64,000 nucleotides of DNA, taken from assembly GCA_029641185.1 (NCBI GenBank), contig JAPWGK010000011.1, positions 1,302,001-1,366,000 of the forward strand, in the 5' to 3' direction. The notes under the pieces are model-generated. The model was not told the origin of the DNA. It worked only from the letters and a program-made list of their open reading frames with translations, and did not search any database. Source of the DNA: Pseudofabraea citricarpa (taxonomy: Eukaryota; Ascomycota; Leotiomycetes; Helotiales; Dermateaceae). Shown in pieces: positions 1 through 64,000 of this stretch; positions within the stretch are counted from its first letter, which is position 1; each line of letters opens with the position of its first letter. Made by a program: the position numbers and the translations under genes.

Positions 1-656
1 GCCGTATTATGGCCCAGCAGGAGATTGGCACTGAGTTCGAGGTCTGGACTACTTTCGTGCTATCGAAACCTCGAGTCGGTAGCGATTACAAAGTCCAGGA
101 AGAAATGGACAAGATAACTTCAGCTTTCAAGGCACGATTCCAAGCGGTCTGTATCGAGAGAGCCGGCGGTAAGGATTTTAATGTGCTGGGGCCTTTTGTC
201 GCTGCCATGTATCGTGTCACCAAGGAAGAACTCGATATTGCATTGGCAGAGTGCCGAGCTGGTAAGCGCAAGATGGAACCCAAATACATGCCTCTCATTA
301 GTTTCCCGTGGCTTTTTGAGAAAGAACTAGCTCGAATTGCTACAGGCACCGAAGTCTATGGCGATGTTGAGGAGCTCGGTGTACTGACCCTCACTACGAA
401 GAAAGACACGGCAGCTGGCCGAACCCGCAAGATAGCTACTGCCGAGGAAGAAGACTTCATTGAAACAGAGGATGGAAAGAAGATTCACCGCGGTGAGCAA
501 CTCGACCTTTTTAGTGAAAGTGAGGACTCGGAGGGATTCTCTTCTGCTGGAGATGACAGTGCAGATGGGATTGAGCAGGTTGAGGAAGAGGTTATCATGG
601 ATGACATTGGGGGCGAATCATCCCTTGATAAGCTTGCTCGCCTGTTAGAATCATAG
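1..656 (+). CDS. RNA-dependent RNA polymerase (RdRP), C-terminal end, 5' truncated by the window
   Basis: The frame is open from the window edge to the TAG at 654-656; the ATG at 9 is probably internal because coding sequence continues upstream of it. The first ~115 residues match the C-terminal end of eukaryotic cell-encoded RdRPs (QDE-1/Sad-1/Rdp1 family) as I know it: an Arg-rich start, an AGG motif, LGPFVAAMY, and PLISFPWLFEKELARIA. The last ~100 residues are acidic and low-complexity, common in fungal members. Such enzymes make double-stranded RNA for quelling, meiotic silencing or heterochromatin. The catalytic DxDGD-type motif would lie upstream and is not visible. No intron is evident in the visible part. 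Family assignment is fairly secure; which paralogue is unknown. Confidence 0.8.
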   Translation, partial: RIMAQQEIGTEFEVWTTFVLSKPRVGSDYKVQEEMDKITSAFKARFQAVCIERAGGKDFNVLGPFVAAMYRVTKEELDIALAECRAGKRKMEPKYMPLISFPWLFEKELARIATGTEVYGDVEELGVLTLTTKKDTAAGRTRKIATAEEEDFIETEDGKKIHRGEQLDLFSESEDSEGFSSAGDDSADGIEQVEEEVIMDDIGGESSLDKLARLLES

Positions 657-1799
657 TGTGTTCGTTTTACGAAAAGATACCCTCTACCAATCAAAAATAG
701 AAATTTATGACCATCCTACCCAAATTAGCTCAAGAGTATTATAAGTAAGTGTATGGATAAATCTATGTTTAATATAGTGCGGTGACACATGCAAAGGCTT
801 TTGGGACTCTGGGAAGCTCTGAGCTGCGTCATGTCAGATCTCATAACAGCATGTGATGGTGTGGAGGGGGGAGAGGATAAAAGGTTCAGCAATAATATCA
901 GCTTCAGTCACTCGCGCATGAGACCCTGGTAATGCAACCCAACAAGACCCCCATGTGGTTGATCGTCGACTGACTCTTGCCTTACTTACCAAGCACGCCC
1001 AGCCATGCCACAGACATCATTTCACGATTGAGCATCGTGGGGTAACACAGCATGGAGCCGTTACTATGCACCGTATTGACCCCACACCCAGAAGGCCAAG
1101 ACTTTGAACAAAAAGGACAGCCGTCAAGAAGTAGGAGTAATGGCGAGGTCGGGGTGGGGCTGGGATAAGTTGAGTTCGGTGTGTGCCACTACAGCTCGTG
1201 GGCTGGCCTTCGTAATAACTGACTGTACTGAGTTGACCAGACCTGACCAGACCTGACCAGAAATGTGTGGGGGTTTATTAATGTAACTGTGATGGAAATC
1301 CCGAAACTCCGTGGTGGCTTTTGTTTTTGAACCATCTACTGAAATAGGTAGGTACGTAGATATCTCCCTCTTTTTCTCCGGGGGAAAAAAAGGATGGGGT
1401 AGGGGTTAGATCATACCGACTTTTTGAATGGGGTGGACTTACATTCCGGGAGAATTTCCATAGTGTGTAGTATGGCAAAGGAGGGATCCCGTTGTTACCT
1501 GGGTTGTTAGAGATGGAAAGCAATGTTAGCTGAAAGTGGTTGGAATTGCATTTGAGAAATAAGTCTGCATTTTTGAGTTGCCTTTTTCTGTCACCAGTGA
1601 GGTGATCTAGGAATCTAGACATCGGATCATGCATATTTTGAAACAGCAAAAAGGGAGAGAAAGTATGCCACCAAACCGGCCAACCAAAAGAAACTATGCA
1701 CTATGCAGTATCCATCTTTTTGATATCAAAAAACCTCCGGCCCGAGCCTTTGAACCAATAGGAATAATTCGAGGGTGGCAGTATTCTTCTTTGTCGCAT
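657..1799. other. Intergenic region between RdRP and D-lactate dehydrogenase
   Basis: No convincing gene. It holds the 3' flanks of two convergent genes. A 10-bp direct repeat (GACCAGACCT, about 2.7 copies) lies at 1235-1261, and small TAGGTAGGTA-type repeats occur near 1345-1355. A 123-codon open frame on the minus strand (1278-1649) lacks recognisable features. Confidence 0.6.
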
Positions 1800-3649
1800 T
1801 CATGATGGCACATCCATGATCTTGCCGGGATTCATGATCCAATATGGGTCCAATGCTAGCTTGATGGACTTCATTACTCCCACGGTATCAAGTCCCACTT
1901 CCATGAGTAATGCTTCCTTCTTTCCAATGCCGATTCCGTGTTCGCCCTGCCAAATGTTAGCTAGTATCCCTTCCATGTTTTCCAATTTCATTAAGCGACG
2001 GTAGACTTACTGTGCAAGTACCTTCCATATCGAGAGCTCGCTTCACCATGTTCTTCACGCATCGTTCTACTTTCTCCCTCTCTCCTTCCACTCTCCGGTC
2101 ATACATGATACTCTCGTGGAAATTGCCGTCTCCTATGTGACCCAGGACACTAGCAAATAAGCCCAAGTCATCCATCTCTTTCTTGCTGATCTCGATGATA
2201 TCAGCCAACCTAGAGAAAGGCACTGCAACATCTGTGCTCCATACCTCACTCCCATCCTTGCGTAATGCGAGCATACTCCAAAGACTTTCTTTTCTGGCAC
2301 TCCATAAAAGTTTCTGCTCCTTCGCATCTTTAGCGAACTCGAATTCGCCCCCTTTGTGAGCTTTAGCAATAGCTGAAACCATGGCGATATTCTCTTTTAC
2401 GCCAGCTTTGGTACCAGAGAACTTGAAGAAAAGTGTGGGCAGTTCCTTCCATTTTCTCGGGGCTGTAGATCCCGAGAGGTTTACCACTCGCATCTGAACT
2501 TCGTCCATGATCTCCATTGCAGCGACCTGAACACCTGCTCGCATCACTCCAGCAGCGGCTGACGCGGCATCCCGAATACTTGGGAAGGTGACAACTGCTA
2601 CGGAGTATTCTTGAGGTACGACTGCAAGCTTGAGGGTGATCTCGGTGACGAGGCCCAGAGTGCCTTCCGACCCAACAAATAGACTGTTGAGGTTATATCC
2701 AGCAGAAGTCTTTCTTGGTCGGCGCTTAGTCTTGATGATAGTTCCATCTGCAAGAACTACTGTAAGATTAATAACCCAATCTTTCATGGTTCCGTAACGG
2801 ACAGCATTCGTTCCTGAACAATTTGTTCCCACCATCCCGCCGATTTTGGCGCTTGGCCCAGGATCAACCGGGAAAAAAAGTCCACTTTGCCTTTTAGCGA
2901 GCTCATCGTTCAGACCCATCCAAGACACTGAAGGCTGGACAACAATATCCATGTCGTCTTGATTGAACTGGATTATTTGATCCATGTAGGCAAAATCGAC
3001 ACTCACACCTCCATAAGGAGCCGAGAAGTTCCCCTCAAGACTGGATCCGCCCGAGAACGGGATGATTGGAATGCGGTACCTATTGCATATTTTTGCAATC
3101 TTGGAGACGTGTTCAGTGGATTTAGGGTAGGCCACTGCCACCGGAAGACCCTCAATATTTGTGGATGACCATTCTGAATATCCATGGGCCAACAAGTCTT
3201 CTGGGTCTGTAGAAATGGTATCTTCATCTCCTGTTGCTTGGCGAATTTCAGATATGGCCTACACCTTGCTATTAGACTACTAGGGGATAAAGCCAATGAT
3301 TTTCACTTGCCTTTTCCATGTCATTCACTGTTGCAAATTTGGGACCTCCAAATTTGGTGGGATTCGAATAGTCCTTGTTTCCCGCAGTTTGGGCGGCAGC
3401 TGTACCATATGCGACTGCTCCCACCACGGCTGTCAGAAGTAAGACCCGACCTGTGGTCCATCCCGAAGATGCGGTTGTCCCTGAGCTGGGCTGCTCTAAC
3501 TTTGGTAGTTCTCGTGTCGATCGGTTTGAACTATTCCATCTTGAATTCGAGAAGAAATGGGAGTTTATTGACAGCGGGGTATATCTCAGCCCTCTAGAAG
3601 CGAGCCTTGCCCTCGTAAGGCATTGTGCCGAGCTCCTGCAGACAGACAT
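1800..3649 (-). CDS. D-lactate dehydrogenase (cytochrome), mitochondrial, FAD-linked
   Basis: Exons complement(3311..3649, 2011..3258, 1800..1946); all junctions are phase 0; 577 aa. The enzyme oxidises D-lactate to pyruvate and passes electrons to cytochrome c (yeast Dld1 family). The first ~60 residues are Arg/Ser-rich, like a mitochondrial presequence, followed by a hydrophobic segment (about 73-90, VLLLTAVVGAVAYG) that could anchor it in the inner membrane. The FAD-binding loop PFSGGSSLEGNF, the GGMVGTNCSGTNAVRYG region, HIGDGNFH and the C-terminal GTCTGEHGIGIGK are all present; the last spans the 1947-2010 intron and confirms it. The intron at 3259-3310 appears to start with GC (AAG|GCAAGT), because only that choice keeps the frame. 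The length is close to yeast Dld1 (587 aa). Orthology to Dld1 versus a D-2-hydroxyglutarate/D-lactate relative is inferred. Confidence 0.9.
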
Positions 3650-4901
3650 CGGAGATACCGTGAGTGAGATGTACAAGGATCAACCAGATCAGATCGTCTT
3701 CCCATCTACTGTGCGGCTTGGAATCTCAACAATAGGCTCTTTCGAGGCGGGGAGGCATGCCGAAGTAGAAGAGGAGGGAAATTTCGCAAGGCGGAGAGCG
3801 ATATGGAGAAGACTAGCTAATAAGTACGTTGTCGCTGGCCAAAGTGGAGAAGGGCCGTAGCCGGGCCAAGCTGGCGTGTGGTGTGGTCTAGTTGCTCTTG
3901 ATGGTGAGCGGAGAGGGCGAGGAAGAGAGCCGTGACAGGCCAGAGACACCGAGACGACGAGGATAGCGTCGAAATTTAAACTTGCTTCCGGCGAGTGGGA
4001 TACAGATTCCCCTTAGCATCTCATCCCCATCCCCATCCCACCCTTCTGGGGCAGTCTTCGTCACCCTCGCAGGCCTATTGCGCTCGTCTGTTGTGCGCGA
4101 ATGTGAGAGATATTATGATTGCTGCGGTCTTGCTCTTAGCCGGCTCGCTCAATACAGTAATCCTCCCATGACCAGCAAACCCCCCACGCCACTGCGACTG
4201 TCAGCCCTCTCCGTTGCAGTAAATAGATTAGTTTGGCTTACCAGCATCCTACAGTACAGTACTGTATAGTCCGGCATGCATCGTCTCTGCCAATCCCCAG
4301 ATGCTTTGCCAAAGGCTCGCGGATGACAGGCACATCAGTATCTTCTCCGTGCCTTGACTCAGCAGACCTCGCGCGGGCCCGGTCTTGGTCGTTCATCTTA
4401 CCTCATGGATATCTCCAAGTCCCGAGATCTGACATTTTGTTGCGCTCGAGCTGACAGCTGTTGTCCTGCTGGACTTGTTTCGTTTCAGGCAGGCCATCTT
4501 GTGATTGAAAAAGCCGCATACACGCATGCTTGGCAGGATGCAGGCACCTCACGAAGCGGAAGGAAGGTACGACGAGATGCAAGCGAGGCCAAGGAGAGGA
4601 GAAGAAAGAATAATAATGCGGAGAGCGGCCCTTGTGCGACAGAGGCATGCACAGAAGACGCTGCCCGCAGTTTCCGGTGCGGTCAGACCAGAAATGCGGG
4701 GAAGGTCAAGACAGTAAAGTGAGATCAGCGGGAGCGTATCATGCAGTGGACTGGGCTGAGAAGGCTTTCGTATTTCATGGTATTGGTTCACTATGCTATT
4801 TGCATTTCATCTTTTTTTGCGACCCTCGCAAGTAAAACACAATCAAAGTCCCAGATACTCCATCCCTATGACAATCCTCCAGCCCGTAGCGAAGTACACA
4901 A
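3650..4901. other. Intergenic region upstream of D-lactate dehydrogenase and downstream of RPS4
   Basis: No supported gene. It contains short pyrimidine-rich runs (CCCATC repeats near 4025-4045) and a palindromic TACAGTACTGTA motif at 4254-4266, a simple-repeat type that recurs elsewhere in the window. The open frames here (for example 4354-4722 +) have no recognisable domains. Confidence 0.5.
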
Positions 4902-6065
4902 TTAGTTGCTTGCAATGGCATGTGCACGTCTACGGTCTCTCTCCTCTGCAATAGTGAGTTTGACACCCTTACCCTTTGGCAGAGAGATCCATGGCTTCTC
5001 GGACCCGATAACGAAGACGTTATTCTCACGGGTGGCGAACGAGTTGTCTATGGCATCCTTGATGTGAACAATGTTGAAACCTCCGTCGTGGCGCTCTCGG
5101 TGGGTGATGACACCAACACGTCCCATGTTACGACCGCCGGTAGCCATGGCAATGACACCAGTGTCGAACTTGATGAAGTCGGAAATCTTACCAGTGGCAA
5201 GCTCGATCTTGACAGTGTCGTTGACCTTGATGGATGGGTCAGGGTAACGGATACTGGATATCTAGGTCAGCATTTCGGCATAAATTTGTATAGCAACCGT
5301 TGATCCAGCTCCAATCCCTCGAACGTCACATATGTAGTTCCGTCGAGGTTGGATCGACCAAAGCTCGGACCAACGGCTGAATGATGTCTGACAGAACTTA
5401 CGTTCTAGCATCGTGCGTGACCAAGAATGGGATTCCGCCCTTGCCCAACTGCACTCTCTTGACCTTTCCGAGCTTGTACTCTGCCTCCTCGGCCTGGATG
5501 CGGTGGACGGTGAAACGGCCCTTGGTATCGTAGACAAGACGGAAATGCTCGCCGGTCTTCTCAATGCTGATGACATCCATGAAACCAGCTGGGTAGGTAG
5601 CATCGGTCCGGACCTTTCCATCGACCTTGATCAAGCGCTGCATGACAATGGCCTTGGTCTCGCGAGAGTTGAGAGCATACTTTAGGCGATTGCGGATGAA
5701 GACAATCAGCGGCATACAATCGCGAAGCTTGTGAGGACCAGCGGATGGTCGAGGAGCATAGGAACCGGACAATTTGTCCAAGAGCCAATGCGATGGCGCG
5801 CTGAGGCGCTTTTGGTGCTTCTTTCTGTCAAATAATTTCAATCAGCTTTTGTTTCCAATAGGGCTTCCGCAAAACAGGATTAAAAGAACAGTTAGCCTAA
5901 AGCAGTAGCCAAGCAGGCGTGTATAGGCTTGCTCGATAATATTTGCATTTGCATCTCGTCGCAACACCATTCTCTGATTCAACGTGCGTTACCACACAAC
6001 GAGGCACAGAGACAATTGACTGCATGGTATGGAATGAAGGTGAACACTTACGGTCCTCTACCCAT
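4902..6065 (-). CDS. RPS4: 40S ribosomal protein S4 (eS4)
   Basis: Exons complement(6052..6065, 5402..5824, 4902..5253); introns 5825-6051 and 5254-5401; 262 aa, the normal size for the family. Exon 1 encodes only MGRG plus two bases of the next codon. Recognisable S4e stretches are [36 protein letters not shown], the KOW-like region around [15 protein letters not shown] and [20 protein letters not shown]. The protein is part of the small-subunit body. The acceptor of intron 2 was fixed at 5254 because it yields ARTIRYPDPS. A 227-nt first intron right after a minimal first exon is typical of fungal ribosomal-protein genes. Confidence 0.96.
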
Positions 6066-6459
6066 ATTTGCGTCTCAGTTGATGTTGAGATACAAAGTGT
6101 AGTTGGATTGTCGTGGGGTGTCGATGTGAGAGGTTTCGAGGAAAAGTTCAAATTGGGGACAATAATCTGTGGGTGGTGGGATCGCTAAACTAAACTAGCT
6201 CCATCATGTCTTATTGGTCGAACCTCCGACTAACTTATCGGTCACGTGAGAATGCCATAGCATCTCGATACACGTTTCATAGGTAGGTACGCATATTTCA
6301 CACGAGAAAGAGAATTTGTAATTGTCATCATAATTTCATTGTCTCAATCTAGCTGCCCTCACAAGTCGTTGAAAGCGCCAGCAAGATACCGCTGACGCAC
6401 CTCCACTTTGTGCGGCTGAACTGCTTTCCGCATCAATGAAATCAAGTAAGTCAATCAGG
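6066..6459. other. RPS4 upstream region / DCAF11-like 3' flank
   Basis: Compact 394-bp spacer that must contain the RPS4 promoter (reading leftwards) and the 3' end of the WD40 gene. No other gene is visible. It holds a CACGTG E-box and a TAGGTAGGTACG repeat near 6281. Confidence 0.6.
6243..6248. promoter_or_regulatory. CACGTG (E-box) in the RPS4 upstream region
   Basis: A perfect CACGTG palindrome sits about 180 bp upstream of the RPS4 ATG, within GGTCACGTGAG. Such sites bind bHLH factors of the Cbf1 type and occur in fungal ribosomal-protein promoters. Function here is inferred only from position. Confidence 0.35.
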
Positions 6460-8747
6460 TCAGTAGATGAATCTTCGATATAATGGCGCTCCTCGCCGGT
6501 GAGAGATGTGGTCGTCGCTCTCATCATATAAATGTGGATCGCGCTCTAGCTTCTGGTTGACTCTAAGTCCCATTTTGGGCTCTGCTTCGTCTTCTTCTGC
6601 GCCATCATTCCACGAATGGACAGTACATGTTCCGGTGGACATGCCGTAGCCACTCCAGGCAGATGCTATAATTCATCAGTATGCCTTGTTTAAAGTTGCA
6701 GATGATAATACATACCGACAACCACAGGCGCGTTGGGATGCCAGCTCGCGTCTCGAACACACGTCTTCCACTGAGTATAGCTTCCTTGATCTTCGTCGTA
6801 CTCTAACATAAAATCGCTTGCTGGCCTCGTGTTCTTGGTTGCTCCATATACATCGATTTTGCCTGCTAACGTAGCATCCATGTTCCAGACATAGACCTTG
6901 CCATCTTCGCTCCCAGAGTACACATATCTAGAATTAGTACTTCCTGGAGGCGAGAAATGGCAACGAATCAAAGTCCTCAACACACGGTGTCCTCGAAATG
7001 TAACTAAGGAATTATCGTGTCCATGCTTGTACCAGTCATCGTCATTATAGGAACCCCATCGGTAATCAAAGTGCGTTTCTGGTCTTCTGGTCGGCCTCAT
7101 GGTTGAAAAGGCCGAAGGTGACATGACCATACGTAGATCCCAAAGTTTCATGCTTTGGTCTTTGCCATTGCTCAAGATATAGCCTTTCGGCTGTTAGCAG
7201 TATTCGAGGAAGACAGCATCCTTGAGGACTCTGCTAAGAAGAAATAAAACTCACGTCCATCCCCTTTGCTGTCAATATAGGTTAGACCTTCAATGTGGCC
7301 AACAAAAGCGCCAGCCTCGCGGCTATCTCCCATACTTCTCGTATCCCAGACTTTCAGTGTCTTGTCATCCGAGCCGGAGTAGAGAATGTGAGGCGATGAA
7401 GAATCCGCAAAACAAACAGCGTTAACATCATCCTTATGCCCAAATATTCTGGTTGTCGGTGTACGAGACTCAATATCATAAACCACAATTGATCCCCCTG
7501 TAGCACCAGCAACCAGATTTCGTCCGTCACCAGAGAATCTGATAGACCATATACCAAAAGAACGGCCTCGTCTTGCATCTGCATGGTTGGGATTGCCACC
7601 TCTATCAGCAAGATCAAGAATATACGGCTCTCCAAGATCATTTGGGTCTGTAGGAGCAAGGCAAACTGTGCTCCGGATAGATGTGTATGCTAAATATTTG
7701 TTGTCGGGGCTTAAAGAAGCATCGGTCAGAGTCCACTGCCCAAAGGGGTACTCCACGGTCTTATAGTAACGCCACTGGTAGGGATTTGATGTATCGTACA
7801 TACGAACCTTGAAATCTTTGTTGGCAGAAAAGAAGAAATTGCCGTCGTCTGAGAATTGCCCCGAGTATACCGGCTGATTGTAATGAATTATCATGTCAGC
7901 ATTAGAGGATGGTATCATGCCCTGTTTTCATAAGTTAGAGTTGCAATACAAATTTGCAAATTACCGCACCTGCGCCATAAGCCTTCTGTTTACTTTCTGC
8001 CTAGCTTCTCCATACACAGCAAGCTCCCGATCAAGAATTCTTCGAGCCAACTTCTTCCTCCGGCTCATCCCAGTTGCAGATGTGCTATTTGCAGGGACTT
8101 CGTTCGATCCAAACGTCCCTGAATTCATGAGCTCCGTACCCTCGTCGCTAGGTACCTTAGGGAACCTGTCTGGGTCTGGTGTACTTCTTCTCCGCCTCCA
8201 GCTGTGACTTGTATACTGGTAGCCATCATCGTCATCATCGTCATTGGAATCATCAGCAGCGAGCTGGAATATTCTGCTAATATTGGGGTTTTGGAGAAGA
8301 CGCATAACTTGCGCTCGATTGCGAGCGACTGCAGAGCGGAAGATGAGCAAGATGATATGTACAAGTGTGAAGATTTGAAGCTCACTTCGCTCGGCATTTG
8401 CCTCCGTCCCGTCATTCTCGCCCTCCTCAATGCGGACCTCAAACTGTGCGTAGGGGTGTTCATAATCTAGTCAAAAAGCCCAATCAGCTGCGGAATCATT
8501 TAACGGGCCACCGCGTTTGCTACTCACCATCGTCTTCTCCATCAACCTCATCGTCGTCAGCATCCTCATGCTCAGCTTCGTATTGTGCTTCTATGAGACG
8601 CGCAAGGAAAGCCTCTTGCTCGGCATCATCGTCGTTGTCTTCCGAAGGAGGTTCATATTCCATGTCGTCGTCCTCAGATGTTCCAGCCATGTTGGAAATT
8701 TCATCAATATCGCCATTGGATATATTACCGGTTTCTTCCTGCGCCAT
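6460..8747 (-). CDS. WD40-repeat protein of the DCAF11/WDR23 (LEC14B) family
   Basis: Exons complement(8528..8747, 8386..8466, 7970..8328, 7255..7921, 6716..7183, 6460..6665); 666 aa with consistent phases. The N-terminus is strongly acidic (Asp/Glu runs within the first ~75 residues). The C-terminal two thirds carries WD40 repeats with clear GH..WD signatures: SDDKTLKVWDTR, SNGKDQSMKLWDLR, SGSEDGKVYVWNMD. This is the family of CUL4-DDB1 substrate receptors; the stretch IDSKGDGRYILSNGKDQ is diagnostic and spans intron 7184-7254, whose acceptor (..GAAAG) was chosen to restore it. The predicted role is a substrate adaptor of a CRL4-type ubiquitin ligase. The fungal target is unknown. Confidence 0.88.
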
Positions 8748-9241
8748 GGTAGCAAGGGCTCATGGAGATCAAATTTGGAGATGGTTTTGGACCAAATTGC
8801 GCATTTTGGCGGAAGATGATGTTTCGAGACGGCGTCGGCGTCATGGACCTTTTAGTCTTCTAATCTAGGTGGGGCGAATGCGGACTTAAGATAAGATAAA
8901 CAACGGTAAGGTCCGAGCAGCATACCTAGGACACGGGAGTGCTCGTGTACCTGTCCCAAGTGGGAAATAACATTGCATAGGTACTAGGTAGCTAAGTACG
9001 ATGCTTGAAAGGCTGACACGGGCATGAGAGTCTCGCATTTTTTACCCTAGAGCAAAAAGCATTATAAACCATAGTGAATCAAGCAGCGCGTCATAAATAC
9101 ATTTGGATATAACCATCCTTCAAGCGCCACCCCCATATTGCCCGAAACTCTAGACAAGCCCTGTGTCTAGAGGAAGAAAAGTGACAGGTATAGGTAGTCT
9201 AAAAATATCCTGTCACCTCAAATATTCAACATTAGCCAATC
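8748..9241. other. Intergenic region between DCAF11-like gene and telobox gene
   Basis: 494 bp with no gene seen. It holds the DCAF11-like promoter and the 3' flank of the telobox gene. TAGGTACTAGGTAGCTAAGTAC-like repeats lie near 8975-9000. Confidence 0.5.
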
Positions 9242-11134
9242 TCAACCGGTGAAACTCGAGTCCGCGTTGCTAAGCATTGTGCTCTTCCATCCAAATGATG
9301 TATCGTGATCCAAGACAGTGGACGATGGCATGTTGGGCATTGGGTCCGTATCGTAGGCAAGCAGATGTGTAAAAGACATGACCTGGGGCAGTGGGTCTGA
9401 ACTTGACGTGCAGATACTACTAATGTTCGTGTAGCTATGTTTCTTGTTACTGTTGAGGCTCGGTACATTCTCCGACCAGGTCTCATCCAGAAGCAAGCGT
9501 GAGATATCCATGTCCCCAATATTGCCTGTGAACGGTGCATTCATGCTTTCGTTCCAGTCGAGAGATTGGGTATAAGGAAGACTATCTTGGGAAACAAGAT
9601 TTCCTGACTGTTCTGGCATATGGAACATGTTCTCCTTGAAGCTGTTCAGAGGCAATGTTGTGTTTGCGGCCTTTTCTGGCTGTGCTGATATCATCTGCTG
9701 TATTTTGAGGCATTCACGACTGGAAGAAGCTTGTAAGGAAGAGGCTGCAATTTCAAAACCATCTCTTTCCTTGTCTCTCTCTAGCTCCTCGGGTATCTTT
9801 TTGGTCTCCCTGGTAGATTCCTCAGATTGACGGAACTTCTCAGGGAATTTGTTACGAAATCGGTCACGAAGATCTGTTGGCGTCCTACTTTGTAATGCAA
9901 ACCGAGGGTCTCTCTGAATTTTTGTCCATTGGGTTCCATAGAATTTGTAACCATCTAATATATGGCGGTCATCCTCATCCGAGAATGGTCGTCGCTCTCT
10001 TCGCTGAGACTTTCTGAAAGGGCCGTCGATTCCAAGATGAGCTAGGTCCTCCAGGTTTTTCCGATGACTGCGGCGGCGGCTCGCTGTTTTAGCAGACGAA
10101 GAAAAGGAATTGTCATCTGGATTAGGGGATGCAGAATCTGGTGATTCGTCTACTTCTAAAAGAATGTTCTCTGACATGAGACTCGAAGTCCATCTGGCCG
10201 GAGTCTTTGGATTTGTTTTCACACCTTTGCGTGTAGATTTCCTAGGTTTGGGGGTCTTTCCACGTAGTTCGACTGGACAACAAGTCCGAAATCTGTCCTT
10301 TAAATCAACTGCCGTCCGATCATTGAAAAAAAATTCGTTGTCGCCTAGTATGTCAACCCAGCATCCCATGCCATGCTTGTGTACCCCTTTCAGCAAGTTA
10401 CCAGTTTCCTCCTCGGTCCATTTTTTGTAAGGCTTGGCACCCTTCCTCCTGCTCCTCTTCTCTGCAGTCTCTTTCTTCTCAATTGTGCTAGGTGGGGTAA
10501 CTTCTGCCTCGGGGCTTAAGTCTGCTTTTGCCTCTGTGACATTTGATGAAATCATGTTCAGACTATTTCTTCCATGGCTGTCATGGAACGAACTAGACGC
10601 TATCGGAGGAAACAGAGTAGCTTGAGGCGGCGGTTGAAACAGGCCATTTATGATTGGAGGCACAGTTTGCTGTGCAGACTTCTGTTTCTTTGGTGGAGGT
10701 TGCGGCAACTGAACGAAATCTTCTTTCCCACTTCCCTCCAGGTGGCGCTTCTTGGCCGCTCCTGAGCTCGTGTTATTCCCAGTATCATCGCCCAAGATTT
10801 TCCTTAGAGACTGAGGTGATGTACTTCCTAGGGCTCGATCCGTTCTACTTGGCTCCTTTCGTTTCTTCTTAGCCTGAGGGCCTTCGTGTCGAATCTCTAC
10901 ATCATCAAGTGGGGCAATCAAGGACGAATGTTGAGGTACCAGCTGGGAACTCGAGGTTTTGTTCGTTCGGTGACTTGCATCTGGCTCTAGAAGTAGAGGT
11001 CTGCCAGACGCCTTCAGGATATTGGGATCCTGGAGAGGAGGGAGTTCCAGTGAAGGAGGGGGCAAGTAGGATTCGGGAGGGTCGTCGTTGAGCAAGGCGA
11101 TCAACCTTGGCTCGATCGTAGCGTATGCCGCCAT
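9242..11134 (-). CDS. Double-telobox Myb DNA-binding protein (Teb1/Tay1-like)
   Basis: A single exon of 630 aa. Two Myb/SANT-type domains are visible at residues ~236-286 (KKWTEEETGNLLKGVHKHGMGCW...VDLKDRFRT) and ~381-430 (RPFSDEDDRHILDGYKFYGTQW...TDLRDRFRN). Each ends in a telobox-like motif, the third-helix signature of proteins that bind TTAGGG-like repeats. Two teloboxes in one chain is the arrangement of S. pombe Teb1 (Mug152) and Yarrowia Tay1, which bind telomeric repeats or promoters with such sites. The rest is low-complexity and basic/Pro-rich, with likely nuclear localisation clusters near 88-94 and 226-236. It is divergently placed from the gene at 11,422 with 287 bp between the start codons. 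Confidence 0.85.
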   Translation of the reverse strand: MAAYATIEPRLIALLNDDPPESYLPPPSLELPPLQDPNILKASGRPLLLEPDASHRTNKTSSSQLVPQHSSLIAPLDDVEIRHEGPQAKKKRKEPSRTDRALGSTSPQSLRKILGDDTGNNTSSGAAKKRHLEGSGKEDFVQLPQPPPKKQKSAQQTVPPIINGLFQPPPQATLFPPIASSSFHDSHGRNSLNMISSNVTEAKADLSPEAEVTPPSTIEKKETAEKRSRRKGAKPYKKWTEEETGNLLKGVHKHGMGCWVDILGDNEFFFNDRTAVDLKDRFRTCCPVELRGKTPKPRKSTRKGVKTNPKTPARWTSSLMSENILLEVDESPDSASPNPDDNSFSSSAKTASRRRSHRKNLEDLAHLGIDGPFRKSQRRERRPFSDEDDRHILDGYKFYGTQWTKIQRDPRFALQSRTPTDLRDRFRNKFPEKFRQSEESTRETKKIPEELERDKERDGFEIAASSLQASSSRECLKIQQMISAQPEKAANTTLPLNSFKENMFHMPEQSGNLVSQDSLPYTQSLDWNESMNAPFTGNIGDMDISRLLLDETWSENVPSLNSNKKHSYTNISSICTSSSDPLPQVMSFTHLLAYDTDPMPNMPSSTVLDHDTSFGWKSTMLSNADSSFTG

Positions 11135-11421
11135 TGGAAAATCATTTCGAAGGACTAGACTTTTGAGTAAGCTGGATACTCAATCTTGTAGTCTTCTGTG
11201 CGTGTTTGTGTTGTCTGAGGAAGATGTGGTCGTCCTTGAGAATTTGTGCCGAAGCTCGCCAAGAAAGGGCTGAAGTTTGGTCTCGTGCGTTTCGACCATC
11301 GACCACTACTGTAACTACCAGGTACTCACTGTCTCTCGCTGTTTATCGCCTCATCATCGACCCCAATACTAAATCTTCATTGCCTGGATATTCCTGCCAC
11401 GGATCTTGAGAGGGGCTTGCT

Positions 11422-12069
11422 ATGACTTCTATTCTACCCCCGTTTCCGAGGTTTGTCATGACGGTCTTCGAGCCAATCTCTCTGTGAGTCTGGAACCTAC
11501 CCGACCCAACTCGACCTGCTGGACAGTGATGAGCGACCTCCTGACCTTGGCAGAATCGCTGGATCTGTAGCACCATTCATCTCTGCTGAATGGTTCATCG
11601 CCGAGCAGATTCCTCAGTCCTCGCAAGTTTCAATCACAGAAAATTCTCGAATGGGTATGTCTCCGCCTATGCAAGGCGCCGGATGTACTGACTGGCTATC
11701 TCGGTCCATAGTTGCATTGCAGTTGGGTAATATATATCTCCTTTTAATGATGGTGGGAGTGGTACGAACCCCCAGGAGCGCTGATAATTGTATTTCTAAA
11801 GTGTTTAGGGTGTATTATCCTCAACAAAGGAAGCCAAGGTCGTCAGAAACTACGTTATTGCCTTATGGATTGCAGATTTCGGACACGTAGCTGCTACCTA
11901 TTACGTCCTTGGATATGACTGCTTCATGAACGTAACCGCGTGGAATGCAATGACATGGGGAAATGTTGGTGCTACTGCCTTTTTGTTCCTCACGCGCTCG
12001 GCGTATCTCATGGGTCTATTTGGTGCAGATCGTCAACCCACCCTGGATAAAGCTGAGAAGACTCACTGA
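11422..12069 (+). CDS. Small fungal integral membrane protein (DUF7704-like), 157 aa
   Basis: Exons 11422..11483, 11554..11654, 11712..11761, 11809..12069; phases fit. The start MTSILPPFPRFVMTVFEPISL and a C-terminal FLTRSAYLMGLFG are, from memory, typical of a small uncharacterised membrane-protein family in filamentous ascomycetes. About four hydrophobic helices can be seen: ~10-30, ~55-72, ~82-100 and ~125-145. The conserved-looking NYVIALWIADFGHVAATYYVLGYD and WNAMTWGNVGA lie between helices. Function unknown. I am sure of the exon model because four short exons rejoin one hydrophobic frame; the family name is less sure. Confidence 0.8.
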
Positions 12070-12480
12070 AAAACATTAGGCACTCGTTGGGAAGGCTTTT
12101 TGGGGCAAGCCTTGAAGGGATTGATTTGTGTACTTTATTAGCTTTTAGATGCTATTTGAGATGGTTCAATTGTGTAGATTCCTTTCTTCATAAGCTACTA
12201 GAAGTCATCGATTCAAATGAGCATACAACCTTCCATGTTAGCTGATTGTGGTGATTATAGGTACTTACCTACTATGCAATTGATCGACATGTCAGGTATG
12301 TCATACATACAAGCCTCTAGGTACTAACTTGATGTGATATAAATGCACTACCTATCGAGCCCATCGACCAGGTATCAGAAGCAGACTTCAAATTCAAGAG
12401 TACTGTACTCTGTACCCCCAAGACTTCTGTTCTCAGCGATAATTTTGACCTTGGACTCTGCTCGTTTAGCTACAATCAAG
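12070..12480. other. Intergenic region
   Basis: No gene seen. It contains repeated TAGGTACTTACCTA-type and GTACTGTACTCTGTAC simple motifs near 12,260-12,410. Confidence 0.5.
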
Positions 12481-13110
12481 GCGATTTATGAAAAACGAGA
12501 AAAATAACTCTCATTCTCATCAGGAAACAGACTATCTAAAATTGATGGTTTGCAAACCAGGTGATCACGCGCTCGATTTAGCTTGCGGGACTGGGGCCAT
12601 CACCATTCCGTGTAAGGCAGCTGGCTCAATTGGCAGGTCATTTAGAATCGGTATAAGCAAGGACAGTATCTCAATTACTTCCCAGAAGGCACATTCTCAA
12701 GGCCTCAAAACTGTTCATTCCCCATGATATCGTCTCGTTAGATGTTATGGGCTCGGAGCCGGAAAGTTTAAACATCATTACCTATGCCTCACTCAGCATT
12801 TGTAGGCTCGGTTCTTAAAACCCGGGGGTCGGCGTAGGCGATGTCTATTCGGGGTCGTAGCTAAGCAATTGCACCTCTCGATGCCCTGCAATTGGACAAG
12901 GCTGTCGTCGTTAGAGGGCATCGCAAAGTTGCTATCTGATGCTGGCATGGATACAGGGGAGAGCTTCATATCCCATGATTATGGCGGGATACAACTTGAC
13001 GCTCCGTGTATCTGCAACAGTTTAGTCTTCCAGAACGGCTGGTCCGAAGATATTCTGCTCTGAGTTCGAAAGAGTCGCTGGAACAGGCGGACGGTTGATG
13101 AGGAGCTTCG
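12480..13110 (+). pseudogene. Decayed class I SAM-dependent methyltransferase
   Basis: The frame from 12,488 reads KPGDHALDLACGTGAITIP, the SAM-binding motif I of UbiE-like methyltransferases, then a degraded GISKDSISI (motif II-like) before stopping at 12,727. Shifting frame near 12,722 gives HDIVSLDV.. and IITYAS, which look like motifs III-IV, then stops appear. A third stretch (about 12,870-13,060) reads ..GIAKLLSDAGMDTGESFISHDYGG.., like the C-terminal part of the same fold. So homology continues across at least two frameshifts and several stops. I infer a dead gene copy rather than a spliced gene, because no intron set removes all breaks. Confidence 0.6.
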
Positions 13111-14036
13111 TTTCTATACAGCAGGTTCGTAGAAAAGACAATTTGTTAAGCCTCCTCAATGATGCTCGCTACCATAACATCACATGATCCAAATGCAGGG
13201 AGTGGACGGGATGCTGCTGCGAGGGAGCTCTTCCATCTTCCAGCAACGTCGCGAGAAACAACCCACCCTCTTCACCAACGCCAGCGACAGCAACGTCGCA
13301 AATCCGAACTCGACGCCTCCTTGTGGCAGATAGATGGCATTTGGGTCTTACCCAAAGAATTCAATCTAGGCAGCCTCATTTCGCCAAACCGAGACTGAAC
13401 GCGCCGACACCTGCGACATCCGAATTACCTGCCTCCGCAATCTTCGGATAGGGAACACAAGGCTGGGGGTTTTCTTGCTTCGAATTCAGGAAGTGAAGGG
13501 GAAATTGGGGCAGCGATATTCTTGCAACTGATCTACCATTTCACTTTCAAGTCGTGGGGCACTTTTGTTACTTCTCTCACTTGCCACTTTTGGCATTGGC
13601 TCTTGAACCTACAAAGGCTTCACGTCTTCCCTGTACCGGTCACAGACTTTGTCTCTACAAGATTGACAGCACAGAGCTTCATCTTCATCTTCCTCTCCAT
13701 TTGTCTGCATCTGCCACAGAAGGCTATCAGACTGAACCCAAGTTCTTCAAGCATTTTTGACGGTTTAAGGAGTGTACGTATTCATTGAGTTCTATTCCAT
13801 CATGTATTCTCAGATCAATTCGATGCCAGGAAGCGTCGAGATCTCGCTCAGTGCTCTTATAACATTTTCACGCGCTGATGCTGCTGTTGCTGTCTTACAG
13901 AACCCCGTATTTACTGTTGAATAGTATCAAGTCAAGCTGCCAATAAGAAATTGCATTTTCAAACCCCAAGCTCAAAGCTCAAAGAAGCAGACGGTCTTCA
14001 CACCGGCCCTGTGCTGTTAGAAACGCAACAACCATC
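13111..14036. other. Intergenic / 5' region of the CFIm68-like gene
   Basis: No recognisable protein. Open frames are short and biased by low complexity. It probably includes the promoter and 5' UTR of the gene starting at 14,037. Confidence 0.45.
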
Positions 14037-15586
14037 ATGGCTGACGACGAATTCGATATCGACATTTACGGCGATACCAACGCTGAACCCGATGTCCCCT
14101 TCAAGAAAGACGAAGAGGGTGATGTAAAAATTGAAGGTATCGAACCTACGCATGATGGCCCTCCAGATACCAACGGGACAGCCAACGGCACCAAGCACGA
14201 GGAGGAAGAGGAAGACGATGACTATGTAGATATTAAGGTCGGCAATACTGAGCCTAATAGAATGAGCGGGCAGCAGCAGATAAAGAGCACAGACGAATCA
14301 GGCCAGGATCATCTTACAATACCGAAACAGGCACCGCAGCAACAAGGCGTGAAGAGGAAAGAGGGCTCTGATGACCGTGCTATAGATCCCGGTGCAACCA
14401 CCGCACTCCTGATATCCGATCTAAATTGGTGGAATACTGACGATGATGTCCGTGGTTGGGTCAACCAGGCCCAGGTTGAAGATGAGCTGAAGGACATCAC
14501 CTTTTCTGAGCATAAAGTTAACGGGAAGAGTAAAGGGTTAGTAGTTATCCACTCGGTCGGCTCGCATGTCCATACTTTTCTGACTCTTCTTCCTTTAGGC
14601 AAGCATATGTCGAATTTACATCTCAACAAGCAGCCACAGCCGCAAAACATAAGATAGACGCTTTTGGTGATGGGCAGCAGTACGTGAAGAAGCATACGGT
14701 TACCTACTCTAATCCAAATGTGAACCCCTTCCGAACGCTACCCAAGGACGCTCCAATGCGTGCAGGTAAAGATGGTCAGAACAACCGAGCCGCACCTGGT
14801 AATTACAACAATGATCGTGGTAACCAAAATGGATCCAATGGCAACTTTGGTGGCAATTTCCGTGGTCGTACGCCTGGCTACAATGCTTCTCGCGGTAACA
14901 TGAACAACGGCAATTTCAGTCGCAATTTTTCGAATCCTGGCATGGGTAATATGGCTGCTAGTGGCTTCCAGGCCCCTATGAATACTTTCCAAGGAAATGC
15001 CATGGCACATCAATTCGGCGGGTTCAACCGAGGCGGTATGATGGGTAGTATGCGAGGTGGTCCTGGGGGTATGAGGGGTGCGCGAGGGGGTATGGGCAAT
15101 GGCATGAACAATATGATGCCTATGGGCGGGATGCCAATGGGTGGTATGGCTGGCGGAATGGGGGGGATGGGGCCTATGAACATGGGGCAGATGGGTGGAG
15201 GCATGCCAGGTACGACTAACTCCAACTCAAAACAGGGTACTTCTGGCGCAGATTCTGCGTATGGCAAGGTCCATACTCCAGCATTAAATACTGTGCCAAG
15301 CCTTCATTCCTCATTCCAAACAACACATCCTCACTACCATAGCTGGTCAGTGCGGTCGTCAGATCAGGCTATCCATCCTAGTATTGGGCACTGGCCTATT
15401 TACAACGCTCAAATGCCCAAAAATGTTACGCATGGAGGTCGCCAGGCTAAATTATACCAAAATTATACAGGCGCGGGCAGTTTTCCAGGTCTGCAACCTC
15501 ACTTCAATCCTGCTTTTTTCCAACAGAACCAAGCTGCTGGAGACTGGCAAAATCCCCACGGCGCGAAACGACCACGACCAGAGTGA
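14037..15586 (+). CDS. RRM protein resembling cleavage factor Im 68/59-kDa subunit (CPSF6/7)
   Basis: Exons 14037..14536 and 14599..15586; 495 aa. The N-terminus is acidic. An RRM covers residues ~117-205 and spans the intron: RNP2-like ALLISDLNWWNTDDDVRGWV and, after splicing, KGQAYVEFTSQQAAT (RNP1-like). The tryptophan pair in RNP2 is characteristic of CFIm68/CPSF6, which helps choose poly(A) sites. Downstream the chain is Asn/Gly-rich and then very Gly/Met-rich (about 15,030-15,230), and ends NPHGAKRPRPE. The stretch 15,260-15,450 is less conserved-looking and could hide a further intron. RRM assignment is firm; CFIm identity is inferred. Confidence 0.8.
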
Positions 15587-16250
15587 GTGTACTCTGCCTT
15601 TCCACGAACTTAGGTAGGTATAGCATGGGCTATAGTTCATCTTTCGCACACCACCACGGCTGTATCGATTACATGATGTAGGGGCGTCAAGGGCGTTGGG
15701 TTTTAAAAACAGTTAAGAGTTACCGAAATGGGTGAACATCCCTCTCTCTCTTCTTGCCTGTAGTTCTCTATTGTACAATATAGGCGCCTGCAGGGGTGAT
15801 AATTATGGATCGTTGTTTTGCATCTACTGGCCATCATGTCACAATTTACATACCACCAAGGCTGGTTTGATATTCAGAGAAGTGCGCCAGGGTACGGATG
15901 ATTCTGGATATATATCTTTCTCCTTGCGGAGAGGAGATAGCACAATGCCCAACTCTGAGCACTTGACCATGACTTGATCATGTTCTGTCACAAATTATGC
16001 CCTTGGGGTGCACATTTCATTCGTGTAGGTGCTTTCCTGAATCACGTTTGGCAAAGATGCTCCTGCCGGTTCGCCATGCAGTTGCCACCTCTTCTCTCTC
16101 CCTGTTTATCTACCTACTTAGGTAGTGTATTATGTCCTTCGAACCTATCACCACAAAACAAACATTCGAGCTTCGGTAGCTTTATGTATTCCTATTGCCC
16201 CAGATACATGAGCGATTGATGCTTTCGGTTCCAACCAACATTAGGATATC
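15587..16250. other. Intergenic region
   Basis: No supported gene. It contains TAGGTAGGTA (15,612-15,622) and CTACCTACTTAGGTAG (about 16,111-16,126) motifs. Confidence 0.5.
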
Positions 16251-19016
16251 ATGGCCTTAACACCTGCCATTGATGATAGCGAGCGCAGTAACTTCTATGC
16301 CCTTCTTGCTCTCTCGTTTTTTCTTCTAGGCCTCTGCGCTCTCTTTGCAGGCTTGACACTGGCTACTTGTAGTCTGGACATAACATGGCTTGAGATTACA
16401 TCTATCACCGCCAGGTCCAAACGGAGGTACAATAACTCTGACGAACACTGCCTCACTCGGGTACTGACATCGCATAGGGCTCAAGCGCGCGCAATACTGA
16501 ATATTAGACGCCATCATAGCTGGATGCTCTGTGGGTAGAAGTGGATTGACTGCTCAAGGAGGGAGTATACTTACGGGTTTCTAGGCTCCCTCGTCATTTG
16601 CTCAGTTGCCTGTGGTGAAGCATTCCCTATCACCATGAAAGAGATGTTGATAAATAAACCGCCGTGGTTAATTGTCTTGGTCTCAACTCTGTTCATCGCT
16701 ATATTTGGCGAAATTCTTCCTCAGACAATCATACCAAGAAAAGCATTGGCTTGGGCATATCGATTTAGACCAGTCATATGGTTTTGCATGGCGCTTACAA
16801 TATTCCTCAGCTATCCAATCAGCTGGTTGATCGATAGGCTCAACGGAAATTTCGAAGAGCATGCAGTTTTTAGCAATTCAGCCCTGGCCATTCTTATCAG
16901 CTTTCACACCAAGAGAGGCGGCCGTGGAGGAAAATTGAGGGAATCGACAGCTAAAATAATGATAGGTGCATTGGAGTTGGATCATTGCCGGATTGGAGGA
17001 GAATTTACGAGAATCCCCTACACGAACGACGAAGAAATGGCGATCGAAACGGACCTCGAGAAAGCTGAGGGTTTAAATACCCAGGCTATTTATACAAGGT
17101 GGTCGTCGGTACACACAGTCAACATTAATGATCGTGTTGATAGTACATTTTTGAAGAAGGTAACAAGCTGGAATTACAGTCGCATACCAGTGATTGGTGA
17201 TTGTCGCTCTGAAAGCGACAATTTAGATATGTCGAGCTCCAGTTGGGCCGGTAATAAGATCTTCGGATTTCTACATGTCAAGGTCAGTCATAATAAGCTT
17301 ATCCAACTTGTACACCATGTCATTGATGCAAAATAGAATCTCATTGGTATCGATATGAAGGACAAACCAGATCGACAAACTGGCTTACTTGTGAAAGACC
17401 TGTCGATATACCCGTTGCCAATTGTGCGAGATGATATGGAGGTCATAAAATTACTTAGCCAATTCCAGCTAGGCATGGCCAGGTGCGTGCATAGTCCAAC
17501 CCTTGGTTCTTGCTCTGATCTGGCTCAGAATGGCAATTGTAGTACATGCGGAAGAGAATGTGGCGTATGAAGAATACTGGGAAACTGATTTTCTAGAAGC
17601 AGCATTGAGGAGCACAAAACCTCTTCCACAGCGAGAGCGGATTTTCGGAATTAGATCACCACCACCAATTGGTCTCATAACGTATGATGATATTATTAGC
17701 AGGTGGGTGTCTTTTTATTATTTCCTGGCGATCTACTGCTAATAGCTGGGCTAACACATTGCAGGCTACTGCAGAAGAGAAGCTATGACGAGAAGGACTT
17801 CTTTGATCGTGGCTTGAATAACATGGTATCTACTAAACTCCAGGCCATGGCAGCTCAAGTGCACCCATCTGATGCAGAATATAAAAGAAAAGACTCAGGC
17901 AGTCCTGGGACTCCTAGTTATGGAGAAGACGCACATTCACCTCGTCGACGTCATCATCTTCATGTTGCACACAGTGGACCAAAAGAAATGTGCAAAGATG
18001 AACGTAATACCGACGCTGGTAATTCACGGCCAGTCGGGCTGCTAAGTGCAGAACATGCTCAAAGTTCTCTGCTTCCCAGTCAGAGGCATAATTCGGTGAA
18101 AGATGACGGCATAGATATGAGTCAGGAACGCGAGGAGCGTGAAGTCGGAGGACTAGATGGAACCCGTGAAGGGGCTATAGTCAAGTTGCGGCGGGGGAAT
18201 GAAGAAAGCTCCTATACCATGAACAGCCAGGGAGGCTTCCATGGCAGTAACAGCTCTGGGAAATCAATCGGCAACCATTTATTCTTCAGTACGGAGGATT
18301 TAGCAGAACTTGGAGAATATCCGACTCCCTTTCCACGAGACCGTGGACAATCCTCTTTAGGTTTGAGGATGGCTAGCATGCCGTCACGCCAGCCAATTTC
18401 AATTGTACCTCAGATAGGAAAGGCTCAGCGTCGAAGTACGAGTGGCATGCTTTCGCCCAAACTTCCAAATTTTCGACGGGTAACTCCCTTCTCTCGATAT
18501 ACTTACTCGAGTTACGAGAGGCAGAATGTCAACGAGCCAAAGAATTTCGACTTGAAGTTGCCTTTTGCTCCGCTTGTCATCCCAGAATTGCCAGGCGAAC
18601 TCCCACCTCCGAAGTACACGCTCAGAAACGATGAATTTGAAGTGCGCAACATGACCCAGCAGGATAAGTCGGAGGGAGATGCTACCAGGGATAGTGGTGA
18701 GATACTTTCTGTGACTTCGTGGGACTTTAGTGATTTTGAGGATGGTTCAGCTCATGTGGGAGACCATGGAGTAATTGCCAGTAGTTCTACGTACGAACTT
18801 GCAGTGGTGGTCCGTGAACCAGAGAATGCGGACCATTATGATCCTCAAATAGTACCACACAGGCATGTTAGCATAAACAGTGGAAACAGTGGTAGCTGTG
18901 TTCCTCAACGGGAGAAGAGCTTTCATGACGATCGAGCTTTGCTGCCTAGTCAGCGCAGAAGGTTACCACGCAGTGCTGAAATTGGTGGAGCGAGAAGCAT
19001 TAGCTTATGGTTTTAG
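16251..19016 (+). CDS. CNNM/DUF21-family membrane protein (Mam3-like), 832 aa
   Basis: Exons 16251..16426, 16478..16530, 16585..17282, 17337..17482, 17529..17702, 17765..19016; phases fit throughout. The N-terminal ~200 residues form a DUF21 (CNNM transmembrane) domain with about four helices: LALSFFLLGLCALFAGLTLA, then SLVICSVACGEAFPITM, then IVLVSTLFIAIFGEILPQ (the characteristic GEI.PQ motif), then IWFCMALTIFLSYPISW. A cytosolic region follows with LLVKDLSIYPLPIV and GLITYDDIIS, corresponding to the CBS-pair region though strongly diverged. The last ~420 residues are Ser-rich and disordered. CNNM proteins act in Mg2+ and divalent-cation homeostasis; yeast Mam3 also affects mitochondria. 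Family confident, substrate inferred. Confidence 0.85.
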
Positions 19017-19144
19017 TTAGAGATGCATGGCTGGTCCCTTGACTGATGATAGTAATGGACTAGAAAGGTGTTTAGCCTGCCTCTAAAGACATATGCCTGT
19101 AAGGTGTCATGATCGAGCTCAGAAATACATTCCTTTGGACGTTT

Positions 19145-20379
19145 TCATTTTTTTATTCGGTTGATAGCACCTTGTAGTAATGTTAGTATCTGTTTCCAAC
19201 GCCGATGCAATGTCTCCCGCTGGCACTCGAATCCGACTTCTAACGTAGAAAATTGGCCAATTGTCTCTAGAACATCCTTTTTGTAAGCCTCAAGTATCTG
19301 TAGCAGTTCTTGGTTGGTTTTTGACTGGTCGCTAATTCCGTCGTCGGACCCATTAACAAATCTCTTCCAGGCATTTGGTGGGAGGCACAACAATCGCAGG
19401 ACTACCTCAGTGCGATAACATATCTCCTCCTCGTCTAGGACATATTTCCCGAGAAATCCTGCATCTTCCAGCTGTTCCTTCTGAGAAGAAGATAACCTCA
19501 ACAAGATGTAAGCATCAAGTCTCACTTGATCCCATTTATTATCCTCGAGTATAAAGCCATATTCTGCAAGTAGGAAGTCATTGCTATGTGCACCATAACT
19601 AATGTTGACTTCGGCACCTTTCTCAATGGTTCTATTTGTTGTAATCCTGTATCCGTTCGGACTGAATTCGACCTCGCAGCCCTCTTCAGCATGATTGAAA
19701 TAATCAGCGAAGGGATTCAGCGCCATACAGTCATCTCTTGCGGGAGGTTTCTTTGTCTTCCCAACGAGGAAATAAAAGGTTCTTGTGTTCACGACCAACC
19801 AGTTGTAGAGGTAGTCCTCATCAGACATTTTAGGAAATGCTGCAGAGACAGCACTCCAATCGGCCTGGAGCTTGGTCTTTTGGTTTCCCAGTAGTGACCT
19901 TGCTTCATAGGGCAGCAAAGCTTGCAAGTCTTCATGCCACATTAATGGCATCGATTCCTCGAAGTCTCTCCTGCTTGGCAGTACAGCTCGCCACAGGGCG
20001 CGGTTTGGGGACTTATCCAAAGTGAGATCCGCCGCTAGCAGACCATGGACAGTGATTTTCCCAACTAAGTTGGAAGTACTTCTTGGAACTGTGCGCACTG
20101 TGCGCAAAGCACTTAGAGGAACTGTAAGTATTGTATCTCCAGCCTGTTACTAGGTCAGTAGGCATTTGCGACAAGATTCTCCTACATAATATCCACGAGC
20201 AACAGGTAATAAAACAAGTCCAAATTAGAAAAATATAACTTTAGAAATAGGTTATTTACCTCGTGCCTCTTTTTAGCGATTATGCCAAGCCCTTTGCCAG
20301 GAAACTTATGGGCAGCGATACCGTTGATATCGACGCCTTGAGCGATAGCCCATTGAGTGAATTCTTTATGGATATCCAT
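19145..20379 (-). CDS. SET-domain protein lysine methyltransferase (RuBisCO-LSMT/SETD-like)
   Basis: Exons complement(20260..20379, 19145..20143), intron 20144-20259; 372 aa. SET signatures are GKGLGIIAKKRHEAGDTILTVP at the N-terminus (rejoined across the intron), NPFADYFNHAEEGCEVEF and ISYGAHSNDFLLAEYGFIL, which supply the SAM- and substrate-binding core. The C-terminal ~130 residues resemble the helical LSMT substrate-binding domain. The family methylates non-histone proteins such as ribosomal or elongation factors. It ends 128 bp from the convergent CNNM gene. Substrate unknown. Confidence 0.85.
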
Positions 20380-21060
20380 AGCTATATCCGCTCTCTTGCG
20401 AGATATCTACAAATGAAGCAGACTTTATCGACTTGAAAAGGGTATTCGGATGGGGAGTGGTGTGTGCACGGGGTGTGGGTTGGATGAGGATGAAGAGAAT
20501 CTGTAAGTGCTCTAGCTTCTTATTACGGGTCACCTGATAATACGTGAGTTTAGCGCTTCCCCGGTCAACGTAAATGCTGCTTCTCCAGTCTCTTTCGAGG
20601 TCAAGGGTTTCTCTTCTTCCGCAGCTTTTTATTACCTGCTATTCATTCTTGGGTACATGATGCGATGCGTAAAATGACAAATCAATTGTAATTTAAAAAA
20701 TATCTTCAAATACATAAATAGATCGATTTATCTGATAATCATATTTTGATTTGATTCAGTATATACACACTGAAGAATTAAACGACGTTTATACTTATTA
20801 TCATATTAAACGCGATGTTGTAAAAGTGACAGCGTTGTCCGAACGACTTGATTGTTGGAAAAAACCAGCTAGTATTAACAACGACCTAGCACATGGTCAC
20901 AGCTACATATTTATGATGGATACAAGGTATATACTCTATTGGATATCACAAAACGCCGGTCGCTAATGATCTAGTGGTACAAATACAAAGTTTACAACAA
21001 AGGTGGTTACAAGAAATGACAATACCTCATACAATGCCTTGGTAAGAGCAGATATACCAT
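20380..21060. other. Intergenic region with an AT-rich tract
   Basis: No gene. About 20,680-20,830 is markedly AT-rich compared with the flanks but still has CpA and TpG, so it need not be RIP-derived. Confidence 0.5.
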
Positions 21061-22479
21061 CTACAGATCCGATTCCGCAAATGGGATCTCTTGGCCCAGT
21101 CGTCGACTCATGATTCCCTGCTTTCCCTTGACCAGTGCGAGCATCATCTCATTGTGAGGACAAGCAATCCCTAAATCATTCGCCCTCCTGATCAGATAAC
21201 CCGTCGAGTAATCAATGTCAGTCTTTTTACCACTCTGGACAAGATGCAGTATCGCCGTCTTGCCCTTCCCCATCTTTGCAAGAGTAGAAAATAGAACGGC
21301 CTCGAGTTTCTTGGTGCTAAACTCGCTCTCGGGATTCGGCATATAGCGCGCCTCCGGGAGGGCGAGAAGAATGGTTGATATCTCACTCAGCAGGAGTTTG
21401 GTGGTCCGTAACACATGGTAGCTAAACATGAAATCTTCATTATTGCAACCAAAAACCACCGACAATGTGTCAATCACGGCGCGGATGCTAAGCCTTTGAA
21501 GATGCATCTCTAGATAAGTGTAGTTGCTGAATCCAATAGCATCGAGTGCAGGAGAGCGTGTCAAAACCCGCATGAGGTAGGTAGAGGTTGGTGTACTCGC
21601 ACTCCAGCCAGAATCTACTGCTCTAACGAGTGGCCCATTCACGAGTGTATTTGTACTCTGAGCTACTGCCGTTCGAGGGAGCATGGTGAGGAACAGTTTT
21701 CCCGGTGATTGTTGAATTAAAGAGAAGTTGCCCTCTTGGCGGTTCGGCACAATTAAATGGGATATGGCACCTAGAATGTAATTAGGCCGTTGGGCCGGGT
21801 TGGGAAAGACAAACGAATTGACATCTTCGACAATGCCAAGGCCATCATTGATGAAGCATATCGTCGAAAACGACCGTAGCCGATGTTTAATTGCAGATAG
21901 AGCCGGAATCGCCGCATATCCGTGTGCAGTAACAACTAAATGCTCTATGACGTTACTTTCTTTGGGGACTCTCCCCTTTGATGCATTGTTGTAGCGTAGG
22001 TTTGAGAGCGTCGAAGAGGACTCAAGCGTAATTCCTGGCATTTCTTCGATCTGGTTATTTTTGAACAGCCTGAGAACCTGGCCCGTATCGTACCATTCCT
22101 GTGCAATCAATGGATGATGGACAAATAAAATTATTGAAGGTGCGTCCGGGATGCCTGCGAGAGAGTGTGCAATGAATTTTCCAATGGGATTAGTGCCCAG
22201 GACATGAACGGTTCGGTGCATAGGTCGTAACGAATCTACCCGACGAGTTTGGAGGTTATTTTCCCAGTCTGGATCACAGGTCCCTGGTGCCTCCGCATTA
22301 TCAGATTCGCCCAGGGAATCATCGGACACGTTGGCACTCAGTGGACTCTCGTAGAAAAAGTCTTCGGATCGCATCTGCTGGTCCTCCTCGCCGTGGCGCG
22401 TAGTCCCAGGGTCTGCTTCATTTCGTATTTCCCCTGCCTGCTTTGGTGTCCGTAAAACTCTCGACCCTTCTGCACTCAT
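21061..22479 (-). CDS. Ketopantoate-reductase-like (PanE/ApbA) protein, Cbs2-type
   Basis: Starting at the first in-frame ATG (22,479) the protein has 472 aa. A Rossmann-type start, TVHVLGTNPIGKFIAHSLAG, is followed by the PanE-like body and a C-terminal helical domain (RLSIRAVIDTLSVVFGCNN..). The frame stays open upstream to about 22,940, so an N-terminal extension from a GTG or from an unseen upstream exon is possible. Filamentous fungi carry several such proteins annotated as 2-dehydropantoate 2-reductase; yeast Cbs2, a mitochondrial translation activator, belongs to the same fold group. The catalytic Lys/Glu pair is not obvious, so a non-enzymatic role is possible. Confidence 0.75.
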   Translation of the reverse strand: MSAEGSRVLRTPKQAGEIRNEADPGTTRHGEEDQQMRSEDFFYESPLSANVSDDSLGESDNAEAPGTCDPDWENNLQTRRVDSLRPMHRTVHVLGTNPIGKFIAHSLAGIPDAPSIILFVHHPLIAQEWYDTGQVLRLFKNNQIEEMPGITLESSSTLSNLRYNNASKGRVPKESNVIEHLVVTAHGYAAIPALSAIKHRLRSFSTICFINDGLGIVEDVNSFVFPNPAQRPNYILGAISHLIVPNRQEGNFSLIQQSPGKLFLTMLPRTAVAQSTNTLVNGPLVRAVDSGWSASTPTSTYLMRVLTRSPALDAIGFSNYTYLEMHLQRLSIRAVIDTLSVVFGCNNEDFMFSYHVLRTTKLLLSEISTILLALPEARYMPNPESEFSTKKLEAVLFSTLAKMGKGKTAILHLVQSGKKTDIDYSTGYLIRRANDLGIACPHNEMMLALVKGKQGIMSRRLGQEIPFAESDL

Positions 22480-23491
22480 GATGCTATCCGTGTGGTAGGT
22501 TTCCACCGACTGTAGACTTGCAGCCTCATCTTCCTTTACCGCACTTCTGTTCTCATTCGTAGATGCATCTGCTTCGTGTGGAGTCTGTGTCGGCGAGTCC
22601 TCCTGACCATCCCCGCCATTTGATATTCCCAATCCTGCATGCCTCTCTCTCTTTTCATATCCTACACCAGCCGTGTCGTGCGAAGTGTTCAAAATGCCCC
22701 ATTTCCCATACGCCCGTCTGTTGAACACTCTGCCATTTCTATGTATATCTTTGTCGCCGGCCAATGTTTTGTGCTTCCGACGGGGCCACCAAAAACTTCC
22801 AGCGTGTATCGAGTAGGAATGAGTGGCCACCCGGCCCACATGGATGTTATTGTGGTGCCATGAGAAGTTACGAGATATTTGATCAAACACCCGTAACGGC
22901 GGACGGCCGCAGATTAGTAAAGACAGGATGAATAGCTATTGACGATTATTGAATTCGTCTCATGGCAGACATGTAGTCTAGATATGAAAGGGTGTTCACC
23001 ACACAACGCCGCAACTCTCAGGACTGCTAAGCATACATCTGAGCCGTCGAAGGAAGTAAGGCAGTCGAAGATAGATACAAGGAAGCAGAGCACGCAAGTG
23101 CAGGCAAAATACAAGAGCCAGATAGTGCTGTCCGCCCTAGAATGGAAATAGTGGTGGTGGCAGTAGTGGTGATGATGCGAATGGCAGACAAAACAAAGCC
23201 AGGTAGAAGACGTCAAGACTCAGGGAGCAGCTCTCGCCGGAGAGGCGATTCGACTTTTTTGAGAATCTGCTTTAGTAGATCCGGAATGATCCCTGCACAC
23301 CTTTTCAACCAATCCCATCTGCTGCGTTAAACCCAGCAGCTAATTCAGCCAATCCGACCAATCTTAATTGGCCAGCCCCGTTATCTCCTGTCAGCCGCGA
23401 CCACAGCCTCGGGAGAAATCTTCCCAACTACTGCCAGACTCACCTACCATCCCACCATCCCACCATCCCACCATCAGCAGGTTGCAGCGAT
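22480..23491. other. 5' region shared by the Cbs2-like and Lrp1-like genes
   Basis: The minus-strand frame remains open over 22,480-22,940 (possible N-terminal extension). Closer to the plus-strand gene, an 8-bp repeat (CATCCCAC, about 3.5 copies) lies at about 23,447-23,475, just before its ATG. No other gene seen. Confidence 0.5.
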
Positions 23492-24309
23492 ATGGATGCT
23501 TCGAAGGTGCTTGATCTAGTCGATCAGCTCGATGACGAGATTGATGATCTAGAGGAGACATTGGCCCCGCTGTTGAAAGCGGCTCTGTCAGAGACTGCCT
23601 CCAAGCTACCGCTCCTGGACAAGGCAAAGCTCTATGTGCTAGCCACCTATGCCATCGAGTCGATGCTGTTCTGTAGGTTAATTCCTGCTCTTTCCTTCCT
23701 TGCCCTGGACATGCCTAATGCGTCCCTCAGCATATTTGCGACTCAACGGTGTCAAGGCTCGCGAGCATCCAGTCTTCACCGAGTTAACCCGCGTCAAGCA
23801 ATATTTCAACAAGATCAAAGTCGCAGAGACTCCGGCGGCAAAACGGGACAACCTCAGCCTGGACAAGGGAGCGGCTTCAAGAATCATCAAGGCTGGATTG
23901 GTGAGACTCTACCGCCTGCCACAGGCCCAAATGCTAATTTGGCAAATAGTCGGGGAATGAAAAATACGACTTGCAACGAGCAGAACGAGAGGCCAGAGAT
24001 CGGGCACGGGCGCATATCAAGTTCGAGGAGATATCAGAGAAGAGTAAGATGGCCAAGCCGCTGAAGCAGCCTGTAAAGGAAAGCGTGACGTCTAGTTCTC
24101 CAGACAGCTCGGACTCCGATTCATCGTCTGAAGAAATCGAAAAGCGCAAAGCCGCGCCAAAAAAGAAGAGGAAGATTCAGGACCTACAGAGTGCCGGGCC
24201 GGATTCAGCTGTTGTGTCCGAGGCTTCGAAAGATGAGTCTGAAAGCACGAGAAAGAAGAAAAGGACTACCAGAGGCAAACGGTCGAGAAAACAGAAGAAG
24301 ATTGCCTAG
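23492..24309 (+). CDS. Exosome cofactor Lrp1/Rrp47 (C1D, Sas10/Utp3 family)
   Basis: Exons 23492..23672, 23731..23900, 23950..24309; 236 aa. The N-terminal ~95 residues form the C1D/Sas10 helical domain: LVDQLDDEIDDLEETLAPLL, LLDKAKLYVLATYAIESMLFSYLRLNG, then REHPVFTELTRVKQYFNKI. The first intron is removed between LF and SYLRLNG, which restores the motif. The C-terminus is Ser/Asp-rich then Lys/Arg-rich, like the RNA-binding tail of Rrp47. The partner is expected to be the nuclear exosome nuclease Rrp6, in snoRNA and rRNA 3' processing. Confidence 0.88.
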
Positions 24310-24792
24310 AGCTGCCTACATTTCCTGTTCGAGGAATTGAGCATAGCTTGGTTTATCAGCATGGAGTTTGGAGTTTAGGAAAAAGCACAAGAATAGTGCT
24401 CCGGGGCTAAAGGCATTAATTAAAAAAGAATCATACGGCTGGGACTGATTGTTAGACAACGATAAATTATCCAGTAAACCACTCGATTTCTTGTTGTATA
24501 ACTAGGTACCTACTTAACTTGTAGTCCTTTCTCTAAAGTTCCATTTATTGCTTGCGTAGGGTCCCCGTGCCGTTGTCTAATTGGGCTACAATTCCTCCCG
24601 CTGTCGCCAATCAGCGGCCACGCTATTCAGGCATAACCAATTTTATTTCCGAGTCCCGAATTGCTTCCACTGTGATGTGAATCGTGTTCGACATCATCCT
24701 CATCCCCCTTCTCAACAATTGTACACTATAACCTTCCACCCCTACCAAACAAGAAAGCAAGAAAAGAAACTCTCCCTATATTTGTTCTCATC
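24310..24792. other. Intergenic region
   Basis: No gene seen between the Lrp1-like stop and the CHCH protein start. TAGGTACCTACTTA at about 24,504-24,517 is another copy of the simple motif seen across the window. Confidence 0.5.
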
Positions 24793-25404
24793 ATGGCTCG
24801 ACAATCAAGATCCGGAGCTCGTGCTCCTGCTCGCCCAACCGCTGCCCCAGCTCGGCCTTCTGCCCCCCAGCAGCAACAGTCTCGCCCTGCCACCACTGCC
24901 GCCTACCCTCCAGCAAATACGCACCAAGGTCCTCCAGCAGCAGCAGCAGCTCCAGCTCCAGCTCCCGCTCAAGGTTCTGCCGGTCCCGGTTTGTTCGGCC
25001 AGATGGCCAGCACCGCAGCGTGAGTGCTCCTACACCCCTTCGTGATACACCAAACTAACATGACATAGTGGTGTTGCCGTTGGTTCTTCGATTGGCCATG
25101 CAATTGGAGGCTTCTTTGGCGGAGGATCGAGTGCTCCAGCAGAGCAGCCGCAACAACAGAGTGCTGTTCAGACCCAGGGACAAGAACAAACCCAAAATAA
25201 CTGGGGCGCACGAAGCTGCGAGACCGATGCTAAACAGTTCACAAAGTGCCTTGATGAAAACCAGGGTAACATGCAAATCTGCGGCTGGTATTTGGAACAA
25301 CTGGTAAAGAGATCCCTTTCACAGTTTAGACTTCAAGACTCCAGATCACTAATGACATTGTACTAGTACAGAAGGCTTGCCAATCTGCTGCCAGCCAGTA
25401 TTAG
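24793..25404 (+). CDS. CHCH-domain mitochondrial protein (CHCHD2/CHCHD10, Mix17-like)
   Basis: Exons 24793..25019, 25069..25303, 25372..25404; 164 aa. The N-terminus is Ala/Pro/Arg-rich, like a mitochondrial targeting sequence. A Gly-rich hydrophobic stretch follows (GVAVGSSIGHAIGGFFGGG), which is typical of CHCHD2/10. The twin CX9C motif is complete: C-ETDAKQFTK-C and C-GWYLEQLKA-C; the second pair is built only when intron 25304-25371 is removed, which fixes the 33-nt last exon. Such proteins enter the intermembrane space by the Mia40 disulfide relay. A direct role in respiration or cristae is inferred from family. Confidence 0.92.
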
Positions 25405-25643
25405 GCTGAGAAGCAGGGATTGTCGTACCCATAGCATCGGGGGGGTGCATTGCAGAAGTAAAGAAAATCAAAACCATTGTAAAATAATTCCAATTTCATG
25501 CCGCTCCTACAGCGCGAGTGATAACATCCCTAAATTCAGCCTATTGAATTTGCTATTCTTACAATAAGGAGCCCAAGAGAGCAAGAGAGCCAGACTTCCA
25601 TTCATGCTTACCAGCCATGTGCCATATCTTCTTGCTATAACAA
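25405..25643. other. Convergent 3' spacer between the CHCH and UBX genes
   Basis: 239 bp, no gene. It must hold both terminators; AATAAGGAG near 25,563 and ACAATCAGTC near 25,640 are unremarkable. Confidence 0.5.
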
Positions 25644-27869
25644 TCAGTCTTCTTTCTTGTCATCTTCGTCTCTCCGTGGTTCGAAATTAAGCTGCCATTA
25701 TGTTAGTATAAGGTCCTGGCTTATATTTGAATTTTCTGAACTTACGGCATTGCCATTATACAGCTGATGATCCTCCTGCCTCCTATTATCCCCCAAGGTT
25801 CTAACATTAATAGCAGCTGACTGTGCGTTAGCTGATCCTGGCTCTGTCGTTTCTTGTCCCCTTGGTGATGGAGCTACTCCGCCGCCGAGGAGACTCCCAA
25901 GAGCTCCTGTAACCATGCCAACGCCTGAAGAAACAAGTCCAAACCCGGTCGAGAGTCCGCGTGAAACAATGCTGCTATCACTTGAATTGTAGGCAGAGGT
26001 ATACCCTTGGATTGGAACTAATATGAGGGTTGCATTTGGTGAAAGTCCTTGAGATTGAAGACTCTTTTCCTCCTCCGAAATTGAGATATTCTTGTTTGGG
26101 AGTGGTGTGAGAACTTGTTTGAAGGTATATGGGATATCAGCACCTCCTTGTTCTTGATCAATCCATGGCCTGACATCTGCGCGTAAAGTGCCTTGAGCAG
26201 GAAACCTCGATCGAATGGTCAACCCATCAAACAATCTGACCTGCAATGCACAGTGTGTGGCAGAGGGCTTTATTGACGATGATGCTGAATTACTAGACTC
26301 TGGCTGTTCGAGAGTACCGTCCTTGGCCTTGGCTTGAGCTTTGCGTAATGCTTCCTTCTCCCTTCTCTCTGCTTTGTCGTCTTCTACACGCTTAAGGATA
26401 CGTGCACGTTCTTCACGAGCTTCTTGCTGGCGTTTCTTTTGCATGAGAGCATATGTCATGTCCGCTGATTTCTTAGAGCCCTCGGGAATGCTTTCCTCCA
26501 TAGCCTCGCGTCTGGCCTTGGCATTTGCCATGCGTTCTGCTTTCTCCTTTGCATCCTGCTCCTTCTTGTGAGCCTCTAAGCGGGCTGCTCTATCAGCAAG
26601 CAGATTCTGAACTTCTGCAGATTGTGTGCCAGCAGGAACCTCGGTTCCTACAGCGGGGCTTGTCGTGGGTTGGTCGATTATGGGAGCGTTTGCTGCACTG
26701 CTGGGTTGAGCTATCGTGGACTGCTCAGCCGCTGTTCCATTGGATGGTTGCAAGACTGCTTTTGTGCGCTTGAGAAACTCTTCTTTCGATATTCCGGATA
26801 TCAGGTATTCTCTCAACTGCTGGTTCCTGCAGTTTGTCAGTGTCGATTGCTATGCACTGAAAATTGACTCATAAATATGTACTAGTTTCAAGTAATAGAC
26901 TTCCATGAAATTTAGGGGAAAAGACTGCTCGATGAGACTAGGAAAAGTGAAGTGAGAATCACAGAGACATAATCTATAATTTTGGAACAGAGCCGAAGCG
27001 CTTTGGTAGGCTGCATAGGCAGTTGACATGCATATATGCGCGCACATTATACAGTCTGGATTTATTTGAACTCGTAAAAACATTGAAAGCACTGTATGAG
27101 ATGGACCCATGTTACCAACTGTTTGATGTTGATAGAGTCTCAGGCCTCCTACTTGTTTCTGGGCACATTCTTTCTGGGACAATTCTTAGTCGCCCATACT
27201 TGAGCTTAGAGGACCAAACTAGTCACTCTTCCCGGAATTGCTTGTGGTCGTCTCTAATGTCATGTAGTTCTTCTGCCTGAGACTGTCGCCGGACTATCTG
27301 AAGCTGGCATCACCAAAAGCAACAAAAGGATATTTAGGACAATGAAGATAAATAGAAGCAGAGACGGAGGGACGATCCATGGTGCCTGTATAGTACCACC
27401 AAAATCATTTGACAATGAACTTATAAACCTACTGGATGATAATAACTTTAACCAGTAATTAGTTTTGTTCTTCTGAATGAATAAATTCAGAAGGGCTAGC
27501 TTGACATACATGTAGGAGTTTTAGGCAGTGGAAATATCGCAGCGAGATATCCAGCTTCAGTAGAGCCAGCTATAAGGCGAAGTAGAACAGTCTGAGCTGC
27601 CAGGGAAGATTTCAACTTGAATTAAAAAGATTAGTACAGTCAATCGGGAAAATCGCAAGCTTTCTTACAGCTTCGTGTTGCAGGAAGTCGTTTTCCCATA
27701 CTTGGCTCTCCTCGCCCTCATCTGGTGTGAATGCGTCAGCAGGCTGAAGCCACGTGCGTTCGAAGTTCGGAGTCGTCATACCTGTGACAAAGCAAGCAAC
27801 GAGTTTTGATTCCTGGAGAGCTTTGCTGATGCCAGTGTGAAGATCGCCTTCATAGAACATGTTTGCCAT
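25644..27869 (-). CDS. UBX-domain protein (UBXN4/UBXD2-like) with a 13-nt microexon
   Basis: Exons complement(27782..27869, 27669..27721, 27510..27615, 27433..27445, 25746..26826, 25644..25691); 462 aa, all phases agree. The N-terminus (MFYEGDLHTGISKALQESKLV..) is a thioredoxin-like UAS region. The middle is a charged coiled coil (LEAHKKEQDAKEKAERM...). A UBX domain lies at about 235-320 (ALQVRLFDGLTIRSRFP...TFKQVLTPLPNKNI). A weak hydrophobic Gly-rich segment follows (GFGLVSSGVGMVTGALGSLLGGG). The tail LNFEPRRDEDD is restored by intron 25692-25745. The microexon TTATTATCATCCA encodes FIIIQ together with flanking bases; without it the exons cannot be joined in frame. The family links Cdc48/p97 to ER-associated degradation. 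Confidence 0.85.
26827..27432 (-). other. 606-nt intron of the UBX gene
   Basis: It is about ten times longer than most introns in this window, with donor GTAGGT and acceptor CTGCAG. It contains a minus-strand open frame (27,260-27,511 overlaps its start) with a strongly hydrophobic stretch, but this has no start or homology I recognise. It may hold an unidentified insertion or regulatory RNA. Confidence 0.65.
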
Positions 27870-28026
27870 TGCGAGTGGTATACCTTAGATGTCGAAGATG
27901 TGTACAGGGTATAGAGGGTAGGTAGGTTGGTGGTGATCGAACAGTCCTGGCATCAGCAGAGCGAGGGCGTGGCTCTAGTAACGAGCTCTGCTACGTAGAC
28001 GCCTTAAAATCAACGATTATCAACAT

Positions 28027-29224
28027 ATGCAGCAGATATTGCGACGAGTAAATGCAATGAACGGCACTCCATTCCTTTTACGCCAGCTTCGACTGAGGCG
28101 CTCAGTCCTAGTTCCGGGCTTTGTAAAACCCTCTCCCTCCAAATTCCTCACGCCCTCGAACTGTGCAGCATGCCGCCATATATCGAGGAGCACGCAACGT
28201 CCCGGTCCTCAAGCTGCAGACGATCCCAACTTCATGTCCATTGTTGACAATCCGCCTACATTAATCAGAGCCGGCAGAAGACACGGACCTGGTCTTATAA
28301 TTTTAGGTACGTCGACTGGCAATACCTTGCGTGCAAGACGCTAACCTAAGATGCAGCTCTAATACCTATCACCGCTTTTGCCCTTGGGACATGGCAGGTT
28401 CAACGACTAGATTGGAAGTCTAAGCTGATTGCTAAATTTGAGGACCGCCTTGTCCGAGACCCCCTACCTCTACCGCCTCACATTGATCCTTCTGCAATCA
28501 CCGAGTTTGACTACCGCAGAATCTACGCTACAGGGCATTTCAGACACGACCAAGAGATGCTCATCGGGCCGAGAATACACGACGGAAATGATGGATATCT
28601 TGTTATTACTCCCCTGGAAAGAGAGGGTAAAGGCACCACAGTACTTGTAAATCGAGGTTGGATACCCAAGAAGTTCAAGAAGCAAAAGAATCGTCCGGAC
28701 GGCTTGCCGCAGGGCGAGGTCACGGTGGAGGGACTGCTTCGAGAACCTTGGAAAAAGAACATGTTCACGCCGGACAACAGTCCACAGACTAACGAGTTCT
28801 ACTTTCCTGATGTTATACAAATGGCAGCTCTAGTGGGTAGTCAACCCGTATGGGTTGAGGAGACCATGGGTAGGCATTCAGCCTTCCCACTTATATGAAT
28901 ACCAGCTAATACTCTAGGATAGAGCCCGATCTGCTCAAATCCTGGGACCGTGAAGCTCGGGGAATACCAATCGGCAGACCAGCTGAAGTAAACCTTAGGA
29001 ACAACCATAGCCAATATATCTTCACGTGGTAGGTCTCTTCTTTCCTTCCCCAAACGCCCCACCCACCCCAAATTGCAAGTCTCTCGGTCTTGAATCTGCC
29101 TAATAACATATATCTTCCTAGGTATGCACTTGCCGCGGCCACTTCCATCATGCTATGGATGGTCGTCAAAAAGCCGCCTCCAGACCTGGCCCGTCGCGTG
29201 CGTCAGAATAAGGAATGGTCATAG
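28027..29224 (+). CDS. SURF1/Shy1, cytochrome c oxidase assembly factor
   Basis: Exons 28027..28306, 28357..28869, 28923..29028, 29122..29224; 333 aa. The Arg-rich N-terminus looks like a mitochondrial presequence. The first membrane helix reads GPGLIILALIPITAFALGTWQVQRL, with the SURF1 signature GTWQ.QRL-DWK; the intermembrane domain has LVNRGWIPKKFKK and VEGLLREPWKKNMFTPDN, and NNHSQYIFTWYALAAATSIMLWM is the second helix. Intron acceptors were chosen to keep EETMEPDLLKSWDREARGIP. Shy1/SURF1 acts in heme-a insertion into Cox1. Start codons of this gene and the UBX gene are 157 bp apart, a divergent promoter. Confidence 0.94.
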
Positions 29225-29244
29225 TCGTCTCGGTTCTTCATCTG

Positions 29245-30852
29245 TTATCCTTCATCTTCCTCCTCTACCAGATCAAGTTGTCTACCTCGCTTCATCTTTG
29301 GAGGTGGGACCATCCTTAATTCTTGTAGGAGCTCCCGAGGTAGGTATCTTTGTGCGAGAGAAAATGGCGTTGTGGTGGCATTTGTCTGGCGTTGTCTGTA
29401 AAATATATGTAAGTATAAATTCCTCATAGTCTATGTTTAATAGTTAAGAGAACAATCGACGGACCTGCCCAAAAGTGTAATAACGTCACTTTCATCAATT
29501 GTTTTCCGCCCCGCATGCTGAGAATAAGCACCGAGATCTTCGCTTGCCTGCTCGAAGAACCAATCAGATGCCTGTTGTATAGCGTCGAGGGTCTCTTTGT
29601 TGATCTTGGCCATGCTGTTTCCGCCAGTCCGAGCAAATGTGGCTGCGAGTTTTTTCACTACACCTGCAGGTAGAGAGGGATATTGTATGCCATAGCGCGA
29701 GGTTTTGAGTTTCTTCTTTCTGGCTGTTTTCCTCGATGTGTTCTCTGGATTGATAGCATTATGACCCACTGGGTCTATGATGCTGGTGTCCAAGTTCATG
29801 TCGGTTTGGTCTAAATATTCCGCCAATTCTGACTTTTTAGTCAGAGCAGTCTCAGCTTCATCCTCATAGACTGAATTTTCTTCGTTGTCCTCAACCTGCT
29901 CCAATAAATTGACACTCTCGTTCATGTCTTCGACCATGTCACGTTGGGGAATTGTAAACGCAAAGGTTTGGCTATCGTCATCCGACAAGACAGCTGGACG
30001 AATATCGCTCTGTCGACCAGGAGATAGGAATGGTTGCCCTTGCCCTAAATTGAACCTTGCCAGTATTTCAGAGTTCTCACTATGCAGTGTTAGTTGTAAT
30101 ATTGCACGATGGAATGACGATACAAGAACATACCCTTGTAGTTCTGTAATATCTCCGCCATATTGTGCATCGTCCTCTTCAAAAATTCCTGGTTCTATGA
30201 TGCTTGAATCAATACCATCATAGTCCAACCCTCCTGAGCCTACATCATTGAGATCGCCAAAACGGTCGCTAAATCTAATGCTACCAAAGCTGCCTCTAGC
30301 GTATCTGCCAGGTTGTTCACTAACCGCTCTTCGTGGAAGCTCAACCGATTGCACCGTGAAATTATCATCCTCCAGACTCGCTAATTGTGGCAATGGAAGA
30401 AGAAGGCTATCGTCTTCATCGTCCTCGTCGCCAAGTGGCAAGGAAAGGCGGGGTCGCTCAAGCTCTAATCCATCGTCTAAATCGTCTTCCGCAGGTATCG
30501 TGAATCGGCCTTTGGACTGAGGTGGAGGTTCTGGTGATGAAACTATGCGCTGTGTAGTTGGGGCCAAAGTCCGACTAAGGGCTCGGAGAATATCTCGTGG
30601 CGTTTCTCTTTGCTGCCTCCCACTTCGTCTCCTGTCCTTCCCAGGCGTCATAATTGCTCGGCGAGATTCAATTTCCCGTATAGCAGCTCTACCATGAGGC
30701 GTGAGAGCAGTTGTCCTCCTCCCTGATCCTCCGTATCGTTGCGCTGCGCCAGGGGTTCTTGCTTCTAGTGCAGGAGTCCGGCGATTTGATCGATGCGTAG
30801 AAGGTGGTCCAGCACTTGATGCACGCCGCGTTGGTGTCACGGGTCGAGGCAT
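29245..30852 (-). CDS. Centromere protein T (CENP-T/Cnn1-like) with C-terminal histone fold
   Basis: Exons complement(30134..30852, 29465..30079, 29245..29395); 494 aa if introns 30080-30133 and 29396-29464 are removed. The C-terminal ~130 residues match the CENP-T histone fold: RYGIQYPSLPAGVVKKLAATFARTGG, INKETLDAIQQASDWFFEQASEDLGAYSQHAGRKTIDESDVITLL, then RQRQTNATTTPFSLAQRYLPRELLQELRMV, which is recovered only by splicing to 29,395. The N-terminal half is Thr/Pro and acidic, as expected of the tail that binds the Ndc80 complex. The 54-nt intron keeps the frame if retained. The frame is also open upstream of the ATG to ~31,010 (..TPYRTLHRLTT..), so an extra N-terminal exon is likely. It ends 20 bp after SURF1. 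Confidence 0.87.
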
Positions 30853-31280
30853 CACTGTTGTAAGCCGGTGCAGTGTCCGATATGGTGTTTCCGGAACACT
30901 GGTTTCTATCCCATCCTCCGTAGTCGAGTTGCGAGAAGTTATGTGCGGGACTTGTGACGAGGTATTTATGGTGGAGTGTTGGTTTGTTTTCGGATCAGGC
31001 GTTTTTTCAACTCGATGTCAATTCCTTTTCGCACATTGTTTTGCTAAACATGCTGTTGAGGTAGTAATGCTTGGTGGAGTAACGCGGTTGTGTCGTGTAT
31101 TGATTTCGGGAGACGCGTTTGTACGCTAAAGACGGGAGGGGCCGAGGGCGGTGAATAAAAAGTTCTGAGAAGTAGAAGCAGACCGATGCCCTGAGTCGCA
31201 ATTGTCCACCAGGATTGCCCTATCTGGTAAGAAGTTCAGCGTGCATTATCAGATCCTCAGTTTACAGCGCTTCTTTCGCG
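30853..31280. promoter_or_regulatory. Bidirectional upstream region of CENP-T and Cms1
   Basis: The two divergent genes share this 428-bp region. The part nearer CENP-T is open in its frame and may belong to its 5' exon. No clear TATA box. Confidence 0.45.
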
Positions 31281-32316
31281 ATGTCTATCGAAAATAAGCT
31301 TCAAGAGCCTTTGATTGAACGACTTAGTTCATCACCAGAGACTGAATATATCTCTAATCCAACATCATCTACCAAGAAGAGGAAGCGCGAAGCCGACGTC
31401 GAGCCAGCACCTAAGAAATCTGCAAAGCAGACGCAGACGAAGGCGAAGCCAAAGGCAACGAAGACGAAGAAGACAAAATTGGTGGAGGAAGATGAATTGG
31501 ATATTGAGGCTGGTATCAACAATGCGTTTTCGCATATGGATAGCCAGTTGTTGGCCGACTACGTAGCACAGCGAACCAGGAAATACGAGAGCGACCTTAG
31601 CTCGATTGAGTTGGAAGACAAATATATTCCAGGTGAGTATGCAGGACGAAGAATACTTGATCTTGTGCTAAGTCGTACGTCACAGCAAGCTCTATCCGAG
31701 ACACAACGTCGTGGGATAAGCCAAGGATATTGGACAATTTGCCTGGCTTCCTCGAGAAGTTTTGTGCCAACCCGACAAAGTTATGGTCGGCTTCAAAGAA
31801 GAACGGGGCACCGCATACCATAATTGTCACAGCAGCAGGACTGAGAGCAGCAGATCTAGCAAGGTATAAAAAAAACCTCAATTCAGCAGTACAGAAATTC
31901 TGACTCGTTTTCTGGGCGTTAGGGTAATACGGAAATTTCAGACGAAGGAGGCTTCGGTCGCAAAACTGTTTGCAAAGCATATCAAACTTAAAGACTCGAT
32001 CGCTTTTTTGAAGTCTACGAGAACTGGAATAGCTGTCGGCACGCCAACCAGACTCAAGGATCTGATGGACGATGGTATGTTTCCCAAAAGATTGTCCTTG
32101 TGTTTTTGTTCTTGACGGAAGCTTACGATTTCAGGTGCTCTAGCTGTTGATAGGCTGGAGAGGATTATTGTCGATGCCTCTCACATTGACCAAAAGAAAA
32201 GGGGGGTTCTAGAGATGAAGGAGACCCAGGTACCTTTGACAATATGGCTTGGCCGGAAAGAATTCAGAGATAAGTATGGCCCGGCTCCGAAAGGCATCGA
32301 ATTGCTCTTCTATTAG
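31281..32316 (+). CDS. Cms1-family protein (90S pre-ribosome / U3 complex)
   Basis: Exons 31281..31632, 31686..31863, 31923..32074, 32135..32316; 287 aa. The N-terminus is Lys-rich and nuclear-like (KKRKREAD, KPKATKTKKTK). The conserved core reads TTSWDKPRILDNLPGFLEKF, PHTIIVTAAGLRAADLAR, TGIAVGTPTRLKDLMDDGALAV and IIVDASHIDQKKRGVLEMKE, matching the Cms1 family, which has a degenerate DEAD-helicase-like fold lacking the classic catalytic motifs. The yeast protein is in U3-containing pre-ribosomal complexes. The last exon ends GPAPKGIELLFY. Confidence 0.88.
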
Positions 32317-32787
32317 CCTGGTTCTCTGTTCAATAAATAATTCTGTGAGTTCAGACTAAGCAATAATGGAGGAAGCCATCGCCCGGCAGGTTCTACGAGA
32401 TTTACAGTTGCCGTTTGAGTTTAATTTCTAAATTGGCACTCAATGCCCACCAATTATTAGAATAAGTAAGAGCGACCTTCTTATTGTCAAGGGCTCTTTC
32501 TGTGCCTTAACACAACTCTTCAAAACTTGCTTAGGGCAATCAGGTAAGAATATCGACTGCCTTCTCTTTTACCTCTCCTCCTTGCAAGGGACACTTGTTT
32601 CCGCACTCCACTCCAGTCTTTACAATCTCCACTGTACAGTTCGCACCCTCGATACTTTTGTTGGTCAACCGCCTCCATTTTGATCTTGTCACTCAAGCCT
32701 CCACTCTTTTGGCTCAGACCGATTGTTCGATCTAAGAACGCCCTACAAGCTACAATTTACTCACAAAAGGCACCCGCATTAAGCAAT
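32317..32787. other. Intergenic region upstream of the CFEM gene
   Basis: No gene seen; contains the promoter and pyrimidine-rich 5' UTR (CTCTCCTCC, CACTCCACTCC near 32,570-32,610). Confidence 0.5.
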
Positions 32788-33596
32788 ATGTACAAGAATA
32801 TGTTGCTTGTTTTCCTTGCCATGGTACCCTGGGTTGACGGGCGGCTCCACTCGTTTGTTCCAAGTAAGTACTTCCAAATTATAGCTCTGTCGGCACCAGT
32901 TAAAGCATATTTTAGGCTGTGCTCTACGATGCTGGGAAAACACGCTGTATATTAGCGACTGTCTTGACAACTTTGATTGTCTCTGCAGGGAATCAAAGTA
33001 TCAAAACGTAAGTGTTCTGTCTCTATTGATGAATCCCTTCTCATGACAGACACTAAACATGGCTAACATATTGATGGCAGTCTGTCTTTCAATGCCTCTA
33101 CTCTCAGTGCCACACCGCTCATTATGGCCCTGCTTTACATTACACAATCTCACAGTGTTCGGGTGCCAACGGAGACCAGGAGATTGTCGCTCTACCTGTT
33201 CCCAAACACGATGCTCTACGCCGTCGAGAGCTCGAGTATATCGAAGGGGGGAGTGTTGCTGGCTCCGGCTCTGTGTATGGATCTCCTACGCAAAGTAATG
33301 TATATTCCACAGAAAGTGTCGGATTTCGACCTCAGAGCGTTCAAACCCCGTCTATGGAAACTGCTACTTCGCTAAACAATCCGTCACACTCATTAGAAAC
33401 TCTTACCACCACAGCCCCGGCTACAACTTCCGCAACGCCCACATTTCTTGAATATTCAGGGTCAAACAGCCCATTATTATCCACTAGCTCTCCTACGTCG
33501 GTTCCAGTTCTTTTCGAGGGTCTTGCCCCCGAAGAAGGTGCAAGCGTTTTGACACCAGTCATAATCACTCTTGTTGTTCTATATTTTACATTTTGA
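32788..33596 (+). CDS. CFEM-domain protein, probable GPI-anchored surface protein
   Basis: Exons 32788..32863, 32916..33007, 33081..33596; 227 aa. A signal peptide (MYKNMLLVFLAMVPWVDG) leads into a short Cys-rich domain with eight cysteines in the CFEM spacing: CALRC, SDC, FDCLC, FQC, SQC and SQC. CFEM domains bind heme or act in cell-wall and host-interaction functions in fungi. The CFEM part is followed by a long Ser/Thr-rich region and a hydrophobic tail (VLTPVIITLVVLYFTF), typical of a GPI attachment signal. All eight cysteines line up only after removal of introns 32864-32915 and 33008-33080. The usual aspartate for heme coordination may be the D of SDC or FDC; not certain. Confidence 0.88.
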
Positions 33597-34351
33597 AAAC
33601 GGAAATCGCCCTCTGTGCCGCCTGAAGATGGTATGATAAGTACCCTATGGTTTAATATTGGGTAGTCGGAAAATACTGCTTGGCTGTTCTAAAGAAATAT
33701 TACCGCCCCTCTTAGGACTTTGGAAAGACGGACTTCTCTGCCTTGGATGTGTCAATGGAGGACATTAGACGAGGCACCTGTTGATTATGAGGATTCCTTT
33801 TACTTTATTTGTGTGCTTGTTTTGTTTTTCTTGCCTGTGCGATATAATTTGGAGTAGGGGGGTAAGGATATCATATCATTAAGTGTTGTTGGTGGCCTCT
33901 TAGTTGTTCAACAATTCTAGATATAACAGCCAGGAGTTTAATAGCTTCGCTGGTTTTAGTATTCCAAGTAGAGATTAACAGGCCGCATGTCGAATCACAA
34001 TTCATTATAGTATTTGCAGTTTAATCTTGTTGGCTTGCCAATTGTAACGTCTTTCTTAATCCTTGCGAGTCTTATTTTGACAATCAGCCATCTAGAAACA
34101 TTTTCGAATTCCTAGCACAGCCACCAGAAACATGTACGCACCTTCGTTGCCTACCTATCCGAGGTACGTAGTATGCGCTGTAGTATATTGTATCACGTGG
34201 CATTGGCGCAGCATGCCCGGTAGATCTTCGGTAGTGGAGAAAATAATTTGGGGCAAGCAGAGAAAGTTGCGTCTAAGCATCAGGATTTCTAACACCGGAT
34301 ATAAAGCAACATATTTATCTCCTCAACAATCGAACCCCTGCCGACTACATC
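33597..34351. other. Intergenic region between CFEM and Nop6-like genes
   Basis: No gene; moderately AT-rich 3' flank of the CFEM gene and promoter of the Nop6-like gene. Confidence 0.5.
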
Positions 34352-35500
34352 ATGGGTGCTCCAAAGAAAGCCCCTGAGCTCTCCAGAGCAGAGCGCAAAT
34401 CCAAAAAACGCCAGGCTGAAGATGCGATACCCGACCTACCAGGCGATGATGATAATGATGGCGAGGAAGTTCAAGTCAGCGAAGCCGAGAAGCCTTCAAA
34501 GAAGAGAAAGCGAAACAGCGAAAACAAGAACTCTGAAGCGGATTCCGAAGCTGTGGAGCGTAAAGCCGCAAAACGCGATAAGAAGAGAAAGAGAACTGAG
34601 GAGAAGGAATGTGATGAGACCAAGACCATAGAGGTGGAGGAGGAAGCCGAGAAGAAAAAGAAAAGGAAGGATAAAAACGAAGTATGTGAAGGGGAGGGGA
34701 AATCCGCAGTGGCCGAAGATGATGATACGGCTGGTCCCAAAAAGAGTAAGAAGGAGCGGAAGGCCGAGAGAAAGGCGCGAGAGGTCGCAGAGGGACTCAC
34801 AAAGGAGAGCAAGAAAGCTACGCCCACAGAAGTAGGGCCGGAGGCTGTACTGATAGCTGTGAGTGAGGCCGGGGCTGGGGATAAGCCAAAGAAGAAGAAC
34901 AACAATCGCAACCGCGACAAGAAACGCAAGGCCAAGGCGGAGGCAGGTGAGGAGAGCAAGGCTGCGAGGTTTATTGTCTTCATTGGTATGCTCCTCCATG
35001 ATTTTCTAGTTGTGTAAGCTAATGCTGTCTTCCTAGGCAACTTACCATACAGTGCAACGAAAGAATCCATAACCAAACATTTCGCCTCAGTAAAGCCCAT
35101 ATCCGTACGACATAGTACACAGAAGGAGAATCCCAGCAAGTCGAAGGGGTTTGCATTCCTAGAATTTGAAGGCTACGACCACATGAAGACATGTCTGAAG
35201 CTCTTTCACCACTCCATGTTCGATGATGGTGTCTCACCAGCCAGGAAGCTGAACGTGGAACTCACGTAAGTTAGGATACCTGTTCTCGCCCGTCTTGGCT
35301 AAACCATTACTAGTGCTGGCGGAGGTGGAAATACCCAAGATCGTAAGTCAAAGATAGAGGAGAAGAACCAGAAGCTGAACGAGCAGCGGGTTCGCAGGAT
35401 ACAGGAGGAAGAGAAGGCCAAGTTCGCAAAGGCTGCTGAGTCAAACCCCGATGCAAGTGGAATCCATCCTAGCAGGAGAGCCATAATTCCAGGTGCATAA
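34352..35500 (+). CDS. Nop6-like nucleolar RRM protein
   Basis: Exons 34352..34985, 35037..35265, 35314..35500; 349 aa. The N-terminal ~200 residues are Lys/Glu-rich, in repeated KKxKKERK-like runs. An RRM (about 206-290) has RNP2 RFIVFIGNLPYSAT (joined across intron 1) and RNP1 KSKGFAFLEFEGYDHM. The C-terminal segment (NTQDRKSKIEEKNQKLNEQRVRRIQEEEK) and the ending HPSRRAII match Nop6, a factor in 40S subunit biogenesis. Confidence 0.88.
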
Positions 35501-35898
35501 ACAATAAGCAGAAGACCTAAAAGGCGATGCATCATGTCCTCACTGTCTTCCCCAAGGCCTATATAGCACTTAAGAACCTGAATTTCATTGATCATTACAC
35601 GCCTCATGCATTATCTACAGAAAATTGGATATCTCGTGGTTCAAGCTGCAGCCATTTACAACAACTGCGATTGTACCACCGCACATCGATAAGGATCGCA
35701 GAATAGAAAAAAAGGTGCTTCACACCTGAGCATCTAGCCCTCCTACTCATATCTTTCGAATGGGCTTGTGCTTCCGTCTCTAAAATGTAATGAGAAAGGG
35801 ACATTTTCCAGCCCCTACAAGCCTTCTTGATCAACCGAACGTAATAAATGGTATAAAATGTGGCAGTTCATCCCTCTTTTCTTTCCCGCCAAGCTCCT
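35501..35898. other. Convergent 3' spacer between Nop6-like and Rac genes
   Basis: No gene; 398 bp of 3' flank. Confidence 0.5.
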
Positions 35899-36798
<900 letters not shown>

Positions 36799-37260
36799 GT
36801 TTGAATTGGGGGAGGAGTTGATGATCGGGCGGGAATTGAGTATTAAGTTGGGATTCTCGAAGATGTTTGTTCGAGGTAAGGTGAGATGGGGTTGGAAGCT
36901 ATACGCACTCTGCATAAAGGTCAGATCTTTTGACACGTCGGAAGCTGGGCCTCCCGCAGGAATGGACGGGCGATGAAGCCAAGGTGTACCTACAAAGTCG
37001 CCCTGAACGATTCAGGGAGAAGTGCGACGGGTTTCGGGTGGGAGAAGTTGGGGAGGGGGTGGGTGAGTGAGTGGGCGGTGCGTGGGTGAGGGGGATGGTG
37101 ACTTGTTTGTGCTTGCTTCTCTGTACTGTAGGTAGCTTTGTAGGATGGGGATTCCAGACAGGCAGTAGTCGTCAGTCAGGCGAGGAAGGGGGGAGGGGTG
37201 TGAATAATGAAGCTTTGGGAATTTCTTGCGGTACGAAGTATGAATGGAGAGTCGGATCAG

Positions 37261-37360
37261 GGTCAGGTCAGGTCAGGTTAGGTCAGATAGGCCAGAAGCA
37301 GGTTGAGGTAGGCACGGCAGGCAGGCAGGCGGGCAGGCAGGCAGGCGGGCAGGCAGGCAC
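37261..37360. repeat. Microsatellites (GGTCA)n and (GGCA/GGCG)n
   Basis: GGTCA units occupy 37,261-37,286 and GGCA/GGCG units 37,311-37,360. Confidence 0.9.
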
Positions 37361-37480
37361 GCACTGATCACTGAGCAGTGAGCACAGCAACAGTAGTGAG
37401 TTAGGGTGAGGCGGACGGGGTGGGTTGGGGGAGGTTGGTGTGGGAGGGAGGGTTGGTTGTGTGGCACTGGGGGTGGTGAG

Positions 37481-37518
37481 TACAGTTTACAGTACAGTTT
37501 ACAGTACAGTACAGTACA
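37481..37518. repeat. TACAGT simple repeat
   Basis: Repeated TACAGT/TACAG units with one TT interruption pattern. Confidence 0.85.
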
Positions 37519-37625
37519 AGTCAAGTAGCTATAGGGTACAGTAGTGAGGGACAAGCGATTAGTGGGAGGCACAAGGAGAGCAACAGTTGGTTGGATCAGC
37601 GACGCCCCCAGGACCGATCATTAGT

Positions 37626-37750
37626 AGTGGATGGTGGATGGTTGCTGTTGTTGTGGTTGTGGTTGTGGTGATGGTGGTAATGGTGGTGTTGGCGCGCTGG
37701 TGTTGGCGGTTGGTGGTGCTGGCTGGCGGCTGGTGGTGCTGGAGGTTGGT
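37626..37750. repeat. GGT/GTT-rich low-complexity tract
   Basis: Imperfect GTTGTG and TGGTGGT units run through about 125 bp, strongly G-skewed on the plus strand. Confidence 0.85.
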
Positions 37751-37873
37751 TGTGCCGCTGTTTGGTTTGGAACTTTGGGGTGGGAGTTTTAGGGACTCGT
37801 TAGGGGTCTGAGCTGCTGGGACTGCTGGGATACAGGGATACAGGGGTACTGGGATACTGGGACGCAGTGACTT

Positions 37874-37897
37874 GTACCGTACTGTAGAGTACGGTAC
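37874..37897. repeat. Perfect hairpin inverted repeat GTACCGTACT...AGTACGGTAC
   Basis: 10-bp arms at 37,874-37,883 and 37,888-37,897 around the 4-nt loop GTAG. Confidence 0.9.
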
Positions 37898-37948
37898 AGT
37901 ACTGTCCTACTGTACGGGTATAGTAGAGAGAAGTACAGTAAAAAGAAG

Positions 37949-37971
37949 TACAGTACAGTACAGTACAGTAC
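37949..37971. repeat. (GTACA)n tract
   Basis: Tandem AGTAC units (about 4.5) just before TAGGTAGG-like sequence on the opposite strand. Confidence 0.85.
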
Positions 37972-38078
37972 CTACCTTCCGTAATAACATGACTGCCCTG
38001 CCCTGCCCTACCGCTTGATTGCCCTCTTGTGGATTATTCCATACACCAGCCCTTGGACGTGAATCAGATCTGTAACAG

Positions 38079-38110
38079 GTCTCTGGTCTCTGGTCTCTGG
38101 TCTCTGGTCT
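38079..38110. repeat. 7-bp tandem repeat GGTCTCT, about 4.5 copies
   Basis: Perfect head-to-tail units. Confidence 0.9.
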
Positions 38111-38229
38111 TCGGTGGCTGATGGAACGCCCGAGGAAGCTTGGAGCAAGCGCCCGTAGCCTGTAGCCAGCAGGGATTGCGCCGGAGCATTACTGAGTTAA
38201 GCGCTTTCCCTCGTGCAGACAGCCACTCC

Positions 38230-38288
38230 CAGTCCAGTCCAGTCCAGTCCAGTCTCATTCACCACTCATTCACCACTCACTCATCACT
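38230..38288. repeat. AGTCC and ATTCACCACTC tandem repeats
   Basis: AGTCC units lie at 38,230-38,253, followed by two to three near-copies of CATTCACCACT. Confidence 0.85.
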
Positions 38289-38545
38289 CCATCTCCCATC
38301 TATCTGCAATGATTGACTACCTACCTACTTACAGTATTACCACCTACAGTACTGTACACTCCAACTCCTATGTCCCCCCCCCCCCCAGTCGATACACGTG
38401 CTGTATGATCTCGGCCTGTCTCTGTGTACTGTACTGTAACTTGATGGGCAGGCGATCGACCCACTGTGCTGCGAACGGCCTTTGTTCTGGATTGTTCTCC
38501 CACGCACCCACCCGTGTACAATGTACAGTACAGTACAGTATAGTA

Positions 38546-38564
38546 TTGATTGATTGATTGATTG
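38546..38564. repeat. (TTGA)n microsatellite
   Basis: About 4.5 units of TTGA. A run of 13 C lies nearby at 38,374-38,386. Confidence 0.85.
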
Positions 38565-38847
38565 ACCGACCGTGTCTCGTTTCTGGCGATGCGATGTTTC
38601 CTCTGCTTTGACTTTTTCCCTCGCGCCCTGTGCCTGTTCCCGTTCTGGCCTCGACTTCCGGTGTCAAGTTGTAGGGATGTCGGCCTCGTGGCAACTTCGA
38701 GGGGTTCGAGCGATGGAGAAGAACCATGACTTGCATGCTTTGGCCGTCCAGCATCTACGGTGCATCTATGGTGGTACGATATCTGCATTTTCTAAAAGAC
38801 ATCATCTTCTCCATGTAGGTACAGTACGTAGATTCGTTCTTGTTTCC

Positions 38848-39783
38848 CTATGCTCGAGCTCTGACGGGCGAGAAACCAAATCGAGTGAAGAATTCTCTCG
38901 AGTCGTAACATCGTCCCAATGTCTCCATCGGCCTTGGAAGTGCTCTGACATCTTCCTCGACCATGAGTTCCCTCACCCACTGGGGATGGGACCCGTTTGC
39001 TTCTCCGTTATCACCACTCCCGTCGCCCCAACCCATGATCAAAGCATACCAATCATACACAAACAAATCCGTCAACACCCATCTCTCCCGTGGGGTAAAG
39101 GAACAATGGAGTGCAAGTATCGCCCGCGCGACATCCTTTCCATGAATGAGATGCAAAGACTTCTTCGTTTTGAGTTGATCCTTCGTCGTGGCTACTCTCT
39201 TCACAAAGTCCTTGGGCATCCTGCTTCCACCCCATAACCCCGACAGATTCAGAACACAGCCCCCCAGGGCAAGAAGCTCATCTTCAGCAATGGCGCGCGC
39301 ATCAGTCCTGTCGTACTCCGAGTGCCTTGTGATCCACTGCCATGCTGGTCAGCGCAGAGCAGAGTCGGGAAGAAGGAGACATACCAAAGTCTGACCGGGA
39401 ATGGAGAATATCCCAGTACTGCCAAGCTGGATGAAGTTGGGTGAGGTGTGAGGGTGCGTCTGCTTGTACATGTTATGAAGGTGTGAACTTTGTCCCTTGC
39501 CTTTCAGTGGGAATGTGATCAGAACGGTTTCTGCTTCAGGAAGCTTCTTGTAGGATGCGGCATCGTCAGAATCAGTATCGAATATGAACTGCACGGTGCC
39601 ATCTCTGCCGCTGGTACTGGTGGCCGTGTATGAAATGGCCTCTTCCTCCAATAACGGTATCAAAAAGGTCGAGGTCCAACCAGCACCCAATATCAGAACT
39701 GACTTGAGCTCGCATTTGGTCTAGATGAGAGGGCGTGTCAGCTACGTCATGACTCGGGCCTGGTCCTGCTTCTCTCATACCAT
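38848..39783 (-). CDS. Rossmann-fold NAD(P)-binding oxidoreductase/epimerase-like protein
   Basis: Exons complement(39781..39783, 39385..39720, 38848..39336); 275 aa. The first exon appears to hold only the ATG. The N-terminus VLILGAGWTSTFLIPLLEE is a dinucleotide-binding loop; LGSTGIFSIPGQTLW and LNLSGLWGGSRMPKDFVKRV resemble the active-site half of NAD-dependent epimerase/dehydratase-like proteins (YeeZ-type). LIHGKDVARAILALH is a common motif in that family. Splicing at 39,337-39,384 restores the frame. The one-codon first exon is inferred from a good donor (ATG|GTATGA) and acceptor (CATCTAG); an alternative start further upstream is possible. Substrate unknown. Confidence 0.75.
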
Positions 39784-40765
39784 GGCTAACTCTGTCGAAT
39801 TCGCCGGAGAAGAGATACAAGATATGCTTAATACTCGTCAGCTGGTTTGCCTCTTTTGCAGTTTTGGAATTCGAGGGGTTGAGTAAACAATCGTGATAAG
39901 TACGTGATAAAGCTTATGAGGAAGGGTTCGAAGATTTCGGTCGGCATTTCACTGCCAGCCAATCAAATAACCGCACAACACCCGCAGTTAGGCGACTTGC
40001 AGATGTCAGTGTCGAGGCTCGATGATGTTTTTGCAGAGCAACTTGCTTCTTGCCCAATAATACTGTTAGCGTGATGATACTTTGGAGGTGTTCAGTGCTC
40101 CTCCGTGTGTTAAAAAGCATCAACATACGAAGTTGATTTTTGATTAATAGGCGAGGCAGGTCTTTTAAACATCAACCTCAGGGTCTTCGTCGACAAGGGA
40201 AGAAAGAACATCTTGCAGTATAAAGAAGTAGCACGAGCTACCGTATCCAGGTGTTTTATTCGTTTCTAGGCATGCAATTATACGGCGGAGGCTTCTCTGT
40301 CATCCTTAACCGTCTCCAGGAATATTTACAAGCCTATTTGACGCGTCAGCCTTCGTCACTTATGACAGCAGGTCGCAATTTATAGAAACAGTACCTTGGG
40401 TACCTAGAGTTGATTGTTGATTTTGCGCAGGTTCCAGAATGTTTAGACAGTTATTTGAACGGTTTTGTTCTCTATAATTCTGGCCTACGAACATATGATA
40501 TTTTCTCAAAATGCAATGCTCGGTTCGCAATGCGCCAGTGCTTGTTTCAATGCGATGGAAACTACCAGATGGCTAAATACACCATTTGCTTCCACGGTGG
40601 AGGCTTGGTTCCTTATCTGCAACCCACATACTCAACCCTCGTGGCAGTTTTATAGCAGAATCACACTGTGGAGATTGAGACATTACTCCCGAATAAGGAG
40701 CTACCGTTTTAAGCAGGGTAAGCCCTCGCTTGCGCTATAGGCACAGTCTTCAGCAGATCAAGAGA

Positions 40766-40803
40766 GTCGTCGCTTATCAGACCAGGAGTTAATAAGCGAC
40801 GAC
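40766..40803. repeat. Perfect 12-bp inverted repeat GTCGTCGCTTAT / ATAAGCGACGAC
   Basis: Arms at 40,766-40,777 and 40,792-40,803, with a 14-nt spacer. May be a transposon end or a structured RNA remnant. Confidence 0.85.
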
Positions 40804-41179
40804 CATTCCTCGCCCTGTACAGGTTACGGTCACGGTAAATGGCCCTTGTGAGTCAGCCGTGGCTATTCAACTATTCAATAACTCGAGTGCATTTTGATTT
40901 TTCGAGACTTACTAGCAGTAAGTGAGGCGGTCGGGTGGCCGATAATCTAATCACGTATTGCTACAAGGTCACCCGATAGACCAAGCTGCGCAATACGCAG
41001 GGTGCTTCTGTGGCATATTATAAGCTTAGGAAGGAGATTGTTTACAAAATTTAATATCATAGAGGATATTTTGATCGCAGTGCCACCTTCGAACTCTATC
41101 AGTCGACACCTAGCAGCGAACCTAGACAGCCTGAGTATTAATTAATTAAACCCGTAACACTAAGTGGTGTGGTTTGCAC

Positions 41180-41195
41180 GATAGAGGGCTCTATC
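41180..41195. repeat. Short hairpin GATAGAG-GG-CTCTATC
   Basis: 7-bp arms with a 2-nt centre at about 41,180-41,195, in the decayed tract. Confidence 0.8.
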
Positions 41196-42187
41196 ATACT
41201 TTAATTCTAACGTGGAGGACTCTAGCTCGAAAGCAAGGGCAGACAACCACGGCATATATTTACCCACTAGAAGAAATATAATTTGGCCAAGGACTCGGTT
41301 TACATTTCTATGCCGTGTCACCTCTGTACCCACTAACACCCATTGCTATTTATTTTGCTGCCTACGGTTATTAAAAACATGTATTACTGCCTGTCTGGAT
41401 ATCTGTACCCTTTGTGATAAAACTCGAGACACGGGGTATGTCGAGGTTTTTCCAAGTAATCTTAAGGCGGTTATACTACGGGTTCCGTCTGCCTGAGCCT
41501 GATAGGTTTGAATTCCCAATTATGCCAGGAAGCTATTATATTCTATAGCAGGTCAAGATGTGGCTTCACTTGTAGATCACTCGGTAATACTTTAACCTCC
41601 CTTCTTATCTAGATTTTTATATTCTTACTACATACACAATCATATAACGGGTATTAGTACCTAGCATATAATTAAATCAAGTAAAAATCCAAATGACCAA
41701 TAATCGTTCTAATATAACATAATAGAGTACGAATCTTTAAATAATCTAAGACTATATTATAATTATATTTGCTTAGGTATGTAAGGTGTATCAATACTCT
41801 TGATAGTATTTTGTATATACTAAACGATTAATTCGATTATTTTAGACAATAAACTTGAATGTTAATTAAGCTTGTTATATTTGTTATATTATTAAGTATT
41901 TCTTTATAATATAAAGTAATCGATATTCAAACGTACCACCGCAATTAACCCAAAGAATGTTTAAATTGATATCAGGTTTCTCGCAATATAACAGGGACCT
42001 AGGTCAGGCAACGTTAATATAGAACCGACTTCTGATTCAATTCAGTTTATACAAACCTTTTGCTAACGTAGTGCGAGAGTATCTCGGCTAAAATTAGGAA
42101 TACATACCTAGGTAGGTATTAGCGAATTATATAATATAGTAGATCACTTAACAATCTAACCAGAGCGCATATGTAGTGAATGTCTCC

Positions 42188-42206
42188 CTGTAGCCAGGGG
42201 CTACAG
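42188..42206. repeat. Hairpin CTGTAGCC / GGCTACAG
   Basis: 8-bp arms at 42,188-42,195 and 42,199-42,206 with a 3-nt loop. Confidence 0.8.
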
Positions 42207-45200
42207 GTAGATTTAAAGTAACTCTGGCTCTCTAAGGTGTCTTAATATATAAGTGAAAAGTTATTGTGATTTCTTACAAGGACCGAGGTTAGAACCCCTC
42301 TCCCCACAGCACACTCCAGAAGACATGACCACCCACCATCTGTACAGCATACACATTTTTATATTCCTATTAGGCAAGGACACCGAGGAATTTGGTAGTT
42401 GAATCAACATAACCACGGTTGGAACACTGGTAGAAACGCGTTATCAGCTCACCAGGTAAAATGCACGTGAGATGTCAACGCCAAACCCAGGACCGTAGCA
42501 GATGCACAAGAGCATCAGCACCAATGCTATGATATGCACTGCAGAATGGTCATACAATAGACATCCCGTACAGTATCCGTGTGCTAGTTAAATGCCATAC
42601 AAAAATGCTCGCCTACCCAGGATGATAGCATACCAGCCGAGCATCTGTTTGAGAACACACTAGCCTTACGAGACACTCATCAACGAAAGGCGGCTAGGCA
42701 AGACAGCTACGCACACTGGGATGATTCAAAAGTATGACACTTGAGAGTATACTGTGATTTACTGTGATTCCCTGGGCCTTCATCCTGAAGTACAACGCAA
42801 AGGGCGTCGCTAAACCTCCTGGATATATTATCCTACAACAGAAGGGCACGAACCCTTGGCCACATATTGAGTAATCCCTTCAGCGCGACCTTGAAGCAAT
42901 AGTGTGATGCGGAGCAGAACCAGCCACCCCAAGCAGGACTGTAGCTTGAACATACCTACTGTGGGCTACCTTGATCTCGAGCGCTAGACTAAAAACCCCC
43001 TTTCCAGAAGAGGCACTCTCCTTGATTGCCGCTGTGGCTCTTTTTTAGCTTGGCGACGCGAGTCCTCCTCGAAAGGCACACTGCGGGTTACTAGGGCTGC
43101 GTTATTGGTGTAGGTGCACAAAGGGGAACAGGTTCCTCCTCACACCCTCACACAGGCCAAGCAGGAAGAAAAAAAGAAAAAGCAGATTGGAACAGTGCAC
43201 GTCATGGAAGTGCCCGCCTCCATCCATCACCGTCGACGGATCAACCCTGGGTTTTGTGCCAAAGATGATACACGAGGAGAGTTTATGCATTTGCACATTG
43301 CATCGCCTCTCAATGAGACTGGTCGTTCGTTCTACGGCGGAACGTACCGCAGGATGGAGGAGTCCACCTGCACGTGGACGCTCACATTCGAGTGCCCACA
43401 CACCCGCAGCGCCCATTATATAGGTGTGATAGGGAGGTACATGTACTTCCATACCTATAGTACTTCCATAACTATAGGAGGTACCTAGTACAGTACCTAC
43501 AGTAAGTCGGTACTGCCCAGGTGCCAGGTGTCCCAGGCAGAAACCTAGCCACTTGCACAACTGCACATGCACGTGAGAAATGCTTCTCTAGGCTCGCTTC
43601 GTCTCAGCATTATTATTATTATTACTCCGTATTCTGCGACTTCATCATCCCATCTCCAACCTTGACCCTCGACTATAATCAACTTATCATCACCGTCGCT
43701 ATCACCATCACCATCGCCATCGCATCGCACGCCTTGTCTTACCCAGCCAGCCCTTACCCTTCCTTGCTTTTCTTCTTCTCTCTCTTGGTCCGCTCTTAAT
43801 AATGCTTTGCTCGCAATCTCCCTCGCTTTCTTGGATGCTCATTTGCTGGCACCCCCCCCCTACTGCTCCGTAGGACCATCCGGACGGCGACCAAGCGCTG
43901 GCTTACGCGTTCACTGCAGTTTTCTCTGTATCAGCATCGACACAACGTGGGCATCTCCCGCCAATGTTTCCTAGCTTAACCTTTCCCAGATGCTCGCCCG
44001 TCCACCTCGTCTCAGAAGTGCCGTGCCAAGATCTGCGTGTTTCCTAGTCCTCCCGCCCTGTTGGGAGAATCTACTGTACAGCATGTCGAAGCCGTCGTCA
44101 AAGATAGGAGGAACCCAGATTCCCAGATTCCAGCGAACCTGTGCGCCATTTCTAGGGTTGGGGATGTACGGCAAGCCAGCCAACTCGAGGCTGAAGCACT
44201 ACTCGTACCGACCGGTAAATCTTACCTAGTGTGTATCATACACATGCGGCTCGACGGGAAACACCGACCGCTCCCGCTGTCATCCAATAAGCCATTCTGA
44301 AGTTTGAGTTAATGACTGTGCTGTATAGTATCACTACTCGCTCACTACAGTACTACTCGCCCAACACGCACCAATTTTGTTCCCACTCCGTCTCATCAGC
44401 ACCTCATCACCTCATCGCCTGCGAATCATATAGCATGGTACCAGCCCGGACAAAGCAAATACCTACCAGCGTGCCTCTGAGAGTCTGAAGACTCTGAACG
44501 ATCTGATCTGTCCCCAAACATCAGATCGACATCACGACATCGACCACCACCCATGCCCGTTCGCCTCCAACTACATACACACTGACGCCCGGCTAAACAA
44601 TCAGCTCTTCAACTCACAACAGATCCACACCCCGCTTTTCAACCTATCTCCCTTCGACCCTCCTCAGCCTTACTGCTGAAGCCGCCTGCTCGCCGTGGGG
44701 GATACCGGTAGATTTGTATGGCTTCGGGGGACGATGCACCTATCTGCTGCGTTCCGGATGATTGATTAAGCTTAAAGCCCGTATCTACTATCTCACTCTA
44801 GCCTCCTATAGCCTCTGCTCTTCTTCTGGTTCTATCTTCGCCCCAAGATCCGAGGGATCCCTTCCGTCTTTCATCCTCGACGATGCTGGTTCCCCGCATC
44901 CCAACCGCCAATTCTCATAACCTAATTACAATGGCTCACGGTGAACTATGGGCTTCCCCTGTGATAGCCAGTGTGAACTTGGGTCAGGGTCTGAGGCCAA
45001 TTACAAGTCGCCGAGTGGATAAAGCCCGTGCCAGAGACCTAAGACTAGAGTGCCTAAGCTCACCCGGGCCGGTGGCGAATGACGATGGATGTGATGAGTC
45101 TACAGTAAATCTCAGGCAGACAAGTCTAGTCGCAAACGTGCGAGAAGTCTCGTTCGAGCTACAGCACTTGGCAGTCTGATGATGGACCCATACAGAATGC

Positions 45201-45576
45201 TGTTTGACAGCCATCACCGGCTAGCAAAAGTGGTGCTAGGTTCCAGCCAAGTCGCCTATTATTAGTTAGCGAGATAGTTTTATTTCGTTTGTCTTAGGCA
45301 TTTTGCGATCCAAGATGCTCTTGCTGCTACAAGTACACTACGCCTGCGCTCGAGACAGAAGCCTTCTCCGCAGTGTGCTTTCCCTTAATATACGCTAGTG
45401 TTAGTCGTCATCACCGCTTCATTCTTTCTTTCCTCTCTTGTATTTTATTCGCTCTCTTTCTTGTTACCCTAAATCAGCCTTGGACAGGCCTTTCGATTCT
45501 AGCCCTGGTGGCCTTTTTTTGCTGTGAAAAGCAACATATAAACTGGCATACAAGAACGGGCGTGTCCTTAGTTACG

Positions 45577-48500
45577 ATGTCAGAAAGATCATGCCCCGTC
45601 TCTGCATCCGTGGGGTCAGCATGCCCTATGGGGAACAAAGGTGGCCGCGTAGGACCCAGAGGATGTAATTTTGCTAGCTTTTCCCAGCAAGGCGATTTGC
45701 AAACCGCTTTCGATGTATGCATAATCGATCTTGGGTCCATTCTAGATTTTTTTTTAATAGACACTAACGGTCCTAGATTCCTTCCGGTGTAGACCCCGTG
45801 CATTATCTTCGTCAAAGGTGTGCCAACTAGCCGACTTGATAGGAACAGACATGTACTAACACGTCTTAGGGAACGCAAAGCAATCAATGAGATGTTATAC
45901 TCTGATGTTCCTACGATGCCGAGTATCAAAGAGATGCAGAACTCCCAAGGCGTAAAGAGTTTAGACTCTCTGAACGCCAGCGAGCAAGACCTACTTGCAG
46001 TAGCACTTGGTGCCCCCGCACGCCAGGTACTTCTACGAGCAGAAGAGGTCGGCCCTCGAACCGGTTGGCGAGATGGTTATCTCAGTATGGAACATGGATT
46101 CTGTCCACCTGACGCCGATGTTGCTGCTGGAGCGTTAGCAAGGTCAGCGGGTCGGGTTTGGTCCGATCTTTGTGAACGTATGCCCGGGTGTGTGGCACGA
46201 GGTCGAGTCCGGGAGTCTGTGGCTGCGCTCCCTATAATTGAAGGAACGTCAGACGTCATTCCCGACAAGGCACTATGGGCAGCACTTGTTGCTCTGGGTA
46301 TGCTCTGTTCTATCTATAGATACGAGGACAAGCACAATGGGAGTGAAGGCATCAACGTAACTTCACGCACCTCATCAGCTCATGTAGAGATGAGCGATGA
46401 GCTTGGCGATGAAGTCAAGGGAATCCCAAAAAGCATCGGTCTTCCTTATTATCAAATCTCGAAAAGGATGGGCCGCTCAATCCCCCACTTGACATTTTTC
46501 GATCAATCTTCTTTCAATGTCAAGATCAAGGACCCAACATCAGTATATCCATACGTCGGTCGTTTCGATAATACTGATCTCAGATGGCCCATGTTTGGTG
46601 ACCGATCGGAGATAGCATTCCTTAAAGGTTGTGCAGATACATCAGGTAGGTCACACGTCCATGCGAGATAAGGATCAATTTTGATCACGGCTTACAATTA
46701 ATAGCGTCCTTTCAACACGGTGTCGATGCTATTGCAAGCTGCCAGGAGCACGTTATGAGCAGAAACAACGAGGCTTTGCTTCGTGAGCTCATTCGCCTAA
46801 AGGAAATTCTAGAGAGAATGCCTAACGCCTTCCATTCAATATCCCTCAATCCTAGCTCAGGTGAGAACTATGTATCGCCAGCAGAATGGGTCCGGTGGGC
46901 CAAGTTCTCAGCCCCTCTTTCAAAGCGTTGTCCTGCGACATCCGGGTTGCAATTTCCGCCATACCTAGTTATGGACGCTTTCCTAGGACGTACAAAGTAC
47001 GAATCCTTCCTTGGAGCGGAGGGCGTCCATTTACGGGCCTGGCTCCCTTCAAATTGGAGGGCTTTCATCGCTGCCATTGAATACCATTACCGTATTCCAG
47101 ACTACGTCTCCAAGTCTGGGGACCAGCGACTAATGGGAGCTTTGGACGGAATCGTGGAGGCATACACAGGCGAGCGAGGATTCATGGGAACTCACAGATA
47201 TAAAGTGTTTGGTCTACTTGAAGTTGCTGGGAAAACCGGTCGTGCAGAGACAAATGGAAACTCTGGATCTAGCAATTCTAATGTTAGGCCATGGGAAGAG
47301 ACGCACAAAGCCTTCTCGGACTCCATGAAAGAGAGACTTGAGCCATACCGCGGGAGCCTTCATGTTGAACCTCACCAGATGCGCGGGACATTCGCCGAAT
47401 GCCGGTACAAGTCAAGGGTCCTCAGCAGATCATTTGTGGACGCTGATGCAGAAAGATCAATTGCTAAGGTTATGCTAGATATTCAGGACACTGGTATCAC
47501 CTTTCAGCCTGGTGATCGTCTCGCCGTGATGCCCTTGAACAGCTGGGTGGAATGCGCGAAGGTCGCAGCTGCATTAGGGCTCGACACCATGCTCGAACAG
47601 CCAGTTGCTCCCGATAAGCAATGGACAAGGTTTGCTGAGCATTTGGGATCCGTATCGAATACATCGACCCCACGACTGACAGTCAAGGACATAATGCGTC
47701 GAGGACATCTCGCTCCACTTACTAAAGACCTTGTCATGAGACTTCATACAATGCTTAGAGCCTCGTCAAACATACTTCTTCAAGTCTTAGCAACAACTGA
47801 ATGGCCAGTACGCGCTTCCTTGGGTGACCTACTACAGGCTGCAGTTACCGATACAGCTCCTCATATCTGGGATCAGGCCTTTGATCTTTCAGGAAACCTC
47901 TCATGGTTATCCGATCTCATACCGATCGAGGTCCCGAGAACCTACAGCATCTCCAATTTTCCCGACGAGCTACTCCCCAGCACTGTGGACCTGACTGTCT
48001 CAAGATCTGACTATAATGTCTGTCCCACCCTTGCTGGCCAATCACCGGTCCTTCGGCATGGAGTGGGAAGCAGCTTTTTAAACCCGCCTGTATCCAGCCA
48101 AGAAGAGTTCATTGCGGACGATGAGGAGTTACTGGTTGGTGTCTCACGACCGTTGGCATTTCAACTGCCGATTGATGATGCGGCGCCGTGCGCATACTTT
48201 GCTGGCGGTAGTGGCATTGCGCCTTTTCGAAGTTTCTGGCAAGCAAGGGCTGGTCGTTCCATAGGCAAGAATATTCTCTTCCTTGGGGTACAGTCTAGAG
48301 ATAAGTTTTGCTATGAGACCGAGCTCCGAGAATACATCAACGCTGGCTATATGGAGGTCTATACTGCTTTCTCTCGAGATTCACATGGTCTTAGCTATGA
48401 TCGCTACCTGCGAGACCTAGTCGAGAAGGAGACTCCACCGCGGTATATTGACTCGGTAATTGTTGAACAAGGAGCTACGGTGTGTGATCTTGTTATGTCT

Positions 48501-50558
48501 AAAAAACAGGGAGGCTTAGGGGGCTATCTTTACGTCTGTGGGTCTCTGTCAGTGTTCGACTCCGTTATGTCTGGTATCCGAAGAGCCATATACAACCACC
48601 GGACAGCAAACATGGAGACTACTGACGTTATCCTGGACACTGCTTTCGCAGAACGACGCTTCATGTTGGATGTTTTCATGTCTCCTAAGCCACTGCCGTG
48701 CAATATTCCTACAATCCCTTTGTCACAATTGGCAACCAACACAGGGCATCATCCAAATAGTCGCATCTTCATCGCTGTTCATGGAAGTGTTTATGATGTC
48801 ACTGACTTCTGCCCCATGCATCCTGGTGGGACAAGCATTATCAAATCAAATGCAGGAGTGGACTGCACGAAGTCCTTTGACCTACTCGCTCACACCAACA
48901 ATCCCGAGGTTTCTAGTCTTTTAAACAAGTACTTCATAGGCCACCTCACGCCAAAGCCTGATTATCACCAGTGCGAGGAAATCAATATGCTGTATGATCT
49001 TTGGTCTGATTACCTAAGAACGTCGGTAGAGGCTCTTGTGTCGGAACAGTTTGAAGTACATGAATTTATGGGTTCGTCAAATCTCTGGTTCCAGGGCAGC
49101 CTCTTCAACATGGGCGGCGTGCGGAGATTTTATCATCATCAGTCAAGACTGCTTCAGAATGGCTTCTCGGCCCTGTTTGGGGCTAAACTTCAGGAGTTAT
49201 ACCTGAAATTGTCGTTCACTCTTGCGAATGCCGCTGTAGGCTCAAACGCCAGCCGCCTTCCTGATGTTTTGGGCATCATTGCAAGAGCAAAGAGTTCACC
49301 AGACGCAATGACGACGTCGAGCGAGGTATCACAGATTGGACAATTTACTTGTGATAGTGAAGCAGCACGATTCCACGAAAGAGGCATTCTGGAGTATGCG
49401 AAGAACTCTGTCCAACTAAATATGGAACTTTTAGAAGGCATTCGGGAGGAAGCGTGTCGTGGAATGGATGCATTTGACACGGTCATGGACCTGGATGCGC
49501 CATCCGAAACACAGCGTTTGACGGCACTTTCTACATTCTTGCTACAAGTTACTGAACGTATGGCCATTCGGTTGGAAGGATTCTACTCCAAATTGGCTCA
49601 GCATTCAGTCTACCATCCTGAGATGGAGCAAAATCCAGCGAGGACGAGATGGAATCTAGTGCGCCGCAAAGTTCGCGATGGTACCTTCTTTGTTTTGACA
49701 CAGGACATGGCAATCGGCACACAGCCTGCTCAGGAACCACACTGGGGCCAAGATGCAGTCGAGCTTGATCAGGTTATCACGCAGATTCAGAAAAGCATCA
49801 ATAAAGCTCCGGTCCTAGCACGACCTGCCATGGATCTTACCGAGCAGCATGTAGCTCGTGGACAAGTATCATCCAACAGTGTGTCTGCGTATGAATCGCA
49901 CGAGAACAGCCACGCCATCAAACGCATGTCTTCGTTCATGGCCAATAACATGCGTGCTATTCGACGACTTAGCAAGTTGCCACAGTCTGGGGTTAATCTA
50001 GAGCAGCTGATGAATACTTACCGTCCTCCAACACCCTTCCAAATGCAAAATCGTTTACCTACTCCTCCTCTCAGCCGTACTTCGAGCCGTTCACCATCAA
50101 CTTCCCGAGAGCCTGACAACTTCAATCCGTTACAGATGAACAATCTTAATGTTCGTGGGCGGTCTATGTCAACTTTCGATGAGCACATGGTCCCGCGTCA
50201 CCGCAGCAACACAGCATCTAGCAGTATGTCTGCGGGCCATTATCCCATGTCTCCAGCACGGACGCCATCACCTTCGGTATCAGGCTCTGCAACATTTCCA
50301 ATACCATCCGTGTCTTCTACCACGTTGCCCACGATTTTCAGTAAGATGAATAGACGACAGAAGCCTGGAGCGGTACCTCCCTCGCCGGTGAGCTTACCCG
50401 ACGACCAGAATAGACGAGGCAACCAACATGGCACCTACAGTTCGAGATCTTCGATGGCATCTAACAGTAGCAACAGTGCACATTTGCGCGCGCGATCGAT
50501 GACTGGATCTCTTCGGGCGCTGAAGCTACCAGAAATGAGAGTAGCACCAACCTTTTAA
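45577..50558 (+). CDS. Large fusion: PrnB/IDO-like heme domain + CPR-type FAD/NAD(P)H reductase + cytochrome b5
   Basis: Exons 45577..45714, 45793..46645, 46705..50558; 1614 aa. The N-terminus (MSERSCPVSASVGSACPMG) has two Cys-Pro motifs. Residues ~50-520 (GPRTGWRDGYLSMEHGFCP, LPYYQISKRMG, HRYKVFGLLEVAGKTGRAETNG) resemble the PrnB/DUF1864 branch of the indoleamine-2,3-dioxygenase-like heme fold; this is the least certain part. Residues ~550-990 are a P450-reductase-type FAD domain (RTYSISNFP at ~742) and NAD(P)H domain (FAGGSGIAPFRSFWQAR at ~829, YVCGSLSVFDSVM). A cytochrome b5 domain follows (~1010-1078) with heme ligands in HPGG (~1036) and LLAHTNN (~1060). No flavodoxin domain. The tail (~1080-1614) is helical then Ser/Pro-rich. 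The first intron (45,715-45,792, 78 nt) removes an in-frame TAG; it has a GTATGC donor and a CTAAC branch site. The gene borders the AT-rich block. Confidence 0.8.
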
Positions 50559-50913
50559 ATAGAGATAATAAACAAATTATTAAGCTGATTGAATAATATG
50601 ATAGATTTCACCACTTGATGCCGTGTTATACTACTAATAATTTATCTTGTTTTTTATTTTACTTCTTAGAAGATATAACTTTAAAAAAAAAGTTATTAAA
50701 ATCTAGTAACTTTTATAAAACTAGAGAATAAAAACTCTTAAGAATATCTAAGACTTAATATATAAACTTTAAGTTATTTATCTTAGTCTTATATCCTAAG
50801 AAACTTCTAAGGCTAAGATAATAACTAAGAGAATTTTTAAGATAATAATTAAGATAATATTAATAAGATAATAAAAAGCTTTTAAAAAAGTATTAATTAT
50901 CTAAAATAAATAT

Positions 50914-51040
50914 AAAACTTATTTATATAAAACTTATTTATATAAAACTTATTTATATAAAACTTATTTATATAAAACTTATTTATATAAAACTTATTTA
51001 TATAAAACTTATTTATATAAAACTTATTTATATAAAATTT
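50914..51040. repeat. 15-bp minisatellite ATAAAACTTATTTAT, about 8 copies
   Basis: Perfect head-to-tail units, with the last one degenerate. Confidence 0.92.
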
Positions 51041-51470
51041 ATTTATTTAAATCTTATTATTATAATATATATTATTAGATATTATTATATTATAAAATTA
51101 TACTTTTATATAAACTTATATAATTTTAGGTTTTTTATAGCTTTAGAAATAAAAGTAATTAAGTTAGTTTTTCTTAACTTAATTATATAACTTTCTTAAA
51201 AAGAAAAAAATTTAATCTTATATAATTTTTTATAAAAATCTTAAATTAAAAATAAAAATCTTAATTAAAATTAATTTAATAAAATAATCTAAGATTTTAA
51301 TTATATATAAAAAAATTTAATTAAGTTTACTTAAATTATATAATATTAAATTTAATTATAAATTAATTAATTATAAATTAATATTAAAATATAATTAATA
51401 TTATTAATATAATATATAATATTAAATATACTAGAATTAAATAATTATATATATAATAAGATAATTATTC

Positions 51471-51716
51471 TTATATTTATAAACTAAAAATTACTAGGAA
51501 TAATATTATTTTATTTACTAAGTGAAAGATACTTTTAATAAGCGCTCTAGCGTATATTTAATATTATTAGTAATATATCTTATAATTATAATATATATTT
51601 TATAATATTATTTCGTATTAGTTAATTAATTATATTAAAGGAAGATTATATAATATTAGAACGATTATTACCCTAATAGTTAAATATCCCTCCGGGTCGG
51701 ACTTATATTCGCCCGC
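51471..51716. repeat. Outer direct repeat, left copy (LTR-like)
   Basis: About 245 bp matching 63,756-64,000 in the same orientation. Differences are mostly C/T and G/A. It ends in an unmutated GC-rich patch (TCCCTCCGGGTCGG). Confidence 0.8.
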
Positions 51717-51726
51717 GTCACGTGAC
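51717..51726. repeat. Palindrome GTCACGTGAC in the AT-rich block
   Basis: A rare surviving site with CpA/TpG, right after the left outer repeat. Confidence 0.7.
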
Positions 51727-51889
51727 TAGAATAACGTCGGCTCGTATATATTTTAATATAATTCTCTTTTTATAACTTATATATATATACAAATAATTAT
51801 ATTATATAAAAATAATTAATATATTTATTTGATTCGTATAAAATCGTTCTTATATATAATATAAATATAATAATATATAAGTAATAATA

Positions 51890-51894
<5 letters not shown>

Positions 51895-51939
<45 letters not shown>
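51895..51939. repeat. (TAA)n microsatellite, ~15 copies
   Basis: Uninterrupted trinucleotide run followed by poly-A. Confidence 0.92.
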
Positions 51940-53018
51940 TAAAAAAAAAAAAGATTTACTTAAAGTTTTCCTTAAAAAATTAGCTAAAAGTATTAATTAT
52001 ATATAATAGTTTTCTAATTATATTAAACGCGCTTAATATATTATATTTACTAATAAAAACTTATTAAATATACTTATACTTTTACTAATTATACTAAAAA
52101 GTAAAATATAAGATTATTATCTTTTAGTATTATTAGTACGCTTTTAATATTATTAATAACTTTTCTAGTTTATAGATATAAGTTATAAAAAATTAATATA
52201 TATATATTTTATTTAATATATTTTATTATATTAATTTTTATTTAATTATTTATTAAGTTTATTATATAAAATTTTTTAATATATTATATATTACTAGTAT
52301 TTATATATTAATTTTATATATCTAATAAGTTATAAGCTTAATCTTATAACTTATTATTATATAATTTATTAACTAATTTTAGAGTCTTATATATTAGATT
52401 ATATATATTCCTAAAATAAAATCTTAATATATTTTTATTTTTCTTTTTTACTAATATATTAAAACTTATAACTTATAACTTATAATTAATATTAAATATA
52501 TTATAAAATCTAAGATTAAATAATTTATTATATAAAGAACTAAGATAACTAAGGTAATTTACTTAATAATAAATATTATTCTTATATAAATATATTTTTT
52601 CTTATAATCTTTTACTTCTTTTAATTAAATAATATAAATTATATTTTTTATATTTTCTTAATTACTTAAATTATTTCTACTTTTATTATATAATAATTAT
52701 AAGCTTAGCTTATAATTAAAGCTTTCTAAAATTATATTTAAATTATAAGAAAGCTAAAAAATAATTATTCTTAAGTTTAAAATTTATTATTATTATTATA
52801 ACCTTTAAAATAAACTAATAAAAAGCTAAGAAAATCTTTTTAAAAGATTATAACTTATAGCTTAATTAATTCTTTTAATTTTATTATTAAGCTTATATAA
52901 AGCGTATCTAAAAGCTTATAAATCTAAATATTATAAATATAAAAAACGTAAATATTAATTCTCTTATATAAGTACTAATTATTAATAAATTTATTAATAA
53001 GAGAATTATTAGTATAAG

Positions 53019-53214
53019 TATCTTATAGTTATATATATATATATAAATAATATATATATAATTATAAATATATATTAATATTTAGTTAATTAATTAGTTA
53101 ATTTATCTATAAATATATTAATATATATATAATATATTATTTATACGAAATACTAAGACTTAACTAAATACTTATAACTTAAGAGATACGAATAAAAAGT
53201 ATATAATCCTTCTA
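53019..53214. repeat. LTR-like copy 1
   Basis: Shares the AACTTAAGAGATA and TATATAATCCT stretches with copies 2 and 3; preceded by ATAAG. Confidence 0.8.
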
Positions 53215-55845
53215 ATACTAGTAACTTTTCTCTTTTTTAAGGAATATTAAATTAAATCGTATCTTATATAAAGTAATATTATATAAGTATAATATTATAG
53301 ATAATTATTACTAAGAAAATATAAGTAACTAAGAAACTAAAAATAAATACTTATAAACGCTAAACTTATAAATATAAGAAATATAAATAAAAAAATACTT
53401 AATATAAGAAAATAATCTACTAAATAAATATAAGAAAAATATTATATAATATTAGTAAGCTACGTGCTAGGGTTCCGAAGGATAATTCTAGCTTAGGTAA
53501 ACTATTAATTTTATCTCTTAATAAATAAAGTAAATAATTATATAAATTAATATTTAATAGTTATAAATTACCTTAGAAGTTAAGTAAATTATTTTATACT
53601 AAGTAAATTACTACTTAAGTAACTACTTAGTCTTTCTACGATTATAAATACCTAAGAATTTTTTTACTTAACCTCTTTCTTTCTTTCCTATTAATAACTA
53701 AACTTTATTTCTTTCTTTTTTATATTTATAACTAATTATTTATCTTTTTTTTTTTTTTTCTTTTTTTCTAATTTTATATATATTACTTTTATATTATATA
53801 CTCTTACTTTTAGCGTATTTTAGGTTACTAACTTAGTCTTATAGAAAATATAATATTTAATTATAAAAAGGATTTTAATTTTCTTAATATAATTAATTAT
53901 AATAACTTTAAAGACTTTATCCTAGAAATATAAGATTATACGTTTAATACGTATAATAGAAAAGTAATACGAGTTTATCTCTAGTACTCTTAGTTATTTA
54001 TTATTTATTATTCTATTATTATTTGTTATTTAGCTAAATTTAATTGCGCTTTCTAGTAATAATACTTCTAAAATATTTTATATAAAGTTATTTTTCTTAC
54101 TAAGACTAAAAGATATAATCTAGCTAATATATATATTAATTAAACTTATCCTTAGTATATTCTTAGTCTTTTAGTTTAATCTTAATAAAAAGTAGATTAT
54201 TTTATAATAAACTAATAATATATTATATATATTCCTAGTAATTATTATAAGCCTTACTTTTTATTTTACTTTATATATAAACTTAAGATTAATAATAGAA
54301 TATATAATAGATATCTAATAAGCTAATCTAGTAATTATTATAAGTATTATAAGTTTATTTCTAAATAATCCTTTTATATTTTATAATTAATTAACTTTAG
54401 GTAATAGTTTCTTTCTTATTAGATTTATTATTATAATTATCTTATAGCTATATATATATATAAATAATATATATATAATTATAAATATATATTAATACTT
54501 AGTTAATTAATTAGTTAATTTATCTATAAATATATTAATATATATATAATATATTATTCGTACGAAATACTAAGACTTAATCGAATACTTATAACTTAAG
54601 AGATATAAGTAGAAAGTATATAATCCTTCTAATACTAGTAATTCTTTCTTTTTTAAGGAATATCAAATTAGATTATATCTTATATAAAATAATATTATAC
54701 GAGTATAATATTATAGATAATTATTACTAAGAAAATACAAGTAACTAAGAAACTAAAGATAAATATTTATAAATATTAAACTTATAAATATAAGAAATAT
54801 AAATAAGAAAATACCTAATATAAGAAAATAATCTACTAAATAAATATAAGAAAAATATCGTACGATATTAGTAAGCTATATACTAGGGTTCTAGAGAGTA
54901 ATTCTAGCTTAGGTAGACTATTAACTTTATCTCTTAATAGATAAAGCGAATAATTATATAAATTAATATTTAGTAATTATAAATTACCTTAAAAGTTAAA
55001 TAAATTATTTTATACTAAGTAAATTACTACTTAAGTAATTATCTAGCTACTTTATAATTATAAATACCTAGGAATTTTTTACTTAACTTTCTTCTTTCTT
55101 TCCTATTAATAACTAAATTTTATTTCTTTCTTTTTTATATTTATAACTAATTATTTATTTCTCTTCTTTTTTTTCTCTCTTTTTAACTTCGTATATATTA
55201 CTTTTATATTATATACTTTTACCTTTAGTATATTTTAGGTTATTAACTTAGTTTTATAAAAAATATAATATTTAACTATAAAAAGAATTATAACCTTCTT
55301 AATATAATTAATTATAATAACTTTAATAACTTTATTCTAGAAGCGTAAGATTATACGTTTAATATATATAATAAAAGAATAATATAAGTTTATTCCTAGT
55401 ACTTTTAGCTACTTATTATTTATTATATTATTATTATTTATTATTTAGCTAAATCTAATCGTCCCTTTTAGTAATATTACTTCTAAGGATAATCGTACGA
55501 AGCTATTATTCTTATTATAGCTAAAAGATATAATCTACTTAGTACGTACGTTAATTAAACTTATCCTTAATATATTTTTAGTTTTCTAGTTTAATTCTTA
55601 GAAAAAGTAAATTATTTATAATTAGATTAATAATATATTATATATATTCCTAGTAATTATTATAAGTCCTACTTTTTATCTTATTATACGTACGAACTTA
55701 AGATTAATAGTAGAATATATAAAAGATATCTAGTAAGCTAATTTAATTAATATTATAAGTATTATAAGTTTATTTCCTAAATAACCTTTTTATATTTTAT
55801 AATTAATTAACTTTAAGTAGTAGTTTCTTTCTTATTAGGCTTATA
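53215..55845. repeat. 1.2-kb segment repeated after LTR copies 1 and 2
   Basis: The segment after copy 1 (to ~54,425) and after copy 2 (to ~55,845) match block by block, for example GGGTTC..AATTCTAGCTTAGGTA and TAATAGTTTCTTTCTTATTAG. Differences are mainly transitions. Confidence 0.85.
54438..54631. repeat. LTR-like copy 2 (internal)
   Basis: Same order of blocks as copy 1. The downstream ~1.2 kb repeats the DNA after copy 1. Confidence 0.8.
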
Positions 55846-58800
55846 AGATATAATAAATCTATATAATATTCCTTATTAAGATCTCTCTAGTAAATATTAT
55901 CCTAGTACTTATAAATACTCTAGTCTTACTCCTCTTATTATTATTATATAAGTAGAGATTATAGCTACCTAATAATATATATATTAAAAGACTTATTATA
56001 TTACCCTTACTTAGTTAATTACTAAAAAAAATAATTCTTTATATAACTTGATTTATACGCGCTCTAGTAATAGGAATACTATTAATTTTATAAATACTTA
56101 GATTAATTTAAAGAATAATAATAATAATAATTATTAATCTAATAATTCTAGTAATAATAATAATAATAATAATCCTAGTTACGCTTTAGATAGCTCTTAT
56201 AATAATACTAGTAGTAATAATAAAAGTAATAATAAGACTAATACTAGTATAAATAATAATAATAATATTATTTCGCCTTAGTTCTTTTTCCTTTTACCTA
56301 GCTTTTTATTTTTATACGAAAAATAATATTTATTTACTTTTCCTAATTTTAAATAACTAAATATTTAAATAAGTAACTAAAAAATAAACGAAAATAAATT
56401 CTAAAAATAAAATTAATATAATAATATATAAAAATTCTTATCCTTTAATTATTTTTCTTTTCTTTTAATTTACCTATTAATTTATATAAAGATCTTATTA
56501 TTATTAAGAAACTTTTTAAGGGTATTATTAGCTTTCTTCTTTATTATAATATTAACTAAATTATTAAGTTTATTTATCTAATAAACTTTTATAAGCTTTT
56601 TTCTCTTATATAATTAATATAATATTATAATATTAATTATTAGGTACTTCTTCTTAGTAATTCTAAGTTTTATAAGATATTCGTATAATAAATACGGATT
56701 AATATATATAATTATAAGTCTTAGTAAAAGGTTTAATTATAATATTATTTTATTAATTATACTATTAATAATAATAATAATATTAACTTTTATTATTATA
56801 TTATAGATTTCTAATACGAGTATACTTCTTATAACTCTCTTACTTTTTATATTACTCTAGTAAATTATATTTCTTCTAAGAATAAACTTATTCGGTTTAT
56901 ATATAAATAAAAGAGTTATCGAATCTTATTTTATTATTATTTAGGATTCGGTTACTAGTAAAATAATAAACCTAAGTTAAGAACTTAGGTTCTTATTATT
57001 TATAAATAACTTATTTATAAATATAAATAACTTTATATAAGATAAGTTAAAAGAAATATAATAAATCTCTTAATCTAAGTTACTTATCTATTATTTTAAA
57101 TAAGCGTTTAACTTTATAATTTTTATAAGAATTAGCTTTTAATATTAAGTAATAATAAAAAGATCGAAAATAACTTTAGGTTAATAAATACTTATTATAT
57201 ATATATCTTAGATATATTATTATTAGTAATCCTCTTAACTAGAAGGTAAATCTAAGTTAATAAGTTATATCTTTTTATTTTATTTCTTTTAAAGTAATAA
57301 TAAGGAATTATTATAATTTTATTAGAAGATATATCTATTAAATATTAGAGATATTTCGTATATAAGTATTTCTAATAGTTTTACTAAGAAGTTAGCTTTT
57401 TTTAGCTTTCTTTCTTTTTAGTTAATAAATATATTATTACCTAAGATTAATATATTATTAATTTATATACTTATAATTCTAAAAGCTTTAGAGTTAAAAA
57501 TAAGTAAGTATAAATTATATATAAATATTTATATCTATAATTAATTAATATAATACTTATAATATATTACTTATTAATATATATTTATCTCTAGAATATT
57601 ATATAATAGCTTTCTTATTATTATAATTATATCTTTTAGGTATTAGTATTAGATCTCTTTTAGTAGATATATAAGGATCTAATAAGCTAAATCTATAATA
57701 AACTAAATATATACTTAGGTAATATTATAGTAATAAAAAGTATATTTATACGAATTAAGTAAGATAATAAGAGTAATAAATAAGTATTAGCTTACTCTTT
57801 AAATTATTAGTAACTAAGTTAATACGAATTATTTTCTTATATTATTATAAGCTTAAATAATATAATAGATCTTTTTATATAAAGTTATTATTTTCTTTTC
57901 TTTTATTTTATATATTAATCAGAAGTTAAAAATCCTTCTTTTATATTATTATAAATTAAATCTAATAAATTCGAAAATATTATTTATAATTAATCTTTTA
58001 ACTTTCTTCCTAGTAAATTCCTTAAATAATTACCTAGGTATTATAATAATACTTAATTCCTAAAATTATCTTAAAAGCTTAAGGTTATTAATCTTCTTAT
58101 AAGTTAGATATACTAATAATATTATTTATCTTATATTACTTATATTTCGTATAAGCTAGGATAACTTATTAGAGGAATATTATATATAAGAAAATAAAAA
58201 TTAAATTATAAAGTTCTTATTAGACTTCTTATTATTATAAGAAATTCCTTTATTAAAGAAACGAATTAATTTTTGTAATAATATAATTATTAATATAAAT
58301 CTTAGTTATATAAGTATTATATAAATTTACTTAGTCTAGATAATATCTTCTAGTACTTATAACTTTATCTTCTAGTTATTTTCTACTCTTAATATAAGCC
58401 TTATAAGATCTTTATAATTAACTTAGGGCTAGCCGTTTTATAGCTTCGAGTTAAAAGGTTTTATAATAATTAAGTAAAAATTTATTAGGCTATAAGATAT
58501 ATTAATAATATAAGTCTTACTTATAATATTAATTAACTTATATAATCTTTTCTAATTTTATTTCTCTCTTTATATTAGGATATCTAATTATAATAATAAT
58601 AATATTACTAAGTTTATACGAGGGTTATTTTATATAACTAATACTTTTTTAATTAACTACTAGGTATAAAAGCGTCTAACTTCTTATATTATTAGATTTA
58701 TTATCTTCTTATATTTTATTATAAATATAACTAGGTATTATCCTAGCTTATTCTTAGGTAGATACTAAAAACAAGTAATATAAGTACTAGTTTATTAGGT

Positions 58801-60518
58801 TTTATAAAATTATTAATAGCTTTTATAGCTATTTAAAGAATAATATTCTTATTAATATATTCGTCTTTTAATTTTATATAAAGTATTTCGTATATATATT
58901 ATAAAGATATATAATATCTTTTTATTTTCCTAATATTATTATAAGCTTTTATAAGAACTTCCTTAGTCTCGGTTATTATTACTAATATATTTTATTAAAA
59001 CTTAGATACTATAAAATTTATATTAGTATTATATATAAAGAAATCTAGTAGACTAAGATATATATTAATTTATAGCGTACGAAGTATATTTTATATAGTT
59101 TTCGCTTTTATATCCTTTAGAAACTTTATTATATTAAACGATATTATTTTATTAATTATATATATTACTAGTTTTTTATCTAAATATATAATATTAATTA
59201 CTACTAAGTAGTTAAAATTTATATCTTTCTTAATAGTAAATTTAAATCGCCCTAGTAATTTAAAATAAATTTAATAATACTTATAAAATTTTATAAGATC
59301 CTTAAGTATTAGAATCTTAAAATCTTAATTTACTTTCTTAAGAATCTCTATTAATCTTTATATAAAAGAATATCTAAATCTATAATATACCTAATAAAGC
59401 TTAGATTTTATTAGATAATATAATATAATTACCTTTAGTTAGTTTAATAATATAAATAAATATTCTTATTTTCGTATTAAAAATATAATTTTCTTATCTT
59501 AAATAAAAATATTTTATAAGTTATTAATTTATATAAATATCTTATTTATATCTTATATATAAAATAAGAATAATATTAAGACTAATATAATATAAAATAT
59601 AATATTTCTAATTAATATCTTAAGATTAATAGTTCCTTTTATTATTAAGAGTTTCTTCCTAAAGTATATAATATTACTTTTATCGTTTATATATAATTAT
59701 AAGTTTAAGTATTATTATTATAATACTTAAAACTAAGGTTCTCTTATTATTAAGATCTCTAATACTCTTATATCTAGTATAATATCTTAGAATATCTCTA
59801 ATAAATATCTGCTTTTATTAATATACTTATTTATTTTATATATAACTAGCTCTCTTATTAATTTTATTTAAGGACTAGGAATATCTTATCTTATAAGAAG
59901 ATAATTTATTTTCTAGTTATCTAAGATTATCTTAATAAATTATATATTATTTTTAATAAAATCGATTAAGAAATATTTATATAAAAACTCTTCTTTCTTT
60001 ATCTTAGTTTAATATACCTAGGTATTACTAGAATATTTACTTTATTTATTATTCTTATAACCTAAATAAGTATCTTACTTATTATTCTTAAGTTATAAGT
60101 AAAAGTAATAGATATACTTAAATTATTATATCTTCTTATTAAAAGAGGATTTAATATTAAGATAATCCTTATACGAAATAAGTAATCCTTCGAAATTAAT
60201 TAAGAATTAGTTAAATTTATTATCTTAGATATATTAGTTTTAAGATTTATAATATATATATATCTTAGTTTATTCTTCGTTTATATAATTACTCGACTAA
60301 TACCCTAGCTTTTAGTATACGTAATATTTCTAGTTATTATTAAATTTTCTTTTATCTTTTTAATCTTCTTAGAAACTTTCTCTTTTTCTTAAATTAACTA
60401 AAATTTAATAGTTTATTATATTTTATACGACTTAGTAATATTAGTTCTAGTTATTATACTTTTAATTAATCTAATACTAGTCGTATTAGTAGTTATAATA
60501 GCTTATATATTATACGTA

Positions 60519-60781
<263 letters not shown>

Positions 60782-62387
60782 ATATCTCTTAGATATATAA
60801 TAATAATTAATTATATTATATAATAGTAATAATAATAGATCTTAATTCTAAGTAAAACCTTTAAAAGTCGAAGCTAGTTTATAAAGTATAAAATTATACT
60901 CTAGATATTATAATATATATTTAATACTTAGTCTTATAGGTTATACTTATTTTAGTATTAAACTAAAAGTTCTTATTATATTATATAAAGTATATTAAAT
61001 AAGATCTTAAGATATTTAAGTTTTAATTTATCTAGGTATTATTAGATAATTTCTTAGAATATAATCTTATATTACTCTAAGAAATATAATTACTTATTTT
61101 CTTTAGTTTTAAAGTAATCTTTTATTATTTATATTATTATATAAAATTATAATTCCGATAAATATCTTATTATAATAGAATTCGGATATTTTATCTTAAG
61201 TATTATAAAGAATACTAAATAATAGCTATAATCTAATATTTTTATTTTATTATAATAGTTAAAGAATACTTATATTTTTATATTAAAGATATTATATAAT
61301 TTACTTATATATTTTCTTTTATTTAATATATTATAGATTTTTATTAGCTTAGTAATTATCTTATTAACTAATAATATTCTAGGTTCCTAAACGTATTATT
61401 ATTATTATAAAGGACTTTGTATAAGATTATCTTAAGGTACGAAGTTATAAGAGATTATCTTTTAGACTAAAGACTTAAATTTAAGATACTAGTAAACCTT
61501 AGGTAAATACTAGGCTAAAGCGTATAAGAGTTAAAGTATTAGTCCGGATTATACTCTTTCTATTATATTATACGAGCTCAGTTTATACTAGGAAAAATAT
61601 ATATATCCTTAATTAATAGTCGAATATATTATTCTAGTATTATTATTAAGCTTATTATAAAGATATTATATAAAATACTTGTAGAAGTAACTAATATATT
61701 AGATTCTTTAGCTTATATATTAAATCGAACTTTCTTTGTATACTTTTATTTACTTTTTAATTTTATCTTTAGTTTATATATAAGATTTCTTCTCGTTTAG
61801 GAGGTTTACTAAAAGTTAAGTATAAGATATAAATCTTAATTTAAGTTTAGTAAATACTTTATATATATATAAGTATATACGAACTTTAGATATAATTACT
61901 CTTAATATTATATTAAATATTATTAATATTTATCCTTAAAATATATTCTTAAAATTATCTTATAGTTTATTATCTTTTATTTCTTATTCCTTTTATATAT
62001 TAATATTTACTATAATATACGTATTAATAAGTATATTAGTATATTTATTTATATTAGTTATATCGATTTTATTACTTTATTATTTAGGGTTAATAAGATA
62101 TTTTCTTTTTATTATAAAACTTATTATTACTTATAAGTTCTATAAAAGATTTTTTTTAGTCGAAATCGTATTATTTTATCTAGAGATAATATCTCTTATT
62201 TTATATTAGTTAAACTTATAAAGTATTCTTTTAGATTAATTAAATAAGCTATAATCTACCTTTAATAATTTTATTAAAAATCTTTATATATTAAGTCCTA
62301 AAAAACCTTATTAATCTATAATCTTATTTCGTATATAAGGTTATTATATAATAGTTAAGTTAAACTACTAATTAATATTAGTATAAT

Positions 62388-62581
62388 TATCTTATAATTA
62401 TATATATATATAAATAATATATATATAATTATAAATATATATTAATACTTAGTTAATTAATTAGTTAATTTATCTATAAATACGTTAACGTATATATAAT
62501 ATATTATCCGTACGAAGTACTAAGACTTAATCGAATACTTATAACTTAAGAGATATAAATAAAAAGTATATAATCCTCCTA
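62388..62581. repeat. LTR-like copy 3
   Basis: Same block; downstream sequence differs from that after copies 1 and 2, and starts with ATAAG. Confidence 0.8.
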
Positions 62582-63755
62582 ATAAGAATAATACTTAATT
62601 AATAATTATACTTAGATTAAATAATAATTAATAAGCTTTTTAGATTAAAGCTTAGCTTATTATAAGATATTATAATTATATATAATAATATATAATATAA
62701 GCTTAATACTTAATTAAAGATTTATATTATAAAATAAGCAAGCTAATTATATAATATAATTAAATATTATACTTTTAAGTAATAAATTAAATAAATAATT
62801 TCTTTTTTAATCTTAACTTTAATTAATATAATAATTAAAAAAAAAAAACTTAAGCTTATAAATAATTATTCGATTATTAAAGTTATAACTTATATTTATT
62901 AATAATAATATATTAATTATTATTTACTAAAAGTATAATATTATACTTAAGTAAATAAAAAATAATAATATAAATCTTATATAATAATATTAGAAATAAC
63001 TTAAAGTATTTTAATAAGCTTAAATATATAATATACTAGAGATATAAGACTTACTTATAATTAAAAAGTTTCTTATAATAATATTTATAAAAATAACTCT
63101 AGAATAAAAAAAACTTTAATTAATAGAATATATTAGAATAAATAAGCTTAAACTCCTAGGTAAAATACTTAAGTAATATAAAAATTAGTTTTTCGTATTA
63201 ATATATAAAAATTTAATTTAATTTATAACTAAGAGAATAATAATTTTTATTATTCTTAGAAGAAAATTAAATAATACTAAAAACTAATATATTAGCTTAA
63301 TTTAATAAAAGTAAAAGTAATTTTATTTTTACTAAGATAAAAGAAATAAAAAGTATTTCTAGAAACTTTTAATATATTTATTTCTTAAGTATACTCTTAT
63401 AAAAAGCTTAAAGAAAAATCTTAGAAATTTCTTTTCTAAAAAAAAATATTATATAATCTAAGATTATTTATAAAATAAAAACTAAGGTTTAATATATAAT
63501 AAGCTTATTAAGAAAGATTAAAAAACCTTAAATTTTAAAGATTTATCTTAAAAAAAGAAAAAATCTTTTAGAAATTTTATTAATAAATACTTAAAGCTTA
63601 TAAATATAATAATCTTAGACCTAAAGCTTATAATCTAATAACTAAATATAAGTATTTATATAATTATAGATTTTTTAAGTTATTTATTATCTAATAATAT
63701 ACTTATTAATAATTATAAAGTTACTTACTTAGTAAATAATAAGAAACTTTTAGTT

Positions 63756-64000
63756 TTATATTTATAAACTAAGAATTACTAGGAATAATATTATTTTACT
63801 TACTAAGCGAAAGATACGTTTAGCAGGCGCTTTAGCGTACGTTTAATACTATTAGTAGTATACCTTATAATTATAACACGCGTTTCGTAATATTATTTTA
63901 TATCAATTAGCTAACCGTACTAAAGGGAGGTTACGTAATATTAGAGTAACTATTACCCGACAGTCGAATATCCCTCCGGGTCGGACTTATATTAGCCCGC
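63756..64000. repeat. Outer direct repeat, right copy (cut by window end)
   Basis: Matches 51,471-51,716 and keeps more C and G (ACACGCGTTTCG, AAGGGAGGTTACG), so it looks less mutated than the left copy. Confidence 0.8.

Follow-up and report, generated by a model that had tools for sequence, protein, structure and literature searches.

The window, a stretch of 64,000 nucleotides of a 44 Mb genome in 43 contigs (positions 1302001-1366000 of contig C3), carries on its + strand a gene that runs from an ATG at 45577 to a stop codon ending at 50558, and these are the limits that had been proposed by a reading of the sequence alone. The same sequence-only reading had placed the whole coding sequence in one frame, which does not hold: three short introns are predicted from homologues (45715-45776, 45818-45869 and 46646-46704, all GT..AG), and the predicted product of 1602 amino acids is encoded in four exons. 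The intron at 45818-45869 was assigned because the homologues lack 12 residues of a 1614-residue version of the protein made without this intron and agree with the re-spliced sequence. The Pfam scan and the homologue searches used the 1614-residue version, in which the 12 extra residues lie near the N-terminus and before the first Pfam match; residue numbers of that version are converted to the final numbering by subtracting 12. The features of the gene are as follows.

45577..45714, + strand: exon 1, coding for the N-terminal extension and its CP motifs (SCPVS..CPMG..GPRGC), from homologue alignment
45777..45817, + strand: exon 2, 41 nt, IPSGVDPVHYLRQ, from an in-place match to homologues
45870..46645, + strand: exon 3, coding for the IDO domain's first half, from Pfam and homologue alignment
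45967..47288, + strand: IDO-fold heme domain, approximately residues 93-513, interrupted by the intron 46646-46704, from Pfam PF01231 and the fold of homologue P0121
46705..50558, + strand: exon 4, which encodes the rest of the IDO domain, the reductase, b5, the C-terminal domain and the tail and ends with the stop codon, in an open frame of 1302 codons
46848..46904, + strand: NPSSGENYVSPAEWVRWAK, segment at the place where canonical IDOs have NP..FY..IRPFL (around Arg231 of IDO1), from sequence alignment
47193..47195, + strand: predicted proximal ligand of the IDO heme, His482 in GTHRYKVFG, unchanged across all 62 aligned sequences
47391..48677, + strand: CPR/CysJ-type FAD and NADPH module (RTYSIS, GGSGIAPF, YVCGS, FMLDVF), from Pfam PF00667 and PF00175 and the fold of homologue P0174
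48747..48947, + strand: cytochrome b5 domain, from Pfam PF00173, with both His in 62 of 62
48819..48821 and 48891..48893, + strand: b5 axial ligands His1024 (HPGG) and His1048, both in 62 of 62 aligned sequences
48966..49838, + strand: C-terminal domain with weak similarity to the helical C-terminal region of the bacterial proteins
49956..49976, + strand: AIRRLSK motif in the Ser/Pro-rich tail; RR[LYF]S occurs anywhere in 118 of the 120 fungal homologues listed

Just past the end of the gene the GC content becomes very low (13-24% in 2-kb steps, window positions 50600-64000), in a block that to us resembles the AT-rich isochores of some fungi.

The predicted protein comprises an N-terminal extension, an IDO domain, FAD_binding_1, NAD_binding_1, Cyt-b5, a further domain and the Ser/Pro-rich tail, in this order, and all four Pfam matches exceed the curated cut-offs (E-values of 1.3e-12 for IDO, with 47.7 bits against a cut-off of 26 for PF01231; 4.6e-9 for FAD_binding_1; 4.4e-7 for NAD_binding_1; 7.1e-16 and 58.4 bits for Cyt-b5). 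In the reductase RTYSIS starts at residue 730 and GGSGIAPF at residue 819. Pfam gave no match at E <= 1 to an FMN/flavodoxin domain in the 1614-residue version, nor to a NOS oxygenase domain in the window protein. The domain that follows b5 has no Pfam match even at E <= 10, and its best PDB profile match has an E-value of 0.027. The Pfam matches thus confirm what the sequence-only reading had proposed, a heme domain and a CPR-type FAD/NADPH module fused in a single chain, and the Cyt-b5 match with its two axial His agrees with the further proposal that b5 stands in place of FMN. Such an architecture could, as also suggested there, provide electrons within the chain. At the two ends of the protein lie short motifs of their own: a CP motif near the N-terminus (window 45589-45603; CP[VIAT]S within the first 40 residues in 64 of the 120 fungal homologues listed), which reminds us of heme-regulatory motifs, and the RRxS of AIRRLSK in the tail, presumably a PKA-like site.

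The identity of the heme domain departs in part from the earlier proposal. A resemblance to PrnB/DUF1864 had been noted; kinship is not supported, as Pfam gives no match to that family at E <= 1 and the 50 Foldseek matches listed for the predicted structure of the fungal homologue P0121 are all IDO1 or IDO2, though families beyond those 50, PrnB among them, may also resemble the fold. The similarity of the N-terminal domain to a heme fold, on which the claim of a heme enzyme had been staked, is present, given the Pfam IDO match and the IDO fold of the homologues. This fold was recovered on homologues, and six bacterial fusions score 96-124 bits on PF01231. The Pfam match of the window protein spans only positions 8-211 of the 412 in the profile, and a profile built from fungal IDO domains alone gives a poor sequence alignment with canonical IDOs (hhalign probability 4.8); the link of the fungal proteins to canonical IDOs therefore rests on Pfam, on the fold and on a bacterial bridge, for which the hhalign probability is 99.3.

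Chance is ruled out as the source of the fusion, since 318 proteins match the window protein at E <= 0.001 (8000 candidates scored). All four domains are present in 111 of the 120 matches listed, and those with a named organism are fungi; the search across fungi that the sequence-only reading had suggested finds the same architecture there. Seven of the nine exceptions are proteins of 1260-1283 amino acids without an IDO call whose sequences start at the beginning of the last exon, and the other two are P0059, which lacks a b5 call, and P0092, which lacks the NAD call. The closest homologue among the matches listed is P0001 of Phlyctema vagabunda (89% identity); further ones include a partial protein of Rhizoctonia solani (P0162) and a distant metagenome protein of 1141 amino acids, P0174 (29% identity). 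A search with P0174 returned 442 proteins, and all 120 of those listed, P0174 included, contain IDO, FAD, NAD and b5 domains, with an FHA domain too in 48. Nine of the listed proteins have a named organism and all nine are from MAGs, one from Acidimicrobiales and eight, which we would group under Chloroflexi, from Anaerolineae, Anaerolineales, Anaerolineaceae, Herpetosiphonaceae, Promineifilaceae or Chloroflexi. The architecture is thus present in bacteria besides fungi. Two bacterial loci (Anaerolineae and Fimbriimonas) emerged from a scan of genome contigs. In a loose first look at overlapping genome sets, with some matches partial, the fusion was matched in 3 of 301 genomes of the phylum of the Anaerolineae locus and 5 of 346 of its class, in 2 of 151 of the phylum of the Fimbriimonas locus, and in 5 of 56 and 1 of 19 genomes of two orders, so that its bacterial distribution seems patchy.

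In a tree of 45 rows, made by a quick search and with SH-aLRT as its sole measure of support, the fungal rows (17, support 100) stand apart from the bacterial ones (27, support 98). Its outgroup branch is very long (4.13), and the tree therefore fixes neither the root nor the direction of transfer. The FHA-containing form needs two changes on this tree, and Colletotrichum falls in two sub-clades (P0011; P0113 and P0117), which suggests that some Sordariomycetes may have two copies.

Which residues are kept and which are altered was read from an alignment (A2) of 62 rows, 17 of them fungal and the others P0174 and 44 relatives, with sites numbered as in P0174. In all 62 rows the proximal His, which we equate with H346 of IDO1, is invariant, as are the H-R-x-K and K-x-G-R that flank it, the Glu of the E..F motif and its Phe, which is the F163 place of IDO1, Gln-Glu 200-201, Asn236, both b5 axial His, and Arg575, Ser578 and Cys775 of the reductase. 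Tyr577 is replaced by Phe in two rows, and the aromatic residue closing the reductase, presumably the FAD shield, is Phe in 56 rows and Tyr in the other 6. In the wider sets the His motif H..K..G was found in all 120 P0174-search proteins listed, in 112 of them with the strict pattern and in 8 with a looser one. Of the 120 window-protein homologues listed, 117 have it, 116 by the strict pattern and P0018 by the looser; P0050, P0083 and P0089 gave no match. Some bacterial-type proteins listed have HK or HG for HR near the proximal His. HPGG occurs in 119 of the 120 window-protein homologues listed, and H[PA]GG in 118 of the 120 P0174-search proteins listed; P0188 and P0237 are without it, P0188 being a member of A2 that retains the b5 His. 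The fusion of locus L016 has HAGG in b5, as does G242, and is without K.GR.

Two places at which the family differs from canonical IDOs concern the substrate. None of the 62 rows has Ser at the Ser167 place. The bacterial group shows Pro (31), Gln (10), Ala (2) or Thr (2) there, the fungi Cys (13), Val (3) or Met (1). The Arg231 place, whose counterpart in IDO1 we take to bind the Trp carboxylate, lies at P0174 position 244 in an alignment uncertain by 1-2 residues; it is Asp in 25 and Asn in 20 of the 45 bacterial-type rows and mostly Ser in fungi. The surrounding region reads mostly YV(N/D)PVVW(G/A)KT in the bacterial group and mostly NYVSP.EWVRWAK in fungi. Ten of the 45 bacterial-type rows have an Arg at another position of the 16-residue segment, and in 15 of the 17 fungal rows one stands 4-5 residues beyond the Arg231 place. 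The indole- or tryptophan-like substrate that the sequence-only reading had proposed may still apply, the Phe at the F163 place being kept, but going by the alignment the changed Ser167 and Arg231 places speak against conventional binding of L-Trp. As a speculation, the conserved Lys/Arg by the heme ligand might replace the Arg in substrate binding.

Eleven bacterial loci were examined for neighbouring genes, and in seven of them (L015, L016, L023, L024, L030, L036 and L037) the upstream side of the fusion is on the contig; in L025, L031, L032 and L038 the fusion reaches or nears a contig end. In all seven loci showing that side, the next long ORF upstream, on the same strand, encodes a CBS-pair protein (Pfam CBS 74-85 bits in the five scanned; all seven by a profile built from two of them), and because L030 and L036 are closely related the seven are not fully independent. 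Adenine nucleotides are frequent ligands of CBS domains. In L015 the CBS-pair gene lies at 6733-7254, and in L030 the front part of the CBS protein is REC-like at 17.4 bits, below the cut-off of 30.2. FHA scores above cut-off in L015 and L037, and FAD_binding_1 below cut-off in three of the six bacterial fusions scanned (L037, L016 and L030). Among further neighbours, a PIG-L/cNMP-binding protein comes after the fusion in L015 (5770-17271), and the bacillithiol synthesis proteins BshA and BshB1, which both score above their NCBIfam cut-offs, are encoded nearby; another L015 gene, at 16144-17268, matched no family, and L032 holds genes similar in appearance to these neighbours. In L024 a kinase/AAA/GAF/adenylate-cyclase protein of 1829 amino acids, at 3182-8671, adjoins the fusion.

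In the fungal window the earlier impression that there is no obvious biosynthetic cluster stands for the 10 of 16 other ORFs of at least 200 amino acids that were scanned: three are without a family match and the rest include no typical cluster core. Elsewhere the host genome carries three apparently standalone IDO genes besides the fusion. The third (G000:C1:1283592-1284879; L012, L014) is divergent, with WRHWCFTREYI and ATGGSPIVTWLPNQL, and we take it to be probably of the IDO-gamma type.

We consider it probable that the window protein is a self-sufficient heme oxygenase of the IDO family, driven by NADPH, FAD and b5 and acting on a small molecule that is not L-Trp in its conventional binding mode. 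Computation establishes the architecture, the IDO fold of the homologues, the proximal His, b5 ligands and reductase motifs, the lack of a detectable FMN domain and the conservation in fungi and bacteria; the order of electron flow, the O2 chemistry and the class of substrate we infer. NADPH would reduce the FAD of the CPR/CysJ-type module, b5, in place of the missing FMN domain, would accept single electrons from FAD and pass them on to the ferric IDO heme, and the reduced heme would bind O2 and oxidise the substrate. The reductase may only keep the heme ferrous, as for a dioxygenase, or it may feed a two-electron monooxygenation. The substrate is expected to differ from L-Trp bound in the usual manner, given the altered Ser167 and Arg231 places and the further IDO genes of this genome. 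In bacteria the adjacent CBS-pair protein may control the oxygenase. The wider proposal, a new class of self-sufficient IDO-superfamily oxygenases of bacteria and fungi with chemistry other than opening of the Trp ring, set in bacteria in a signal-gated operon with a CBS-pair regulator and FHA/kinase inputs, we advance as a tentative one, somewhat short of probable.

But why should the protein not simply be a tryptophan dioxygenase with a built-in reductase that reactivates its heme and with canonical IDO chemistry leading to N-formylkynurenine? The IDO fold and the Phe at the F163 place agree with this, as does the support that human IDO1 receives in vitro from NADPH-CPR with or without b5, a pairing whose in vivo role is called unclear there (PMC13142367). 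However, the Ser and the conserved Arg are gone from the places described above, and with three apparently standalone IDO genes in the genome Trp breakdown is probably covered, so that we regard a mere Trp dioxygenase as decidedly unlikely. Alternatively, an enzyme for sensing or signalling of redox state, O2 or NO might have its heme and flavin state read through CBS, FHA or kinase partners. The upstream CBS-pair genes, the FHA domains, the weak REC-like part, the kinase/adenylate cyclase neighbour in L024 and the RRxS of the fungal proteins fit with such a role, and it would overlap with the oxygenase that we favour should the enzyme show catalytic turnover as well. Yet the invariant reductase residues and heme ligand are those of a working enzyme, which the partners may merely regulate, and the relatedness of L030 and L036 reduces the weight of the seven loci; we give a sensing role a minor chance. 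Since neither Ser167 nor the Arg for the Trp carboxylate is retained, the heme domain could have lost oxygenase function. The loss of these substrate residues would also fit an IDO part that is a docking or relic domain of a reductase-b5 unit serving other heme or diiron enzymes. We hold such a docking or relic role to be highly improbable, as the proximal His and its two flanking motifs are retained throughout A2, with exceptions outside it, and the fold is intact.

Record names would finally make the family nitric oxide synthases (P0037 is 'related to nitric-oxide synthase'), and the family profile matches NOS reductases among others. The heme domain, however, is an IDO and the NOS oxygenase match is lacking. 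Moreover, NCU05185 and NCU05006 of N. crassa, which match NOL2 and NOL3 of M. oryzae with E = 0 and are termed NOS-like in PMC4948021, putatively belong to the IDO-reductase-b5 fusion family, as do NOL2 and NOL3, in line with the two Colletotrichum sub-clades and the record name of P0037. Deletion of the two N. crassa genes left NO, growth and conidiation unchanged according to that paper (repeated in PMC10607626), and PMC4778047 likewise has NOL2/NOL3 mutants failing to account for NO. If these genes are family members, the knockouts too argue against NOS activity, to which we assign next to no probability. Elsewhere NCU05185 is named NADPH-P450 reductase (PMC6468284) and NCU05006 appears beside a predicted PKS cluster (PMC9239088).

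Parts of the window protein are familiar from known systems. Different from IDO1/IDO2 and the fungal IDO alpha, beta and gamma (PF01231), it is fused to a reductase and b5 and belongs to a family with altered Ser167 and Arg231 places; solved IDOs and the three other IDOs of the host genome are apparently without reductase or b5 domains. It shares with CPR/CysJ the FAD_binding_1 and NAD_binding_1 domains, the Arg/Ser and Cys motifs and the aromatic residue at the module end, but has no FMN/flavodoxin match and instead contains b5 after the NADPH module. P450-BM3 (CYP102) and NOS have the same self-sufficient design of heme plus reductase; their heme is Cys-ligated and their reductase contains FMN, whereas the window protein has an IDO-type His-ligated heme and b5 for FMN. 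The three kinds of parts also meet in the human IDO1, CPR and b5 system, there as separate proteins acting in trans, as described in PMC13142367, and here in one natural chain. No description of an IDO-reductase-b5 fusion was found among the titles and abstract openings listed, and taken together this is a real and conserved fusion, apparently undescribed within that literature.

The source of reduced IDO heme in cells is unsettled, and a natural protein that joins IDO to the NADPH/FAD half of CPR and to b5 argues for the CPR/b5 route and offers a tool for measuring reduction of the IDO heme by it. The protein would moreover represent self-sufficient oxygenases with a His-ligated IDO heme at their core, and its recognition would give a more fitting name to proteins recorded as sulfite reductase, NADPH-hemoprotein reductase or NOS-related.
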